A stretch of 64,000 bases of DNA from an uncultured Acetobacterium sp. (GTDB taxonomy: Bacteria; Bacillota; Clostridia; Eubacteriales; Eubacteriaceae), in assembly GCF_963664135.1 (NCBI RefSeq), contig NZ_OY760905.1, positions 1-64,000 on the forward strand, read 5' to 3'. Positions 1 to 64,000 of the stretch are shown piece after piece. The number at the start of each line of letters is the position of its first letter. Position 1 is the stretch's first letter. A model generated the notes under the pieces. It was not told where the DNA came from. It saw nothing but the letters and a program-made list of their open reading frames with translations, and ran no database searches. The translations under genes were made by a program, and so were the position numbers.

Positions 1-2000
1 CACAATCGTCGCTGGCGCTTTGGTGATGCTGATTGAGCTTTCTACCGCCGGGCTGTCTGCATAGTTCGGATTGGTTACCTTCACTAATACAGGATATACT
101 CCCACATCGGTATAGCTTGGTGCTGTTTCAGTCCATGTTGTTCCGCCGTTTACGCTGTACATCGGAGTTGATCCTTCAATGCTGGCGCCCGGGGTCAGTA
201 CATGGCCTTTTCCGTCATAAACGGCTGTTACCGCTGGTGCTGTTGCTACATTGCCCGTTGCCGGGGTGATGCTTAAGCTGTTTTCTGTAACGGTAATGCT
301 GTAATTCGGGTTTTCTTCCGCTTTCACTGCTGCTGTAATCGCATAGGTTCCTACGGTTTCGCCGTCAGCCCGGTCTAATGTGTATGCCAGGCTGTCGCCG
401 TTGACAATTCCTCCCACCACTGCCGTTAATGCGGGATCTGTCGTGCCGAAGACTTTCGTCTTGCTATCGATCACAATCGTCGCTGGCGCTTTGGTGATGC
501 TGATTGAGCTTTCTACCGCCGGGCTGTCTGCATAGTTCGGATTGGTTACCTTCACTAATACAGGATATACTCCCACATCGGTATAGCTTGGTGCTGTTTC
601 AGTCCATGTTGTTCCGCCGTTTACGCTGTACATCGGAGTTGATCCTTCAATGCTGGCGCCCGGGGTCAGTACATGGCCTTTTCCGTCATAAACGGCTGTT
701 ACCGCTGGTGCTGTTGCTACATTGCCCGTTGCCGGGGTGATGCTTAAGCTGTTTTCTGTAACGGTAATGCTGTAATTCGGGTTTTCTTCCGCTTTCACTG
801 CTGCTGTAATCGCATAGGTTCCTACGGTTTCGCCGTCAGCCCGGTCTAATGTGTATGCCAGCTGTCGCCGTTGACAATTCCTCCCACCACTGCCGTTAAT
901 GCGGGATCTGTCGTGCCGAAGACTTTCGTCTTGCTATCGATCACAATCGTCGCTGGCGCTTTGGTGATGCTGATTGAGCTTTCTACCGCCGGGCTGTCTG
1001 CATAGTTCGGATTGGTTACCTTCACTAATACAGGATATACTCCCACATCGGTATAGCTTGGTGCTGTTTCAGTCCATGTTGTTCCGCCGTTTACGCTGTA
1101 CATCGGAGTTGATCCTTCAATGCTGGCGCCCGGGGTCAGTACATGGCCTTTTCCGTCATAAACGGCTGTTACCGCTGGTGCTGTTGCTACATTGCCCGTT
1201 GCCGGGGTGATGCTTAAGCTGTTTTCTGTAACGGTAATGCTGTAATTCGGGTTTTCTTCCGCTTTCACTGCTGCTGTAATCGCATAGGTTCCTACGGTTT
1301 CGCCGTCAGCCCGGTCTAATGTGTATGCCAGGCTGTCGCCGTTGACAATTCCTCCCACCACTGCCGTTAATGCGGGATCTGTCGTGCCGAAGACTTTCGT
1401 CTTGCTATCGATCACAATCGTCGCTGGCGCTTTGGTGATGCTGATTGAGCTTTCTACCGCCGGGCTGTCTGCATAGTTCGGATTGGTTACCTTCACTAAT
1501 ACAGGATATACTCCCACATCGGTATAGCTTGGTGCTGTTTCAGTCCATGTTGTTCCGCCGTTTACGCTGTACATCGGAGTTGATCCTTCAATGCTGGCGC
1601 CCGGGGTCAGTACATGGCCTTTTCCGTCATAAACGGCTGTTACCGCTGGTGCTGTTGCTACATTGCCCGTTGCCGGGGTGATGCTTAAGCTGTTTTCTGT
1701 AACGGTAATGCTGTAATTCGGGTTTTCTTCCGCTTTCACTGCTGCTGTAATCGCATAGGTTCCTACGGTTTCGCCGTCAGCCCGGTCTAATGTGTATGCC
1801 AGACTGTCGCCGTTGACGGTTCCTCCCACCACTGCCGTTAATGCGGGATCTGTCGTGCCGAAGACTTTCGTCTTGCTATCGATCACAATCGTCGCTGGCG
1901 CTTTGGTGATGCTGATTGAGCTTTCTACCGCCGGGCTGTCTGCATAGTTCGGATTGGTTACCTTCACTAATACAGGATATACTCCCACATCGGTATAGCT
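1..2000 (-). repeat. Inverted arm of the 471-bp adhesin repeat array
   Basis: About 4.2 copies of the same 471-bp unit that fills 2001-6318 lie here in reverse orientation. The spacing of equivalent points is 471, 470 and 471 bp; the 470 comes from one missing G near 861. The unit starting nearest the junction (minus strand, from about 1872) differs slightly from the others, reading GGTVNGDS instead of GGIVNGDS. The array runs off the left edge of the window, so its total length is unknown. The near-identity of the units points to recent duplication, concerted evolution or assembly duplication. Confidence 0.95.
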
Positions 2001-2081
2001 GACGAAAGTCTTCGGCACGACAGATCCCGCATTAACGGCAGTGGTGGGAGGAATTGTCAACGGCGACAGCCTGGCATACAC
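846..2081 (-). pseudogene. Adhesin repeat fragment, inverted, no native start, frameshifted
   Basis: The minus-strand frame encodes MBG-type repeats (TKVFGTTDPALTAVVGG..., ending SISITKAPAT) from the junction at 2000 leftwards. The first codons (2081-2001) are antisense to the right arm, so the apparent start is a chance ATG and not a native one. The frame ends early at 846 because one G is missing near 861 (GCCAGCTG where sister units read GCCAGGCTG); the repeats continue in another frame to position 1 and beyond. It would be a surface-protein fragment with no signal peptide. It is either a gene broken by inversion or an assembly product. Confidence 0.6.
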
Positions 2082-5000
2082 ATTAGACCGGGCTGACGGC
2101 GAAACCGTAGGAACCTATGCGATTACAGCAGCAGTGAAAGCGGAAGAAAACCCGAATTACAGCATTACCGTTACAGAAAACAGCTTAAGCATCACCCCGG
2201 CAACGGGCAATGTAGCAACAGCACCAGCGGTAACAGCCGTTTATGACGGAAAAGGCCATGTACTGACCCCGGGCGCCAGCATTGAAGGATCAACTCCGAT
2301 GTACAGCGTAAACGGCGGAACAACATGGACTGAAACAGCACCAAGCTATACCGATGTGGGAGTATACCCTGTATTAGTGAAGGTAACCAATCCGAACTAT
2401 GCAGACAGCCCGGCGGTAGAAAGCTCAATCAGCATCACCAAAGCGCCAGCGACGATTGTGATCGATAGCAAGACGAAAGTCTTCGGCACGACAGATCCCG
2501 CATTAACGGCAGTGGTGGGAGGAATTGTCAACGGCGACAGCCTGGCATACACATTAGACCGGGCTGACGGCGAAACCGTAGGAACCTATGCGATTACAGC
2601 AGCAGTGAAAGCGGAAGAAAACCCGAATTACAGCATTACCGTTACAGAAAACAGCTTAAGCATCACCCCGGCAACGGGCAATGTAGCAACAGCACCAGCG
2701 GTAACAGCCGTTTATGACGGAAAAGGCCATGTACTGACCCCGGGCGCCAGCATTGAAGGATCAACTCCGATGTACAGCGTAAACGGCGGAACAACATGGA
2801 CTGAAACAGCACCAAGCTATACCGATGTGGGAGTATATCCTGTATTAGTGAAGGTAACCAATCCGAACTATGCAGACAGCCCGGCGGTAGAAAGCTCAAT
2901 CAGCATCACCAAAGCGCCAGCGACGATTGTGATCGATAGCAAGACGAAAGTCTTCGGCACGACAGATCCCGCATTAACGGCAGTGGTGGGAGGAATTGTC
3001 AACGGCGACAGTCTGGCATACACATTAGACCGGGCTGACGGCGAAACCGTAGGAACCTATGCGATTACAGCAGCAGTGAAAGCGGAAGAAAACCCGAATT
3101 ACAGCATTACCGTTACAGAAAACAGCTTAAGCATCACCCCGGCAACGGGCAATGTAGCAACAGCACCAGCGGTAACAGCCGTTTATGACGGAAAAGGCCA
3201 TGTACTGACCCCGGGCGCCAGCATTGAAGGATCAACTCCGATGTACAGCGTAAACGGCGGAACAACATGGACTGAAACAGCACCAAGCTATACCGATGTG
3301 GGAGTATATCCTGTATTAGTGAAGGTAACCAATCCGAACTATGCAGACAGCCCGGCGGTAGAAAGCTCAATCAGCATCACCAAAGCGCCAGCGACGATTG
3401 TGATCGATAGCAAGACGAAAGTCTTCGGCACGACAGATCCCGCATTAACGGCAGTGGTGGGAGGAATTGTCAACGGCGACAGTCTGGCATACACATTAGA
3501 CCGGGCTGACGGCGAAACCGTAGGAACCTATGCGATTACAGCAGCAGTGAAAGCGGAAGAAAACCCGAATTACAGCATTACCGTTACAGAAAACAGCTTA
3601 AGCATCACCCCGGCAACGGGCAATGTAGCAACAGCACCAGCGGTAACAGCCGTTTATGACGGAAAAGGCCATGTACTGACCCCGGGCGCCAGCATTGAAG
3701 GATCAACTCCGATGTACAGCGTAAACGGCGGAACAACATGGACTGAAACAGCACCAAGCTATACCGATGTGGGAGTATATCCTGTATTAGTGAAGGTAAC
3801 CAATCCGAACTATGCAGACAGCCCGGCGGTAGAAAGCTCAATCAGCATCACCAAAGCGCCAGCGACGATTGTGATCGATAGCAAGACGAAAGTCTTCGGC
3901 ACGACAGATCCCGCATTAACGGCAGTGGTGGGAGGAATTGTCAACGGCGACAGTCTGGCATACACATTAGACCGGGCTGACGGCGAAACCGTAGGAACCT
4001 ATGCGATTACAGCAGCAGTGAAAGCGGAAGAAAACCCGAATTACAGCATTACCGTTACAGAAAACAGCTTAAGCATCACCCCGGCAACGGGCAATGTAGC
4101 AACAGCACCAGCGGTAACAGCCGTTTATGACGGAAAAGGCCATGTACTGACCCCGGGCGCCAGCATTGAAGGATCAACTCCGATGTACAGCGTAAACGGC
4201 GGAACAACATGGACTGAAACAGCACCAAGCTATACCGATGTGGGAGTATATCCTGTATTAGTGAAGGTAACCAATCCGAACTATGCAGACAGCCCGGCGG
4301 TAGAAAGCTCAATCAGCATCACCAAAGCGCCAGCGACGATTGTGATCGATAGCAAGACGAAAGTCTTCGGCACGACAGATCCCGCATTAACGGCAGTGGT
4401 GGGAGGAATTGTCAACGGCGACAGCCTGGCATACACATTAGACCGGGCTGACGGCGAAACCGTAGGAACCTATGCGATTACAGCAGCAGTGAAAGCGGAA
4501 GAAAACCCGAATTACAGCATTACCGTTACAGAAAACAGCTTAAGCATCACCCCGGCAACGGGCAATGTAGCAACAGCACCAGCGGTAACAGCCGTTTATG
4601 ACGGAAAAGGCCATGTACTGACCCCGGGCGCCAGCATTGAAGGATCAACTCCGATGTACAGCGTAAACGGCGGAACAACATGGACTGAAACAGCACCAAG
4701 CTATACCGATGTGGGAGTATACCCTGTATTAGTGAAGGTAACCAATCCGAACTATGCAGACAGCCCGGCGGTAGAAAGCTCAATCAGCATCACCAAAGCG
4801 CCAGCGACGATTGTGATCGATAGCAAGACGAAAGTCTTCGGCACGACAGATCCCGCATTAACGGCAGTGGTGGGAGGAATTGTCAACGGCGACAGCCTGG
4901 CATACACATTAGACCGGGCTGACGGCGAAACCGTAGGAACCTATGCGATTACAGCAGCAGTGAAAGCGGAAGAAAACCCGAATTACAGCATTACCGTTAC

Positions 5001-6318
5001 AGAAAACAGCTTAAGCATCACCCCGGCAACGGGCAATGTAGCAACAGCACCAGCGGTAACAGCCGTTTATGACGGAAAAGGCCATGTACTGACCCCGGGC
5101 GCCAGCATTGAAGGATCAACTCCGATGTACAGCGTAAACGGCGGAACAACATGGACTGAAACAGCACCAAGCTATACCGATGTGGGAGTATATCCTGTAT
5201 TAGTGAAGGTAACCAATCCGAACTATGCAGACAGCCCGGCGGTAGAAAGCTCAATCAGCATCACCAAAGCGCCAGCGACGATTGTGATCGATAGCAAGAC
5301 GAAAGTCTTCGGCACGACAGATCCCGCATTAACGGCAGTGGTGGGAGGAATTGTCAACGGCGACAGTCTGGCATACACATTAGACCGGGCTGACGGCGAA
5401 ACCGTAGGAACCTATGCGATTACAGCAGCAGTGAAAGCGGAAGAAAACCCGAATTACAGCATTACCGTTACAGAAAACAGCTTAAGCATCACCCCGGCAA
5501 CGGGCAATGTAGCAACAGCACCAGCGGTAACAGCCGTTTATGACGGAAAAGGCCATGTACTGACCCCGGGCGCCAGCATTGAAGGATCAACTCCGATGTA
5601 CAGCGTAAACGGCGGAACAACATGGACTGAAACAGCACCAAGCTATACCGATGTGGGAGTATATCCTGTATTAGTGAAGGTAACCAATCCGAACTATGCA
5701 GACAGCCCGGCGGTAGAAAGCTCAATCAGCATCACCAAAGCGCCAGCGACGATTGTGATCGATAGCAAGACGAAAGTCTTCGGCACGACAGATCCCGCAT
5801 TAACGGCAGTGGTGGGAGGAATTGTCAACGGCGACAGCCTGGCATACACATTAGACCGGGCTGACGGCGAAACCGTAGGAACCTATGCGATTACAGCAGC
5901 AGTGAAAGCGGAAGAAAACCCGAATTACAGCATTACCGTTACAGAAAACAGCTTAAGCATCACCCCGGCAACGGGCAATGTAGCAACAGCACCAGCGGTA
6001 ACAGCCGTTTATGACGGAAAAGGCCATGTACTGACCCCGGGCGCCAGCATTGAAGGATCAACTCCGATGTACAGCGTAAACGGCGGAACAACATGGACTG
6101 AAACAGCACCAAGCTATACCGATGTGGGAGTATATCCTGTATTAGTGAAGGTAACCAATCCGAACTATGCAGACAGCCCGGCGGTAGAAAGCTCAATCAG
6201 CATCACCAAAGCGCCAGCGACGATTGTGATCGATAGCAAGACGAAAGTCTTCGGCACGACAGATCCCGCATTAACGGCAGTGGTGGGAGGAATTGTCAAC
6301 GGCGACAGCCTGGCATAC
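2001..6318 (+). repeat. Direct array of 471-bp MBG repeat units
   Basis: Units begin (at GACGAAAGTC) at 2001, 2472, 2943, 3414, 3885, 4356, 4827, 5298, 5769 and 6240; the tenth is cut at about 6318. Each unit encodes 157 aa. Few sites vary. One is AGC or AGT before CTGGCA: C in units 1, 2, 6, 7, 9, 10 and T in units 3, 4, 5, 8. Another is GTATACCC, found only in units 1 and 6, against GTATATCC elsewhere. The repeated pattern of units 1-3 in units 6-8 suggests a higher-order duplication of five units (2355 bp). Confidence 0.95.
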
Positions 6319-6333
6319 GATGTGGGATATTAG
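2041..6333 (+). CDS. MBG-repeat surface adhesin, 5' fragment without native start
   Basis: This frame (1430 aa from its first in-frame start codon) is almost entirely 157-aa repeats. Each repeat has an MBG-type half (KVFGTTDPALTAVVGG, GETVGTYAI, NPNYSITV) and a second Ig-like half (VYDGKGHVLTPGAS, YTDVGVYPVLVKVTNPNYADSP). Such repeats form extended stalks of Gram-positive surface adhesins. No signal peptide, ribosome binding site or promoter precedes it, because the sequence upstream of 2001 is the inverted arm. It ends by frameshift: after AYDVG a 10-bp loss brings a TAG at 6331-6333. The remainder of the protein follows in another frame. Most likely it is the middle of one very long adhesin whose 5' end is lost or misplaced. 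Confidence 0.7.
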   Translation: MVGGIVNGDSLAYTLDRADGETVGTYAITAAVKAEENPNYSITVTENSLSITPATGNVATAPAVTAVYDGKGHVLTPGASIEGSTPMYSVNGGTTWTETAPSYTDVGVYPVLVKVTNPNYADSPAVESSISITKAPATIVIDSKTKVFGTTDPALTAVVGGIVNGDSLAYTLDRADGETVGTYAITAAVKAEENPNYSITVTENSLSITPATGNVATAPAVTAVYDGKGHVLTPGASIEGSTPMYSVNGGTTWTETAPSYTDVGVYPVLVKVTNPNYADSPAVESSISITKAPATIVIDSKTKVFGTTDPALTAVVGGIVNGDSLAYTLDRADGETVGTYAITAAVKAEENPNYSITVTENSLSITPATGNVATAPAVTAVYDGKGHVLTPGASIEGSTPMYSVNGGTTWTETAPSYTDVGVYPVLVKVTNPNYADSPAVESSISITKAPATIVIDSKTKVFGTTDPALTAVVGGIVNGDSLAYTLDRADGETVGTYAITAAVKAEENPNYSITVTENSLSITPATGNVATAPAVTAVYDGKGHVLTPGASIEGSTPMYSVNGGTTWTETAPSYTDVGVYPVLVKVTNPNYADSPAVESSISITKAPATIVIDSKTKVFGTTDPALTAVVGGIVNGDSLAYTLDRADGETVGTYAITAAVKAEENPNYSITVTENSLSITPATGNVATAPAVTAVYDGKGHVLTPGASIEGSTPMYSVNGGTTWTETAPSYTDVGVYPVLVKVTNPNYADSPAVESSISITKAPATIVIDSKTKVFGTTDPALTAVVGGIVNGDSLAYTLDRADGETVGTYAITAAVKAEENPNYSITVTENSLSITPATGNVATAPAVTAVYDGKGHVLTPGASIEGSTPMYSVNGGTTWTETAPSYTDVGVYPVLVKVTNPNYADSPAVESSISITKAPATIVIDSKTKVFGTTDPALTAVVGGIVNGDSLAYTLDRADGETVGTYAITAAVKAEENPNYSITVTENSLSITPATGNVATAPAVTAVYDGKGHVLTPGASIEGSTPMYSVNGGTTWTETAPSYTDVGVYPVLVKVTNPNYADSPAVESSISITKAPATIVIDSKTKVFGTTDPALTAVVGGIVNGDSLAYTLDRADGETVGTYAITAAVKAEENPNYSITVTENSLSITPATGNVATAPAVTAVYDGKGHVLTPGASIEGSTPMYSVNGGTTWTETAPSYTDVGVYPVLVKVTNPNYADSPAVESSISITKAPATIVIDSKTKVFGTTDPALTAVVGGIVNGDSLAYTLDRADGETVGTYAITAAVKAEENPNYSITVTENSLSITPATGNVATAPAVTAVYDGKGHVLTPGASIEGSTPMYSVNGGTTWTETAPSYTDVGVYPVLVKVTNPNYADSPAVESSISITKAPATIVIDSKTKVFGTTDPALTAVVGGIVNGDSLAYDVGY

Positions 6334-8462
6334 TGAAGGTAACCAATCCGAACTATGCAGACAGCCCGGCGGTAGAAAGCTCAATCAGCATCACCAAAGC
6401 GCCAGCGACGATTGTGATCGATAGCAAGACGAAAGTCTTCGGCACGACAGATCCCGCATTAACGGCAGTGGTGGGAGGAATTGTCAACGGCGACAGCCTG
6501 GCATACACATTAGACCGGGCTGACGGCGAAACCGTAGGAACCTATGCGATTACAGCAGCAGTGAAAGCGGAAGAAAACCCGAATTACAGCATTACCGTCA
6601 CCAGAGGGATACTGGAGATTTTGAAAGCTGAAGGCAATTCTTTGAATATTACTGATTTCAAAGGAGTATATGATGGAGAAACACATGGCTTAAGTGCAGT
6701 GAGTGCCGGAATAGAAGGATCTACAATCTGGTATAGAAACAACAGTCAGAGTGATGAACAAGAGTGGAGTATCAATCCACTAGTCTATACTGAGGCCGGC
6801 ACCTACTTCGTCGATGTGAAGGTAACCAATCCGAACTATGAAGATAGTTACGGAAGTGGCACCGTTGAGATTAACCAAGCTGAAGTAACCGTAAACGGAA
6901 ACAACTTAGAAGTAGTCTATAACGGATCTGAACAAGACGTAACCGGATACATCACAAGCACCCTGTTGCCAGGATACACCCTGACCGGAGAAGTCCGAGC
7001 GAGCGGAACAAATGTGGGAACCTATCAAACGGCGATCATCAGCCCAATCATCATCAACCATGATGGTAACGATGTGACTAAGAACTTCAAGATCAACGAA
7101 GTCAAGGGAACATTGACAATTTCGAAAAAACAAGTAACAATCACAGCAGATGATAAGTCCAAAACTTTTGGTACTACAGATCCTAAGCTAACTGCAACTG
7201 TTGTAGGGCTCTTAGGTGACGACACGGTCGACTATTTCTTGACCAGAGAACCGGGGGAAGATGTTGGTACTTATGACATTTATGTGAATCTAAGAGAATT
7301 CAGCAACGCTGATATGGCAGCAATGTCCAGTTTCTATTATGGTGAATACAGCTACCCAAGCGATATTTACAGAAACTATGATATTGAAACAGTGAACGGA
7401 ACATTCACAATTTTACCAATTCCAATCACGGTAAGTAACATTAACTACTTACCTGGTGCAGAAGGTGTCACAAATATGCCTGCCAACCAGACAAATATTG
7501 TTGCTGGTACTCAACAAACCATATCAACTCAGGTACCGGTTAGAACAGGCTATACCTTTACAGGATGGGAAGTAAGCGGAACAACCGCAATTGATGGTGC
7601 ATTTACTATGCCAGCTAATGATGTTAATATCACGGCTACATGGAAGGTCAATCAATATGACTTGACCATTATCTATCAATATGCAGTTGGCCAGGAAAGC
7701 GATCTTTCTGCCCTGCCAGCTACAGTTAATGAAAAACTTAGCTTTGGTGAAAGCTTCAGCAAGACCAGCGGGTCTATTCCAGGCTATAATGCCAATCCAA
7801 TTGTAGTCAGTGGCACCATGGGTGTTAATGGCTACAGTGCTGTAGTTATCTACAGCAAAGCGGATAGTCAATGGAATAACATTAACTACATACCTGGAGC
7901 TAACAATGTCACCAATATGCCTGGTAATCTAACTAGTATTTTAGTTGGAACACCAGAGATCGTATCAACGCAAATTCCTGTCCGAGACGGTTATACCTTT
8001 AACGGATGGGTAGTTAGCGGAGTTACTGCGACTGACGGAAAATTCAACATGCCAGCGAATGATGTAAACATCACGGCTACTTGGATGGCAATTCCGGTTG
8101 TTCCAGTAACACCAGCGACACCTGTTACTCCGGCAGCAGTAACACCAGCTGTAGCGGCGCCGGTTGCAGCAACCGCAGTTGTGGCAGCAGTACCGGCAGC
8201 GGTTGGATTAACAACTATCGCTGATCCAGCAACACCACTTGCAGCAGGTAATACGACAACGATTGAAGATCAAAAAACACCACTAGCAAGCACTGAACTG
8301 GATGAACACAAATGCTGTATACTTCACTTCTTAATTCTTTTACTCGCTTTATTAATCTTGATTCTTTACACAAGAAGCATGAAAAAGCGACAGGAACATA
8401 TTTTTGAATTAAGAACAATGATCGCAGAAGATGATCATAAAGATCCAGAAAGAATAAGTTAA
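6333..8462 (+). CDS. MBG-repeat surface adhesin, C-terminal part with membrane anchor
   Basis: The 709-aa reading frame opens at a chance GTG inside a repeat, so it is really the continuation of the upstream array. In order it shows: the end of one standard MBG unit (about 1-90); diverged MBG/Ig-like domains (about 95-365, including KSKTFGTTDPKLTATVVG); an InlB-type repeat (about 368-440, GYTFTGWEVSG, MPANDVNITATW); a MucBP-like domain (about 441-510, YDLTIIYQYAVG); a second InlB-type repeat (about 515-580); an Ala/Val/Pro/Thr-rich linker; and one hydrophobic helix (about 661-679) followed by a basic 30-residue cytoplasmic tail. There is no LPXTG sortase motif. It probably anchors the adhesin through the C-terminal membrane helix. 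Non-repeat base composition starts near 6600. Confidence 0.8.
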   Translation: MKVTNPNYADSPAVESSISITKAPATIVIDSKTKVFGTTDPALTAVVGGIVNGDSLAYTLDRADGETVGTYAITAAVKAEENPNYSITVTRGILEILKAEGNSLNITDFKGVYDGETHGLSAVSAGIEGSTIWYRNNSQSDEQEWSINPLVYTEAGTYFVDVKVTNPNYEDSYGSGTVEINQAEVTVNGNNLEVVYNGSEQDVTGYITSTLLPGYTLTGEVRASGTNVGTYQTAIISPIIINHDGNDVTKNFKINEVKGTLTISKKQVTITADDKSKTFGTTDPKLTATVVGLLGDDTVDYFLTREPGEDVGTYDIYVNLREFSNADMAAMSSFYYGEYSYPSDIYRNYDIETVNGTFTILPIPITVSNINYLPGAEGVTNMPANQTNIVAGTQQTISTQVPVRTGYTFTGWEVSGTTAIDGAFTMPANDVNITATWKVNQYDLTIIYQYAVGQESDLSALPATVNEKLSFGESFSKTSGSIPGYNANPIVVSGTMGVNGYSAVVIYSKADSQWNNINYIPGANNVTNMPGNLTSILVGTPEIVSTQIPVRDGYTFNGWVVSGVTATDGKFNMPANDVNITATWMAIPVVPVTPATPVTPAAVTPAVAAPVAATAVVAAVPAAVGLTTIADPATPLAAGNTTTIEDQKTPLASTELDEHKCCILHFLILLLALLILILYTRSMKKRQEHIFELRTMIAEDDHKDPERIS

Positions 8463-8476
8463 GAGGAGGATTAAAA

Positions 8477-8668
8477 ATGTTAGAAGCAATTTTCACACAT
8501 TCAACGTTGGGATTTTGTATCTGGGACATTCCGGCTTTAATTGTTCTTATAGCAATTGTCGTTGTTTTCATTGTGCATCGTCACAATCAGAAAAAACGCG
8601 AGAAGGATTTTGAAGATCAATTAGCAGAGCGATGGGCTGACAAATCAGTCGATTCAAAGACAGCATAA
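8477..8668 (+). CDS. Small single-pass membrane protein
   Basis: A 63-aa protein starting 14 bp after the adhesin stop, with a strong ribosome binding site (AAGAGGAGG). Residues about 18-35 are a hydrophobic helix (PALIVLIAIVVVFIVH), followed by a charged tail containing KKREKDFEDQLAE. The adhesin C-terminus has the same plan: helix, KKRQEHIFEL, acidic tail. I do not recognise a named family. The tight spacing suggests co-transcription with the adhesin. A role in anchoring or assembling the adhesin is only inference. A terminator follows. Confidence 0.75.
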   Translation: MLEAIFTHSTLGFCIWDIPALIVLIAIVVVFIVHRHNQKKREKDFEDQLAERWADKSVDSKTA

Positions 8669-8703
8669 CGTGCTTAAAAAATTCAGATTAAGTGATTAAT
8701 CAA

Positions 8704-8737
8704 AAAAGGAGATAGAGAAATCTATCTTCTTTTTTTA
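8704..8737 (+). terminator. Rho-independent terminator after adhesin operon
   Basis: Stem AGATAGA / TCTATCT (8710-8716 with 8721-8727), GAAA loop, followed by TCTTTTTTT. Confidence 0.8.
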
Positions 8738-8783
8738 AGCAATTAAAAAATTTCCTTCTTTTACCAGTTCTTGGCATTCTCAC

Positions 8784-8813
8784 TTGACATCTTCCCAACA
8801 ACTTCATTATAAT
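8784..8813 (+). promoter_or_regulatory. Sigma-A promoter for aspS
   Basis: TTGACA (8784-8789), 18-bp spacer, TATAAT (8808-8813), 48 bp before the aspS start. Confidence 0.8.
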
Positions 8814-8861
8814 ATAAAGGTTAAGAAGATAAAATAAATTATTATATATGTCGGAGGTAGA

Positions 8862-10631
8862 ATGAATACTTATTATAGAAACACCATGTGTGGAGAATTA
8901 TCAGCTGATAATGTTGGTCAGGTCGTTCAACTGGCAGGCTGGGTAGATAATCGTCGAAACCTTGGCGGGGTTCTTTTTATTGATTTAAGAGACCGCTCAG
9001 GAAAGATTCAGCTTGTAGTTAATGAAGAAAGACCGGAAGCATTTGAGATTGCTGAAAAAGTTAGAAATGAATATGTCCTGTCTGTTAAAGGGACGGTCGT
9101 ACTAAGAAGTGCAGAAAATGTCAATAAAAATATACCAACCGGTGAGATTGAAGTTGAGATTAATGAATTGAAAATTCTGGATTCTTCTGAAACACCCCCA
9201 ATCTATATTGAAGATAATGATCAGACCAATGAAGCGGTACGCTTAAAATACCGTTACCTGGATTTAAGAAAACCAAAATATCAAAAGATCTTGAGGATTC
9301 GCCATCAAACAGCAGCTATTGCCAGAAACTTCTTAAATGAACAAGGATTTCTGGAAGTTGAGACCCCAATGCTGGCAAAACCAACCCCTGAAGGAGCCAG
9401 AGATTTCCTGGTACCATCCCGGGTTCAAAAAGGAAAGTTCTTTGGACTGCCCCAATCACCCCAGTTATACAAACAAATTTTAATGATTTCTGGAGTAGAT
9501 CGTTACTATCAAGTGGCAAAATGTTTCAGAGATGAAGATTTAAGACAGGATCGTCAGCCGGAGTTTACCCAGATTGATATGGAAATGTCGTTCATCGATA
9601 AAGATGATATTATAAAAATCAACGAAGATATGATTGCTAAAATCATGAAAGAAGTCAAAGGTGTTGAAGTTCAAACCCCAATGGTGCGAATGACTTATCA
9701 GGAAGCCATGGATCAATATGGTTCCGACAAGCCGGACACCCGATTTGGATTAAAACTGATTGATTTATCCAAAATTGTCGAAAATTCAGAATTCAAAGTA
9801 TTTTCCGGTGCCGTGAAAAAAGGCGGAAGCGTTCGTGCCATTAATGCCAAAGGTGCGCAAGACAAATTAAGCAAGAAAGGAATTAAAGGACTGGAGAACT
9901 TTGCCAAGATTTATAAGGCTAAAGGTCTGGCCTGGATTGACGTATCAGAAGATGAAATGAAATCGCCAATTCTAAAATTTATCTCAGAAGCAGAAAAAGA
10001 AGCGATCTTCAAAATAACCGATGCAGAACCAGGCGATTTAATCTTTATTATTGCTGATACCAACGAAATAGTTTGTAATGCTCTAGGCCAATTGCGTTTG
10101 GAACTGGCACGTAAATTAGAATATGATTTAAAAGACCAGTACAATTTTCTGTGGGTAACAGATTTTCCACTGCTCGAATACGACGTAGAAGCCGGACGTT
10201 ATACTGCAAAACATCATCCATTTACGATGCCATTAGAAGAGGATTTGCAATATCTGGAAACAGATCTGTTAAAAGTTCGGGCGGATGCTTATGATATGGT
10301 TGTTAATGGTGTCGAATTAGGTGGTGGTAGTATTCGTATTCATAATCAGGGGATTCAGGAAAAAGTATTTAAAGCACTTGGTTTTACCAAGGAATCCGCA
10401 TGGGAACAATTTGGCTTCCTGCTGGAAGCACTGAAATATGGAACCCCTCCTCATGGCGGATTAGCATTTGGTTTAGACCGATTGGTTATGCTACTCACCG
10501 ATAACGAAAATATCCGCGATGTTATTGCTTTTCCTAAGACCCAGAACCATGGCTGCCTGATGATGGATGCCCCAGCCAATGCTAGTTTGGATCAACTCAT
10601 TGATTTGGGTATCAGTGTTGATGAACTGTAA
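8862..10631 (+). CDS. aspS: Aspartyl-tRNA synthetase
   Basis: Charges tRNA-Asp with aspartate in the cytoplasm. The 589-aa length is that of bacterial AspRS. It has the N-terminal OB-fold anticodon-binding domain (about 1-110, [24 protein letters not shown]), the class II catalytic core (motif 2 region [25 protein letters not shown]; motif 3 [13 protein letters not shown] near the C-terminus) and the bacterial GAD insertion between them. The start follows a CGGAGG site. It stops within the start codon of rseC (TAATG), so the two are translationally coupled. hisS, the frequent upstream neighbour in Firmicutes, is absent here. Confidence 0.97.
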
Positions 10632-11101
10632 TGAAAGAAATTGGAACCGTAAAAGAGCTTAGCGGCAATAATGCGGTTGTTGAAATCAAGCGAAATTCTG
10701 CTTGTGGGGAGTGTGGCGCCTGTCATGTCAGTAAAGATCAATCGATTATGTTGACGATGGCAAAAAACCCACTCAATGCCAAAAGCGGAGAAACTGTCGA
10801 AGTTGAGATGGAATTTGTTAATTTGTTTTTCGCTGCATTTATCATGTATGGGTTACCATTAATTGCCTTTCTGTTTGGAAGCTGTTCTGCATACTTTTTA
10901 GTTGGTATATTAAATATTGGCTGGGATCAGGTGCTGACGTCGTTTTTGACCGGGATTTGTCTAACCGTAATGTCATATCTGGTGATCCGATATTTTGATC
11001 GAAAAGGTCAATTTAAAAGTAAGTATCAACCTGTAATCACAGGCATTGTTGAAGCAGTGGAAACGACAAAAACGCCCATGGAGTCACGTATGGGTCTTTA
11101 A
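10631..11101 (+). CDS. rseC: SoxR-reducing system / RseC family membrane protein
   Basis: A 156-aa RseC/MucC-type protein. The N-terminal domain carries a cysteine cluster (SACGECGACHVS, about 22-33) and a beta-rich part, followed by two membrane helices (about 70-95 and 100-122). Relatives occur with Rnf electron-transfer genes and in SoxR-reducing systems, where the cysteines are thought to have a redox role; in anaerobic Firmicutes the function is not settled. It overlaps the aspS stop by one base and has no promoter of its own. Confidence 0.8.
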   Translation: MKEIGTVKELSGNNAVVEIKRNSACGECGACHVSKDQSIMLTMAKNPLNAKSGETVEVEMEFVNLFFAAFIMYGLPLIAFLFGSCSAYFLVGILNIGWDQVLTSFLTGICLTVMSYLVIRYFDRKGQFKSKYQPVITGIVEAVETTKTPMESRMGL

Positions 11102-11105
11102 GTCT

Positions 11106-11140
11106 AAGGGTATCTGCGCTTAAAACCCGCAGATACCCTT
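11106..11140 (+). terminator. Long hairpin after rseC, possible terminator
   Basis: A 13-bp perfect stem (11106-11118 with 11128-11140) directly after the rseC stop. The following sequence is A-rich without a T-run, so it may be an mRNA 3'-end or stability hairpin instead of a classic intrinsic terminator. Confidence 0.55.
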
Positions 11141-11189
11141 AAAATAAAATAAATTTTACTGAATTAAATGAATTAAATAAAAAAAAAAC

Positions 11190-11218
11190 TTGATTAATCC
11201 TTCATTTATCATTATAAT
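11190..11218 (+). promoter_or_regulatory. Promoter for tRNA-Pro
   Basis: TTGATT (11190-11195), 17-bp spacer, TATAAT (11213-11218), 12 bp before the tRNA. Confidence 0.75.
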
Positions 11219-11229
11219 ATATTTACTGT

Positions 11230-11306
11230 CTGGGTGTAGCGCAGCTTGGTAGCGCGCTTGACTGGGGGTCAAGAGGCCGGAGGTTCAAATCCTCTCACTC
11301 AGACCA
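11230..11306 (+). tRNA. tRNA-Pro (GGG)
   Basis: A 77-nt cloverleaf: acceptor CTGGGTG / CACTCAG, D-loop with AGCTTGGTAGCGC, anticodon stem CTTGA / TCAAG with loop CTGGGGG (anticodon GGG), TTCAAAT in the T-loop, discriminator A, and encoded CCA at 11304-11306. C1-G72 is typical of bacterial tRNA-Pro. Confidence 0.95.
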
Positions 11307-11326
11307 TTTTTATATAAGGTGAATAT

Positions 11327-12564
11327 ATGGGACAAATTAAGAGAAAAAATAATAGACGGGTCAATTCATTAAGAAATATTATTGTTGGCATCGTTTTTTT
11401 TTTATTGTAGCAATAATATTTTTTTTCAGCTACCGAAGTAATATGAGTATGTTGCTTGAAAAAAAGCAATATACAGAATCATATAAAACCGAGATGTATT
11501 TCTTTAAAGATATCGATTATCGGGTAATAGATAACTTTCAGTCCGGTGATCTTTCACTTTTAGAAGGTGAAAAAGCGAATGGATACAAACCATTGACAAA
11601 TTCTCCAAAGATTGTCAATACTGATTATCTGAATGAACAGATCGCAGTTATCGATACGATCATTGCTGAGGAATATTATAATAACTGGAGCCGAATCATT
11701 GGTGATATTGTGTCCAACTATTCGGGCATATCTAATATTACCAATCAAATCGGAGAAACTGAAAGAGAAAGAAAGAAATTTCTAATTGAAGCTGTTCAAT
11801 ATATGGGTCTTGATTTACCGGCATTGCAGCAGAAACGTCAAACGCTGGTCGGTTTATTGGGTGGTATGCCAAGAAATATTGCGCTTAATGAATTGGGTCT
11901 ATTGTCTAGTGGTTATGTTTATACGACCATTAAGCCAGTTGAAAAAACTCTAAGCGAAAGTATGTTGCCGTACATTAATTCGACATTTTTGAAAACGGTC
12001 AGTAAAGTTGATCAAGAATCAGAGAATGTCCTCAAAGTCGTTAATAATGACCATGTTTATGTTGCATTCTCAATTCCGAGTGATAAAAAAATAATGGGTG
12101 AAGACGAAGCGGTCACCCTCAAAACTGAATTGATGGGAACAGCGGATAGTGGGATCGATCAAGATTATTATGATTTCTTAATCAAACGTGTTGATCAGCT
12201 CTATTATTTTCCAAAACTTCGGTTTGAATATAACAATCGAGTTTATTCCGGCTACTTTGTCAATGTTATTGATGAAGGTAGTCAAAAAATTATTGTATTA
12301 ATGCTTAAAGATTATGTTAATGATTTTTCACAAGTTGTAATTGGAAAATCCGACATATACATTCAAGATTATAGTGCCTACGAGATACCAGGAAGTGCTG
12401 TTTATAAAAAAGATGAAGAAACTATGATAGATACTGTAACAAAAGGCTATTTCAGCGATTCACTACCTGTTGTTGTAGAAAAGTACAATAATGGTAATGC
12501 TATTTTAAAATCTGTGGACAATCCCAGCTTAAGTAGCGGCATGCGTATCAGTGTGTATCCTTAA
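11327..12564 (+). pseudogene. HlyD-like membrane protein gene with a poly-T frameshift
   Basis: The intact downstream frame from 11443 encodes 373 aa of a HlyD-family-like extracytoplasmic protein (helical hairpin region about 60-130, then beta-rich parts). An upstream ATG at 11327 with an AAGGTGA site opens 27 codons and stops at TAG 11408, just after a 10-T tract (11394-11403). Adding one T would join the frames and give a 412-aa protein with an N-terminal membrane anchor (about NIIVGIVFFFIVAIIFFFSY) as expected. Thus a sequencing/assembly indel or true slippage at this tract is likely. Similar proteins sit upstream of yggS-sepF in related clostridia. The substrate or partner is unknown. 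Confidence 0.7.
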
Positions 12565-12578
12565 GGATGTGAAAACCA

Positions 12579-13226
12579 GTGATTTCAGACAATATTAATC
12601 GAATCAAATCCGAAATACCAGAACATGTTACACTTGTTGCTGTTTCCAAGTATCAAAGTGTGGAAGATACCCAAGCGGTATTGGATGCAGGGGTCTATGA
12701 TCTTGGCGAAAGCAAGGTTCAGGATTTTCTAAAAAAGCACGAAATTTTAGGAGATCGTCCAAGATGGCATTTTATCGGACACTTGCAAAAAAATAAGGTA
12801 AAATATCTGATTGGAAAAACGTTCCTGATCCATTCTGTTGACTCGATCGAATTACTTGATGTGATCGAGCGGGAAGGAAAAAAACAAGGAATTATAACAG
12901 ATGTACTGCTTCAATTAAATTTAGCGCGCGAGGACAGTAAGTCAGGGATTCTCATTGAAGAACTGGGGATCGTTCTTGAATCCTTGCCTAAATATCAGTT
13001 TGTTAAAGTCAAAGGACTGATGGCAATGGGACCATTAACCCAAAATAATGATAAAATTCGTGAGATTTTTGTGGAATTAAAAAAAATTTATGATAAAATA
13101 AAAGAGGAATCTATGGACGAGGTTTTAGAAATGAACTATCTGTCCATGGGTATGACTGATGATTATACCATTGCAATAGAAGAAGGCTCCAATATGATAA
13201 GAGTTGGACGCAAAATATTTAGTTAG
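12579..13226 (+). CDS. yggS: YggS/PROSC family PLP homeostasis protein
   Basis: A 215-aa member of the PLP-binding YggS family (alanine-racemase-like fold) involved in vitamin B6 and amino-acid balance. Seen: the lysine-containing LVAVSKYQS near 20-28 (PLP Schiff base), GESKVQDFLKK, RWHFIGHLQKNK, the GLMAMGP strand, and the C-terminal LSMGMTDDYTIAIEEGSNMIRVGRKIF. The start is GTG. It is the first gene of the yggS-sepF-yggT-ylmH cell-division cluster typical of Gram-positives. Confidence 0.93.
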   Translation: MISDNINRIKSEIPEHVTLVAVSKYQSVEDTQAVLDAGVYDLGESKVQDFLKKHEILGDRPRWHFIGHLQKNKVKYLIGKTFLIHSVDSIELLDVIEREGKKQGIITDVLLQLNLAREDSKSGILIEELGIVLESLPKYQFVKVKGLMAMGPLTQNNDKIREIFVELKKIYDKIKEESMDEVLEMNYLSMGMTDDYTIAIEEGSNMIRVGRKIFS

Positions 13227-13240
13227 TTAGGAGATATACA

Positions 13241-13729
13241 ATGGCAGCAGAAAAATTTAAGGATAAAATTATTAAGGTTTTTGGCATGGAAGTAGACAAT
13301 GAGGATGGTTATGATGAAATCTACGAAGAAGATGTTTATGATAACGACACCGAAGACACTAAAAGCGCGTTTAGTGCTCCAAAGGCTAAAAAGACACCCC
13401 CCTCAAGACGCAGTGAATTATCCCTTGACGACGGTCCAGAAGTTTTAGTGTTGGAACCTGAAGTTTTCAAAGATGCTCCAAGTATTTGTAATAAAATTCG
13501 TAATAATAAAACAGTGGTACTTAATCTAAAAAATACCGATTATGAAAATGGCCGAAAAATATTTGATTTTTTAAGTGGTGCTCTCTTTGCACTGGATGGA
13601 TCAATTAATAAGATTGCGGATAATGTATTTATTTTAGCCCCAAAAGCGGTAGCGGTTTTAACCAATCCTCAACAGGACGATTTGGATTTCAATGCGCCAA
13701 TTTTAGAGTGGGATGAGGATATGGAATAG
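13241..13729 (+). CDS. sepF: Cell division protein SepF
   Basis: A 162-aa SepF, a membrane-associated protein that binds and bundles FtsZ. Features: an N-terminal amphipathic segment (AAEKFKDKIIKVFGM), an acidic/serine-rich linker (about 18-65), and the conserved C-terminal beta-alpha domain (about 68-150, VLEPEVFKDAPSICNKIRNNKTVVLNLKN, FDFLSGALFALDGSINKIADNVFILAP). The site GGAGATATACAATG gives the start. It lies 14 bp after yggS, and its end overlaps the next frame. Confidence 0.95.
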   Translation: MAAEKFKDKIIKVFGMEVDNEDGYDEIYEEDVYDNDTEDTKSAFSAPKAKKTPPSRRSELSLDDGPEVLVLEPEVFKDAPSICNKIRNNKTVVLNLKNTDYENGRKIFDFLSGALFALDGSINKIADNVFILAPKAVAVLTNPQQDDLDFNAPILEWDEDME

Positions 13730-13736
13730 GTTTTTT

Positions 13737-14006
13737 ATGATCCAGGGAATTCTCATTCAGGCGGGTAATTTATTATTTGAACTGGTGACACTATTAATTA
13801 TCGCCAACATCATTTTAAGCTGGGTCAACCCAGATCCGAATAATATCATTGTCAAAACTATTTACGGCTTAACAGAACCTATTTTATCGCCATTGCGACG
13901 TTTTACGGTAATTGGACCATTGGATTTATCGGCTTTTGCAGCGATATTATTAATGCAAATCGTATTATTTCCAATCTATAAAATGGTAGTTATGCTGATA
14001 TTTTAA
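13737..14006 (+). CDS. ylmG: YggT family membrane protein
   Basis: About 89 aa with two YggT hydrophobic segments (LLFELVTLLIIANIILSWV; SAFAAILLMQIVLFPIYKMVV) and the conserved NPDPN / TEPILSPLRRF loop. I prefer the start at 13737 after AATAGG over the in-frame ATG at 13713, which would overlap sepF by 17 bp. YlmG proteins affect septum or membrane organisation in Gram-positives. The stop overlaps the next possible start codon. Confidence 0.88.
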   Translation: MIQGILIQAGNLLFELVTLLIIANIILSWVNPDPNNIIVKTIYGLTEPILSPLRRFTVIGPLDLSAFAAILLMQIVLFPIYKMVVMLIF

Positions 14007-14044
14007 TGAATTTAATCAAGCATATTAATGTGAAGGGATGTCTT

Positions 14045-14782
14045 ATGACAGATAAAAAAGAATATTTTTTATTATCACGGATAGCGGATGCTTGCAACAA
14101 GACTTTCGAACCCCAATTCTTTGATTTTTATGATGAAGTTTTTCAAAAGAAAATAGCGGACACCATTAGGAATAATGGTGTCCCTTATCTGTTTTTTGGA
14201 GGACACCCAGAGGCAGAAAGAAAAATGTTATGCATTTATCCGGATTATATATCGGAAGAGGAGCTTCAATGGCCGATCTTTGCCATCGAGTTTGATAAAA
14301 CAATTCCGGTTGATCATCGAAATGTTCTTGGGGAGCTCATGCATTTGGGGATAACCCGGGAAAGCATTGGCGACATTGATGTCGGGGATGAGCGGGTGCA
14401 GATCATTGTACATAAGCGGCTACAGGATTTTTTGTGGATCAATTTAAATCAGATCAAGGGCCGAGAAATAAAAACCCGAATTAAAGAATGCACAGAAATT
14501 AGCAGTTTTGAAAAGAATTATGAACGGTTATCCGTTGTTGTAGCATCCAATCGTTTGGATGGTATTATCAATAAAATATGGGGATTTTCAAGACAAAATA
14601 GCCTTGTTTTTATTAAACAGGGCAAGGTGCGGGTGAATTATACAGAAATAAGCAAAAATGATTTCAGACTGCAAGCGGGAGATATTATTTCTCTCCGGGG
14701 AAAAGGAAAAGCCAAGATCATCAGCATGGATGAGCGGACGAAAAAAGGGAATATTCGATTAGAAGTGGATCGCTACATATAA
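14045..14782 (+). CDS. ylmH: YlmH family S4-domain RNA-binding protein
   Basis: About 245 aa from ATG 14045 (preceded by GAAGGGATG); an ATG at 14006 would add 13 residues and abut ylmG. An N-terminal YlmH domain with mixed alpha/beta structure (about 1-165) is followed by a C-terminal S4 RNA-binding domain (about 170-235, VVASNRLDGIINKIWGFSR, LVFIKQGKVRVNYTEI, LQAGDIISLRGKGKAKI). In Bacillus YlmH acts in rescue of stalled 50S ribosomes; that role is carried over from the family. rqcH, a partner in the same quality-control pathway, is nearby at 15721-17490. Confidence 0.9.
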   Translation: MTDKKEYFLLSRIADACNKTFEPQFFDFYDEVFQKKIADTIRNNGVPYLFFGGHPEAERKMLCIYPDYISEEELQWPIFAIEFDKTIPVDHRNVLGELMHLGITRESIGDIDVGDERVQIIVHKRLQDFLWINLNQIKGREIKTRIKECTEISSFEKNYERLSVVVASNRLDGIINKIWGFSRQNSLVFIKQGKVRVNYTEISKNDFRLQAGDIISLRGKGKAKIISMDERTKKGNIRLEVDRYI

Positions 14783-14801
14783 TACTAAGGAGAGGTTTTT
14801 T

Positions 14802-15719
14802 ATGAATAAACAACGTTTTGAATATATCGTGCCAGCAGAAACAGATGAACGACTGGATCATTTTTGTTGTACATTGCCGGGAGATTATTCAAGAGAATAT
14901 ATAAAAAGACTGATTGCAACTGGCGATGTTTTGGTAAGTGGTCAAAAAAAGAAAGCCAGTTACCATTTAAAAGGTGGCGAAAACATTAGCCTGGTGATCC
15001 CTGAACCGACAGAATGTCATATGGTGGCCGAAGACATTCCTCTGACTATTGTTTATGAAGATGAGGACGTGATCGTGGTAAATAAGCCTCAGGGAATGGT
15101 GGTTCATCCGGCCCCGGGTAACAGCTCCGGGACCCTGGTGAATGGTCTGCTTTTTCATACCAAAAATCTGTCAAATATTAATGGGGTCATGCGACCGGGA
15201 ATTATCCACCGCATTGATAAGGATACCTCCGGGTTGCTGATGATTGCCAAAAACGATATGGCACATCGGAGTTTATCGGAACAACTTAAAGAACATACCA
15301 TTCTTAGACGCTACTATGGCTTAGTTAAAGGAAATGTTAAACCAAATAAGGGGACGGTGGATATGCCAATTGGCCGACATGAGCAGCTGCGCATAAAAAT
15401 GGCCGTGGTCGAAAAGAATTCTAAAACAGCCATTACACATTTTGAAGCTATTAAACGCTATTCGCAATATACGCTGCTGCGCTTTCAGCTGGAAACGGGA
15501 CGTACCCATCAGATTCGGGTTCATATGGAAAAAATCGGTCATCCGCTGGCTGGGGATCCGTTGTACGGCAGAGGCGATAAGAACAATCCCTTTAAAACAG
15601 ATGGTCAATGTCTCCATGCGCATACCTTGGGTTTTATCCACCCCCGAACCGGGAAAAAACTAATCTTTAAGGCGCCGGTGCCAGAGAATTTTAAAAAGAT
15701 ACTAAAAGAACTAAAATAG
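14802..15719 (+). CDS. rluD: RluA/RluD family 23S rRNA pseudouridine synthase
   Basis: A 305-aa pseudouridine synthase: S4 domain (about 14-60, RLDHFCCTLPGDYSREYIKRLI), catalytic domain with the HRIDKDTSGLLMIAKN motif (catalytic Asp, about residue 139) and GRTHQIRVHM. It converts uridines of the large rRNA to pseudouridine; the exact target cannot be told from sequence. A strong AAGGAGAGG site precedes it. In many Firmicutes lspA sits between ylmH and this gene; here it is absent. It converges tail-to-tail with rqcH with one base between the stops. Confidence 0.93.
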   Translation: MNKQRFEYIVPAETDERLDHFCCTLPGDYSREYIKRLIATGDVLVSGQKKKASYHLKGGENISLVIPEPTECHMVAEDIPLTIVYEDEDVIVVNKPQGMVVHPAPGNSSGTLVNGLLFHTKNLSNINGVMRPGIIHRIDKDTSGLLMIAKNDMAHRSLSEQLKEHTILRRYYGLVKGNVKPNKGTVDMPIGRHEQLRIKMAVVEKNSKTAITHFEAIKRYSQYTLLRFQLETGRTHQIRVHMEKIGHPLAGDPLYGRGDKNNPFKTDGQCLHAHTLGFIHPRTGKKLIFKAPVPENFKKILKELK

Positions 15720-15720
15720 T

Positions 15721-17490
15721 TTAAATTTGATCGGCAACCACATCCATCGCTTCAACGCCATCCTGGCTTGGGGTTACATACATGGTGTTCTGGTTGGTAA
15801 AAATAACCATCCCCGGTTTTGCCTTGCTGGGTTTTTTTAAGTATTTAAACTCCAGATAGTCAACCGGCACGTTACTGGAGCCTCTTGACTTACTGTACCA
15901 GGCGGCCAGATTGCCGGCTTCCAACAGGGTTTGTTCAGTTATGAAACGACCGCCGGCAACAATTAGCACATGAGAACCAGGAGCATCTTTAACATGCATC
16001 CAGCAATCTTCGTTTTTGCCCATTTTGGTCGAGATAAAATCATTTTGATAATTATTTTTACCAACAAAAATATGAAAGCCCTCGGATGAAAGATAGTGCA
16101 ATGGTTTTGAAGGTGCCTGCTTTTTCTTGTCTTCTTTGGAAAGGGCTTTTTTATTAAATTCGGAATGCAGGAATTCATGGCGAATTTCATCCAGTTCAGT
16201 TAATTCGGTAGACTGTTCCAGGCTGTTTATCAGGCTTTCCAGATAGTAAATTTTTTCTTCGGTTTCTAAAATATAGCCAGCCAAATGCTGCAATGCGATT
16301 TTGCTTTTATTGTATTTTTTGTAGTAGTGCTGGGCGTTCTGTGCCGGGGTTCGGTTGACTTTTAAGGGAATTTCAATCGTTTGATAGTCAGGATCATAGT
16401 AATTTATCAATGTTGCTGTTTCCTGACCTTTTTCAATCGCATAGATATTTGCCGTGATCAGATCACCATAAAGCTTGAATTTTTCATTTTTATGCGATGT
16501 CGCTACATCCTGTTGCAGGTTGTCCAGTTTTTTGATATTTTTTTTATTGAGAATATCAAGCTGCTGACGGAGATTCGCGGCTCTGGTTTTAAACCGAAGG
16601 GCTTTATCACGCTTGAAATAGTAGTCCTCCAGCATTTTGGAAATGGATGCGTAGGGTTCGCTGCGGTGTTCATCACGCAAATAATGGAGATCAACCGTAG
16701 AAAAATCCACCATTTTTCTGCCAAGATAGATAATGCTGGGTTCAGCTTTTTCTTTAATGTCAGAAACAACCTGAGAAAAACTTTCGTATAGAAATTGTTT
16801 TTGTTTCTTGCTGAGATCAGCTATTTTAGCATTGGAATCGATACCGCTTCGAAAAGCAATCTCTTTACCAATGTTGGGACTAATTCCGAGAAAGGCCTGA
16901 ATAAAGAATTTTTCAACAACCACATCCTCGTAATTCGTTAAACGATCATTAAAGGTGTCTACACTGATGTTAAAAAAACCAAGACGATTGTTTTCGGGTG
17001 GATAAATATAGTCCCGGCCGGGAAGAATCTGGCGGTAACGGCTGGAGGTGGAACCGACTTTTTTCATCGAATCAAGTATTTTCATGGATTCGTCAACCAG
17101 GATAATATTGCTGTTTCGACCCATTATTTCTACTAATAATTTTCGCACAACTGTTTCATTAAAATCGTTCTTCGAAGAAATGGAGATTTCCATCATTCGA
17201 TCGGTTTGATGTTGAGCAATATCCACAATTGTGCCGTTTAAAATGTACTTTCTCAGGACCATGCAAAAATTAGGTGGAGCACTGGGATTTTCTTTTATTT
17301 TTTCGGTAATGTATGCTCTGGGATTACTGGCATTGGCAGATAATAATAGATGATATTTTTGATTTCCCTGATTAACTAAAATGCGGACCTCATCTGTTTC
17401 AGGTTGATAGATTTTTCGGATTCGTCCTCCGATCAAGAGAGTTTTAAATTCGTTGATTAAGTGATATAGGGTAACGCCATCATAAGCCAT
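15721..17490 (-). CDS. rqcH: Ribosome quality control protein RqcH (NFACT / FbpA family)
   Basis: About 589 aa starting at ATG 17490 (MAYDGVTLYHLINEF) after AAGGAG; an upstream in-frame ATG at 17532 lacks a site. It has the NFACT-N domain (about 1-180), helix-hairpin and coiled-coil middle (about 270-440) and the NFACT-R domain (about 450-560, GFHIFVGKNNYQND, DCWMHVKDAPGSHVLI). RqcH binds obstructed 50S subunits and recruits tRNA-Ala to add alanine tails that mark proteins for decay; earlier annotations call it fibronectin-binding protein A. It is the only minus-strand gene in this part. Confidence 0.94.
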   Translation of the reverse strand: MAYDGVTLYHLINEFKTLLIGGRIRKIYQPETDEVRILVNQGNQKYHLLLSANASNPRAYITEKIKENPSAPPNFCMVLRKYILNGTIVDIAQHQTDRMMEISISSKNDFNETVVRKLLVEIMGRNSNIILVDESMKILDSMKKVGSTSSRYRQILPGRDYIYPPENNRLGFFNISVDTFNDRLTNYEDVVVEKFFIQAFLGISPNIGKEIAFRSGIDSNAKIADLSKKQKQFLYESFSQVVSDIKEKAEPSIIYLGRKMVDFSTVDLHYLRDEHRSEPYASISKMLEDYYFKRDKALRFKTRAANLRQQLDILNKKNIKKLDNLQQDVATSHKNEKFKLYGDLITANIYAIEKGQETATLINYYDPDYQTIEIPLKVNRTPAQNAQHYYKKYNKSKIALQHLAGYILETEEKIYYLESLINSLEQSTELTELDEIRHEFLHSEFNKKALSKEDKKKQAPSKPLHYLSSEGFHIFVGKNNYQNDFISTKMGKNEDCWMHVKDAPGSHVLIVAGGRFITEQTLLEAGNLAAWYSKSRGSSNVPVDYLEFKYLKKPSKAKPGMVIFTNQNTMYVTPSQDGVEAMDVVADQI

Positions 17491-17632
17491 GTTATTAATG
17501 CTCCTTTCAAATCGATGGGATGATTTTATCATGTTATGGCAGGATGGAAAAGGCTTTTAAAAACTAAGGCCTAAGAAACAATTAAGAAATGTAAAAGTGA
17601 ATGCTATTTAGTGTTTAATAAGTAGGGAAATA

Positions 17633-17661
17633 TTGACTTTTATATGAGAATTAGATATAGT
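17633..17661 (+). promoter_or_regulatory. Promoter upstream of yicC
   Basis: TTGACT (17633-17638), 17-bp spacer, TATAGT (17656-17661). The 349-bp gap between rqcH (start 17490) and yicC holds this promoter and a leader of about 170 nt in which I see no clear terminator or known riboswitch. Confidence 0.7.
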
Positions 17662-17839
17662 GTATGGATTAGGTAGCTATGTAATAAAATCGAATTTTTC
17701 GTCACAGCACCTAATGATCTTACAGTTGTTCGATTTAAATGTGATTACTAAAAAATGCATTGGCCTGGCAATAATTTCGTCTTGAATAGCAAGAAGCTGA
17801 AATTAACTGGGTGGATTAAAATGGAAATGGAGAAACATC

Positions 17840-18718
17840 ATGAAAAGTATGACAGGCTTTGGGCGGAAAGATTATCGTGATGAGGAAATCGATTGTTCAA
17901 TTGAAATTAAAACAATTAACCATCGGTTTAGAGATTTTTTTATTAAAATTCCAAAAACACTTAATCCAATTGAAGAGAAAATCAGAAATACAGTCTCGCA
18001 AAGTATTTCCAGAGGACGGATTGAGATTTTCATAAAATACACGGAATTAGGTACAAAAAATCGGCAAATTGTTTTTAATAAAGATTTAGCCAAAAATTAT
18101 ATTTCGGTATTAAATGAAATTCGTCGACTTGACTCAATGATTGGCGACGACTTGAGTTTATCGTTGATTTCAAAGTTTCCAGATGTCATTATGATTGAAG
18201 AAGATATCGATGATTATGAGAGTATCTGGTTAAAAATTCAACCGGTGTTAATAAAAACACTTACAGAAGTGGATGCTAGCCGAGAACGCGAGGGAAGCGC
18301 TCTTAAAAAAGATGTGGTCAATCGTTGTCGTTATATCCGAGAGCATGTTCAAGAGATTAAAGATAAAAGTCCGAATATGTTGGAGCGATATCGAGATGAA
18401 CTGCGGGATAAAATAACTTCTTATGTAGAGTCCGTTGAAATAGATGAAAAACGTCTATTGACTGAGGTCGCCCTGATGACCGACAAGCTGAACATCGACG
18501 AAGAATTAACCCGACTTCAAAGCCATTTGGTTCGACTGGAGGGAATGGTTGAGGAAACCGAACCAGTTGGCCGTAAACTGGATTTTCTGATTCAGGAAGT
18601 GAATCGTGAGATCAATACGATTGGGTCAAAAGCCAGTGATTTAGCCATTGCAAATATTGTAGTTGATGTAAAAAGTGAGATTGAAAAAATTAGAGAACAA
18701 ATACAAAATATTGAGTAG
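17840..18718 (+). CDS. yicC: YicC family endoribonuclease
   Basis: A 292-aa YicC family protein: N-terminal MKSMTGFGRKDY and YicC_N domain (about 1-155), C-terminal DUF1732 domain (about 208-292, RLLTEVALMTDKLNIDEELTRLQSHL and GRKLDFLIQEVNREINTIGSKASD). The family has been shown to be endoribonucleases, with YicC in E. coli linked to RyhB decay. First gene of the yicC-gmk-rpoZ-priA-def-fmt group. remA, usually between yicC and gmk in Firmicutes, is missing: gmk starts 2 bp after the stop. Confidence 0.93.
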   Translation: MKSMTGFGRKDYRDEEIDCSIEIKTINHRFRDFFIKIPKTLNPIEEKIRNTVSQSISRGRIEIFIKYTELGTKNRQIVFNKDLAKNYISVLNEIRRLDSMIGDDLSLSLISKFPDVIMIEEDIDDYESIWLKIQPVLIKTLTEVDASREREGSALKKDVVNRCRYIREHVQEIKDKSPNMLERYRDELRDKITSYVESVEIDEKRLLTEVALMTDKLNIDEELTRLQSHLVRLEGMVEETEPVGRKLDFLIQEVNREINTIGSKASDLAIANIVVDVKSEIEKIREQIQNIE

Positions 18719-18720
18719 GG

Positions 18721-19407
18721 GTGTTAAATAAGTCTATGAGTGATTGTCCAGTAGTAACCAAAGAATTAAAAGAAGAACAATTAACTGAATCTTTTTTCGA
18801 AAGAGAGAAAGGGATTCTCATTGTCATTTCAGGACCATCCTGTGCCGGCAAAGGGAGTGTTTGTAAGATTATCTGCCAAAAGAATCCAGATCTGCGGCTG
18901 TCAATTTCTGAAACAACACGTCAGCCAAGAAACAATGAGAAACATGGTCGAGAATATTTTTATATTGCTAAGGAAAGCTTTGAAGAAAGAATCAAACAAG
19001 GACAATACCTGGAATATGCGACAGTCTATGAAAACTATTATGGAACACCAAAAGATTATGTGGAAAATTTATTGAATTCAGGATTTGATGTCATTTTAGA
19101 GATTGATATCCAAGGGGCAGCAAAGGTTCGGGTCAACTATAAAGAAGGCATTTATATTTTCATTGTTCCGCCATCGATGCAGGAATTGCGACGGCGGATC
19201 GAAGAACGGGGAACTGAGAGCAAAGAACAAATGGAAATGCGTTTGAATTGCGCCTATGAAGAAATGAAAAATGCTGATGATTACAGCTATATTGTCATCA
19301 ATGATGATCTTGAAGATGCCGCACAAAGAGTGCAGAGTATTATAACGGCAGAAAAATGCCGAACGGAACGACTTAAAAATAAAATTGAAGATATACTTGG
19401 GAGGTAA
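18721..19407 (+). CDS. gmk: Guanylate kinase
   Basis: A 228-aa enzyme that phosphorylates GMP to GDP with ATP. P-loop GPSCAGKGS (about 39-47; a Cys where Gly is usual), GMP-binding STRQPR-like ETTRQPRNNEKHGREYFYI, EYATVYENYYGTP, and DIQGAAKVR. The GTG start at 18721 gives an N-terminal extension of about 30 residues beyond the usual start near KGILIVISGP; internal ATG 18736 would shorten it by five. Followed closely by rpoZ. Confidence 0.93.
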   Translation: MLNKSMSDCPVVTKELKEEQLTESFFEREKGILIVISGPSCAGKGSVCKIICQKNPDLRLSISETTRQPRNNEKHGREYFYIAKESFEERIKQGQYLEYATVYENYYGTPKDYVENLLNSGFDVILEIDIQGAAKVRVNYKEGIYIFIVPPSMQELRRRIEERGTESKEQMEMRLNCAYEEMKNADDYSYIVINDDLEDAAQRVQSIITAEKCRTERLKNKIEDILGR

Positions 19408-19410
19408 CGA

Positions 19411-19701
19411 ATGCGATATCCTGCATTAAATGATTTAATTAAATTGGCGGACAATAAATATTCACTGGTATTGGCAACAGCAAAGCGAGCCAGAGAAATA
19501 GTCGACGGTGATGAGCCGCTGGTTAAAATAAAAATAGATAACCCGGTTACCATCGCAACGAATGAGATCTCAGAAGAAATGATTCATTGCGTCCATCGAG
19601 TTCACACCCCAGAAGCTGAACTACTTGAAGAGACTAATGAAACGGAAGTACTGCTCTTTGACGCCGAAGAAAATAAAGATGCGTCAATTGTGATGGAATA
19701 G
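19411..19701 (+). CDS. rpoZ: RNA polymerase omega subunit
   Basis: 96 aa with the omega signature MRYPALNDLIKLADNKYSLVLATAKRAREIVDG and KIDNPVTIATNEISEEMI. Omega assists assembly and stability of RNA polymerase. It has a GGGAGG site and lies 3 bp after gmk. The acidic C-terminal tail (about 65-96) is longer than the core fold. coaBC, which commonly follows rpoZ, is absent; priA follows directly. Confidence 0.93.
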   Translation: MRYPALNDLIKLADNKYSLVLATAKRAREIVDGDEPLVKIKIDNPVTIATNEISEEMIHCVHRVHTPEAELLEETNETEVLLFDAEENKDASIVME

Positions 19702-19714
19702 GACCCAGACGATT

Positions 19715-22111
19715 GTGAAAATTGCCGAAGTTTTTTTAAACCAAAAGAACAAGCGTATTGATCATGCTTACGATTATCGCATTCCACAACAATTGGAATC
19801 GGTTCTAAAAGTTGGGATGCGTGTGGTTGTTTTATTTGGAAACGGAAATCGGCGGGTGGAAGGTTTTGTTGTATTTATTAAGGAAGCAACTGATTATTCA
19901 GGCAGAATTAAAGAAATTATTGAGAATATTGATAGTCAGCCCGTTTTAAATAAAGAACAAATAGAATTGTGTCTTTGGATGAAGACCTTCTATTGTTCTT
20001 TATTTTATGAAGCCCTCTCTTATTTTACGATGGCTGTTAAAATCAGTCAGGAAATTCATTATTATTATAGAAAAGACAATCTTGAGCTCGATCTAAAGGA
20101 GCACTGGTTTATTGAACATTATTATAATGGGAAAAATGAAGCGCTCACACTGAATAAAGTCAAGTTGGAAGATCGAGCCACTTTAAATGGTCTGATTGAA
20201 AAGAAAGTCGTCGATACCGAGAAAAGCTGGAAAACTTCAATTGTGTCCAGTGAGGGCAATAATTCGACGGCGACACTATACCAGTTAACTGAGATCGGGC
20301 GAGAAGCAATCACGCTTGATAAAAAAATTGGAAAAAATCAGCGGATGCTCCTAGATTATTTATTACTCAAGGATATGTCGGCTGGGGAACTGAAAATGCT
20401 CTCGACCCAATTTGAAAAAAGTCTAAACCCGCTGATCGAGAAAAACTATGTGTGTCAATACCTGCCAAGATTACCAAGTCAAACAGCTGATTATTTGCCA
20501 GCAACACAAAAAAGTGAGCAGACAGTCGTTTTAACAGAAAAGGAACAGTTTTATTTTAAACAATATCTGAAATCAATCAGAAAAAGAACCGGCGTATTTT
20601 TTCATGTTTTTGACGGAGCCAGCAAGTATCGACTGTTTTTTAAAGCGATCGAAGATCAATTACAATCGGGTAAATCATCGGTTATTATTTTTCCTGAAGT
20701 TAATATGACCTTCCAGAGAATGGAAATGTTTTATAAGTACTTTGGTGACCGGGTTGGTGTTTTTCATGGCCGCTTAACGCCAAAACAACGAGCTGATTTA
20801 TATAGCAAGGTTAAAAACGGAGCGGTTCAGGTCGTAATTGGCGTGCGATCAGCTTTGTTTTTACCATTTAAAAACCTTGGTCTGATTATTATTGATGATG
20901 AACATGATGCATCACATATAACCATTTCAACCCCAAAGTTTCACATTACCGATATCGCAAAAAAGGCCAGTGAAATTATGGGGGCAGCCTATATCTTGGC
21001 AGATACAATGCCAAGGATTGCAACCTGGCATCAAATTCAAAAAAAAGAAATGGATAGCATCCAAATTGGGGAACCTCAAATTCAGCGCAATACAATTCAA
21101 ATTGTTGATATGCAAAAGGAAATGCATCAGGGCAATATGGGCATTTTGAGTCGTGAATTACTTAAACAAATGCGCGATTCGTTAAATCATAACCGGATCA
21201 ACGTGTTGTTTATAAATAATAAAGGTTACGCAAACAGTGTTTTTTGCCGAAACTGTGGTCATCTTGAAAAATGCCCAAACTGCGGTGTTTCTTTGAAGTA
21301 CTTTAATCATGATCAGGCACTTCATTGCCATTATTGTGGTTATAAAAAACCGGTTCCGCGTCAATGTTCGGTTTGTGGTAGTGATAAAATCAGACATATG
21401 GGTTTTGGTATTGAACAGTTGGAAGAATATATCAGAAAAGCTTTTCCAGGCAAACGCGTAGCAATCGTCCAGGGAAATATGAACCGAACTGAAATAAAAA
21501 GAATAAATAAGGCGCTATCACATGGTGAGATTGATATTTTAATAGGAACACAGGTTATTGTTAAACATTTTAATTTAGTAAATGTCGGGGTAGCAGCAGC
21601 AGTTCTGATCGATCGAGATCTGAATCAGGGAAATTATCAGGCGGCTGAAATTGTTTATCAGACCTATCGTCGTTTTTTTGAAAAGGCCATGGATGCACAA
21701 ACAATCGGACTGATTCAGACCCACGAGCCAGATAATGAAACGATTTATTCGATCAAAAATGAAAGTTATCAGGAATTTTATCGTGGCGAAATAAGATATC
21801 GGGAGCTGATGAAATATCCGCCAGTTGTTAATATGATCAGCTTTGGTGTTTTTCAGCCACATGATAAGGATGCCGAAAATGACGCGTTTCGACTCTATGT
21901 TGCTTTGAAAAGTGAATTGAAACAAACCGGCCAATCATATGAAATTTACAAACCGGTCCGAATCGGGGTTGTTAAAGGCGGTAATATTACCTATCAAATC
22001 GTGCTGAAACTTTCAGAACCAAATGTATTTCAAAATCTAATGCCTAAGATAATCAAACTTGGTATTATTGAAGGGCTGAAATCAAAAGTATCCATACAAA
22101 TCAATTTATAA
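19715..22111 (+). CDS. priA: PriA-like primosomal protein with eroded helicase motifs
   Basis: A 798-aa protein aligned by eye with PriA: 3'-DNA-binding domain (about 1-100), winged helix, helicase lobes, and an intact eight-cysteine zinc site (CRNCGHLEKCPNC, CHYCG, CSVCG; about 511-555). PriA restarts replication forks by loading the replicative helicase. The ATPase motifs are unusual: the Walker A region reads DGASKY (residues 300-305) where GSGKT is normal; DEXH is DDEH (394-397); and where motif VI should carry GRAGR the sequence reads YQTYRRFFEKAMD (from 648). It therefore may lack helicase activity while keeping DNA/primosome binding. The start is GTG at 19715, without a strong site. 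Gene position (rpoZ-priA-def) is the canonical one. Confidence 0.85.
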   Translation: MKIAEVFLNQKNKRIDHAYDYRIPQQLESVLKVGMRVVVLFGNGNRRVEGFVVFIKEATDYSGRIKEIIENIDSQPVLNKEQIELCLWMKTFYCSLFYEALSYFTMAVKISQEIHYYYRKDNLELDLKEHWFIEHYYNGKNEALTLNKVKLEDRATLNGLIEKKVVDTEKSWKTSIVSSEGNNSTATLYQLTEIGREAITLDKKIGKNQRMLLDYLLLKDMSAGELKMLSTQFEKSLNPLIEKNYVCQYLPRLPSQTADYLPATQKSEQTVVLTEKEQFYFKQYLKSIRKRTGVFFHVFDGASKYRLFFKAIEDQLQSGKSSVIIFPEVNMTFQRMEMFYKYFGDRVGVFHGRLTPKQRADLYSKVKNGAVQVVIGVRSALFLPFKNLGLIIIDDEHDASHITISTPKFHITDIAKKASEIMGAAYILADTMPRIATWHQIQKKEMDSIQIGEPQIQRNTIQIVDMQKEMHQGNMGILSRELLKQMRDSLNHNRINVLFINNKGYANSVFCRNCGHLEKCPNCGVSLKYFNHDQALHCHYCGYKKPVPRQCSVCGSDKIRHMGFGIEQLEEYIRKAFPGKRVAIVQGNMNRTEIKRINKALSHGEIDILIGTQVIVKHFNLVNVGVAAAVLIDRDLNQGNYQAAEIVYQTYRRFFEKAMDAQTIGLIQTHEPDNETIYSIKNESYQEFYRGEIRYRELMKYPPVVNMISFGVFQPHDKDAENDAFRLYVALKSELKQTGQSYEIYKPVRIGVVKGGNITYQIVLKLSEPNVFQNLMPKIIKLGIIEGLKSKVSIQINL

Positions 22112-22220
22112 AATTTTGTACAAACGCAGCATTAATAATAGTGGTAATTACGAAACAGAACATAAAACCAGGAGCACTCGCGTGACTCGCTTGGTAGTAA
22201 TAACAAAACAGGAGGAGCAG

Positions 22221-22661
22221 ATGGCAATCAGACAAATAAGGATCGATGATGACCCAATTCTTAGAAAGAAATCGCGGGTCATCGAAGAAATTGATGAAAA
22301 AATTGTAACGTTAAATAATGATATGGTTGAAACAATGAAAAAAGCAGAGGGGGTTGGTTTGGCTGCGCCCCAGGTTGGTATTTTAAAAAGGTTGTTTGTT
22401 GTTGATGTGGGTGATGGACCGATGACCTTTATCAATCCAACGATTATTTCAACGGAAGGCGAAGAAGTTGATGAGGAAGCTTGTCTCAGCCTTCCAGAAC
22501 GCTCAGGAATGGTTAAACGACCAGAATCCCTAGTGGTTGAAGCTACCGATCTGGATGGCACGCTTTTTCAACTTTTCTGTTCAGATTTACTGGCCAGAGC
22601 CGTTTGTCATGAATTGGATCACCTGGATGGAATTCTATTTATTGATCGCGTTGAAAAATGA
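22221..22661 (+). CDS. def: Peptide deformylase
   Basis: A 146-aa metalloenzyme that removes the formyl group from nascent proteins. All three motifs are present: GVGLAAPQVG, EACLSLP (the usual EGCLS, with Ala for Gly) and HELDHLDG, giving Cys and two His metal ligands and the catalytic Glu. The start at 22221 follows AGGAGGAG; upstream in-frame codons from 22116 are not typical of the family. It overlaps fmt by four bases (ATGA). Confidence 0.96.
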   Translation: MAIRQIRIDDDPILRKKSRVIEEIDEKIVTLNNDMVETMKKAEGVGLAAPQVGILKRLFVVDVGDGPMTFINPTIISTEGEEVDEEACLSLPERSGMVKRPESLVVEATDLDGTLFQLFCSDLLARAVCHELDHLDGILFIDRVEK

Positions 22662-23599
22662 AAACAATGAAAGTGATCTTCATGGGAACCACCGACTTTG
22701 GGGTTCCGGCGCTGGAAAAATTGGTATCAGAAAACTATCAGGTTGTCGCTGTCGTTTGTCAGCCGGATCGGCCGAATAAAAGAGGTAACAAGATTGAAAT
22801 TCTGCCTTTAAAGGCGAAAGCGTTAGCATTAGGTATTACTGTTTTACAACCTGAAAAAGTGAAAGATCCCGAATTTGTTGAACAATTAAGAAGTTATGAA
22901 GCCGATATTTTTATCGTCGCCGCATATGGTCAGATGCTTTCAAGAGAAATTTTAGAGATGCCAACCTATGGGGCATTAAATATTCATGGTTCGCTGTTGC
23001 CAGAATACCGTGGCGCGGCACCGATTCAACGCGCGATCATTGATGGTAAAACTAAAACCGGGATAACGATTATGCAAATGAGCGAAGGGATGGATACCGG
23101 TGAGATGCTTTCTAAAGCAGAATGTTCGATTACTGACACAACGACGTTTGCAAGTCTCTACCAAGAATTAGCTGTTCTGGGAGGAGCTTTATTAGTCACC
23201 ACATTGAGCGGTTTATTAAATGATAAAATCAAACCAGTCATTCAAGATGAAGCTCTGGCGACCTATGCAGAAAAAATACTCAAGAACACTGGGCACATTG
23301 ATTGGACAAAAAACAGTCGGGAAATATTAGCGCTCATGAATGGAACGGATCCAACGCCAGGAGCATATATGATCTATCAGGAAGATAAAATTAAATGTTT
23401 TTTACCAGAGGTTGTTCTGTGGACCGGTAATGAAGAGCCAGGAACGTTGCTGGTCGCCAGCGACCGTGAGGGACTGCTTGTAAAAACTAATGATAGTGCA
23501 ATTAAAATTGGGGAAATACAAATTCCCGGGAAAAAAAGAATGGAAACAACCATTGTTTTGCGCGGTAAAAAAATGGAAATCGGAACAATTTTAAACTAG
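22658..23599 (+). CDS. fmt: Methionyl-tRNA formyltransferase
   Basis: A 313-aa enzyme that formylates initiator Met-tRNA using 10-formyl-THF. Rossmann-type formyltransferase domain (about 1-205) with VIFMGTTDFGVPAL, the catalytic Asn/His/Asp region ALNIHGSLLPEYRGAAPIQRAI and MQMSEGMDTGEML, then the C-terminal OB-like tRNA-binding domain. It overlaps def; ATG 22667 (MKVIFMGT) is an alternative start. Pairing with def is universal. Confidence 0.96.
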   Translation: MKTMKVIFMGTTDFGVPALEKLVSENYQVVAVVCQPDRPNKRGNKIEILPLKAKALALGITVLQPEKVKDPEFVEQLRSYEADIFIVAAYGQMLSREILEMPTYGALNIHGSLLPEYRGAAPIQRAIIDGKTKTGITIMQMSEGMDTGEMLSKAECSITDTTTFASLYQELAVLGGALLVTTLSGLLNDKIKPVIQDEALATYAEKILKNTGHIDWTKNSREILALMNGTDPTPGAYMIYQEDKIKCFLPEVVLWTGNEEPGTLLVASDREGLLVKTNDSAIKIGEIQIPGKKRMETTIVLRGKKMEIGTILN

Positions 23600-23663
23600 T
23601 CTAAGCAGTTCTTTAGGATGCTATGATAGAATTAATTCAGTTACGATATAAGGAGGAATAGCT

Positions 23664-24362
23664 ATGTTTTTTGTACCTTTTGATATGACTTTTTTGCTAC
23701 TCATTCCAGGTGTAATATTTGCAGCCTATGCCCAACATCAGGTGAGCAGTGCTTATAAAGCATATAGTAAAGTCGCCACCAAAAATGGTATGACTGGTGC
23801 TGATGCTGCCCAGAGATTATTAAATGCCAATGGTTTAAATACCATCGCCATTGAAAATGTCGCAGGAAATTTAACCGATCACTATGATCCCAGACATAAA
23901 GTTATGCGATTATCATCCGGTGTTGGTCAGCAAGCCAGTGTCGCCGCAGTTGGGATTGCTGCTCATGAAACAGGACACGCCATTCAGGATGCCGAAGGAT
24001 ATTGGCCACTGCGATTCAGAAGCTTTATTGTGCCAATTACAGGATTTGCCTCGAATCTGGCCTGGCCTATTTTTATTTTGGGTTTTTTCTTTGCTCAATC
24101 ATCCTGGGGAGTGATGTTTATGGATTTGGGGATCATCTTGTTTTCGCTCGCATTGCTATTCAGCGTGATCACCTTGCCAGTAGAATTTAATGCCAGTAAA
24201 CGAGCCATTGCTGCTCTGGTTGACAATAATCTGATCCAGCCAGGAGAAGAAGTCGGGGTTAAAAAAGTTTTAAAAGCAGCAGCACTTACCTATGTGGCGG
24301 CTGCCCTGATGTCATTGTTAACACTGCTTCGTCTTGTTATTTTGAGAGGTTCAAGAGACTGA
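23664..24362 (+). CDS. yugP: Membrane zinc metallopeptidase (YugP family)
   Basis: A 232-aa membrane protein with an N-terminal helix (FLLLIPGVIFAAYAQ), the zinc-protease motif HETGH (AVGIAAHETGHAIQDAEGY, about 96-114), and three further hydrophobic segments (about 125-143, 150-175, 208-226). The YugP family is predicted to be membrane-bound zinc proteases with unknown substrate. AAGGAGG site; its stop overlaps the rsmB start (TGATG). Confidence 0.9.
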   Translation: MFFVPFDMTFLLLIPGVIFAAYAQHQVSSAYKAYSKVATKNGMTGADAAQRLLNANGLNTIAIENVAGNLTDHYDPRHKVMRLSSGVGQQASVAAVGIAAHETGHAIQDAEGYWPLRFRSFIVPITGFASNLAWPIFILGFFFAQSSWGVMFMDLGIILFSLALLFSVITLPVEFNASKRAIAALVDNNLIQPGEEVGVKKVLKAAALTYVAAALMSLLTLLRLVILRGSRD

Positions 24363-25684
24363 TGAATATTCGCAAACAAGCTTTAGAAACGCTCTTGAAA
24401 ATCAATTATGACGGTGCCTATTCAAATCTCGAGATTAAACGGGTGCTTAGTAACCATCCCCTGAAAGATGAAGACCGCCGTCTTTATTTAAACATTGTTT
24501 ATGGGTGTTTGCAAAACCAGATGTATCTGGATTACATTATCAAACAGCAAAGCAGCCGGCCGGTGAATAAACTCCACAAAGAGGTTAGTGAAATACTAAG
24601 AATCGCCATCTATCAAATTTACTTTTTGGATAAGATCCCCAACTATGCCATTGTTAACGAATCGGTCAATTTAGCCGCTGAAATACAACCTCAAGCTAAA
24701 GGGTTTATTAATGGGGTGCTGAGAAATATTATGCGAAAAATTGAAAAAGATGGTAAAGAATTTAAATTCGAAAACTGGGATAATGAAAAAGAAGCTTTGT
24801 CTATCCGATATTCGGTGCCACTATGGATTGTTCATAAATATTACGAAATATATGGCGTCGAAAAAGCGGAGACCATTATTCCCATGCTTAATGAAAAACC
24901 GCCCTTTACCATCCGCTGTAATACGCTAAAAACGTCTCGGGATCAATTGATTCTGGATTTGAAAGCTTTTGGGGTAGAAGCACTTCCTGGCACACTGTCA
25001 CCAAGTGCGATACATCTTACAAACCTGGGTGTATTTGAAAACAACATTGAAAATTCACATTTGTATCGTGAAGGTCATTTTATGATGCAGGATCAGGCTG
25101 CCATGCTCACTGTTGAGCGACTTAATCCTCAGCCGGGTCATCAAGTATTGGACATGTGTGCGGCACCAGGCGGAAAAACCACCTATCTGAGCCAGCTGAT
25201 GAATAATGAAGGCCAGATAATCGGACGAGATGTCTTTGCTAGTCGGTTAAATCTCGTAAAACAGAGCATGAAACGGCTGGATTGTACAAATATCGAGCTC
25301 GAAGATCAGAATGGCTGCGTTTTTTTGAAAGCAGATGAAATGCGTTATGATAAAATATTGCTGGATGCCCCCTGTACCGGCCTCGGGGTAATCAGACGAA
25401 AACCGGAAATAAAGTACCACAGTACCAAAGAAGGTCGAAAAGAATTGGTCAAGATTCAGGCGAATCTGCTTGAAAACGCAGTCCGATATTTAAAACCCGG
25501 TGGCGAACTGCTTTATTCAACATGTACCATTAATAAAGATGAAAATGAAAATCAGATAAACAAGATATTAAACAAGTATCCTGATATGAAGATCGTACCA
25601 GATAAAAACAGTGAGGCCTATACCTATACCAGCCCGTTAATGGATGGATGCGACAGCTTTTTTATGTGCTTGTTGAAGAAATAA
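24362..25684 (+). CDS. rsmB: 16S rRNA m5C967 methyltransferase
   Basis: A 440-aa RsmB/Sun: N-terminal NusB-like RNA-binding domain (about 1-140) and SAM-dependent methyltransferase (about 150-440) with VLDMCAAPGGKTTYLSQLM, the DAPCTGLGVIRRKPEIK motif holding the PC catalytic Cys, and LLYSTCTINKDENENQ with the second Cys. Methylates C967 of 16S rRNA (E. coli numbering). Confidence 0.95.
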   Translation: MNIRKQALETLLKINYDGAYSNLEIKRVLSNHPLKDEDRRLYLNIVYGCLQNQMYLDYIIKQQSSRPVNKLHKEVSEILRIAIYQIYFLDKIPNYAIVNESVNLAAEIQPQAKGFINGVLRNIMRKIEKDGKEFKFENWDNEKEALSIRYSVPLWIVHKYYEIYGVEKAETIIPMLNEKPPFTIRCNTLKTSRDQLILDLKAFGVEALPGTLSPSAIHLTNLGVFENNIENSHLYREGHFMMQDQAAMLTVERLNPQPGHQVLDMCAAPGGKTTYLSQLMNNEGQIIGRDVFASRLNLVKQSMKRLDCTNIELEDQNGCVFLKADEMRYDKILLDAPCTGLGVIRRKPEIKYHSTKEGRKELVKIQANLLENAVRYLKPGGELLYSTCTINKDENENQINKILNKYPDMKIVPDKNSEAYTYTSPLMDGCDSFFMCLLKK

Positions 25685-25703
25685 ATCTAAATATACTATT
25701 TTA

Positions 25704-25739
25704 GAAAGTCATCTTTGAAGTTATCCAAAGATGACTTTC
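25704..25739 (+). terminator. Hairpin after rsmB, possible terminator
   Basis: A 14-bp stem (25704-25717 with 25726-25739) with an 8-nt loop; it lacks a strong T-run. Confidence 0.5.
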
Positions 25740-25772
25740 CAAATCAAACAAAGAAAAAGAATTTTGAAAAAA

Positions 25773-25801
25773 TTGAATTCAATCAAATTTTTTGATATAA
25801 T
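25773..25801 (+). promoter_or_regulatory. Promoter upstream of rlmN
   Basis: TTGAAT (25773-25778), 17-bp spacer, TATAAT (25796-25801), 63 bp before rlmN. Confidence 0.65.
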
Positions 25802-25864
25802 ATAACAATCTATGTAAAGCATCCCGTTGAGTGTAATGCTTCTCTGATAGTTTAGGAGTAAAAC

Positions 25865-26896
25865 ATGAAGGAAAATATTTTTGGCAAAGACATAAATGAA
25901 TGTGAAACGCTCATGGCTGACATTGGTGAAGCGAAGTATCGCGGTCGTCAGTTATACCAATGGTTGTATGAGAAGAGATGTGCAGATTTCAAAGAAATGA
26001 CCAATTTTTCCAGTCAGTTAAGAGAAAGGTTGATGAATAATTTTGAATTAACGCACGGTAGAATTGAAGAGGTCCAAAAAGACCAGTACGATGGTACGAA
26101 GAAATATTTGATTGAGCTTTATGATGGTCAGTACATTGAAGCTGTGTTAATGCACTATGATCATGGTGCTTCTTTATGTGTGTCAACACAGGTTGGATGT
26201 AATATGGGGTGCAAATTCTGTGCCTCCACAAGAGGCGGCAAAATAAGAGATTTAAGCGCCGCTGAAATTTTAGATCAAATATATTTAGCAGAAAAAGAAG
26301 AAAAACTACGCATTTCAAATATTGTGATCATGGGTATTGGTGAACCACTGGAAAACTATCACGAAGTAATTAAATTTATTCGAATCGCCAATACCGGTTT
26401 TGGAATCGGACAGCGAAAAATAAGTCTTTCCACATGTGGCATTATTCCGGGAATTGAAGCGTTAGCAGATGAAAATCTGCAGATAAACCTTGCGATTTCG
26501 TTGCATTCGGCCTTTGCCGATCGCCGTAGATTGTTAATGCCCATTGCCAAGCAATACGATCTGGAACCATTGATGGAATCATGCAAAGCTTATTTTAATA
26601 AGACTGGCCGGCGCATTACCTACGAATACGCATTGATCGAAGGCTACAATGATCGGGATGAAGATATTGCCGGATTAATAAAACTTTTAAAAGGAAGTCA
26701 AAACCATTTAAATCTGATTGGTTTAAATGAGGTTCAGGAAACTGACTACAAAGAAAGTAGCCGATTGGGTTATTTTCTGGCCGAACTGGAAAAACAGGGA
26801 ATAAATGTTACGTTGAGACGTAAAATGGGGAGAGAAATTGATGCCGCATGTGGTCAGCTTCGAAAAAAAAGATATGAGGATAAGGTGAGTGTATGA
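25865..26896 (+). CDS. rlmN: Dual-specificity 23S rRNA/tRNA adenosine C2 methyltransferase
   Basis: A 343-aa radical-SAM methyltransferase that makes m2A2503 in 23S rRNA and m2A37 in some tRNAs. The N-terminal HhH-like domain is followed by the radical-SAM cysteines CNMGCKFCAS (about 112-121), GIGEPLENY and SLSTCGI; the C-terminal catalytic Cys is in REIDAACGQLR. TTTAGGAGT site. ATGA overlap with the phosphatase gene suggests coupling. Confidence 0.96.
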   Translation: MKENIFGKDINECETLMADIGEAKYRGRQLYQWLYEKRCADFKEMTNFSSQLRERLMNNFELTHGRIEEVQKDQYDGTKKYLIELYDGQYIEAVLMHYDHGASLCVSTQVGCNMGCKFCASTRGGKIRDLSAAEILDQIYLAEKEEKLRISNIVIMGIGEPLENYHEVIKFIRIANTGFGIGQRKISLSTCGIIPGIEALADENLQINLAISLHSAFADRRRLLMPIAKQYDLEPLMESCKAYFNKTGRRITYEYALIEGYNDRDEDIAGLIKLLKGSQNHLNLIGLNEVQETDYKESSRLGYFLAELEKQGINVTLRRKMGREIDAACGQLRKKRYEDKVSV

Positions 26897-27639
26897 AATG
26901 TGCCTATGGATCCAATGTTGGATCACTAAGAAAGGTAAATCAAGATGCCTACTTGGCAGCAACCATAAAAAACGTTGATCGTATTTCTTATGTTTTTGCA
27001 GTGGCAGATGGTTTGGGAGGCCACCGGAGTGGGGAAATAGCAAGCAAAACTGCAGTGGATTTTATTAAAAATAACCTATCTGGAATTCGCAACTATTTTG
27101 ATCCCGAAGAAATGATGTCCTTTGTGAAATCGATCAATTTGGAGCTGAAAAAAATCGGTGACGATGAGCCTGCACGTTTGGGCATGGCAACCACCTTAAC
27201 CATGTGTATTGTTGACGGGAACTATTTATGTATTTGTCATGTTGGCGACAGCCGCACCTATTGCATCACAAGTGATGAGATTATCCGCCTGACAAAAGAT
27301 CATTCACTGGTTCAGATCTTAGTCGACGAAGGAAAAATAACTCAGGAAGAGGCGGAAATACATCCGCAAAAGAATGTGATTACCCGGGCTCTGGGAACTG
27401 ATAATTCAGTAAATGTGGATTTTTATCGCTATGAAATAAATCCCGACGCGGTCTATTTGATCTGTTCGGATGGTCTTTTTAATATGGTTTGCGACCAGGA
27501 TATGAAGACAATAATAATGGAAAATAGCCTGGAAGATGCAGCCAAAAAACTCATCGACCTGGCCAACATAAACGGAGGCAAAGACAATATCACTGTCGTG
27601 CTATTCAAACCTTTGGAAGGAGTGCCAGATGCTCAGTAG
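26893..27639 (+). CDS. prpC: PP2C-type Ser/Thr protein phosphatase
   Basis: A 248-aa PPM/PP2C phosphatase, cytosolic, expected to reverse PrkC phosphorylation. Motifs for the metal-binding aspartates: VNQDAYLAA, ADGLGGHRSGEIAS, HVGDSRTYCI, LICSDGLFNMV, GGKDNITVVLF. It overlaps rlmN by four bases and prkC by 11 bases, the classic phosphatase-kinase pair. Confidence 0.95.
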   Translation: MKCAYGSNVGSLRKVNQDAYLAATIKNVDRISYVFAVADGLGGHRSGEIASKTAVDFIKNNLSGIRNYFDPEEMMSFVKSINLELKKIGDDEPARLGMATTLTMCIVDGNYLCICHVGDSRTYCITSDEIIRLTKDHSLVQILVDEGKITQEEAEIHPQKNVITRALGTDNSVNVDFYRYEINPDAVYLICSDGLFNMVCDQDMKTIIMENSLEDAAKKLIDLANINGGKDNITVVLFKPLEGVPDAQ

Positions 27640-29548
27640 AACATTGGGAAAACGTTATGAAATTGTAGAGCTGATTGGACGAGGCGGAATGGCCTATGTT
27701 TATAAAGCGCGGGATTTAAAACTGAATCGTTATGTTGCAGTGAAAGTACTTCGCGAAGAATACACAGAAAATGAGCAGTTTATAAAAAAATTCGATCGAG
27801 AATCCCAGGCAGTTGCCTGTTTATCCCATCCGAATATCGTCGGTGTTTATGATGTTGGCGTCCAGGATAATATCTACTACATTATTATGGAATATGTTGA
27901 TGGCATTACCCTAAAACAGTATTTAATGCGAAAAGGGCGCTTGGATTATACCGAAGCAACGCGTTTTGTGATGGATATATCCAATGCCTTACGCTGTGCT
28001 CATGAGAATAAAATTATCCATCGGGATATTAAACCCCATAATATTTTATTAACCAGGGATCTTGTTCCCAAGGTAGCTGATTTCGGGATTGCCCGGGCGA
28101 TCACCAGTTCAACCGTCACGATGACCAATCAAACCATGGGTTCGGTCCATTATATTTCACCCGAACAGGCCAAGGGTGGATTTGTGGATGAACGTTCAGA
28201 TCTCTATTCTCTGGGGATTTTATACTATGAACTGTTGACAGGAAAACTACCTTTTGATGAAGAAAACACGGTAACCATTGCCATTAAACATATCCAGGAA
28301 GAGATCGTTCCGCCAAAAATGTTGGAACCTAAAATTCCTGAACGGGTTAATCAGATCGTTATCAAATTGACACAGAAGAAACCAGATGAACGGTATCAAA
28401 ATACGGATGAACTGATGGAAGATCTTGAAGCGGTTCTTGAGAATTCAAGTTTCGGCGCTGGCGAAGGAAACCATTTGGGTAATGATACCCACATTATGCG
28501 CGAAGGCCTTTTTCATGTTGAAAATACCGGGAGTCACGCAACAGTGCATCCTGAAGAAGATGAGGAGGATGACGAGTATTATTATGAAACTCCTAAGGAA
28601 ACCGCTGCCCGAAAAAAGAAACGCAAGATTATTTTAATCGCCGTATTTGCGGCAGTGGCAGTGGTGGCAATGGGCATCATGGCTTATGCTTTCTTTTCAG
28701 GAAAAACGGTTGAAGTGCCGGATATTAAAGGAAAAACGACGGCCGAAGCCAAGACAACCTTGGAAAAACTGGATTTGGTTCTGGAAGTTGAAAAAGAAGT
28801 TTATAACGCTGATGTTGCAGCGGGGTTAATCATCACTCAAAATCCAGAAAGCGGTAAAGAACTGCAAAGTGGAAAAACTGTCAAGGTAACAGTCAGTAAG
28901 GGTGTTAAAACCGGAACAATTCCTTCGGTTATTGGCATGAGCGAAGCAGATGCAGTCAAAGCCATCGAAACAGCTAACTTCGTTGTGGGTGAAATCAAAC
29001 GAGAGTATAACAGTAACTACAATGCGGATATCGTCTTTCAAATGAACCCTAACGGAGCGACAACTGCTAATGAAGGAACAAAGGTAACAATCTATGTCAG
29101 CAAGGGTGAGGATCTCATTACTGTTCCGAGTGTGGTTGGACAAACTGAAACAGATGCAAAAAGCACAATTAAGAATGCCGGTCTGACTGTTGGAGCTGTC
29201 ACCAATGAAGCTAGTACCGATTATGCGAAGGGTATGGTCATGAGACAATCCCCCACTGATGGGAATCAAGTTGCCAAAGGGTCAGAAGTGGCCATTGTCG
29301 TCAGCAGCGGGAAAATATCTACCCAGAAATTAACCATTGATTTAAGTGAATATATTCAAACAACACCGGCAAAATCGGTTAAGGTTAAGGTTGTTTTATC
29401 AGCCACCGACAAAAGTGACAAGGTGATCTATGAAGGTACAAATATGTCAGATGACGTCTTCTCTGTCAATGTTGAAGGCAATAGTCGAGAAACATATGAA
29501 GTATTTATTGATGGATCCAGTGTCGGAACCGGCTACATCGACTTTTAA
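27629..29548 (+). CDS. prkC: PASTA-domain Ser/Thr protein kinase
   Basis: A 639-aa transmembrane kinase. Kinase domain (about 10-270): GRGGMAYVYKA, catalytic Lys 39, HRDIKPHNILL, DFG, and SVHYISPEQAKGG. An acidic juxtamembrane stretch (EEDEEDDEYYYE) is followed by one membrane helix (about 332-352), three PASTA repeats (about 359-565; each with VPxxxG-type starts) and a C-terminal beta domain (about 570-639). PASTA repeats bind muropeptides/lipid II in this family, linking cell-wall status to phosphorylation. The start follows GGAAGG inside prpC. Confidence 0.95.
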   Translation: MLSRTLGKRYEIVELIGRGGMAYVYKARDLKLNRYVAVKVLREEYTENEQFIKKFDRESQAVACLSHPNIVGVYDVGVQDNIYYIIMEYVDGITLKQYLMRKGRLDYTEATRFVMDISNALRCAHENKIIHRDIKPHNILLTRDLVPKVADFGIARAITSSTVTMTNQTMGSVHYISPEQAKGGFVDERSDLYSLGILYYELLTGKLPFDEENTVTIAIKHIQEEIVPPKMLEPKIPERVNQIVIKLTQKKPDERYQNTDELMEDLEAVLENSSFGAGEGNHLGNDTHIMREGLFHVENTGSHATVHPEEDEEDDEYYYETPKETAARKKKRKIILIAVFAAVAVVAMGIMAYAFFSGKTVEVPDIKGKTTAEAKTTLEKLDLVLEVEKEVYNADVAAGLIITQNPESGKELQSGKTVKVTVSKGVKTGTIPSVIGMSEADAVKAIETANFVVGEIKREYNSNYNADIVFQMNPNGATTANEGTKVTIYVSKGEDLITVPSVVGQTETDAKSTIKNAGLTVGAVTNEASTDYAKGMVMRQSPTDGNQVAKGSEVAIVVSSGKISTQKLTIDLSEYIQTTPAKSVKVKVVLSATDKSDKVIYEGTNMSDDVFSVNVEGNSRETYEVFIDGSSVGTGYIDF

Positions 29549-29567
29549 TTAAATTTTATTGAGACTT

Positions 29568-29659
29568 ACGGGTTTTTATATAACAATTATTCATTCAATT
29601 CGCACATTTCGATGAAAGGTTCGTCTGGGATGATGGTTTAATTGATTATAAAAACCCGT
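29568..29659. repeat. 13-bp inverted repeat enclosing 66 nt before rsgA
   Basis: ACGGGTTTTTATA (29568-29580) is perfectly complementary to TATAAAAACCCGT (29647-29659). The pair brackets the prkC-rsgA gap and would form a stem closing a 66-nt structured loop in the mRNA. No family recognised; it may be an RNA leader or a processing element. Confidence 0.6.
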
Positions 29660-29705
29660 ATTTATATTAGCGAAACCCACAAAAATAAATGAGGAGGCTT
29701 ATTAT

Positions 29706-30596
29706 TTGATATCAAACGAACAAGTAACGGGAAAGATAATTAAGGGAATTGGCGGATTTTATTATGTAAAAACAAATATCCATAATGGTGTTCTGGAATG
29801 TAAAGCCAGAGGTGTGTTAAGGCACCAGAAAATTATCCCAACAGTTGGCGATGAGGTGTTGATTCAGTCTGATAACCCAGGAGAATGGATGATTGAATCG
29901 ATTCTGCCACGAAAGAATATCTTTTTAAGACCACCGGTGGCCAATGTTGATATTGGTCTCATTGTTTTTTCGATGAAAAACCCAAAACCAAACATGCTAC
30001 TTTTGGATATGCTGTTAATCAGTTCAGAAATTCAAAATGTGGAACCGATCGTGTGTTTTACTAAACGAGATCTAACCAGTTCATCAGAGGAAGCTGCTAT
30101 TAGAGAAATCTATGAAAAAACCCCATATAAACTCTTTTTTTTCAGTAAGGATGATACCGGGACAATGGACGAGATTGTTAGTGAAATAGGCGGAAAAACA
30201 GCTTTTATGGCAGGTCCATCCGGGGTTGGTAAGTCGACAATGGCAAACTATCTGTGCGAAGACCAAACCATGGAAACAGGTGCGCTGAGTCAGAAGCTAA
30301 AAAGAGGAAAACACACCACCCGTCATGTGGAATTGCTGGATACCAAAAATGGTGGCTTTTTGCTGGATACACCAGGATTTTCATCATATAAGATCTCAGA
30401 AATGATTGAACCGGAAGAGCTCAGAGAATATTTCCCCGAATTTTCAAGAGGTAAGTGTCGTTTCAAGAGTTGCCTCCACAATGAAGAGCCAGGATGTGAT
30501 GTCAAAAAAGCAGTGAAAGCCGGTGAAATCAGCCCGGTTCGTTATGAGCATTATTTAAGTTTGCTGGATGAAATAAAAAAGGAACAGTATCGATGA
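29706..30596 (+). CDS. rsgA: Ribosome small-subunit-dependent GTPase A
   Basis: A 296-aa circularly permuted GTPase: N-terminal OB domain (about 1-70), GTPase with TKRD (G4), GPSGVGKST (G1), DTPGFSS (G3), and a C-terminal zinc site (CRFKSCLHNEEPGC). Acts in late 30S maturation. TTG start at 29706 after GAGGAGG. It sits after prkC as usual, but rpe, normally between rsgA and thiN, is absent. Confidence 0.95.
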   Translation: MISNEQVTGKIIKGIGGFYYVKTNIHNGVLECKARGVLRHQKIIPTVGDEVLIQSDNPGEWMIESILPRKNIFLRPPVANVDIGLIVFSMKNPKPNMLLLDMLLISSEIQNVEPIVCFTKRDLTSSSEEAAIREIYEKTPYKLFFFSKDDTGTMDEIVSEIGGKTAFMAGPSGVGKSTMANYLCEDQTMETGALSQKLKRGKHTTRHVELLDTKNGGFLLDTPGFSSYKISEMIEPEELREYFPEFSRGKCRFKSCLHNEEPGCDVKKAVKAGEISPVRYEHYLSLLDEIKKEQYR

Positions 30597-31228
30597 AAGT
30601 TGTCATTTTTACAAATGGTGAATATAAGAACAAGGTCTTTTATGAAGATTATTTAGTAAAAATTAAGCCGGATTATCTTATCTGCGCTGATGGCGGGGCA
30701 AATTATGCCAAAGAACTCAATGTCCGGCCAGATATCATTTTAGGAGATATGGATTCAATCACAGAAGAAACAAAGGCTTTCTATCAAGGGCGTGAATTTT
30801 TGTATTTTCCACCCAAAAAAGATGAGACCGATACTGAGCTGGCGATTGCGCATGCGATTGCAATTGGTGCCAACGAAGTAACGATTCTCGGTGGGCTGGG
30901 ATCGCGAATGGATCATAGTCTGGGAAATATTTATTTACTGAAACGCCTCTTCGATGCAGATATTAAGGCTGAAATAGTTGATGAAAATAATATTATTCGA
31001 TTAATCGGAAGAACGGAAGAATTTCAATTGCCGATTGGTACCGTGGTTTCATTACTGCCAATTGGGGGAGACGTCGAAGGATTGACGATCACGGGGTTTG
31101 AATACCCAATCAATGAAGGCCGAATGACAATGAATAACCCCTATGGTATCAGTAACGTGACAAATCTGACAAATCAAAAAATAGCTTTCAAACAGGGAAT
31201 GCTTTTGGTTATTATCCCGAAGGATTGA
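30593..31228 (+). CDS. thiN: Thiamine pyrophosphokinase
   Basis: A 211-aa enzyme transferring pyrophosphate from ATP to thiamine to make TPP. Conserved ICADGGANYA, PDIILGDMDSI, FPPKKDETDTELAI, and GGLGSRMDHSLGNIYLL. It overlaps rsgA by four bases (ATGA). TPP is also the cofactor of the acetolactate synthase encoded at 39450-41096. Confidence 0.94.
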   Translation: MKVVIFTNGEYKNKVFYEDYLVKIKPDYLICADGGANYAKELNVRPDIILGDMDSITEETKAFYQGREFLYFPPKKDETDTELAIAHAIAIGANEVTILGGLGSRMDHSLGNIYLLKRLFDADIKAEIVDENNIIRLIGRTEEFQLPIGTVVSLLPIGGDVEGLTITGFEYPINEGRMTMNNPYGISNVTNLTNQKIAFKQGMLLVIIPKD

Positions 31229-31327
31229 TGAGATAGCAATAAATTGAAGATGTAATAGCGAATTTTCGGATCAAATAGTCTGATTCTTATCTCGACAGAA
31301 TCGGCGCGGTACAGGTGATTCAAAAAG

Positions 31328-31356
31328 AAAAAAGAGCCTTATAAAAAGACTCTTCT
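31328..31356 (-). terminator. Terminator of rpmB
   Basis: On the minus strand AAGAGTC / GGCTCTT (31355-31349 with 31338-31332) followed by TTTTTCTTTTT. Confidence 0.65.
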
Positions 31357-31380
31357 ACTATCTTTCCGAAGATATAGAGA

Positions 31381-31569
31381 CTAAGCTCTTTCGACTTTAC
31401 CGGATCTCAAACAACGTGTACAAACACTAATTCGTTGTGGTGTACCTTCAATTACAACTTTAACTCTTTGCAAATTGGGTTTCCAAACTCGTTTATTGTG
31501 TTTATTTGAATGACTAACCTGGTTGCCACTTACAACGGTTTTTTTACATACAAAACATTCTTTAGCCAT
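31381..31569 (-). CDS. rpmB: 50S ribosomal protein L28
   Basis: A 62-aa L28 with two CxxC pairs (CFVC, CTRC), the zinc-binding form, and the conserved KHNKRVWKPNLQRVKV. It is transcribed away from the asp23 gene, the usual divergent arrangement in Firmicutes. GGGAGG site; own promoter. Confidence 0.96.
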   Translation of the reverse strand: MAKECFVCKKTVVSGNQVSHSNKHNKRVWKPNLQRVKVVIEGTPQRISVCTRCLRSGKVERA

Positions 31570-31611
31570 GACATAACCTCCCTTACGCTTACCTTTTATA
31601 AAACAAGGTGT

Positions 31612-31641
31612 ATTATATCATGAAAAATAAAAATATTGCAA
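31612..31641 (-). promoter_or_regulatory. rpmB promoter
   Basis: Minus strand TTGCAA (31641-31636), 18-bp spacer, TATAAT (31617-31612). Confidence 0.6.
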
Positions 31642-31649
31642 TAGAAATT

Positions 31650-31678
31650 TTGACTTAAGTGGAATTATTATGTAAAAT
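31650..31678 (+). promoter_or_regulatory. Promoter of the asp23-yloV-recG group
   Basis: TTGACT (31650-31655), 17-bp spacer, TAAAAT (31673-31678), 30 bp before the start codon; it abuts the divergent rpmB promoter. Confidence 0.65.
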
Positions 31679-31707
31679 AGAGAAAGAAAAAATAAAGGAG
31701 CAATTCG

Positions 31708-32052
31708 ATGAAAGTAAATAGTGAGTTAGGATATATTGATATTACCCGAAAAGCAATTGCGGATATTGCCGGAAACGCCGCCATGGAGTGTTATGGCTTA
31801 GTAGGCATGGCTCATAAACGTGGGAAAGATGGATTAATCGAAATTCTTTCGGGCGAGCAGGCAAACAAAGGCGTCGGTGTGACCATTGAAGATGACCGCT
31901 TAGTGATTGACTTATATGTCATCGTGGAATATGCCATTAAAATTTCAGTTGTTGCTGAAAATATCATTTCCAATGTAAAATATCGGGTAGAAAAAGAAAC
32001 ATCATTAAAAGTGAAACGAATAAGCGTGAATGTTGTAAGCGTGCGTGTATAA
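31708..32052 (+). CDS. yloU: Asp23/Gls24 family protein
   Basis: A 114-aa Asp23/Gls24 (DUF322) protein: GYIDITRKAIADIAGNAAMECYGLVGMA, then VTIEDDRLVIDLYVIVEYAIKISVVAENI and VSVRV end. Family members are abundant envelope-stress-related cytoplasmic proteins. AAAGGAG site. Coupled with the DAK2 gene, whose own site lies 1-12 bp after this stop. Confidence 0.93.
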   Translation: MKVNSELGYIDITRKAIADIAGNAAMECYGLVGMAHKRGKDGLIEILSGEQANKGVGVTIEDDRLVIDLYVIVEYAIKISVVAENIISNVKYRVEKETSLKVKRISVNVVSVRV

Positions 32053-32064
32053 ATGGAGGACAGA

Positions 32065-33678
32065 ATGAAGACCCAGACAATTGACGGTGAAATGCTGGTA
32101 AAAATGTTTCGTTATGGGGCGAAAAATTTAGAAATTAACAAACGAATTGTGGATGAGCTCAATGTTTTTCCGGTGCCGGATGGTGATACGGGAACAAACA
32201 TGTCACTGACCTTCAGTCACTCGGTATCGGAATTTGATAAAATCGAAAAACGTAACGTATACAGTGTTGCTAAAACAGCTTCTTCGGGCGCTTTGATCGG
32301 TGCTAGGGGAAATTCAGGGGTTATACTTTCCCAGTTACTAAGAGGGTTTGCCGAAGGCTGCAAAGCTCAGGAAGACCTGGATATCCCTTCATTGGCAGGC
32401 GCTTTAAAACTGGCGGCAGATGTGGCCTATAAAGCGGTCATGAAACCAACTGAAGGAACCATTCTCACCGTTGCTCGGGAAATGGGTGAATTTGCCATGG
32501 CGAATTACGAATCATATGACAGTCTGGAAAGCTTTATGACGGATGTGATCAATCACGGCAAGGTCACATTGAAAAAAACTCCGGAAATGCTTCCGGTCCT
32601 AAAAGAAGCGGGAGTGGTTGATGCCGGTGGACAAGGCCTTATTTGTATTGTGGAAGGTGCCCTGAAAGCGTTTCTGAATGAAGAATTGGGCGTGGAAATT
32701 GAGATCAAAAAAAGTGATCTGGATAAATTCGTCGATGATTCTCATATGAAACCCGAAGATATCACCTTTGGTTATTGTACCGAGTTTATCATTAAAGAAG
32801 CCGCTGAAGTAGATGACAATGAATTGCGAGAGTACTTAAACACCCTTGGGGATAGCGTTGTTGTGGTTAAAGACGATGAAATCATCAAGGTCCATTTACA
32901 CACTGACAATCCCGGTTTGGCGTTAGAGCGGGCCGGAAGTCTAGGCAGCTTGATCCGGATAAAAATTGATAATATGCGCGAACAGTTTTCGACTAAGGGG
33001 ACAAAGTCGGAAGACGCAGTAGTGCCTTATGGATTTATCGCCGTTTCTCCGGGAGAAGGATTAACAAAGCTATTTAAAGATTTAGGCGTAACCCGCGTTA
33101 TTTCTGGTGGACAGACCATGAATCCCAGTACCCAGGATTTCTTGAATGAAGTGGATAAGTTAAATGCCGAAACCATTTTTATTTTCCCCAATAACAGCAA
33201 CATCATCATGGCTGCCAAGCAAGCCAGTGAGATCTCGGACAAACATGTTCATGTTATCGCGTCTAAAAATATTCCGCAGTGTATAGCCGCGATGCTGGCA
33301 TTTTCGCCAGAAGTCAAGCCAGAAGAGAACGAATCGGCTATGTCGGAAGCGATTAATCAGGTTGCTACCGGAGAAGTGACTTACGCGGTCAGAGACACTA
33401 AAATAAATGGCTTAAAAATCAAAAAATCAAATATTATTGGTATTACTGGTGGTGAAATAAAGTTTACCGGAAAAAATATTAAACAAGTGACCGAAGACCT
33501 ATTGAATGACATGGTGACTGAAGATAGTGAGCTGATCTCGATTTATTATGGAAAAGATGTCTCAGAAGAAGATGCCAATATGCTGGTTGAGGAAATTGCC
33601 GAAAGCTTTGAGGATTGCGACGTTGAAATGCATTATGGCGGCCAACCATTATACTATTATATTGTATCAGTCGAATAA
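32065..33678 (+). CDS. yloV: DAK2-domain fatty-acid-kinase-like protein (YloV/FakA)
   Basis: About 537 aa. The DAK2 nucleotide-binding domain (VPDGDTGTNMSLTFSHSV; GARGNSGVILSQLLRG; VVDAGGQGLICIVEGAL) is at about 1-200, with a C-terminal DegV-like part. FakA phosphorylates fatty acids bound to a FakB/DegV partner; no DegV gene is in this window. ATG 32065 follows ATGGAGGA; ATG 32053 lies within that site region and is less likely. Confidence 0.9.
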   Translation: MKTQTIDGEMLVKMFRYGAKNLEINKRIVDELNVFPVPDGDTGTNMSLTFSHSVSEFDKIEKRNVYSVAKTASSGALIGARGNSGVILSQLLRGFAEGCKAQEDLDIPSLAGALKLAADVAYKAVMKPTEGTILTVAREMGEFAMANYESYDSLESFMTDVINHGKVTLKKTPEMLPVLKEAGVVDAGGQGLICIVEGALKAFLNEELGVEIEIKKSDLDKFVDDSHMKPEDITFGYCTEFIIKEAAEVDDNELREYLNTLGDSVVVVKDDEIIKVHLHTDNPGLALERAGSLGSLIRIKIDNMREQFSTKGTKSEDAVVPYGFIAVSPGEGLTKLFKDLGVTRVISGGQTMNPSTQDFLNEVDKLNAETIFIFPNNSNIIMAAKQASEISDKHVHVIASKNIPQCIAAMLAFSPEVKPEENESAMSEAINQVATGEVTYAVRDTKINGLKIKKSNIIGITGGEIKFTGKNIKQVTEDLLNDMVTEDSELISIYYGKDVSEEDANMLVEEIAESFEDCDVEMHYGGQPLYYYIVSVE

Positions 33679-33714
33679 CAGGATTTATTAAAAGAGAAAC
33701 ATGAGGCTAAAACC

Positions 33715-35754
33715 ATGAAATGGGAAGATTCACTGGGACAAATAAAAGGAGTCGGGCCAAAGCGAAAAGAGATTTTGGAAAGCGCTGGTATAAAAACGAT
33801 CGGAAATCTTTTGTCTTGCTACCCAAGAAAATACCTAGACCGTAATGTACTGGGAACTCCCGGTGAATTTTCTGAAGATCAGGAAATCTCCATCAAAGCC
33901 ACTGTTTTAGACAGTGGGAGGGTTCAACGGATTCGCGGGAATCTTTCTATTTTAACCGTGTCGCTGCTTTGGGAAGAAAAAAAGGTTTCAGCCGTTTTTT
34001 TTAATCAGCCCTATTTGAAAAGTAGTTTTATCGAAAATGAGGATTATTATTTTTATGGTAAGATAAAAAAGGCCTATGGTGGGACAAAAATTACCAATCC
34101 GCAGTTTGTTCGTGCCAATAATCCCGGTAATTTTTTCGAATTAACACCGTTATATAAAAACATTCAGGGATTGCCCAAGAATGTTTTGCCCAAAATGCTC
34201 AGTCAAATATTCACTGACGATTTAGATCTACAGGATCCAATGCCGGAGGAAATAAGATTAGCTGAAAAATTATTGGATTTAAAAAGTGCTTTAAAGGTCA
34301 TTCATTTTCCCCAAAAAGCTGAAGATGTCTTGCAAGGAATCGAGCGACTTAAATTTAATGAGGCGCTGAAAATTAACATGGGGATAATGTCCAATTCTTT
34401 AGATAAACGATACTCGGACATTGAAGTTAATTTATTTTCGGGTTTAGAACCCTTTATCAGCAGCCTGCCCTATGATTTGACAACCAGTCAACGGTCAGTG
34501 ATTAATGATATGATTGCAGATTTAAAAAGCGGTCAGGTAATGAATCGACTGGTACAGGGAGATGTGGGCTCGGGTAAAACGGTAATTGCCATCATAGCGG
34601 CCTGTTTAATGGCTCAGAATGGCTATCAAACTGCTTATATGGCGCCAACTGAGATTTTAGCCCAGCAACATGGTCGCAGTTTTAAAGACCTGTTAAAGCA
34701 CACTGGTATTTCCGTGGAAGTGATTACCGGAAGTTTAAAAGCAAAAGAAAAGCGGGAAATTATAGCGCGGGTTTCCAAGGGAGAAGTGGCGGTAATCATT
34801 GGTACTCATGCCCTAATTCAGGACGCCGTGGATTATTACAATCTGGGACTGGTGATCACCGATGAACAGCATCGGTTTGGAGTCAAACAACGAAGTCGGC
34901 TATCGCTAAAAGGGAATCAACCTCATAACATGGTAATGAGTGCCACGCCGATTCCCCGAACCCTGGCATTGATTCTATATGGAGATCTGTCAGTTTCTTA
35001 TATCGATGAGCTGCCCAAAGGCCGCAAACCGATAAAAACCTATTGTTATAACGAAGCTTCATTTCATAAAATTTTGAAATTCTTGCAAGATGAGATGGAC
35101 AAAGGCCGACAGACTTTTGTCATCTGTCCTTTCATTGAGGCATCCGAAGAACTGGATGAGGTTCGTGACACGGAATCAGTATATTTGGAACTGCTTCAAA
35201 AAATCGATGCCCGATATCAGGTGGCTTGTCTTCATGGTCGGCTGAAAAACGAAGCTAAGGAAGCGATTGTCCAATCTTTCAATCAGGGCGAAATTCATTG
35301 TCTGGTGGCGACCAGTATTATTGAAGTTGGTATTGATGTACCCAACGTCAGTACGATGGTGATTCTCAGCGCTGAGCGGTTTGGTTTATCCCAACTGCAT
35401 CAACTGCGGGGCAGAGTCGGCCGGGGAATTCATCAATCCTTTTGTTTTCTGGTGACCAATTCCAAAAGCGAGGAGACCATCTCTCGGATGAAGGTCATTG
35501 TTAATAATACAAGTGGCAGAAAAATTGCCGATGAAGATTTCCGTCTCCGGGGACCTGGTGATTATTTCGGATTTAAACAACATGGGTTACCCCGCTTGGG
35601 GTTACTTAATCCGATGGAAGAACTGGCATTAATCAGTCGCACCAAAAAAATCGCCGAAATTGTGTTTGCATCAAAAGATGAAAAAATGATGACATTTCGA
35701 AATGAAGTGCTGAAATCATTTTATCTGGACATAGAGGAAGTTTCATTTAATTAA
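33715..35754 (+). CDS. recG: ATP-dependent DNA helicase RecG
   Basis: A 679-aa fork-reversal helicase: wedge/OB domain (about 50-150), helicase lobe 1 with GDVGSGKT (Walker A) and ITDEQHRFGVKQR (motif II), MSATPIPRTLAL (III), lobe 2 with ATSIIEVGIDVPN and QLRGRVGRG (VI), then the RecG C-terminal domain. Unlike priA in this window, every motif is intact. Confidence 0.97.
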   Translation: MKWEDSLGQIKGVGPKRKEILESAGIKTIGNLLSCYPRKYLDRNVLGTPGEFSEDQEISIKATVLDSGRVQRIRGNLSILTVSLLWEEKKVSAVFFNQPYLKSSFIENEDYYFYGKIKKAYGGTKITNPQFVRANNPGNFFELTPLYKNIQGLPKNVLPKMLSQIFTDDLDLQDPMPEEIRLAEKLLDLKSALKVIHFPQKAEDVLQGIERLKFNEALKINMGIMSNSLDKRYSDIEVNLFSGLEPFISSLPYDLTTSQRSVINDMIADLKSGQVMNRLVQGDVGSGKTVIAIIAACLMAQNGYQTAYMAPTEILAQQHGRSFKDLLKHTGISVEVITGSLKAKEKREIIARVSKGEVAVIIGTHALIQDAVDYYNLGLVITDEQHRFGVKQRSRLSLKGNQPHNMVMSATPIPRTLALILYGDLSVSYIDELPKGRKPIKTYCYNEASFHKILKFLQDEMDKGRQTFVICPFIEASEELDEVRDTESVYLELLQKIDARYQVACLHGRLKNEAKEAIVQSFNQGEIHCLVATSIIEVGIDVPNVSTMVILSAERFGLSQLHQLRGRVGRGIHQSFCFLVTNSKSEETISRMKVIVNNTSGRKIADEDFRLRGPGDYFGFKQHGLPRLGLLNPMEELALISRTKKIAEIVFASKDEKMMTFRNEVLKSFYLDIEEVSFN

Positions 35755-35763
35755 GGAGGCAAA

Positions 35764-36360
35764 ATGCGGATCATTGCCGGTGAAAAACGTGGTAAAAAAT
35801 TAGTCGACATCACAGGAAATAAGGTCAGGCCGACAACAGATAAAATAAAGGGGGCAATTTTCAATAGCCTTCAAAATGACATACGGCAGGCAAAAGTGTT
35901 TGTTGATCTGTTCTCGGGAACCGGGGCGATGGGACTGGAAGCCCTGAGTCGGGGAGTCAATCAGGCGTATTTTTTTGATGTTTCCAGAGAGAGTATCCAA
36001 ATTACCAAAAAAAATATTGCCCAGCTTGGTTACGAAGACCGTGCGAAGGTGTTTAATCAATCAGCTTTAAGCGGTGTGGAAATGCTGGAACAAAATAAAG
36101 TAAGGTGTGATATCATATTTATTGACCCGCCTTATTCTCAGATCGAAGAAATCCATAATTTACTGGAAATTCTTTCTGAAAAAGAAATTCTTTCTGAAAA
36201 TGGAAAATTAGTGATAGAAACAGAAAAATCTGTTATAATGCCATTAGTAAAAAATAAATTGTCATGTTATAAGTCTAAAAATTACGGTATCACGACAATT
36301 AGTTATTATTCTAGGGAGAATTATGAGCTTGAAAATTGCAGTTTACCCAGGGAGTTTTGA
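35764..36360 (+). CDS. rsmD: 16S rRNA m2G966 methyltransferase
   Basis: A 198-aa enzyme with MRIIAGEKRGKKL, RPTTDKIKGAIFNSLQ, the SAM site VFVDLFSGTGAMGLEALSRG and the catalytic DPPYSQ. TAAGGAGGC site. Its last 38 bases overlap coaD in another frame. Confidence 0.95.
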   Translation: MRIIAGEKRGKKLVDITGNKVRPTTDKIKGAIFNSLQNDIRQAKVFVDLFSGTGAMGLEALSRGVNQAYFFDVSRESIQITKKNIAQLGYEDRAKVFNQSALSGVEMLEQNKVRCDIIFIDPPYSQIEEIHNLLEILSEKEILSENGKLVIETEKSVIMPLVKNKLSCYKSKNYGITTISYYSRENYELENCSLPREF

Positions 36361-36820
36361 TCCCATTACCAAAGGTCATCTTGATATGATAGAAAGAGCG
36401 ACGAAAATATTTGATCAGGTAATTGTTTGCGTGATGGTTAACAGCACCAAAAAATATCTTTTCACCTGTGAGGAACGTGTGGAGCTAATTAAAGATTGTC
36501 TTCATGGAATTGAAAATGTAGAGGTTGATTTCTATGATGGCCTCCTCATTGATTATGTGAGAATGAGAAATACCAATATCATTGTCAAGGGGCTTCGCGC
36601 TTTTTTGGATTTTGAATATGAGTTTCAAATGGCATTAACGAATAAGCATCTTGATAATGAGATTGAAACATTTTTTATGATAACCAGTAATAAACATTCT
36701 TATTTAAGCTCGACATTAGTAAAAGAACTTGTTAAATATCAGGGAGATGTGTCTGATTTTCTCCCCAAAAACGTTGAAAGAGCTGTACAAAAGAAGTATG
36801 AGGAAGGATGTATGAAATGA
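36323..36820 (+). CDS. coaD: Phosphopantetheine adenylyltransferase
   Basis: A 165-aa CoA-pathway enzyme: YPGSFDPITKGHLDMIERA (nucleotidyltransferase HxGH region), KGLRAFLDFEYEFQMALTNKHL, and ISSTLVKEL-like YLSSTLVKEL. AGGGAG site within rsmD. coaE, which does the next step, lies at 52017. Confidence 0.96.
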   Translation: MSLKIAVYPGSFDPITKGHLDMIERATKIFDQVIVCVMVNSTKKYLFTCEERVELIKDCLHGIENVEVDFYDGLLIDYVRMRNTNIIVKGLRAFLDFEYEFQMALTNKHLDNEIETFFMITSNKHSYLSSTLVKELVKYQGDVSDFLPKNVERAVQKKYEEGCMK

Positions 36821-37263
36821 GGGTACTTGACTTATTAGCAGAATTAGAAGAAGTCGTGGAAAAAGGAAACACGCTTCCCTTTTCATCTAAAGCGTTAGTA
36901 AATCCTGAAGAAGTTATAGATATCATTGACGAAATAAGAGATTCACTACCGGAAGAATTGGCGGAAGCAAAAAAAATAGTTGCAGAGCGAAAGAAAATCA
37001 TTTTTGCGGCACAGAGCGAAGCAGATCACATCAAAGCAGAAGCAGAAAAGCGATTAAGAGAATTAATCGACACCAATGAAATTACTAAAACTGCAACCGC
37101 AAATGCTAACGAGATTATGCGAAATGCTAATGCGAGTGCGAAAGCATTAAAAACCGGTACACAAAACTATGCCGATAAATTATTGTATAGTTTTCAAATT
37201 CAGTTAAAAGAAATGAACGATCAAATTGAACAGAATCGGCGAGAACTAAAAAACATGAAATAA
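36817..37263 (+). CDS. Coiled-coil protein of unknown function
   Basis: About 148 aa, highly charged and almost wholly helical: long coiled coil (about 45-148, AEAKKIVAERKKIIFAAQSEADHIKAEAEKR style) after an N-terminal helix MRVLDLLAELEEVVEKG. It resembles the ATPase/DivIVA-like coiled-coil proteins found after coaD in clostridia. I do not assign a function. Start chosen at 36817 (ATGA overlap with coaD, AGGAAGG site). Confidence 0.75.
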   Translation: MRVLDLLAELEEVVEKGNTLPFSSKALVNPEEVIDIIDEIRDSLPEELAEAKKIVAERKKIIFAAQSEADHIKAEAEKRLRELIDTNEITKTATANANEIMRNANASAKALKTGTQNYADKLLYSFQIQLKEMNDQIEQNRRELKNMK

Positions 37264-37277
37264 TTTGGTAAAACAAG

Positions 37278-37304
37278 GGTTGTGTGATGAACACGGCCTT
37301 TTTT
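37278..37304 (+). terminator. Terminator after recG-coaD group
   Basis: Stem GGTTGTGT / ACACGGCC (with two G-U pairs), loop GATGA, then six T. Confidence 0.75.
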
Positions 37305-37338
37305 ATGCCTATTCACTAAAATAAACGAGGTTTAAGAA

Positions 37339-38178
37339 ATGATAACAGTAGGAAAAGTACAAGGTTTAAAAATAGAACGGATTACAGCGATTGGCGCATA
37401 TTTATCTGATGGAACCGATGAAAAAGATGTGGTTTTGTTACCCGAAAAAGAAGTGTCAAGAAATTCCCGGGTTGGCAATGAAATTGAAGTGTTTGTGTAT
37501 CGTGATTCAAAGGACCGTCTGATTTCAACAATGCGGGAACCCAAAATTCAACTGGGTGAATTTGCAGTACTCAAGGTTGCTGATGTAACCAAGGTCGGAG
37601 CATTTTTGGATTGGGGATTGGAAAAAGATCTGTTGCTTCCCTATAATGAGCAAACCATGAAGGTACTCAAAGGACGCGATTATCTGGTTAATCTCTATAC
37701 CGATAAGAGTGACCGCTTATGTGCAACCATGAAAATATATCCATTATTAAAAGTAGGAGCACCCTACAAGGTTGGTGACTGGGTAGAAGGGTATGTCTAC
37801 CAAATTAATCCAGAGATTGGTGCCTTTGTGGCAATTGATAACTTATATCATGGATTGATTCTGACAAAAGACGCAAATTCGGATATTCATTGTGGGGAAA
37901 AAGTCCATGCCCGTGTAGCAGAACTTCGCAATGACGGAAAACTGGTTTTGAGTCCAAATAAAAAAGCATACAAAGAAATTCCCAAAGATGCCATTATGAT
38001 CCTGACAAAATTAAATGAAAGTCAAGGTTTCTTACCGTATAATGATAAAACCGACGCTTATATAATAAAAAAAGAATTAGATATGAGTAAGAGTTCTTTT
38101 AAGCGTGCAGTGGGTAAATTATTAAAAGAGAAAAAAATTAAAATTACGGAAAGAGGCATTGAAAAAAATGGAAAATAA
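37339..38178 (+). CDS. cvfB: CvfB/YitL family S1-domain RNA-binding protein
   Basis: A 279-aa protein with several S1-like domains (VKGxxRITAIGAYLSDG; FAVLKVADVTKVGAFLDWGLEKDLLLP; GDWVEGYVYQINPEIGAFVAIDNLYHGLI) and a C-terminal winged helix (about 212-279, LNESQGFLPYNDKTDAYIIKKELDMSKSSFKRAVGKLLKE). CvfB affects virulence-factor and RNA turnover in staphylococci. Overlaps the next gene. Confidence 0.88.
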   Translation: MITVGKVQGLKIERITAIGAYLSDGTDEKDVVLLPEKEVSRNSRVGNEIEVFVYRDSKDRLISTMREPKIQLGEFAVLKVADVTKVGAFLDWGLEKDLLLPYNEQTMKVLKGRDYLVNLYTDKSDRLCATMKIYPLLKVGAPYKVGDWVEGYVYQINPEIGAFVAIDNLYHGLILTKDANSDIHCGEKVHARVAELRNDGKLVLSPNKKAYKEIPKDAIMILTKLNESQGFLPYNDKTDAYIIKKELDMSKSSFKRAVGKLLKEKKIKITERGIEKNGK

Positions 38179-39343
38179 AAAATCTCGTGTCGTTATTATG
38201 GGCTGTGAGTCTTATGATAATGAACTGGTTTATGAAAAATTAAAAGCCGCCGTTGAACTTCTAGGAGGAATTGAACAGTTTGTCAATAACCAGGAGAGAG
38301 TTTTACTCAAACCGAATTTGTTAAGAGGGAAAAATCCGGATGCCAGTATTACTACCCATCCGGCTGTTTTTGAGGCCATGATTCGATTATTAAAAGAGGC
38401 CGAGATCAATCATCTATTCTACGGAGATTCGCCTGGCTTTGGATCACCAGCAGGCGCCGCCAAAGAGAGCGGTCTGGCAGCGATTGCGGATAAGTATGAA
38501 ATTCCATTAAAAGAATTCAGTCATGGCCAGCAAATGGATTTTTTCCTGGGAATTGGTACAAAGAAGTTTGATATCGCCCAGGGTGTGTTAGAGAGCGACG
38601 CCATTATCAGTTTGTCGAAAATGAAAACCCACGGTCTCACCCGGATCACGGGTGCGATCAAAAATCAGTTTGGCTGTGTCTATGGTTTAAACAAAGGAAT
38701 GTCTCACGCACATTATCCGAATGTGAGAAGCTTTTCTAAGATGTTGGTCGATTTGAACCGTTATCTTATTCCCAAATTGAGACTTTTTGTGATGGACGGC
38801 ATTGTTGCGATGGAGGGAAATGGTCCGGCATCCGGAAAACCGGTTCCGATGAAAGTCTTGCTAGTGTCAGATGATCCGGTGGCCTTGGATGCTACCTTTG
38901 CCAGAATGATTAACTTAGATCCGACCTTTGTCCCAACCATCACTTATGGCGAAGAAATGGAATTGGGTTATTGGTCTGAGGAAAACATTGAAATTATGGG
39001 AGAACCGCTGGAAAAATTTTATAAATCCGATTTTGATGTGGTGCGATTGCCAGTCAGTGAAAAAGAGCCATCAACACTTTCTTTTCTAAAACCGATTCAG
39101 GATTTTATTATTCAAAAACCGGTTGTGGATAAAGAAAAATGCATTGGCTGCGGTATTTGTGAAAAAAGCTGTCCGGTCGAGAAAAAAGCAATCCGGATCG
39201 TTGAACGAAAGCGTCGAAAATATCCCCTCTATTTCTATAATCGATGTATAAGGTGCTACTGTTGCCAGGAAATGTGTCCAGTTGGGGCAATTACAGTAAA
39301 AACCCCAATGCTTGGCAAATTAACGATTTATAAAAATAAATAA
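38168..39343 (+). CDS. DUF362 protein with two [4Fe-4S] clusters
   Basis: About 391 aa: DUF362 domain (about 5-280, VLLKPNLLRGKNPDASITTHP, FYGDSPGFGSPAGAAKESG, LSKMKTHGLTRITGAIKNQFGC) followed by a bacterial ferredoxin domain with CIGCGICEKSCP and CIRCYCCQEMCP (about 325-375). A redox or cofactor-related role is likely but the reaction is unknown. The ATG at 38168 has AGAGG 12 bp upstream; TTG 38159 would add three residues. It overlaps cvfB. Confidence 0.88.
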   Translation: MENKKSRVVIMGCESYDNELVYEKLKAAVELLGGIEQFVNNQERVLLKPNLLRGKNPDASITTHPAVFEAMIRLLKEAEINHLFYGDSPGFGSPAGAAKESGLAAIADKYEIPLKEFSHGQQMDFFLGIGTKKFDIAQGVLESDAIISLSKMKTHGLTRITGAIKNQFGCVYGLNKGMSHAHYPNVRSFSKMLVDLNRYLIPKLRLFVMDGIVAMEGNGPASGKPVPMKVLLVSDDPVALDATFARMINLDPTFVPTITYGEEMELGYWSEENIEIMGEPLEKFYKSDFDVVRLPVSEKEPSTLSFLKPIQDFIIQKPVVDKEKCIGCGICEKSCPVEKKAIRIVERKRRKYPLYFYNRCIRCYCCQEMCPVGAITVKTPMLGKLTIYKNK

Positions 39344-39397
39344 AATTGAGCGAATGCTAACAAACAAAAAACTGCTCGTTCAAATAAAAAAAAGACA

Positions 39398-39426
39398 TTG
39401 ACAAAGAGTCCGAAATTTAATATGAT
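39398..39426 (+). promoter_or_regulatory. Promoter of ilvBN
   Basis: TTGACA (39398-39403), 17-bp spacer, TATGAT (39421-39426). I see no T-box or leader peptide in the short leader. Confidence 0.8.
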
Positions 39427-39449
39427 AAGCGGAAATACTTAAAAAGGGA

Positions 39450-41096
39450 GTGATTCCACTGTTAGCATCAAAATTAATTTTAAAATGTCTCGAACGAGAA
39501 AATGTTGAGTTTGTGTTTGGTTATCCGGGAGGTGCTTTACTACCCCTCTATGAAGCATTTAGAACATCTCCGATTAAACATATTTTAGTGCGAAACGAGC
39601 AGACAGCACCGCATTATGCGAGTGGATATGCCAGAGAATCGGGACGTGTTGGCGTATGTTTGGCAACATCGGGACCCGGAGCAACCAATCTGGTAACCGG
39701 TATTGCAACCGCTTACCTTGATTCAATTCCAATCGTTGCCATTACTGGCCAGGTGGATCGGGCTTTGATTGGGACGGATGCCTTTCAAGAGGCTGATATT
39801 ACCGGAGCAACCGCTCCCTTTACCAAGCATAGTTATCTTGTCCAGGATGCAGCGGACATTCCAAGAATCATCAGAGAGGCCTTTCATATAGCTTCGACGG
39901 GTCGACCGGGACCCGTGCTGATTGATATCCCCAGAGATGTCCAATTGGAAAATGTCAAAACTGGACTGACTTATGATAAGGTCGATATTTTAGGATATAA
40001 ACCTAATCAAAGCGGCCATAGTGGCCAGGTCAAAAGAGCCATTAAAAAAATTAAAGAAGCCGATAAACCGGTTATTTACGCTGGCGGTGGGGTTGTCTTA
40101 GGTCACGCTGAAAAAGAACTGCTGGCATTTGCCGAAAAAAACAATATCCCGGTGATTACATCACTGATGGGTATCGGTGCTTTTCCTGAAGACCACCCGC
40201 TCTATTGCGGCATTGTTGGCAGTCATGGCTATACATATTCAAACGTGGTGATGAATGGGGCTGATTTGATTATCAATATTGGCGCGCGGATGTCGAATCG
40301 GGCAACTTCAAAACTCACGAGCTTTGAAAACAATACGGAATTCGTTCATATTGATATTGATCCAGCCGAAATCGGTAAAAATATGGAGACAAGTATTCCC
40401 ATCGTTGGGGACGCAAAAACAGTTTTAACCGATTTGTTACAAAAGGATACTTTAAAAGATCGTGCGTCTTGGCTGGCTGAAATAGACAAAATCAAGGAAG
40501 TAAATCCGCTGGTTTATGATGCTGATCCACCCTGCAGTGATTTAATTAATCCTAAGGTATTGTTCCGTTCCATGTCCGAAATCACATCAGATAATGCCAC
40601 TGTTGTGGCTGATGTTGGTTTAAACCAAATTTGGTCGGCGCTCTATTATCACATCATCAAAGATCGAAAATATTTTACATCGGGTGGCTTGGGTACCATG
40701 GGCTACAGCATTCCTGCTGCAGCCGGGGCAAGCTTTGCCACTTTAGATCAACCCAAACAGATATTCATTGTCTGCGGCGATGGCAGTTTTCAGATGAGTA
40801 TGGGAGAATTGGGTGTAATTGCCGAGCACCAATTGAATGTAAATATTATTCTAATTACCAATACCAAGCTGGGAATGGTAAGACAATTGCAATTTGATAA
40901 TTATGGAAAAGGTCATTACAGCGGTACCGATATTAATTTTGACATTGATTTTATGAAATTGGCTGAAGCTTATGGTATAAAAAGCTATAAGGTCGATAAA
41001 AACGATGACTTTAACAAGGTTTTACCTGAGGCTATTAAACATCAGGGTCCAACTTTGATACAATGTCAGGTTCATCCAGATTTCATAAGGATTTAG
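39450..41096 (+). CDS. ilvB: Acetolactate synthase large (catalytic) subunit
   Basis: A 548-aa TPP enzyme that joins two pyruvates (or pyruvate and 2-oxobutyrate) in branched-chain amino acid synthesis. It has the FGYPGGALLPLYEAF and RNEQTAPHYASGYAR (catalytic Glu) region, and the TPP-binding GDGSFQMSMGEL. The start is uncertain: GTG 39450 lies inside the AAGGGAGTGA ribosome binding site (39444-39453), so CTG 39459, well spaced, may be the true start (protein beginning LLASKLILKCL). The small subunit gene follows. Confidence 0.94.
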   Translation: MIPLLASKLILKCLERENVEFVFGYPGGALLPLYEAFRTSPIKHILVRNEQTAPHYASGYARESGRVGVCLATSGPGATNLVTGIATAYLDSIPIVAITGQVDRALIGTDAFQEADITGATAPFTKHSYLVQDAADIPRIIREAFHIASTGRPGPVLIDIPRDVQLENVKTGLTYDKVDILGYKPNQSGHSGQVKRAIKKIKEADKPVIYAGGGVVLGHAEKELLAFAEKNNIPVITSLMGIGAFPEDHPLYCGIVGSHGYTYSNVVMNGADLIINIGARMSNRATSKLTSFENNTEFVHIDIDPAEIGKNMETSIPIVGDAKTVLTDLLQKDTLKDRASWLAEIDKIKEVNPLVYDADPPCSDLINPKVLFRSMSEITSDNATVVADVGLNQIWSALYYHIIKDRKYFTSGGLGTMGYSIPAAAGASFATLDQPKQIFIVCGDGSFQMSMGELGVIAEHQLNVNIILITNTKLGMVRQLQFDNYGKGHYSGTDINFDIDFMKLAEAYGIKSYKVDKNDDFNKVLPEAIKHQGPTLIQCQVHPDFIRI

Positions 41097-41107
41097 GGAG
41101 AATGATT

Positions 41108-41605
41108 ATGGAAAAAAAAACCTGTTTATCTTTATTGGTAGAAAATAATTTTGGGGTACTAAGTCGCATTTCTGGGCTTTTTGCCAGACGTGGTTATAAT
41201 ATTGACAGTCTTACTGTGGGAACAACTGAAAATGCAGAGCTTTCACGGATTACTATCACTGTCACAGGTGATGATCAAATTCTGACTCAGATAAAAAAAC
41301 AGCTGAACAAACTGATTGATGTCATTACAGTAATTGAGCTGAAACCGGACGAATCAATTATTAGAGAATTGGTGTTTATTAAGGTGAAAGCCGATGATAC
41401 AACCCGATCTCAGATCGTCGAAATTGCTAATATGTTCCGGGCCAATATTGTTGATGTGGCCAGAGAGAGTCTCGTTATCGAAATTACCGGAACCCGTTAT
41501 AAAATCGAAGGCTTCTTTGAAATGGTTGAACCCTATGGCATTTTAGAGTTTGTTCGATCAGGAGATACCGGCTTACAACGGGGAGCAAAGATTTTATCCC
41601 ATTAA
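41108..41605 (+). CDS. ilvN: Acetolactate synthase small (regulatory) subunit
   Basis: About 165 aa with an N-terminal ACT domain (CLSLLVENNFGVLSRISGLFARRGYNIDSLTVG) and C-terminal ALS_ss domain (ELVFIKVKADDTTRSQIVEIANMFRANIVDV). It confers valine feedback control on IlvB. ATG 41108 is spaced best from AGGGAG (41095-41100); ATG 41102 also possible. It starts 11 bp after ilvB. Confidence 0.94.
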   Translation: MEKKTCLSLLVENNFGVLSRISGLFARRGYNIDSLTVGTTENAELSRITITVTGDDQILTQIKKQLNKLIDVITVIELKPDESIIRELVFIKVKADDTTRSQIVEIANMFRANIVDVARESLVIEITGTRYKIEGFFEMVEPYGILEFVRSGDTGLQRGAKILSH

Positions 41606-41640
41606 CGCAAACATAAATAAAAGAAAAATCGTCCAAACAT

Positions 41641-41690
41641 GACCGCTGGAAATTTATTTTCCAGCGGTCTATAACATTTACAGTTTTTTT
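41641..41690 (+). terminator. Terminator of ilvBN
   Basis: A 12-bp GC-containing stem (41641-41652 with 41658-41669), 5-nt loop, with a T7 tract a little downstream (41683-41690). Confidence 0.75.
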
Positions 41691-41703
41691 AATTATTTAC
41701 TTA

Positions 41704-41725
41704 AATTGTACGCAAATGTACAATT
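41704..41725. promoter_or_regulatory. Palindromic operator, Rex-like
   Basis: AATTGTAC and GTACAATT are perfect inverted repeats around GCAAAT. The inner TTGT-N10-ACAA has the 18-bp geometry of Rex operators (consensus TTGTTAANNNNTTAACAA), matching the outer bases but not the inner AA. It overlaps where the -35 box of the downstream promoter should lie. Confidence 0.5.
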
Positions 41726-41744
41726 TTTTCTACTAAAAAAAGTG

Positions 41745-41750
41745 TATAAT
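41745..41750 (+). promoter_or_regulatory. -10 box of the transhydrogenase operon promoter
   Basis: TATAAT 57 bp before the first gene. The matching -35 region is T-rich and poor, and overlaps the palindrome at 41704-41725, which suggests control by a repressor or activator. Confidence 0.55.
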
Positions 41751-41806
41751 TATAAAGAATAAAAAACAATAACTATAACTGCCGAAATTGAAAGGAGTTT
41801 TATTAT

Positions 41807-42385
41807 ATGAGTCAAGAAACACATGAACATCAGCACGAACCCGGCTGTGGCTGTGGTTGTCATGGGGATCAGCCCAACCCCTTTGTGGAACTTTCCCCGG
41901 TGCTGGATCACTACGCCGACATCCCCGGAAGTCTGATCACAATCCTCCAGAAAGCCCAGGAGCGCTACGGCTTTTTATCGGTGGAGCTGATGCGCCATAT
42001 TGCACAGGAAACCCACACCGCCATTGCCAGAGTTTACGGGGTTGCCACCTTCTACACCCAGTTCCGCTTTAAACCGGTGGGGAAACACCTGATCATGCTC
42101 TGCCAGGGTACCGCCTGTCACGTCAATGGCTCCAAACAAGTCGAAGAAGCCGTGATGGACTACCTCGATATCACCGAAGGTGAAACCACCCCCGATGGGC
42201 TGTTCACCCTGAACAACGTCGCCTGTCTGGGCTGCTGCAGCTTATCGCCGGTGATGATGATCAACGACGATACCTACGGCCAGCTGACCCGCGACAAGGT
42301 TATCAATATCCTAGCCGAATTAAAAGAAAAGGCCGGTGATGAAGGGATAGATTCAGAGACCAGTGCTCAGGAGGTAACCGCATGA
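41807..42385 (+). CDS. stnA: NuoE-like [2Fe-2S] subunit, Stn-type transhydrogenase candidate
   Basis: A 192-aa thioredoxin-like ferredoxin subunit: helical N-part (LITILQKAQERYGFLSVELMRHIAQ), RVYGVATFYTQFRF, and [2Fe-2S] ligands CQGTAC (99, 104) and CLGCC (140, 144). It would pass electrons to or from the NuoF-like partner. The N-terminus carries an unusual His/Cys stretch (HEHQHEPGCGCGCHGD, about 5-20). First gene of a three-gene unit with ATGA overlap to the next. The name follows the StnABC complex described in Sporomusa; it could alternatively belong to another HydABC-like bifurcating complex. GC-rich codon usage compared with neighbours. Confidence 0.8.
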   Translation: MSQETHEHQHEPGCGCGCHGDQPNPFVELSPVLDHYADIPGSLITILQKAQERYGFLSVELMRHIAQETHTAIARVYGVATFYTQFRFKPVGKHLIMLCQGTACHVNGSKQVEEAVMDYLDITEGETTPDGLFTLNNVACLGCCSLSPVMMINDDTYGQLTRDKVINILAELKEKAGDEGIDSETSAQEVTA

Positions 42386-44133
42386 AAGTGATTATCGGAT
42401 CAGGCAGCTGCGGCATCGCCGCCGGCGCCCACAAGGTGCAGACCGCCTTTGAAGCCATCATCGCTGAAAAAGGTTTAAATCTTTCCGTCGAACAAACCGG
42501 CTGCATCGGCACCTGTTATCTGGAACCCATTGTTGACGTGGTTGACGATGCCGGCAACAAAGTTACCTTCGTGAACGTCACCACCGACGATGCCCGGCGG
42601 ATCATTGACGATTACGTGATTGCCCAACAAGAACTGGCGGATTTACGGATCTCCCAGGAAGATCTCACGATGATCGGCAAACAGAAACGGATTGTTTTGC
42701 GCAACTCCGGGATCATCGATCCTGAGCAGATTGACGACTATCTGGCCGTTGATGGCTACGTCGCCGCCCGGAAATGCCTGACTGAAATGACCCCCGACGC
42801 GATTATCGACATTGTCAAAGTCGCCGGCTTAAAAGGACGGGGCGGCGCTGGTTTCCCGACCTGGTTCAAATGGGATGCCGCCAAAAAATCCCCCGGCACC
42901 ACCAAATATATGGTCTGTAACGCCGATGAAGGCGACCCCGGGGCCTTTATGGACCGCTCTGTCCTCGAAAGTGATCCCCATGCCCTGATCGAAGGGATGT
43001 TAATCGGCGCCCGGGCCATCGGTGCCAACGAAGGCATCGTCTACGTCCGGGCCGAATACCCCCTGGCCATTGTCCGGCTCCAAAAAGCCATTGATCAGGC
43101 CCGGGAAAAAGGCTACCTCGGCAACGACATCTTCGGCACCGGATTCGCCTTTGATCTGCGGATCAAAGCCGGGGCCGGGGCCTTCGTCTGTGGCGAAGAA
43201 ACCGCCCTGATCGCTTCATTAGAAGGGGAACGGGGGATGCCCCGGCTTAAACCACCCTTCCCGGCCCAGAAAGGCTACTGGAATAAACCTACCAACATCA
43301 ACAACGTCGAAACTTTCGCCAACGTCCCCTGGATCTTCCGTAACGGCGGCGACGCCTATGCTGCCCTGGGTACCCGGGAAAGTAAAGGCACCAAAGTCTT
43401 TGCCTTAACCGGCAAGGTCAAAAAAGGCGGCCTGGTCGAGATCCCCATGGGTCTGACCTTACACGATGTTATTTTTGACATCGGCGGTGGGATTAAGCAG
43501 GACAAAGCCTTTAAAGCCGTGCAAATGGGCGGGCCTTCCGGTGGTTGTATCCCGGCCAGTCTGCTTGAAACCCAAATTGACTACGCCGAAATCACCAAAA
43601 CCGGCGCCATTATGGGTTCCGGCGGGATGGTTGTCATGGACGAAACTACCTGTATGGTCGACATGGCCCGGTTCTTCCTCGACTTCACCTGTAAAGAATC
43701 CTGCGGCAAATGTACCTACTGTCGCGTCGGTACCACCCGGATGCTCGAAATCCTCAACCGGATCACCCAGGGCGAAGGCCGGGACGGCGACATCGAACTA
43801 TTAGAGGAACTTTGCTACAAGATCAAAGACGGTTCCCTGTGCGGCCTCGGTCAGACTGCCCCCAACCCGGTGCTGACCACCATCAAATATTTCCGAAACG
43901 AATATGAAGATCATATTTACAATCATAAATGTACCGCCAGAAGCTGTAAACCGCTGCTGACCTACACCATTGACAAAGAAAAATGCGTCGGTTGCGGCGC
44001 CTGTAAGAAGAATTGTCCCGTTGAAGCCATTACCGGCGAAAAGAAGCTAGTCCATGAAATCAATCAGGACATCTGCATCAAGTGCGGTAAATGCTTCACC
44101 GTCTGTAAATTTGATTCCGTCATCATTGACTAG
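42382..44133 (+). CDS. stnB: NuoF-like FMN/NAD(H) subunit, Stn-type transhydrogenase candidate
   Basis: 583 aa: N-terminal thioredoxin-like [2Fe-2S] domain (about 1-85, GSGSCGIAAGA, TGCIGTCYLEP), NuoF core with NADH/FMN site (about 110-430, GLKGRGGAGFPTWFKW from about 150, NADEGDPGAFMDRSVLESDP), the [4Fe-4S] motif SCGKCTYCRVGTTRM (about 440), and a C-terminal two-cluster ferredoxin (CVGCGACKKNC about 534, CIKCGKCFTVC about 564). This is the HydB/StnB architecture: the NAD(H)-reacting, possibly bifurcating subunit. Overlaps the NuoE-like gene by four bases. No hydrogenase subunit with an H-cluster is encoded nearby. Confidence 0.85.
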   Translation: MKVIIGSGSCGIAAGAHKVQTAFEAIIAEKGLNLSVEQTGCIGTCYLEPIVDVVDDAGNKVTFVNVTTDDARRIIDDYVIAQQELADLRISQEDLTMIGKQKRIVLRNSGIIDPEQIDDYLAVDGYVAARKCLTEMTPDAIIDIVKVAGLKGRGGAGFPTWFKWDAAKKSPGTTKYMVCNADEGDPGAFMDRSVLESDPHALIEGMLIGARAIGANEGIVYVRAEYPLAIVRLQKAIDQAREKGYLGNDIFGTGFAFDLRIKAGAGAFVCGEETALIASLEGERGMPRLKPPFPAQKGYWNKPTNINNVETFANVPWIFRNGGDAYAALGTRESKGTKVFALTGKVKKGGLVEIPMGLTLHDVIFDIGGGIKQDKAFKAVQMGGPSGGCIPASLLETQIDYAEITKTGAIMGSGGMVVMDETTCMVDMARFFLDFTCKESCGKCTYCRVGTTRMLEILNRITQGEGRDGDIELLEELCYKIKDGSLCGLGQTAPNPVLTTIKYFRNEYEDHIYNHKCTARSCKPLLTYTIDKEKCVGCGACKKNCPVEAITGEKKLVHEINQDICIKCGKCFTVCKFDSVIID

Positions 44134-44147
44134 AAAGGAGTGGGAGA

Positions 44148-47100
44148 ATGAAAAAATTTAAACTAAACATCGATGGAAAAGAAGTCACCGGCATTCCCGG
44201 ACAAACCATTTTAGAGCTCGCCCGGGAAAACGCAATTGATATTCCCACCCTGTGCTATGACGACCGTCTGGAGATCTATGGCTCCTGCGGCCTCTGTGTG
44301 GTGGAGGTACAAGGGATTCCCAAGATCCTAAAAGCCTGTGCCACCGAAATCAGCGACAACATGGTGGTCAGCACCCGGACCCCCCGGGTGATCGAATCCC
44401 GGAAAACCAATCTGGAGCTGCTGCTTTCCAAACACATCGGCGATTGTGTCGCTCCCTGTAAACGGGCCTGTCCCGGCACCACCGACTGCCAGGGCTACGT
44501 CGGCTTAATCGCCAACGGCGAATTCGAAGAAGCCCTGAAGCTGATCAAAGAACAACTGCCCCTGCCCGGGGCCATTGGCCGGGTCTGTCCCCATCCCTGT
44601 GAAGATGCCTGCCGTCGCGGCGACGTCGATCAGCCCATCGCCATCGCCTGGCTCAAACGCTTTGCGGCCGACTTTGATATGACCCATGAGATGTTTATGC
44701 CGGAAATCAAACCAGCCACCGGTAAATCCATCGGCATCATCGGTGGTGGTCCCGGCGGCCTCACCGCCGCCTACTACCTGATCCAGTCCGGCCATGCCGT
44801 CACCATTTATGACGCCATGCCCAAAATGGGCGGGATGCTCCGCTATGGCATTCCCGAATACCGCTTACCCAAAGGGGTCGTTGACGAAGAAGTGGGACTG
44901 ATCGAGGACATGGGGGTGGTCTTTAACAACAACACCCGCATCGGCGTCGATCTTCCCTTTGACACCATCCGCAAAAATCATGATGCCGTCTATGTCGCCT
45001 TGGGCGCCTGGACCAGCTCCGGGCTGCGCTGCGACGGCATTGATGCCAAGGGCGTTATCGGCGGGATTGAACTGCTGCAGCAGGTAGCCAATAACGAACC
45101 GATTACCCTTGGCGAAAAGGTCGCCATTGTCGGCGGCGGCAACACCGCCATGGATGCCTGCCGCACCGCCCTAAGACTCGGCGCCAAAGAAGTTTATAAC
45201 ATCTATCGACGAACTAAAGCCGAAATGCCCGCCGAGGCAATCGAAATCAGCGAAGCCGAAGAAGAAGGGGTGATCTTTAAAAACCTGACCAACCCCATTG
45301 AAGTCATTAAAGGCGAAGACGGCCAGATCGTTAAAATCCGACTCCAAAAAATGGCTCTCGGCGAACCCGATGCCAGTGGACGCCGCAGCCCGGTTCCGAT
45401 TGAGGGCGAAGAAGAGATCCTTGACATCGACACCCTGATTCTGGCCATTGGCCAGGGGATTAACCCGAACGGGATTGGGACAGCGAAAACAGAAGAAAAC
45501 GGTGATGACAACCGCCTGGCCCTGACCAAATGGAATACCGTGCTGGCCGATGAACAGACCTTCCGGACCAATCTCGACGGCGTGTTTGCCGGTGGCGACT
45601 GCATCAACAGCGGTGCCTCTATTGTGATTAAAGCCGTTGGCGATGCCAAAAAAGCCGTACCTTTTATCGAAAGCTACTTAAACGGCGAAACCATTGCCTA
45701 CCACGAACCCTACTTTGTTATCCGGGAAGCCGTTGATCAGGATTATCTGGAAAGCATCAAGAAAAACAAACGGCCCGCAATGACCCATTTAACCCCAGAT
45801 GCCCGTAACGATAACTTCCTGGAAGTGGTCGAAGGCTATAACCCCTTACAGGCCGTCGAAGAAGGGAAACGCTGCCTCGAATGCGGCTGTCAGGATTACT
45901 TTGAGTGTAAACTGATCGCCTATGCCAACGAATATAATGTTAAACCCGAACGGTTCAAGGGTAAAAACCCGGAAGCCAAAATTCAGGATGACCATCCTTT
46001 TGTCATCCGGGACAACAGTAAGTGCATCACCTGCGGCCTCTGTGTCCGGGTCTGTGACGAAATCGTCGGCGCCGAGGCCCTTGGCCTTGTTGACCGGGGC
46101 TTTGAAACCATTGTCGAACCGGCGCTGAGACAGCCGCTCAAAGATACCGGCTGCGTCAGCTGCGGTATGTGCATCTCGGTCTGTCCCACCGGTGCTCTAA
46201 GAGAAGGCCTCACCGGGATTAAACAGATCCCCATGAATACCGACAAAACCGAATCCACCTGCGGCTATTGTTCCGCCGGTTGTCAGATTGTCATTGAATC
46301 CAAGGGCGATACCATCATTAAAGCGATCCCGCAGAAAAATCACCAGGACATCAATCAGGGGGTCATGTGCGGTCGTGGCCGCTTCGGTACCAATCTGGTC
46401 CAGTGGGGCGATCGCATCACCACGCCGTTGATCCGAAATAAACAAGGTGAGCTGGAGGAAGCCACCTGGTACGATGCCCTGGTGACGATTGCCAAAAAAT
46501 CCCAGAGCATTGCCGCCCGCTATGGCGCTGATGCCGTGAAGATGGGCATTTCACCCAAGTATACCAATGAGGAAATCTATACCTTCACAAAGTTGGCCGA
46601 GGTGCTCCGGGCTGAGACCTTTAGCTTCAGTAACCGCAGTCACGGTGAAACCGATGTGCTTATCAATACACCGGGGATCACTGACATGAACGCCATTGTT
46701 ACTGCCGATACTATTCTGGTTCTCGGCATGCTGCCGGTGAACAATCCGATTGTCAAGTATAAGCTGTCCCTGGCATCAAAAAATGGTGCCAACATCTTTG
46801 TCATCAATCATCTCGAAAGCGGTTATGACCACATCGCTGATGAATTTATCACCGAATGTGATGATCTGGAGTTCTTGGGCGAAATCACCAAATATGTCCT
46901 GGAGAACAGCAACTCCAAAGCGGATTTGAAGAATCTGGACGTCTTAACCGCATCACTGGCTGACTTTGACATCTGTGATGAAGCTCAGATCATTGGTGAA
47001 GGACTGATCAATGCTAAAAACCTGGTTATCGTACTGGGCGACAAGTATATCACGGCTGAAGCTTCAGCTCTGGTGGGCGACATCCTCGGACTGCTGGGCA

Positions 47101-47687
47101 AAACAGACGGCAAACGTAGCGGCATTTTCAGAGTGGCTGTTAAGAACAACAGCATCGGACTGAATGCTCTGGGCGTTATCAAAACTCCAGAAGTTCTAAC
47201 GGTTGCCAAAGCGCTGCTGCTCTTTGGTGAAGATCCTAATGCCGATTTAAGCGGGTATGAATTCCTGATGGTCCAGGATACCCACCTGACCCAGGCGGCC
47301 GAAAAAGCCGACGTGGTGCTACCGGCGCTGGCCTTCCCAGAAGTGAACGGGACCTTTGTGAATACCGAAGGACGATTGTTGAAGGTTAAAAAAGCCGTAA
47401 GTAACTCGCTGGAACTCAATAATCTGAAAATGGCTCAAGCCATTGCGGATATCCTCTCAACTGATCTGGGATCAGCCTGTCCGGGAAAAATTTTAAAAGC
47501 AATTGGGGAAACCAATGATGCATTTAGAAATGTCGGAGTTGGCGAAATTCTCAGTTACCAGAAAACTGATTCAGCCGAGATTGCGCTCAAACCATATACC
47601 GAAGGACGTCTTTTCACTGAGATTCCCTATACGGATTATCTGATGAATGAGATTCAAGGGGAATTAAATAAGGTCATTAAACATTAA
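44148..47687 (+). CDS. stnC: NuoG-like / NfnB-like fusion, Stn-type transhydrogenase candidate
   Basis: 1179 aa in one chain. In order: [2Fe-2S] domain (about 1-80, CYDDRLEIYGSCGLCVVE); GltD/NfnB-like dicluster domain (about 100-170, CVAPCKRACP, CPHPCEDAC); FAD site GIIGGGPGG (about 195); NADPH site VAIVGGGNTAMDACRTALRLGA with a following YRR (about 324-352); CLECGCQDYFEC; ferredoxin domain CITCGLCVRVC (about 626) and CVSCGMCISVC (about 668); then a molybdopterin-oxidoreductase-like part (TCGYCSAGC about 703, MCGRGRFG) to the end. At the place of the catalytic Cys/Sec (about 825, SFSNRSHGETDV) there is neither. So NADPH is expected to react at the NfnB-like FAD and NADH at the NuoF-like subunit, with ferredoxin as third partner. 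AAAGGAG site. Confidence 0.8.
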   Translation: MKKFKLNIDGKEVTGIPGQTILELARENAIDIPTLCYDDRLEIYGSCGLCVVEVQGIPKILKACATEISDNMVVSTRTPRVIESRKTNLELLLSKHIGDCVAPCKRACPGTTDCQGYVGLIANGEFEEALKLIKEQLPLPGAIGRVCPHPCEDACRRGDVDQPIAIAWLKRFAADFDMTHEMFMPEIKPATGKSIGIIGGGPGGLTAAYYLIQSGHAVTIYDAMPKMGGMLRYGIPEYRLPKGVVDEEVGLIEDMGVVFNNNTRIGVDLPFDTIRKNHDAVYVALGAWTSSGLRCDGIDAKGVIGGIELLQQVANNEPITLGEKVAIVGGGNTAMDACRTALRLGAKEVYNIYRRTKAEMPAEAIEISEAEEEGVIFKNLTNPIEVIKGEDGQIVKIRLQKMALGEPDASGRRSPVPIEGEEEILDIDTLILAIGQGINPNGIGTAKTEENGDDNRLALTKWNTVLADEQTFRTNLDGVFAGGDCINSGASIVIKAVGDAKKAVPFIESYLNGETIAYHEPYFVIREAVDQDYLESIKKNKRPAMTHLTPDARNDNFLEVVEGYNPLQAVEEGKRCLECGCQDYFECKLIAYANEYNVKPERFKGKNPEAKIQDDHPFVIRDNSKCITCGLCVRVCDEIVGAEALGLVDRGFETIVEPALRQPLKDTGCVSCGMCISVCPTGALREGLTGIKQIPMNTDKTESTCGYCSAGCQIVIESKGDTIIKAIPQKNHQDINQGVMCGRGRFGTNLVQWGDRITTPLIRNKQGELEEATWYDALVTIAKKSQSIAARYGADAVKMGISPKYTNEEIYTFTKLAEVLRAETFSFSNRSHGETDVLINTPGITDMNAIVTADTILVLGMLPVNNPIVKYKLSLASKNGANIFVINHLESGYDHIADEFITECDDLEFLGEITKYVLENSNSKADLKNLDVLTASLADFDICDEAQIIGEGLINAKNLVIVLGDKYITAEASALVGDILGLLGKTDGKRSGIFRVAVKNNSIGLNALGVIKTPEVLTVAKALLLFGEDPNADLSGYEFLMVQDTHLTQAAEKADVVLPALAFPEVNGTFVNTEGRLLKVKKAVSNSLELNNLKMAQAIADILSTDLGSACPGKILKAIGETNDAFRNVGVGEILSYQKTDSAEIALKPYTEGRLFTEIPYTDYLMNEIQGELNKVIKH

Positions 47688-47760
47688 ATTTCCGTTTGTC
47701 TTGATGTCTCAAAATAGATTACTATATTAATCACAATAACTCGGAATAACCTGATATAGC

Positions 47761-47803
47761 AAAAGCACCGTTTTGATACCATACATATCAAAACGGTGCT
47801 TTT
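47761..47803. terminator. Strong bidirectional terminator
   Basis: An 18-bp perfect stem (47761-47778 with 47786-47803), 7-nt loop, with T-runs in both directions; it separates the transhydrogenase operon from the convergent gene at 47848. Confidence 0.9.
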
Positions 47804-47847
47804 TAGGATAAAAGAATTGAAACTAAAATGGTCGCTTATTGGTGAGG

Positions 47848-48150
47848 TTAATCTTCTTCACAAATCAACAAGAATAGCTCTCGGGCGACACCAGTAAGAT
47901 TGGTTTGATCTTCAAAGGATAGGTTTCGGATTTTGGCTACAATGGGATCATTTTCGGAATATAAGCGGTCAGCTTCCATCACGGTTTTCATTTGCGTTGG
48001 TGACATGTTTGTCAATTGATAGGAAGCCGGATTAAGGGTGATTCCAATCCGCTTTTCGTTTTTGACAAACTCAATCCGATTTCCACAAACAAGACCTTGT
48101 TCAAGGACGATCCAACCTTCATTTTGGGCTTTTGCTAATATTTTCTTCAT
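47848..48150 (-). CDS. Hypothetical protein, 100 aa
   Basis: A small soluble alpha/beta protein with a good AGGAGC site. It begins MKKILAKAQNEGWIVLEQG, has NRIEFVKNEKRIGITLNP in a predicted beta hairpin and an acidic C-terminus (LICEED). No family recognised. It lies 40 bp downstream of the DUF3169 gene on the same strand, so it may be co-transcribed with it. Confidence 0.65.
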   Translation of the reverse strand: MKKILAKAQNEGWIVLEQGLVCGNRIEFVKNEKRIGITLNPASYQLTNMSPTQMKTVMEADRLYSENDPIVAKIRNLSFEDQTNLTGVARELFLLICEED

Positions 48151-48190
48151 TGTTCGCAGCTCCTATTGAAACTATAGTATTGAAATAAAA

Positions 48191-48934
48191 TTATTGAACA
48201 TTGTCCAATTGACCATGTTGTAATTTGTTGGCGGATTTTGCATAAATCAGGGTTTGGGTAATCCATAAAAATCCGATCAGTAAATATGGAAAGACGCCAA
48301 TATTAATGACAATTGAAATAAGTAGAAAAAGGGTCATGACACCGCAGTAAACAAAATTCATGAGCTGGTAACAACGATAGGAAGCCTTGTAAATCACAAA
48401 TTTTTCGGCTTCATCACAGCTTTTAATCCATTCTTTATCAAAGTTAAAATCGAGTGGATTGCCTTTTTTCTCAGGGTATAAAATTTTTGTCAGCTTGATG
48501 GTAAGAACCGTCATGATTAGGGTAAAGGCAGTATTGAGCATAAAGAGAATTAGGCCAATAAGAACGGGTTCATTTAAAGCATTGGTAACAGTGATTCCAA
48601 ATAGACACAAACCACCGATCATGGTCGCTGAAATAAATGGCAGCAAAAATCCAAGTTGATGATCAATTTGATCAAAAAACGCATCATCATTTTGTTCTAA
48701 CCGTTTTAATTTGCGTTTAGCAGAGAAAAAGACAATTAATATAATTAGCGCACACAGCCCTAAAATAATGGATTGGATAAAATAATTATTTCTCAAAATA
48801 AAATTCTGAAAATTGATAATACTTTGGTAGATTACAACTTCAAAATGAATGAGGCTCCCGCCTAATAATCCTCCAAATATGGCTGAAATAGTGATAATTG
48901 ATAGAAATTTAAGAGTTGGTTTTTGTTTTTTCAT
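48191..48934 (-). CDS. DUF3169-type integral membrane protein
   Basis: About 247 aa from ATG 48934 (GAGGAG site). Six hydrophobic segments in three pairs (about 8-30, 42-62, 98-115, 120-145, 188-208, 212-230), with a charged loop (AKRKLKRLEQNDDAFFDQIDHQLG). It resembles DUF3169 proteins that accompany small XRE regulators in Firmicutes. The function is unknown. The start is 4 bp after the XRE stop. Confidence 0.78.
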   Translation of the reverse strand: MKKQKPTLKFLSIITISAIFGGLLGGSLIHFEVVIYQSIINFQNFILRNNYFIQSIILGLCALIILIVFFSAKRKLKRLEQNDDAFFDQIDHQLGFLLPFISATMIGGLCLFGITVTNALNEPVLIGLILFMLNTAFTLIMTVLTIKLTKILYPEKKGNPLDFNFDKEWIKSCDEAEKFVIYKASYRCYQLMNFVYCGVMTLFLLISIVINIGVFPYLLIGFLWITQTLIYAKSANKLQHGQLDNVQ

Positions 48935-48938
48935 AAAT

Positions 48939-49142
48939 TTACTCCTCTTCATATAAAAACAATTCTTCAACGGTTGTTCTAAAAACTTGAGCGATTTTTA
49001 GAGCCAAAATAACTGATGGTGAATAATCACCCCGTTCAATCAGACTGATTGTTTGTCGGGAGGCCCCGACCAATTTTCCCAAATCTGACTGATTCAGATT
49101 GTCTCGGGCGCGATATTGTTTTAAACGGTTTTCCAGTCCCAC
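48939..49142 (-). CDS. XRE-family transcriptional regulator
   Basis: A 67-aa Cro/C1-type helix-turn-helix protein (NLNQSDLGKLVGASRQTISLIERGDYSPSVILALKIAQVF). GTG start at 49142 after AAGGAGGT. It is paired with the membrane protein gene that follows. Three palindromes just upstream suggest self-control. Confidence 0.92.
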   Translation of the reverse strand: MGLENRLKQYRARDNLNQSDLGKLVGASRQTISLIERGDYSPSVILALKIAQVFRTTVEELFLYEEE

Positions 49143-49170
49143 AAGATTACCTCCTTGGCATCATTCAAAA

Positions 49171-49242
49171 TGACAATGATAATTGCTATAATGACAATTA
49201 AATTTGTCATTATTAGGATAACTCTGACAATTATAATTGTCA
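49171..49242. promoter_or_regulatory. Three phased operator-like palindromes
   Basis: TGACAATTATAATTGTCA (49225-49242) is a perfect 18-bp palindrome; 49192-49209 is a near copy with TGACAA/TTGTCA ends; 49171-49188 is a weaker copy. Centre distances are 21 and 33 bp, near whole helical turns. A minus-strand -35-like TTGACA (49243-49238) lies in the first site. Likely operators of the XRE protein. Confidence 0.7.
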
Positions 49243-49286
49243 AGCATTGTTTTTAAATTTATTCAATGTTCAATGCCCGATACTTT

Positions 49287-49295
49287 TGGTATAAT
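49287..49295 (+). promoter_or_regulatory. Extended -10 promoter of polA
   Basis: TGGTATAAT; the -35 region is weak. The polA start is 67 bp downstream. Confidence 0.55.
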
Positions 49296-49361
49296 GACTA
49301 TGTTTGTTTTATTGAGAAAAAAAGAATAAAAAAGAGATTGAAAAAAGAAAGTGAGTTCAGA

Positions 49362-52004
49362 ATGAAAAGTATCTTAATTGATGGAAATAGCTTGTTTTAT
49401 CGGACGTTCTATGCCATCCGAGAAATGTCCAATTCTAAAGGGGTACCAACAAATGCCATTTATGGTTTTGTTAACATATTAGTAAAAATACAGGAAGAGT
49501 ATCAACCAGATTATCTGGGGGTTGCTTTTGATTTAAAAGGACCCACTTTCAGGCATTTGGCTTACAAAGAATACAAGGGTGGCCGACATAAAATGCCAGA
49601 ATCCTTAGAAGAACAGTTTCCAATCTTGAAAGAGCTGCTATCTAAAATGAATATCGCCATTCTTGAGTTGGAAAGTTATGAAGCCGATGATATTATTGGA
49701 ACACTGGCCACAATGGGCTCAGAAAAAGGACTTGAAACTGAAATTATTACCGGCGACCGTGATGCCTTTCAGTTAGTGTGTGCAAATATAAAAGTACTCT
49801 ATACCAAAAAAGGTATTTCCCAATTGGACGAAGTCGATGAAGTCTGGATAAAAGAGCAATACGGGTTGGCACCCAAAGATCTGATCGACTTAAAAGCGCT
49901 CATGGGTGATAAGTCGGATAATATCCCTGGGATTGCCGGGATAGGAGAAAAAACGGCGATTAAGTTATTACAGCAATACGGATCACTGGAAAAGATTTAC
50001 GAAAACATTGAGGAACAAAAAGGCAAACAGAAAGAAAAAATCATTTCCGGGAAAGACGATGCCTTCATGAGCCGAATGCTGGGAACCATCAAACTGGATG
50101 TTCCCTGGGAAGGTGATTTTGAAGAATTGGCCTTTCACAATATTTTTAATGATGAAAGTATTGCTTTGCTTAAAGAATTGGAATTTAATACGCTCTTGTC
50201 AAAAATAGATGCGTCTGACGAAATCAAGATCATTGAAAAATCATTGGACTTTACTTGGATTAAAACAAACGCAGACATGGACAAATTATTTGAAAAGCTT
50301 TCGAAAACCAATGAAGTGATCATCTATTATCACCAGGAAGAAACACAGATTTATTTAGCATTGGGGATTGCACAGGATTATTACTATTTAAATCCTGAAA
50401 CGGTAGCGGGGCTGGAATTTTTTAATAAACTGAAAAAATTGCCAAATATCAATCAATTGGGCATTATCAGTCAGGACCTGAAGAATCTCATTCATATCCT
50501 TCATAAAAATGGCATCACTGAGGTCAACGAAGCGTTTGATACTTACATCGCGACCTATCTTCTGAGCCCAGGAGATCAACGCTATGATTTGAAGACAGCT
50601 GCCTTTAAGTACCTGAATCTGAGCATTCTGGATGATGAAGAGATGTTTGGAAAGGGTAAAAAAACAGTCCGGGCGGATGGATTGGATGAACAGTTGTTGG
50701 CAGATTATGTCGTTAAGAACTGTGAAACGGTAAAAAATTTAAAAACAGTGCTGGAAAAAGAGCTACATAAAACGGACATGATGACCTTATTTAAAACCAT
50801 TGAAATGCCCTTGTTGGAAGTGATGGTATCAATGGAAGAACTGGGGTTCAAAATCGATTTGACTCAATTAGAAGTTCTGTCTGAAGAATTTGAAAATAAA
50901 CTAAAAGGCTTGACCCGTGAAATATATGAACTGACTGAGATGGATGGGTTTAATATTAATTCGCCCAAACAATTGGGCGAGATCCTTTTTGAACAATTGA
51001 AATTGCCAGTGGTGAAGAAGACAAAAACTGGCTATTCAACCAACATAGAAGTGTTGGAACAATTAGTGCACTTTCATCCCGTTATCGAAAAAATCATTGA
51101 CTATCGCATGTTATCAAAGTTGGATTCAACCTACGGACGGGGGCTGATGGCCTTTGTTGAACCCGAAACTCATAAAATTTATTCAACCTTTAACCAAACG
51201 GTGGCAGCAACCGGGCGGCTTAGCAGTTCAAACCCGAATTTGCAGAATATTCCGGTAAAAACGGAAATGGGTCGGGAGATCAGACGGGTTTTTGTGCCGT
51301 CAGCTCCAGACCGAATTTTGGTTGATGCTGATTATTCCCAAATTGAGTTGCGGGTGCTGGCGCATCTCTCAGGTGATGAAAACCTGATTGATGCATTTAT
51401 CAAGGAGCAGGATATCCACACCCGAACCGCTTCGGAGATCTTTGGTGTTGCGCTTGACGCGGTCACCCGAACCCAGCGTGGTCAGGCTAAAGCCATCAAT
51501 TTTGGATTGATCTATGGTAAGCAGGCATTTAGTCTGGGAAAAGACCTTGGTATCTCTAGAAATGAGGCCCAGGATTATATCAACCGCTACTTTGCCCGGT
51601 ATCCTAAGGTACAGGCGTATATGGAAAATGTCAAGCGACAGGCCAAAGAAGAGGGATATGTCACTACCATCTGGGGGCGACGACGGTATATCCCCGAAAT
51701 GAATTCAAGAAATGGAATGCTTGTTCAGGCCGGTGAGCGCATGGCGCTCAATACACCAATCCAAGGGAGTGCCGCAGATATTATTAAGCTCGCGATGATT
51801 AAGGTATATAATCGCTTAAATGACGAAAATCTGGAAGCGGAACTAATTCTCCAAGTCCATGATGAATTAATCATTGATACTCCTAAAAACGAACAAGTAC
51901 GGGTGGAGCATCTGATAAAAGAAGAGATGGAAAGTGCGGCCCAACTCAGTGTTCCGCTAACGGTTGATGTAAACAGTGGGACTTCCTGGTATGATGTTAA
52001 ATAG
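49362..52004 (+). CDS. polA: DNA polymerase I
   Basis: About 880 aa from ATG 49362 (upstream in-frame codons from 49266 lack a site). 5'-3' exonuclease domain (about 1-290, LIDGNSLFYRTFYAI, ADDIIGTLA, GDRDAFQLV), a 3'-5' exonuclease fold lacking the DxE motif (region VIIYYHQEETQIYLAL), hence probably without proofreading as in other Firmicutes, and the family A polymerase (about 470-880) with VDADYSQIELRVLAHLSGD, RGQAKAINFGLIYG and VHDELI. Followed 12 bp later by coaE. Confidence 0.96.
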   Translation: MKSILIDGNSLFYRTFYAIREMSNSKGVPTNAIYGFVNILVKIQEEYQPDYLGVAFDLKGPTFRHLAYKEYKGGRHKMPESLEEQFPILKELLSKMNIAILELESYEADDIIGTLATMGSEKGLETEIITGDRDAFQLVCANIKVLYTKKGISQLDEVDEVWIKEQYGLAPKDLIDLKALMGDKSDNIPGIAGIGEKTAIKLLQQYGSLEKIYENIEEQKGKQKEKIISGKDDAFMSRMLGTIKLDVPWEGDFEELAFHNIFNDESIALLKELEFNTLLSKIDASDEIKIIEKSLDFTWIKTNADMDKLFEKLSKTNEVIIYYHQEETQIYLALGIAQDYYYLNPETVAGLEFFNKLKKLPNINQLGIISQDLKNLIHILHKNGITEVNEAFDTYIATYLLSPGDQRYDLKTAAFKYLNLSILDDEEMFGKGKKTVRADGLDEQLLADYVVKNCETVKNLKTVLEKELHKTDMMTLFKTIEMPLLEVMVSMEELGFKIDLTQLEVLSEEFENKLKGLTREIYELTEMDGFNINSPKQLGEILFEQLKLPVVKKTKTGYSTNIEVLEQLVHFHPVIEKIIDYRMLSKLDSTYGRGLMAFVEPETHKIYSTFNQTVAATGRLSSSNPNLQNIPVKTEMGREIRRVFVPSAPDRILVDADYSQIELRVLAHLSGDENLIDAFIKEQDIHTRTASEIFGVALDAVTRTQRGQAKAINFGLIYGKQAFSLGKDLGISRNEAQDYINRYFARYPKVQAYMENVKRQAKEEGYVTTIWGRRRYIPEMNSRNGMLVQAGERMALNTPIQGSAADIIKLAMIKVYNRLNDENLEAELILQVHDELIIDTPKNEQVRVEHLIKEEMESAAQLSVPLTVDVNSGTSWYDVK

Positions 52005-52016
52005 CAGAGGTGGGTT

Positions 52017-52619
52017 ATGAAGGTGATTGGTCTAACCGGAGGGATTGCATCAGGTAAATCCGCTGTTACCAATATTCTCAAAAAGCGGTTTAATTTTGTC
52101 GTCATTGATGCCGATCAATTGGCCCGACAGGCAGTAGAAGTTGGAAGCCTCGGTCTCCAAAAAATCATTGATACTTTCGGAGAAGGCATCTTAACTGAAG
52201 CGGGTGAATTGAATCGATTTAAGTTGGGCGAAATCATTGCCAATGACGACCAAGCCAGAAAAAAACTCAATGCCATTGTTCATCCGGAAGTACAAAAAAT
52301 TTACAATCAGGAAATCAGCATTTATGAGAATAAAGGGATGCCGGTGATAATTTATGACTGTCCGCTCCTTTTTGAAGCGAATTTGCAGAATACGGTGGAT
52401 CAGACAATTCTAGTTGTGGCGGACAAAGAAATTCGTATTAAACGAATTATGGAACGGGATGGTTTGAATCGAGAACAAGCTCAGAAACGAATTGATATGC
52501 AAATGCCAGATGCAGAAAAGATCGCTCTGGCAGATGTGATTATTGAAAACAACGGTAGTCTCGATGATTTGCTGATCAGCCTGGATCTGTATTTATCCAA
52601 TCGAAAACCATGGGCATGA
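52017..52619 (+). CDS. coaE: Dephospho-CoA kinase
   Basis: A 200-aa enzyme for the last step of CoA synthesis. GLTGGIASGKSAV P-loop (about 5-17), DADQLARQAVE, and YDCPLLFEANL. AGAGGTGGG site. polA-coaE is a common Gram-positive pair. Confidence 0.95.
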   Translation: MKVIGLTGGIASGKSAVTNILKKRFNFVVIDADQLARQAVEVGSLGLQKIIDTFGEGILTEAGELNRFKLGEIIANDDQARKKLNAIVHPEVQKIYNQEISIYENKGMPVIIYDCPLLFEANLQNTVDQTILVVADKEIRIKRIMERDGLNREQAQKRIDMQMPDAEKIALADVIIENNGSLDDLLISLDLYLSNRKPWA

Positions 52620-52692
52620 AAAATCAATCAATTAATTGAAACTAAAATAATTGAGAAAAAGAAAAAACTTGGGCGAAAAGTAAAAAAACATG

Positions 52693-52721
52693 TTGATATT
52701 TTTTCGCCATTCCATTATAAT
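52693..52721 (+). promoter_or_regulatory. Promoter of tRNA-Leu
   Basis: TTGATA (52693-52698), 17-bp spacer, TATAAT (52716-52721). Confidence 0.8.
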
Positions 52722-52752
52722 AAAAAAACAGGGTAAAAAACCTGTCACTTAC

Positions 52753-52839
52753 GCGAGGATGGTGGAAATGGCAGACACGCAGGTTTGAGGGATCTGTTGC
52801 AGCAATGCAGTGAGGGTTCAAGTCCCTTTTCTCGCACCA
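52753..52839 (+). tRNA. tRNA-Leu (GAG)
   Basis: An 87-nt class II tRNA: acceptor GCGAGGA / TTCTCGC, anticodon loop TTGAGGG (GAG), a long variable arm as in tRNA-Leu, T-loop TTCAAGT, discriminator A, and CCA encoded at 52837-52839. Confidence 0.93.
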
Positions 52840-52851
52840 ATTTGAAGTACA

Positions 52852-52890
52852 AAGTCGATTGCTTGAGCAGTCGGCTTTTCTTTTTTATTT
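52852..52890 (+). terminator. Terminator of tRNA-Leu
   Basis: An 11-bp stem with two G-U pairs (52852-52862 with 52867-52877), TTGA loop, then T-rich sequence. Confidence 0.75.
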
Positions 52891-53027
52891 CCGCTAAAAT
52901 ACAGTAAAATTTCTAACTTCAATGATTGCTATTTTAGAATTAAGTCAAAAAATAGGATTAATTGGTATGATAATAAAGTTATTGAAATTTGAAAATTTCA
53001 ATAACAGTAAACAAAAGAGGTGACAGA

Positions 53028-53855
53028 ATGAAAAAGAGAATAAGATTAAGTATGCTGGCCATTGTTTTATCATTGGCGATGACAAGCCCGGTTTTGGCCG
53101 ATTCTAAAAGTGCTTGTGTTGCGATTGGAGCTGATAATACCGAAGCACAATTAAAAACCGTTTATGGCTATTTTAACATTAAAAGAGGCGATGTTGAAGA
53201 AACAATCGTAACCAATGCCGATGAGCGAGAGTATCTGGATGGGGTGGTGTCACTGGACAAAATTGGTACCCTTGCCTTATCCAGTGTTTATGTTCAGGAA
53301 GCATCATCTGGCGGTATCAATTTGGAAACGCATAATATTGATTGGGTAACAGATGAAATGTATAAATCAGCATTAGGCACGGCCGGGATTAAGAATGCCA
53401 AGGTGATTGTCGCTGCGTATACACCGGTCTCCGGAACTGGAGCATTAACCGGTATCTATAAAGCGTATGAAGCAGCAACAAATACCAGTTTGGATGAGGC
53501 TGCAAAATCAACTGCGGTTGAAGAGGTAGTAGTGGTCGGCGAACTTCAGGATGCCATTGGTGATGATGCGGTTAAGATCGTCAATAGTTTGAAGGGCGAA
53601 ATTGCCCAAACTAAAAATATGAACGATGATCAGATCCGACAATTAATTGTCGAGACAGCAGAAAAATACGACACGGTTCTAGATGATCAGCAAATTGAAG
53701 AAATACTGTCATTGGTAAATAAGTTCAACGAGCTGAATATGGATCCGGATACATTTGTTAAGCTAATGGAGGCAGGGCAGGGAACTCAGGGGTTTTTGCA
53801 GCAAGTTCAAAACTTCTTTCAAGAAATTGGGAATTTTTTTAATAACTTCAAATAG
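53028..53855 (+). CDS. Secreted DUF1002 protein
   Basis: About 275 aa from ATG 53028 (AGGTGAC site; the in-frame ATG at 52989 has none). A typical signal peptide (KKRIRLSMLAIVLSLAMTSPVLA) ends near residue 24. The rest matches DUF1002 (YpuA type): ACVAIGADNTEAQLKTVYGYF, TNADEREYLDGVV, VYVQEASSGGINLETHNI, VIVAAYTPVSGTGALTGIYKAYE. Function unknown; probably extracellular or envelope-associated. Confidence 0.88.
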   Translation: MKKRIRLSMLAIVLSLAMTSPVLADSKSACVAIGADNTEAQLKTVYGYFNIKRGDVEETIVTNADEREYLDGVVSLDKIGTLALSSVYVQEASSGGINLETHNIDWVTDEMYKSALGTAGIKNAKVIVAAYTPVSGTGALTGIYKAYEAATNTSLDEAAKSTAVEEVVVVGELQDAIGDDAVKIVNSLKGEIAQTKNMNDDQIRQLIVETAEKYDTVLDDQQIEEILSLVNKFNELNMDPDTFVKLMEAGQGTQGFLQQVQNFFQEIGNFFNNFK

Positions 53856-53867
53856 ATTAAAATAATT

Positions 53868-53907
53868 AAACGTCATTGTAATAGCATTTATTACAATGAC
53901 GTTTTTC
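53868..53907 (+). terminator. Terminator after DUF1002 gene
   Basis: A 16-bp perfect stem (53868-53883 with 53889-53904), 5-nt loop, then TTTTT. Confidence 0.85.
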
Positions 53908-53941
53908 ATTAGCTATTCTATCAAACGTTTACAAAATGTTG

Positions 53942-53970
53942 TTGACAAAAATTCACTAAAAAGATATCAT
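53942..53970 (+). promoter_or_regulatory. Promoter of the HD-GYP gene
   Basis: TTGACA (53942-53947), 17-bp spacer, TATCAT (53965-53970); leader of about 120 nt without a recognised element. Confidence 0.65.
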
Positions 53971-54093
53971 CGTATTAAAAGAAATAAACTAAATATTAGA
54001 TGAAAATGTAGTAACAATGTATTTTCAGAATAACATATAGATTTATTCAAAGAGGAATGAATATTATAAAAGTTTCAACGGAAGGAATACATC

Positions 54094-55164
54094 ATGAGAT
54101 TTGTACCAATATTTTGCTTGAGAGAAGGAATGGTTAATGCATCGGATCTATATGGGGAAAGAGGCGAACTGGTGCTACCAAGAAATACTATTCTGAATGC
54201 AGAATTGATTTATGGAATCCGCAAACTTAAGTGCAATGGTATTTATGTAGAAGATGATCACACTCAGGACATACCGATTGTCAATACAATTAATAGCAGT
54301 TTACGGACCAAGACTGTCAGTGGAATAAAAGAAATTTTTATTTGTAAGGAAAACAATCTGCCAATCGAAAAAGAAAAGTTTGTTGAGATGGAAGATCAGG
54401 TTGAAACCATTGTTGATGTTATTCTTAAAAATAAGGAAATGATGCTCAACATGGTGGATTTAAAAGTATTTGATGATTACACTTATTTTCATTCGGTTAA
54501 TGTTGCGGTTTTATCGATTGGGATTGGTACGGCCATGGGTTTTGATCGAGCGGACTTATGCAATTTGGGATTTGGGGCACTGCTTCATGATATTGGAAAG
54601 GTGTTTGTTACCAAAGAAATTTTACATAAGCAAGGACCACTGACAGATAACGAATTTATGGAAATGAAAAAACATTCTTTTTTAGGCTATGAATACCTTG
54701 CCAAGGAATTTGTTGGGAGTGTTGCAGCCCAGACAGGAATTTTAGATCATCACGAAAAATTCTCAGGCGGCGGTTATCCGAATAATGCTAAAGGTGAAAA
54801 GATATCCTTGTTTGGAAGGATTATTACCATAGCGGATGTTTATGATGCGTTAACTTCTGATCGCCCTTATCGAAAGGGGCTTATTCCTTCGGAAGCGATT
54901 GAATACATTATGGGTGGAACGGCAAGTTTATTTGATCCAGACTTGGTTAAATTATTTATTGCGAAAATTGCGCCTTATCCGGTTGGTACCACGGTTAAGT
55001 TAAGTAATGGTCTGGTTGGCGTGGTCACTGATAATTTTGAAAGCTATTGCATGCGTCCCAATATCCGTGTTTTTAAAAATGGCGATTCAAAAATAAAACC
55101 ATTTGACCTATGCTTGGCCGATCATAATGCTCTCAATATTACGGTTGTGGATTTTGCGAAATAG
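54094..55164 (+). CDS. HD-GYP domain protein, probable cyclic-di-GMP phosphodiesterase
   Basis: A 356-aa cytoplasmic protein. N-terminal region (about 1-110) of the kind found in front of HD-GYP domains, then the HD-GYP domain (about 120-320): HSVNVAVLSIGIG, HDIGKV, and HHEKFSGGGYP with the GYP signature, ADVYDALTSDRPYRKG. Family members hydrolyse cyclic-di-GMP using a di- or tri-iron centre. AAGGAAT site. Monocistronic by spacing. Confidence 0.92.
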   Translation: MRFVPIFCLREGMVNASDLYGERGELVLPRNTILNAELIYGIRKLKCNGIYVEDDHTQDIPIVNTINSSLRTKTVSGIKEIFICKENNLPIEKEKFVEMEDQVETIVDVILKNKEMMLNMVDLKVFDDYTYFHSVNVAVLSIGIGTAMGFDRADLCNLGFGALLHDIGKVFVTKEILHKQGPLTDNEFMEMKKHSFLGYEYLAKEFVGSVAAQTGILDHHEKFSGGGYPNNAKGEKISLFGRIITIADVYDALTSDRPYRKGLIPSEAIEYIMGGTASLFDPDLVKLFIAKIAPYPVGTTVKLSNGLVGVVTDNFESYCMRPNIRVFKNGDSKIKPFDLCLADHNALNITVVDFAK

Positions 55165-55284
55165 AATAAATAACTAAAGCACAAATAATAAGTAATTCCG
55201 AAACTGCACCCAAAGCAACCGTTGTTCGATGTTTTTTAGTTTCGCAAGTGCTTAAAGCATAAATAAAATTTGGAGGTTATTTTT

Positions 55285-55935
55285 TTGAGAATTATTTTAT
55301 TAGGAACACCTGGCGGAGGAAAAGGAACTCAGGCAAAATTAATTTGTGATCATTTGAGCATCCCTCATATTTCAACTGGCGATATTTTTCGAACCAAAAT
55401 TAAGGAAGGATCACCTGAAGGTAAAGAAATCAGTGAATATATGCAGAAAGGTCAATTAGTTCCCGATCGTTTGACGATTTCATTAGCAGAAGGACGGTTG
55501 AAGAAAGACGATTGTCAGAAAGGTTTTTTACTGGATGGATTTCCTCGGGATGAAAACCAGGCAAAGGCACTGGATCTGATTTTAAAAAAGAAAGAAGAGC
55601 ACATTGATTTTGTTTTTTTAATTGATGTCCCCAAAGAAATTATTGTCGATCGCATTTTAGGCCGACGAGTCTGTCCTAAATGTGGAGAAAGCTATCACAT
55701 CAAATATAATCCACCTAAAATCGAAGGGAAATGCGATGTTTGCGGAACAGCATTGATCCATCGAGCGGATGATCAGGAAGCGATTATTTTAGACCGTTTG
55801 AAAATTTACAATCAGACAACCGCACCGATTCTGGATTTCTATCAGGAAAAAGGAATTCTGCATAAAATACAGGGTGATGGCAGCATTCAGGACATTTTCT
55901 CACAAGTCAGTGAGATTTTAGATGCCAATAAGTAA
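55285..55935 (+). CDS. adk: Adenylate kinase
   Basis: A 216-aa enzyme: P-loop GTPGGGKGTQ, the zinc-type LID with CPKCGESYH and CDVCG (four cysteines, long LID form), DGFPRDENQA, and DRLKIYNQTTAPIL. TTG start at 55285, 8 bp after GGAGG; the site itself excludes the upstream TTG at 55270. It stands alone, not in the ribosomal-protein operon beside secY as usual. Confidence 0.95.
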   Translation: MRIILLGTPGGGKGTQAKLICDHLSIPHISTGDIFRTKIKEGSPEGKEISEYMQKGQLVPDRLTISLAEGRLKKDDCQKGFLLDGFPRDENQAKALDLILKKKEEHIDFVFLIDVPKEIIVDRILGRRVCPKCGESYHIKYNPPKIEGKCDVCGTALIHRADDQEAIILDRLKIYNQTTAPILDFYQEKGILHKIQGDGSIQDIFSQVSEILDANK

Positions 55936-56111
55936 AAAACGGATCAGTAAATTTAGCCTAATTAATTGAAAGTGGACGAAATAGTTGACAAAATGACCTT
56001 TGATCAAATATTGCTAAAAAATTTATTGAGGGTCTGTTTTTTATTAACAATTCGAATTGATTAATAGAAGAATTTGCGTTAAAAAACAGACGCATAAATG
56101 AGGGATCTGCT

Positions 56112-57080
56112 ATGATAAGGAATCAATGGTATGGTATTTTAGAGTCTAAAGAAATCAAAAAGAACAAACCTATTGGCGTAACACGAATGGGTGAAAAACT
56201 CGTTCTTTGGAGAGATGACAGCGGCAATGTTAACTGCATATTTGACCGATGTTGTCATCGGGGTGCATCCTTAAGTACAGGAACCCTTGTAGATAATACA
56301 ATCAGATGTCCATTTCACGGTTTTGCCTATGATGGAACCGGTAAAGTCATCAGAATACCGGCAAATGGAAAAAATGCGTTGGTACCGGATCGTTATAAAG
56401 TAAATGCCTATGTGGTAAAGGAACAGTATGGATTTATCTGGCTTTGGTATGGGGCGTTTCAGGAAATACTCCCGGAAATCCCGTTTTTTGAATATCTTAG
56501 GGAGGGGTTTTCATATGGAAGCCTTTCTGAAGTCTGGCCAGTACACTATACCAGAGCCATTGAGAATCAGTTGGATGTCGTTCACCTGCCATTTGTTCAT
56601 ACCAACTCCATCGGACGGGGGAATAAAACCATGGTGAATGGGCCGGTGGTCAAGTGGGAAGAAAATAGAATGACTTTTTATGTGAATAATGTGATTGATG
56701 ACGGTATTTCGAGTCCTTTAAAACCTCAGGAAATTGAAAAGTATGAAAATTTTTTTAGTCTTGAATTCCAAATGCCAAATATGTGGCAAAACAAAATCAG
56801 TCCGGATGTAAGAATAATGGCTGTTTTTGCGCCAATTGATAAAGAAAACACGATGATTTATTTGAGATTTTACCAAAAATTCATGAAACTTCCGGTGCTA
56901 AAACAAATCGTTAATCGATTTAGTAATATCAGTAATCGCTATATCCTGCATCAGGATCGGCGCGTTGTTCTAACGCAAATTCCCAAGAAATCTGAATTGA
57001 AAATGGATGAAAATCTTATTCAGGGGGACGCTCCGATTATTGAATTCCGCAAAAAAAGAGCGCAACTTAAAGGCGAATAA
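56112..57080 (+). CDS. Rieske-type non-heme iron oxygenase-like protein
   Basis: A 322-aa protein with an N-terminal Rieske [2Fe-2S] domain (CCH at 47-49, CPFH at 66-69) and a catalytic-type domain whose ENQLDVVHLPFVH (151-163) supplies the bridging Asp155 and the iron ligands His158 and His163 of mononuclear iron oxygenases. It looks like the single-component-fold group (PaO/KshA-like). Such enzymes use O2, strange in a presumably strict anaerobe; it may have an O2-consuming, demethylase-like or other redox role. A Rieske ferredoxin gene at 57624 could be its electron donor. No reductase gene nearby. Confidence 0.85.
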   Translation: MIRNQWYGILESKEIKKNKPIGVTRMGEKLVLWRDDSGNVNCIFDRCCHRGASLSTGTLVDNTIRCPFHGFAYDGTGKVIRIPANGKNALVPDRYKVNAYVVKEQYGFIWLWYGAFQEILPEIPFFEYLREGFSYGSLSEVWPVHYTRAIENQLDVVHLPFVHTNSIGRGNKTMVNGPVVKWEENRMTFYVNNVIDDGISSPLKPQEIEKYENFFSLEFQMPNMWQNKISPDVRIMAVFAPIDKENTMIYLRFYQKFMKLPVLKQIVNRFSNISNRYILHQDRRVVLTQIPKKSELKMDENLIQGDAPIIEFRKKRAQLKGE

Positions 57081-57084
57081 ATAC

Positions 57085-57125
57085 AAAAAAGAGAATCCCC
57101 AAATCAACGGATTCTCTTTTTGTTT
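57085..57125. terminator. Bidirectional terminator
   Basis: A 13-bp stem (57086-57098 with 57109-57121) between convergent genes, with T/A runs on both sides. Confidence 0.85.
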
Positions 57126-57169
57126 GTAAAATTAATACCGGTTTTAGCGAATAATAATCAGTAAACTGA

Positions 57170-57442
57170 TTATTTGCCTTCCCAAAAGGCTTCGGCTTCT
57201 TTTTCCATTTTTTCAAGACGGGTATAATAATCAGGGAATTCATTTAGATGAGCTAAAGCAATTTTACCGGTTACAAAGGGGTCATCTCCGGTTACGTTGG
57301 TGCGGGAATTGTCTGTGCCATGTTCGAGCTCAACATCCATTCCCATTCTAAATTGTTCAATGTCAAATTTACTCCAACTAATACCAAGCATTCTACCAGT
57401 TTCTTTAGCCTGTTCGGTTGTAAACACTTTTTTTGCTGACAT
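57170..57442 (-). CDS. Small DUF5661-type protein
   Basis: 90 aa from ATG 57442 (AGAGGTGA site). Contains ARETGRMLGISWSKFDIEQF-like start (VFTTEQAKETGRMLGISW), GMDVELEHGT, VTGDDPFVTGKIALAHLNEFPDYYTRLEKME. This matches the DUF5661 pattern of small phage- or archaeal-shared proteins with unknown function. It separates the two Rieske genes on the opposite strand. Confidence 0.8.
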   Translation of the reverse strand: MSAKKVFTTEQAKETGRMLGISWSKFDIEQFRMGMDVELEHGTDNSRTNVTGDDPFVTGKIALAHLNEFPDYYTRLEKMEKEAEAFWEGK

Positions 57443-57623
57443 AAAATCACCTCTTCTAAAAATTTTGAAACATGTCGATTTCATTTGTTGGATTTTAATT
57501 TTATATAAACTCATTATAGGCACCTTGTGAAATTTTGTCAATCGTTAAGAATGGGTTGTTTTGTTTGGAATTAAAATTGCAGGGTAATAATAGTTAAAGG
57601 TCAAATAAAAAATGGAGGAAGCA

Positions 57624-57956
57624 ATGGGATATAAAAAAGTTGCAGAAATACAAGAGTTTGACAAAACTGATAAAAAACTGGTTGTTGTGAATGAGCAAGA
57701 AATTTTACTAACCAAAATCGACAATGGCTTTTATGCTATTTCGAATAAATGTCCACACATGGGAGGATCGTTATTTAAAGGCACCTTAGAAGCCGGGGTG
57801 GTGACCTGTCCGCGACATGGTTCGAAATTTGATGTAAAAACGGGAAAAGCTGTGGGAAAACCTAAGATTCTATTCTTGAAATTTGATGTGGATGATGATC
57901 GACGGTATTTGGTTAAGCTGGAAGACACCGACATCTTAATCGATGTCGGCGAATAA
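57624..57956 (+). CDS. Rieske [2Fe-2S] ferredoxin
   Basis: 110 aa from ATG 57624 (ATGGAGGAAG site; ATG 57612 is part of that site). Ligands CPH (43, 45) and CPRH (62, 65), with KFDVKTGKAVG. It matches the NirD/BphF-like soluble Rieske ferredoxin that feeds electrons to oxygenases or reductases. The likely partner is the oxygenase-like protein at 56112, inferred from proximity only. Confidence 0.9.
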   Translation: MGYKKVAEIQEFDKTDKKLVVVNEQEILLTKIDNGFYAISNKCPHMGGSLFKGTLEAGVVTCPRHGSKFDVKTGKAVGKPKILFLKFDVDDDRRYLVKLEDTDILIDVGE

Positions 57957-57973
57957 ATAAGTCCCCAAAAATA

Positions 57974-58012
57974 AAAAAGGTACGGAAAAAGTTGTTTTTT
58001 CCGTACCTTTTT
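57974..58012. terminator. Strong bidirectional terminator
   Basis: A 17-bp stem (57974-57990 with 57996-58012) with A/T flanks; between the Rieske ferredoxin gene and the convergent SRAP gene. Confidence 0.88.
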
Positions 58013-58058
58013 GAAATATCACATGGTATTGACCATAAATTAAGGGTAATTCGTGTGA

Positions 58059-58661
58059 TCAATGGTCAAGTGGGAATTTTAATTGAATGTTGTCACAAGC
58101 TTTTTCTTTTAATGAAATAGAATCTTGTTTTAACAGTTCGCTTGCCTGCGTTAGATCTGTCAACCAGGTTGAAGCCATTTCAGGAGGAATAATGACCGGC
58201 ATGCGATCATGTATCCCGGCGACAAGCGCATTTGGTGATTTAGTTAAGACAACATATTTGTTTACCCCATTAATTGATTTGTATATCCCGGCAAAATAAA
58301 TGAGTTTTTCAGCATAAAACAGGTACTGATTTTTGTTTGGATCCCATTCATAAAAACCTGTAGCGGGAATTAAACAACGTCTGCTGATAAAGTCTTCGCG
58401 AAACAGTGGCTTTTCCAAAACAGTTTCTGATCTGGCATTGATGATCAATCCTTTTTTATAGGGAAGATCATAACCCCAATTCATTAAATCCAGGGTTTCG
58501 TCATTTTTATCAAAATAACTCTGGCGAATAACTGGGGCCAAATCTGAAGGGCGGATATCGCCGTCTTTTATCAAAACATTAAATTTCCGATTAACTGCTG
58601 CCACGAGCTGCTTTATTTCATAATCTTCTTTTTCGGAAGATAGGGTATAACGTCCACACAT
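58059..58661 (-). CDS. yedK: SRAP / HMCES (YedK) family abasic-site protein
   Basis: A 200-aa SRAP protein starting MCGRYTL; Cys2 becomes N-terminal after Met removal and forms the thiazolidine crosslink to abasic sites in single-stranded DNA. Also seen: INARSETV (Asn/Glu region), RRCLIPATGFYEW, VLTKSPNALVAGIHDRMPVII (catalytic His). It protects stalled forks. It is 8 bp after the Cache-CheW gene stop on the same strand, so likely co-transcribed with it. Confidence 0.93.
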   Translation of the reverse strand: MCGRYTLSSEKEDYEIKQLVAAVNRKFNVLIKDGDIRPSDLAPVIRQSYFDKNDETLDLMNWGYDLPYKKGLIINARSETVLEKPLFREDFISRRCLIPATGFYEWDPNKNQYLFYAEKLIYFAGIYKSINGVNKYVVLTKSPNALVAGIHDRMPVIIPPEMASTWLTDLTQASELLKQDSISLKEKACDNIQLKFPLDH

Positions 58662-58669
58662 GACATAGC

Positions 58670-61240
58670 CTAAACGGTTTCCATGGCTTCTAACATCGGC
58701 AGGGCCGCTTCCAGTTCTTCATCAACCTGATTTTCAACGAGTTTTTCCAGAATAATTTGGGGATCCATTTCCAGAATTGTTCGGTTGGAACCGTCAGTCA
58801 GGCAAATAATGCCAGTAATTGCCGAGGAAATTTCAACCGGTTGAATATCATTTAAATTGATTTCAAGAACGCTCACCAGTTTTTCGACCTGAATAGCGAT
58901 CATTTCGTCATCAGAAAGCTGAAGCATCAGTAAGTGGAAGGCATCATGACTCGGTTCGTTTTTATTAAAAAGGGCCAGCGCATCAACGACAGCATAATAG
59001 TTATCATTAAATTCTACAGCACCGCGGATGACCGCATTTGTTCCGGGAACCGAAATGGCTTTGCTGGCTTCCAATGCTTCAATCACATAAGATTGCTCCA
59101 TACCATATACCTGTCCGTTAATGACAAAGGTTGCCAGTTTCTTATGGTCATTGGTCATTGAGAAGGCAAAATCAGATTGTTCAATTTCTTTTTCTGTTGA
59201 TTTTGTTAAGGTTATTTCAGCATAATCGGCCATCTTTTCAAAGACAAAGGCGATTACATCGTTGTGATATCCATCTGAATTTTTATATTCGCGATAACAG
59301 GAGGAGCAGGCGCAACCAATTGAATAGTAACTATTTTCATAAACCAGAATTTCAGAACGGGTATTTCCGTTGGCCACAGTAAAGAGCTCGTCTGGGAGAT
59401 TTAAGACTGAGCCAATTTCATAAGCATCGTTTGTGGATGAGATGATTTTCTTCTTCCGGTCTGCAAACACGGCAAAAGTATCATTACCAGTATGAAGTGA
59501 TTCTTCAAGAATGGTTTTAAATTGGTCTTCACTGTCAAAAACAATACCAATCCCGCCAACGGTTCGACTATGATTATCAAAGTCAGTAATGGAAGCGCCA
59601 TAGATATAGGTATGACGGTTATCGTATAAATCGGTCTTCTCAAATGGAGAAACGAAGTATTTTTCAGGATTAGCATTTGATAATATTTCATCAATATATG
59701 GATAAGTTAATGTTCTGCCAACATCCTCCGAACGATTCGGATTAGCCACTGCAATAATGGTTCCGGTTTTGTCAAAAATAAATAAGTTGCTATAAACCGT
59801 GTAAAGGTCATTAATGTAGGTTAAGATGTCGGTCAATTGTTTTTTATCATTGTCACTAACTTTATCTTTGGTAAGAATCCGACGAAAGGTGGAATCTAAT
59901 GCCCACCAGCGACAGTCATTGGCTCGTTCGTACAGGTTTCTGTCCATGATATCCACACAAAGCGATGCTAAAAAACTGGTGTCTACAAGGCTCGTCGATA
60001 CGACGGTTGAAAACAGATTGGAAACCGAGCTTTGAAAAAGGCTGCTGGTATTGGTGCCGATGCGCCCGATGGCTCTTAAAATAGGTTTTAAACGAGAATA
60101 CTCAGCATCGATGCTATCATCACGGGCAATGATTTGTCCGTTATAAACAATCCGTTTAAGGGAACCATTAATGGTTTGAGTTTTGTTGATAATCTCATTC
60201 AGTTCGGTGGAAAAGGAATCAGCCTGGTGCATTAGCCCTGAGGTAACAGAGGAATCGATGTTTTTGAGGTTCCGGTTATCCCGGAAAGCAAGGCTGAGCG
60301 GAATCATGACATGACCTTTCCATCCAAGCCCAAAGTATTTTTGGTAACCCTGGGTGGCAATGGTTTTTGAAATATAATCAGAACCACGATAGTAGATTAC
60401 ACCATTTACGCCAGACTCCACTGGCTCAATGACGATACCAGTAGGGACGTGATTTTCATCACTGCTGGCAATGACGGTATTGGTATCATCGATGATGGTC
60501 ATGACTGAGCCGTCATAGTCATTGGTTAGTTTTTCGAAAATCTGAGCCATTTCGTTTTCAAATCGAAAACATAAACAGATCAGGCCAATGGCCTGTGATG
60601 TACCTTCCCGGCAGATTCGGCTAGAAAAGACATGGGAGTTGCTATCTCCATATTGCAATTTTGAATTTTTGAAATACTCAACAAAAGGAACTTCACCTTC
60701 CATGGTTTTGATGAGGTTAGGGCCTTTGATCTGTTTGCCCAGAATTTCATTTTTTTCATCAAGATTGGCAAGAACCCGATAATTATTGTCAAGTACAATA
60801 ATGTCTTCATATACGGAATATTTGGCTACATACTCCCGCATGCGACTTAAAATCTGGTTGCGATCACTTTCTGTTCGCGCTTCATTTTCGACAAATCGAC
60901 GGATATCATCATCGGTTGCCAGAAAACCGATATCGGCCGTTCTTTCGAAAAGATTGCGGATCAGGATATCAATAGCAACCTGGGTTTTAGAGATAATTTT
61001 CTGTTCCATTTTTTTTAATTTTTCTGAAACAAGTGTATCAATCAGTTCTTCCTGCAAGTCAATAAAACCACTTTGAATTTTGGTCATATTCGGCAGAACA
61101 CTTTTTGACTGAATCGGGCAATTAATTTCCGATAGAAGTTTAATATTATCCCATTGGTCATTGAGATCAGAAATGCTTTTATTGCATTCCTGAACATCTG
61201 GCATATAGTTTAAAAAATCTTTTTGTTTATATACGATCAT
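58670..61240 (-). CDS. Cache-type sensor fused to a CheW domain, no membrane segment
   Basis: 856 aa. Two long sensor regions (about 70-300 and 400-650) each look like a helical stretch followed by a Cache/PAS-like fold (VYEDIIVLDNNYRVLANLD; LYTVYSNLFIFDKTGTIIAVANP, VGRTLTYPYIDEIL). The C-terminal part (about 695-850) is a CheW domain (LATFVINGQVYGMEQSYVIEAL, GAVEFNDNYYAVVDALALF, VEKLVSVLEI). No hydrophobic helix or MCP signalling coiled coil is visible, so the sensor is probably cytosolic and couples a ligand to a CheA array. AGAGGAGA site. No other chemotaxis genes in the window. Confidence 0.8.
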   Translation of the reverse strand: MIVYKQKDFLNYMPDVQECNKSISDLNDQWDNIKLLSEINCPIQSKSVLPNMTKIQSGFIDLQEELIDTLVSEKLKKMEQKIISKTQVAIDILIRNLFERTADIGFLATDDDIRRFVENEARTESDRNQILSRMREYVAKYSVYEDIIVLDNNYRVLANLDEKNEILGKQIKGPNLIKTMEGEVPFVEYFKNSKLQYGDSNSHVFSSRICREGTSQAIGLICLCFRFENEMAQIFEKLTNDYDGSVMTIIDDTNTVIASSDENHVPTGIVIEPVESGVNGVIYYRGSDYISKTIATQGYQKYFGLGWKGHVMIPLSLAFRDNRNLKNIDSSVTSGLMHQADSFSTELNEIINKTQTINGSLKRIVYNGQIIARDDSIDAEYSRLKPILRAIGRIGTNTSSLFQSSVSNLFSTVVSTSLVDTSFLASLCVDIMDRNLYERANDCRWWALDSTFRRILTKDKVSDNDKKQLTDILTYINDLYTVYSNLFIFDKTGTIIAVANPNRSEDVGRTLTYPYIDEILSNANPEKYFVSPFEKTDLYDNRHTYIYGASITDFDNHSRTVGGIGIVFDSEDQFKTILEESLHTGNDTFAVFADRKKKIISSTNDAYEIGSVLNLPDELFTVANGNTRSEILVYENSYYSIGCACSSCYREYKNSDGYHNDVIAFVFEKMADYAEITLTKSTEKEIEQSDFAFSMTNDHKKLATFVINGQVYGMEQSYVIEALEASKAISVPGTNAVIRGAVEFNDNYYAVVDALALFNKNEPSHDAFHLLMLQLSDDEMIAIQVEKLVSVLEINLNDIQPVEISSAITGIICLTDGSNRTILEMDPQIILEKLVENQVDEELEAALPMLEAMETV

Positions 61241-61409
61241 TTATTTTCTCCTCTTTGAGAAAGCGCTTAATGGCATAAATCACCCAGAATAAGCATCTTT
61301 GCTAATTTTGTATTAAATAATGTATCATTTCTTACGTTGTTTTGCAAGTTGTAATCGATAATTATTGACATTTGCTAATGTATGATGGCATTTTTCTTTA
61401 TTTGAATGA

Positions 61410-62978
61410 TTATTCCGTCAGCTCAGTAAACATCAGGTTTTCTAAAAAATCTAAATCTTCCTGATTGGGAAGATTTCGGCTGGAGAGGCGCGCATCAAAA
61501 ACCATAATGTATTTGTTTTCAGAGTCGAATTTTGGCCAGATAATTTGACCTTTATATTCTTCCTTAAAATTTGGATTACCATATTTTATAAAATTGACCC
61601 AGGATTGCTGCATGACCCAGGACAAATTACTGATTTTGGTGGCACGGCGCTGTCCAATCCCATTGCCAAATACAAAAGGAAGTTCCATGCCATGAGCAGT
61701 ATTTAATCCGACTATTTTGAGGATCGCCGGATCATAATCGAAATTATAAAAATAGACATCAAATCCCAACTGAGCATATTCCTTTGCCATCATTACCATG
61801 CCAATTAAAAAGGCCGAATAAGTATAGATCTGTTGTGCGCGTTCCAGTGGAGAATGTTCCGCATCGACAAAAAAATGATCCATAACTTTCGGGGCATTGT
61901 CTGGACCGAAGATATGATAACAAAGCATCTGGTAAATGCCAAGATTCGTATGACCTTTGATGAACAAGGAGGATTCGGCAGTATTATAGCCAATCAAAAT
62001 TCTGACTTTATTTACGTCACCGTTTTTAAGTGCCTTTACCGGATCTTCTGGGAGGACAACCCCATCGAATACTGGCCAAAAACTAAAAGCATTAGGAACC
62101 GTGGATTGATCGGATTTGATCATCGAGAGTGCTGCAAAAATATCACCCGGAAGATCTCTCAAGGCCTTCAGACCGGCTTGAGAATCTTCGATGCCATATA
62201 AATCACAAAAGAGTTTACCGTTATCCAGCGTTTTTTCCATATCGCCACGATTGAGTACGGAAAATGCTGAAATTGAAAAGATCGAACCGCTTTCAATTAC
62301 GGCCTGATGAAAAAGTCTTTTGGCCAGGGGCGAAAGCAAAAGCGCGGTGACACTGTAAGCACCAGCTGATTGACCGCCGATGGTGACTTGATCAGGATCG
62401 CCGCCAAAAGCTGAAATGTTTTCCTGGATCCAGTGCAGTGCCTGAATCTGGTCGAGTAATCCGTAGTTACCAGCGGTCCCGGATTCGTCACGTAACCCCC
62501 GGGTGGCCAGAAAACCCAGAGCACCAAGACGATAGTTAATGGTGACCACAACGACGCCTTCCTGGGCCATCCTGCTGCCGTCATAGACCATTTCAGACCC
62601 AGAGCCAGAGGAAAAAGCACCGCCATGGATGAAGACGTAAACGGGAAATCGATCGACCTCTGTCCGGGCCGGTGTCCAAATATTTAAAAAGAGACAGTCT
62701 TCACTTTTACCATCCATATGATAGGTACCGGGAGAATCGACCGTAATTCCTCCCATTTGCAGAGAGGTGTTACCATGTTTTGAGCAATCCCGGACTTCTT
62801 CCCAGGGTGCCATCGATTCAGGTGCTCTAAATCGTCTTTGGCCGATTGGCGGTAGCGCATAGGGGATTCCTTTATAGCTGGAAACACCTTTTCGGAATTG
62901 CCCCTGAACGGAGCCGCAGGGAGGATAAAGGATAGGTCGTTTCGGCATTTCTGTTTTTTCGGTGTTTAAAAATGGCAT
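61410..62978 (-). CDS. pnbA: Type-B carboxylesterase
   Basis: A 522-aa alpha/beta-hydrolase: EDCLFLNIWTP, oxyanion-hole VFIHGGAFSSGSG, nucleophile Ser204 in GGQSAGA, and NTAHGMELPFVFG with the probable catalytic His. It hydrolyses carboxyl esters; the substrate is unknown. No signal peptide, so cytoplasmic. Monocistronic; the 169-bp upstream of 61241 and the 97-bp gap to tmcAL hold no clear element. Confidence 0.92.
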   Translation of the reverse strand: MPFLNTEKTEMPKRPILYPPCGSVQGQFRKGVSSYKGIPYALPPIGQRRFRAPESMAPWEEVRDCSKHGNTSLQMGGITVDSPGTYHMDGKSEDCLFLNIWTPARTEVDRFPVYVFIHGGAFSSGSGSEMVYDGSRMAQEGVVVVTINYRLGALGFLATRGLRDESGTAGNYGLLDQIQALHWIQENISAFGGDPDQVTIGGQSAGAYSVTALLLSPLAKRLFHQAVIESGSIFSISAFSVLNRGDMEKTLDNGKLFCDLYGIEDSQAGLKALRDLPGDIFAALSMIKSDQSTVPNAFSFWPVFDGVVLPEDPVKALKNGDVNKVRILIGYNTAESSLFIKGHTNLGIYQMLCYHIFGPDNAPKVMDHFFVDAEHSPLERAQQIYTYSAFLIGMVMMAKEYAQLGFDVYFYNFDYDPAILKIVGLNTAHGMELPFVFGNGIGQRRATKISNLSWVMQQSWVNFIKYGNPNFKEEYKGQIIWPKFDSENKYIMVFDARLSSRNLPNQEDLDFLENLMFTELTE

Positions 62979-63075
62979 ACAGATCTCCTTAGTTTTAATA
63001 GCTTTTAGGCTTTCGAGAATTTAAAAAACATTGAACAAAGCTCACAGCACTTTTGCAATTACTTGTTTAATAACT

Positions 63076-64000
63076 TTAGCATTTGCACGATTGCACTGGT
63101 CGTTGAATGTAATCTCGATGGTAGCAGTAGTTATTTTCGTAGAATTGATTATGTAAGTCAGTCGCCCGGCAATCATAGTATAGCATTTTTCGCTGCATCG
63201 GAGAAAGGGTGAAGCGGCTCTTTTTAAGGTTTGTTAATATCGGCAGGTCACCTTTTTCTTTAATCTGTTTGAGGATGGTTTTGCCTTTTTCGTTAAAACC
63301 CAATACCCGAAGGTAGGGGATATAGGACTCTGTTTGAAAAAGACTGAGCGTCTCTTTATCCAACTCTAAAAGTCGGTTGCAAAGAATGCGACGAACCCGG
63401 GTCAGGGGAATGCGCTTAGAAATAATCGCGTTGATGCATTCATCAAGATTCGTTGCGGTTTTTAAGGCATCTCTGATTTTATGTTCTAAGCCTTCACTGA
63501 CATAGGGTGTGTTTTTTAGATGATAAACATCCCGGGAAAGAATTTGCAGGCGCAGGGCATTCAGAAAAGCGTTATCGCCAGCGAGATTATGGTTTTGTTT
63601 AATTGGTATCAGCAATTCATCAATCGCGTAGGGAAGCTTATGATCTAATGCTTGTAAAATGACTTGTTCCGACTCCGGGTTTATTAGCGCATCGGTTAGG
63701 ATTCGCCGAATACCACTGGCGCTGAGATATTCAGATGGCTTCACGCTATGATAATCGGCACCCAGGCGTTTTACGGTCATCGGTGTGATGGTATTTCGTG
63801 TTTTGTAAAGGGCTTTAAGGTATTCAAGAGCCAAAATGTTATTGGGGGTTTTCAGAAGATTGCCAACCTCATTGCCTAAAAAAGACTGGATGGCAAGTTC
63901 TCTGGCTTTGGGAAAAGAAACTCCGGTAGCTAATTCTTGTTTAAGGAAGCTTTTAAATTCAGCGGGTTCATCAACCAATATTTTAGCCAGGCTATTCAGG
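63076..64000 (-). CDS. tmcAL: tRNA(Met) cytidine acetate ligase, C-terminal part (truncated by window)
   Basis: The frame runs off the right edge without a start; 308 codons are visible. It matches TmcAL (nucleotidyltransferase family formerly DUF795): LLKTPNNILALEYLKALYK, LGADYHS, SASGIRRIL, PEGL-like stretches and RVRRILCNRLL. TmcAL makes ac4C34 in elongator tRNA-Met from acetate and ATP. The N-terminal HxGH-type catalytic part lies outside the window. Confidence 0.9.
   Translation of the reverse strand, partial: LNSLAKILVDEPAEFKSFLKQELATGVSFPKARELAIQSFLGNEVGNLLKTPNNILALEYLKALYKTRNTITPMTVKRLGADYHSVKPSEYLSASGIRRILTDALINPESEQVILQALDHKLPYAIDELLIPIKQNHNLAGDNAFLNALRLQILSRDVYHLKNTPYVSEGLEHKIRDALKTATNLDECINAIISKRIPLTRVRRILCNRLLELDKETLSLFQTESYIPYLRVLGFNEKGKTILKQIKEKGDLPILTNLKKSRFTLSPMQRKMLYYDCRATDLHNQFYENNYCYHRDYIQRPVQSCKC

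Follow-up and report, generated by a model that had tools for sequence, protein, structure and literature searches.

The operon stnABC in the DNA analysed here, a 64,000-nucleotide window from an uncultured Acetobacterium sp., very probably encodes a bifurcating transhydrogenase of the Stn type that mostly occupies a slot behind ilvBN and has been replaced by an outside nfnAB in one Acetobacterium clade. This explanation draws on subunit architecture, key residues, distribution, chromosomal slot and trees, all obtained in the present analysis. The enzyme itself is of a known type, to which the locus adds one member; Stn has already been published for Acetobacterium woodii and A. bakii (PMC7483475). 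The new part is the location; both the slot between ilvBN and polA and the swap with nfnAB are absent from the available part of PMC7483475.

The ORFs and their Pfam domains confirm a set of three genes encoding a NuoE-like subunit, a NuoF-like subunit and a NuoG/NfnB-like fusion, as proposed in a sequence-only reading of the same DNA. The first two ORFs overlap by 4 bases. The genes and the parts of the fused subunit are as follows:
41807..42385, + strand: stnA, 192 aa, NuoE/HydC-like thioredoxin-fold [2Fe-2S] subunit (ORF; 9bov_C, E 2.3e-53; 8oh5_A, E 6.1e-51; PF01257)
42382..44133, + strand: stnB, 583 aa, NuoF/HydB-like, with a predicted FMN and NAD(H) site and a C-terminal ferredoxin-like domain (ORF; Pfam; 8oh5_B, E 4.5e-271)
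44148..47687, + strand: stnC, 1179 aa, NuoG-like and GltD/NfnB-like fusion (ORF; Pfam; 9bov_A, E 4.3e-299; 8oh5_C, E 3.2e-277)
44148..44450, + strand: StnC residues 1-101, [2Fe-2S] domain (PF13510; Cys 36, 47, 50 and 64 common with S. ovata)
44451..45692, + strand: StnC residues 102-515, GltD/NfnB-like FAD and NADPH domain (C114, K170 and R239 are the same residues with the same numbers in S. ovata)
45873..46208, + strand: StnC residues 576-687, NuoG-like 4Fe-4S relay (12 Cys common with S. ovata)
46242..47684, + strand: StnC residues 699-1179, FdhF/NuoG-like molybdopterin-enzyme domain (4Fe-4S Cys set 705, 708, 712, 741 retained; Ser831 at the FDH Cys/Sec ligand position)

The Pfam domains are 2Fe-2S_thioredx in StnA, Complex1_51K, NADH_4Fe-4S and Fer4 in StnB, which also contains GRGGAGFP, and Fer2_4, Fer4_20, Pyr_redox_2, Fer4_Nqo3, Molybdop_Fe4S4 and Molybdopterin in StnC. 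With best E-values of 4.3e-299, 4.5e-271 and 2.3e-53 to Stn-type chains, the three-gene set is far beyond chance. For each of the three subunits, the first two solved structures in a phmmer (HMMER) search are 9bov and 8oh5, and the best solved relatives across all subunits are 8oh5/8oh9 and 9bov/9bp5. The 9bov/9bp5 complex, which we take to be Caldicellulosiruptor NfnABC and whose PDB chain names are molybdopterin oxidoreductase, NADH dehydrogenase (quinone) and 24 kDa subunit, ranks first in phmmer with StnC (998 bits) and StnA (184 bits) and second with StnB (897 bits). Sporomusa ovata StnABC (PDB 8oh5/8oh9; PMC7483475, PMC10482914) has the same three subunits with the same domain order, whereas the StnC described here diverges more towards the C terminus. 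StnB is identical to its S. ovata counterpart at 396 of 580 aligned residues (68.3%), and residues 1-700 of StnC at 350 of 685 (51.1%). Counted as shared alignment positions, 21 Cys are common in StnB and 24 in this part of StnC, with four S. ovata Cys having no counterpart in each case; for StnA, the comparison of cysteines covers only its HMMER alignment to 9bov_C. Similarity drops in the C-terminal part of StnC (43 of 97 residues identical over the first stretch), which has four further Cys in common (705, 708, 712, 741), the structure-match alignment stopping near residue 1103 of 1179. Lys170, located at cluster C7 in the Stn type, Cys114 and Arg239 of StnC are all kept with unchanged S. 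ovata numbering. The earlier count of at least eight Fe-S motifs is cautious, since 12 clusters are present in the complex from S. ovata (1 + 4 + 7; PMC10482914) and most of the Cys compared in StnB and StnC occur in both species. The recommended comparison with StnABC thus agrees with the Stn type of Sporomusa in the composition and architecture of the subunits, in the closest solved structures and in the key residues. Within the genus, A. woodii (Awo_c21410) and A. bakii, both different species, have Stn and not Nfn (PMC7483475, Table 2), and StnC is 80% and 84% identical to its counterparts in two genus genomes (G001 and G017, respectively).

The Molybdop_Fe4S4 and Molybdopterin domains of StnC, the alignment of its residues 604-887 to a formate dehydrogenase (FDH) alpha chain and the deposition of the 8oh5 StnC chain as 'Formate dehydrogenase-O, major subunit' could be taken to indicate an electron-bifurcating FDH or an FDH-like set. 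However, the Cys/Sec position of FDH, the Mo ligand, aligns to Ser831 in StnC, which bears out the claim that a formate active site is missing; an FDH-like paralog in the same genome (L066) retains ARVCH. StnC matches the best FDH chain with 217 bits and the Stn-type chains with 998 and 926 bits. StnC reaches 176 bits with TIGR01591 (cut-off 666), whereas the FDH paralog at 3.83 Mb reaches 828 bits, over the cut-off. Moreover, formate oxidation by S. ovata Stn was assayed and not seen, according to the available part of PMC7483475. An FDH-type identity is exceedingly unlikely on these grounds. A bifurcating hydrogenase (HydABC) set is next to impossible. StnA and StnB are close to the HydC and HydB chains, to which they correspond, but the H-cluster subunit is absent from the stn operon: a motif search detected the H-cluster motif in none of the three subunits, as the sequence-only reading had stated. 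A separate HydA-type set is present at 1.51 Mb of the same genome (L068; named from reading the proteins), and Stn-type chains score above every Hyd chain for each subunit. Active-site residues and match scores led us to reject both the FDH and the hydrogenase readings; it had been considered that the best matches might be a hydrogenase or formate dehydrogenase set, and these score lower for all three subunits.

The source organism should be an acetogen, since it belongs to the genus Acetobacterium, and rnfC followed by rnfD is found elsewhere in its genome (L001; names from reading the proteins). Classic NfnAB had been presumed absent, and a check of the genome for nfnAB agrees: the best NfnA match has 88 bits (cut-off 220), with none over the cut-off and none in the stn operon, and the best match to NfnB (gltA/NfnB model) is StnC itself, at 331 bits and below the cut-off of 471.75. 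Between the GltD-like part of StnC and the NfnB of genome G014, identity is 41%. A search of the genome for further Stn copies returned none, StnC being the single full-length match; the next GltD-like proteins, at 540 kb, 797 kb and 2.98 Mb, were dismissed as not StnC-like in length and order. The description of the enzyme as central to redox balance is stronger than what these data show.

Among 40 genomes of the family, 22 carry only Stn, 15 only Nfn, three neither and none both; the 19 genomes of the genus include 16 with Stn, three with Nfn and none with both. The exclusion has P = 2e-8, a value calculated without regard to kinship; on the RpoB tree, two changes are enough to give the pattern. 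Mutual exclusion is not a law, since both Stn and Nfn are listed for C. magnum and C. carboxidivorans (PMC7483475). Two stnC-bearing contigs were observed in two of the 19 genus genomes (G004, G015), the contigs ending inside stnC. In the window, the slot has the following borders:
39450..41605, + strand: ilvB-ilvN (acetolactate synthase), left slot border (names from reading the proteins)
49266..52004, + strand: polA, right slot border in much of the genus

Leaving aside contigs that end at the genes (G004, G009 and G015 for Stn; G021, G027 and G039 for Nfn), stnABC is located behind ilvB-ilvN in all 19 readable Stn genomes of the family and nfnAB in 10 of the 12 readable Nfn genomes, the exceptions being G019 and G020. 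The gap between ilvN and the operon is 2.1-2.4 kb in one Nfn genome (G036) and two Stn genomes (G002, G013), and approximately 1 kb in g3 and g5, with one transporter-like ORF in those inspected. On the other side, the gap between stnC and polA in the window holds two ORFs on the minus strand (47848-48970). In one Acetobacterium clade, comprising 3 of the 19 genus genomes, the place between ilvN and polA that stnABC takes in its relatives is filled by nfnAB. Sporomusa species that lack Stn have Nfn, with HydABC at the location of Stn (PMC12003927), whereas the neighbours here are ilvBN and polA. Another reading of the operon, on which the slot also bears, is an oxidoreductase of sulfur or oxygen that uses NADPH without bifurcation, like Thermococcus NsoABC; we consider it very unlikely. 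Although Stn and Nso are highly similar (PMC7483475), StnC is full-length, with the FdhF-like domain and the 4Fe-4S Cys set of that domain, and Stn shares its slot with the transhydrogenase NfnAB, the two never occurring together in the 37 family genomes with either. Furthermore, Nso may itself be a transhydrogenase, as suggested in PMC7483475.

In the RpoB tree, built from 36 of the 40 genomes since G006, G009, G021 and G032 gave no match, the three Nfn-bearing Acetobacterium form one clade (support 100) nested among Stn lineages. A tree of the flanks covers 17 of the 19 genus genomes, with 2 to 8 of 8 genes each. The NfnAB tree unites the other Nfn of the family in a clade (92) that excludes the three Acetobacterium, which group with four genes of family f44. 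Because support for the latter node is only 64, a constraint test was run, and forcing the nfnAB of the Acetobacterium clade together with the Nfn of its own family was rejected (AU p 0.0005). The test thus rejects an own-family origin without pointing to a particular donor. When genomes are ranked by their score with the NfnB of the clade, the top nine all belong to f44 (77-82% identity), versus 69-75% identity to own-family NfnB, with one deviant copy at 62%. Entry of nfnAB by recombination through ilvBN flanks shared with donors found no support, since neither ilvB nor ilvN is near any of 18 Nfn loci in 17 genomes outside the family (one of them, L277, with under 1 kb upstream). Overall, one electron-bifurcating transhydrogenase seems to have been replaced in place by another of different build that came from outside. 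If there was no replacement, and the ancestor instead had the two operons next to each other behind ilvBN with lineages losing one or the other, the same position would be explained without an aimed insertion. Such a history is unlikely, as the operons occur together in none of the 40 genomes, and the Nfn of the Acetobacterium clade falls outside the Nfn lineage of the family, so that a kept ancestral copy of that lineage is no explanation. The ancestor may, however, have had another Nfn lineage as well, or the two operons may have stood together briefly after acquisition.

Under the replacement reading, stnABC mostly occupies a fixed slot behind ilvBN in the family, a slot filled by nfnAB in other lineages, and one Acetobacterium clade would have exchanged the former for the latter in place. 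StnABC would catalyse NADPH + NAD+ + oxidised ferredoxin <-> NADP+ + NADH + reduced ferredoxin by electron bifurcation or its reverse, an activity that we infer. Following the electron path from the S. ovata work, NADPH would pass its electrons to the FAD of the GltD-like StnC part; in S. ovata Stn, bifurcation takes place at the FMN of StnAB and not at the NfnB-like FAD (PMC10482914). The FdhF-like C-terminal domain of StnC is present, with Ser831 at the Cys/Sec ligand position, and this molybdopterin-like end would be catalytically dead and structural. In the cell, its main direction is most likely the formation of NADPH for biosynthetic use, which we infer as well. NfnAB carries out the same overall reaction as Stn (PMC10482914) and occupies the same slot in related genomes, but it has two subunits, bifurcates at the NfnB FAD and contains no NuoE-, NuoF- or NuoG-like parts; the two operons would do the same job. 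A more speculative and rather doubtful idea is that ilvBN is followed by a dedicated 'transhydrogenase slot', in which one complete transcription unit takes the place of the other, Stn for Nfn or the reverse, even when the newcomer stems from outside the family. The reason would be that exactly one reversible coupler of NADH, NADPH and ferredoxin is required at this dose and place, and that having two does the cell harm. The value of the locus lies in the swap: close relatives within one genus run on Stn or Nfn in the same place with the same neighbours. It constitutes a natural experiment on whether the two are interchangeable or mutually exclusive, and on the cost of the choice to an acetogen at the energy limit. 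The slot also suggests a native site for transhydrogenase exchange in engineered acetogens.

Three elements precede stnA:
41641..41669, + strand: hairpin directly after ilvN, spotted by eye, putative terminator
41742..41750, + strand: GTGTATAAT, extended -10-like element, its function suggested by sequence
41791..41797, + strand: AAAGGAG, ribosome-binding-like sequence

An Rfam scan of 35000-53000 gave only a tRNA (52753-52836). In the region 41500-48300, a promoter scan returned 13 sites versus 6.6 (sd 2.3) in shuffles, the GTGTATAAT element not being listed, and a terminator scan returned 10 versus 9.2 (sd 3.8), the post-ilvN hairpin not being listed. A palindrome before stnA, TTGTAC-N6-GTACAA, was considered as a redox-sensor operator; by eye, it is present in the window and G018 and missing from G017, G016, G007 and G001, and owing to this patchy occurrence the reading was dropped. 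The GTGTATAAT element is found in all seven Stn intergenic regions read and in none of the three Nfn ones. A hairpin like that after ilvN was seen by eye in five of seven Stn and two of three Nfn intergenic regions of the genus, the third Nfn region having a shorter hairpin.

The stnABC genes, which most likely encode an electron-bifurcating transhydrogenase of the Sporomusa ovata type, are tandem ORFs on the plus strand, as determined by ORF reading and Pfam:

41807-42385, + strand, stnA ORF, NuoE-type
42382-44133, + strand, stnB ORF, NuoF-type
44148-47687, + strand, stnC ORF, NuoG/GltD-type

Pfam returns the domain types claimed in the sequence-only reading. In phmmer comparisons against the PDB, the top two ranks for each subunit are occupied by Stn-type complexes, 9bov/9bp5 and 8oh5/8oh9, followed by 9n5u ('NfnA/B/C') in third rank; chains of hydrogenases, complex I and formate dehydrogenases score lower for all subunits, in agreement with the proposed relationship to StnABC. 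Printed alignments to S. ovata, from which residue and cysteine counts were taken, show 396 identical residues out of 580 aligned and 21 common cysteines in StnB, and 350 out of 685 with 24 common cysteines in the first 700 residues of StnC; beyond these, Cys 705, 708, 712 and 741 are also shared. StnC residues C114, K170 and R239, mutated by Kumar et al. (PMC10482914), are identical in both species with equal numbering; K170 is described there as strictly conserved in StnC and as Glu in NfnB. As claimed previously, H-cluster motifs are absent from StnA, StnB and StnC. The claimed lack of a formate active site is borne out by Ser831-His832 in the FdhF-like part of StnC, which aligns to the formate dehydrogenase Cys-His, with Ser831 at the position of the Cys (or Sec) that ligates Mo. 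Most likely, electrons would pass as in S. ovata, from NADPH to the FAD of StnC, through the StnC cluster relay to the FMN of StnB, which would pass them on to ferredoxin and NAD+. That the complex is active here, in which direction it runs and how it benefits the cell are presumptions. Six of the 22 StnC frames read (L034, L036, L037, L038, L040 and L041, from five MAGs titled Clostridia, Ruminococcus, Ruminococcaceae or Oscillospiraceae bacterium) end at 674-680 aa, approximately where the FdhF-like domain would begin. A search of the rest of these six loci did not find the domain, although it was recovered from two full-length controls. They would represent natural Stn without the FdhF-like domain; in S. 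ovata, its removal destroyed the complex (PMC10482914).

The window covers positions 1-64000 of a single contig of 4,084,676 bases. The genome encodes one StnC, rnfC-rnfD and a HydA-type hydrogenase set. The nearest named relatives belong to Acetobacterium: StnC is 99% identical to that of a MAG labelled Acetobacterium sp. and 95% to that of one labelled A. woodii. Neither NfnA nor stand-alone NfnB exceeds the cut-off, consistent with the predicted lack of NfnAB. Elsewhere in this genome, another NuoE-like/HydB-like pair, at 3828.3-3833.8 kb (L066:2348-7764), is followed by an 897 aa protein (828 bits, over the cut-off of TIGR01591, formate dehydrogenase alpha; ARVCH intact), and this set is likely an electron-bifurcating formate dehydrogenase. 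A 902 aa GltD-like Fe-S flavoprotein at ~539.9-545.1 kb (L064:3868-9098), adjoining HypB-like and oleate-hydratase-like ORFs (named by reading the proteins), may resemble the IsrA-type protein of isoprene reduction in A. wieringae (PMC10134865). At ~796.2-799.0 kb (L065:5158-8022), a 720 aa protein fuses a HydA/NuoG-like N terminus to a GltD-like domain; its neighbours are a NuoF-C-terminus/ferredoxin-like protein of 229 aa and a flavoprotein reductase-like ORF. Together they would form a small assembly resembling Stn but lacking the NuoE and NuoF cores. Three pairs of a short NuoF-like frame (417-418 aa) and an Fe-S protein (487-492 aa) lie at 549-555 kb (L064) and 2551-2562 kb (L067), the former adjoining molybdopterin oxidoreductase-like ORFs.

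Stn without Nfn was reported for A. woodii (Awo_c21410) and A. bakii, and across 48 acetogen genomes the two nearly always excluded one another, with species carrying both named (Kremp et al. 2020, PMC7483475); therefore, neither the Stn identity nor the general exclusion is new. Within the genus, stnC is present in 16 of 19 genomes (E <= 1e-150). The remaining three, G003, G005 and G014 (99-100% complete), are exactly those with NfnA over the cut-off, adjoined by NfnB. Across 40 family genomes (Stn E <= 1e-100; NfnA E <= 1e-60), 22 have Stn only, 15 Nfn only, none both and three neither (91, 75 and 70% complete). Independence predicts 8.25 genomes with both; the probability of none is 2e-8 with kinship ignored, a value that because of this kinship is descriptive only. 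Two genomes, G015 and G004, each have two stnC-bearing contigs broken inside stnC, which suggests that stn is present twice, the 5' parts of the copies being nearly identical.

Both operons mostly occupy the same chromosomal place. In the three Nfn Acetobacterium the order is rsmD-coaD-(divIVA-like)-(S1-like)-DUF362-like-ilvB-ilvN-[nfnA-nfnB]-polA-coaE, with polA next behind nfnB in all three, and Stn genomes of the genus have the same order with [stnABC] as far as contigs or regions extend. Two further ORFs often separate stnABC from polA, which is ~12 kb off in G001 and ~4.6 kb off in G017; in the deepest Acetobacterium, G011 and G012, stnABC is next behind ilvN and polA lies elsewhere. Family-wide, ilvB-ilvN precedes stnABC in 19/19 Stn genomes with a readable upstream side and nfnAB in 10 of the 12 Nfn genomes that can be read there (exceptions, G019 and G020). 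One or two genes may stand between ilvN and the operon. Wherever the genes ahead of ilvB can be seen, their block is conserved (DUF362 is missing in G029 and G031). Outside the family, tblastn (E <= 1e-8) found neither ilvB nor ilvN near any of 18 Nfn loci from 17 genomes; 17 of these loci include several kb of upstream sequence, and they are an uneven sample, drawn from the top matches of a single query. Both genes were likewise absent from all 24 Stn loci, 14 of which extend 3.6 kb or more ahead of stnA; these are an uneven sample from a peptide-pattern scan, placed outside the family solely by record titles, L035 being titled Eubacterium sp. No description of this slot was found among the literature titles listed, the cited papers being covered in part. 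The nearest case in the literature found is a different exchange: in Nfn-bearing Sporomusa species the Stn place holds HydABC (PMC12003927), unlike the Stn/nfnAB exchange of Acetobacterium. The location behind acetolactate synthase genes perhaps reflects NADPH supply for amino-acid synthesis.

The joints were aligned for seven of 19 readable Stn regions and three Nfn regions. By eye, a hairpin just behind ilvN (window 41641-41669) is present in five of seven and two of three, respectively, with a shorter one in G003, and GTGTATAAT precedes stnA in 7/7 Stn and 0/3 Nfn regions; neither element was listed by the promoter/terminator scan. We infer an exchange of entire transcription units on the downstream side of a putative ilvBN terminator.

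In the RpoB tree (36 of 40 family genomes), the Stn-bearing lineages g1, g5 and g3 cluster, the nodes that join them having support of 71 and 78, with the Nfn lineages placed apart. The Nfn Acetobacterium form one clade (100), which joins the clade of other inner Acetobacterium (88) with support of 99, and then G011/G012 (100); two Stn/Nfn changes suffice on the RpoB tree. The flank-gene tree also recovers the three Nfn Acetobacterium as one clade (100). In the NfnAB tree, built from 46 sequences, all copies from Acetobacterium fall into a single group (100), next to four genes of another family, f44 (support 64), and those of g2, g4 and g6-g9 form another (92), apart from a deviant second copy in G030. 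A tree constrained to unite Acetobacterium NfnAB with the family's 13 remaining sequences is worse by 101 log units and is rejected (AU p 0.0005). The nine best-scoring of 391 class genomes are all f44. Taken together, the RpoB and NfnAB trees, the AU rejection and the f44 scores make it look as though, in one Acetobacterium clade, stnABC was lost and its place taken by an nfnAB of outside origin, from a putatively f44-like donor. A second nfnAB in one Nfn Acetobacterium (G005:C1:37017-39277, L145) is related more closely to the G003 slot copy (support 96) than to the one in its own genome.
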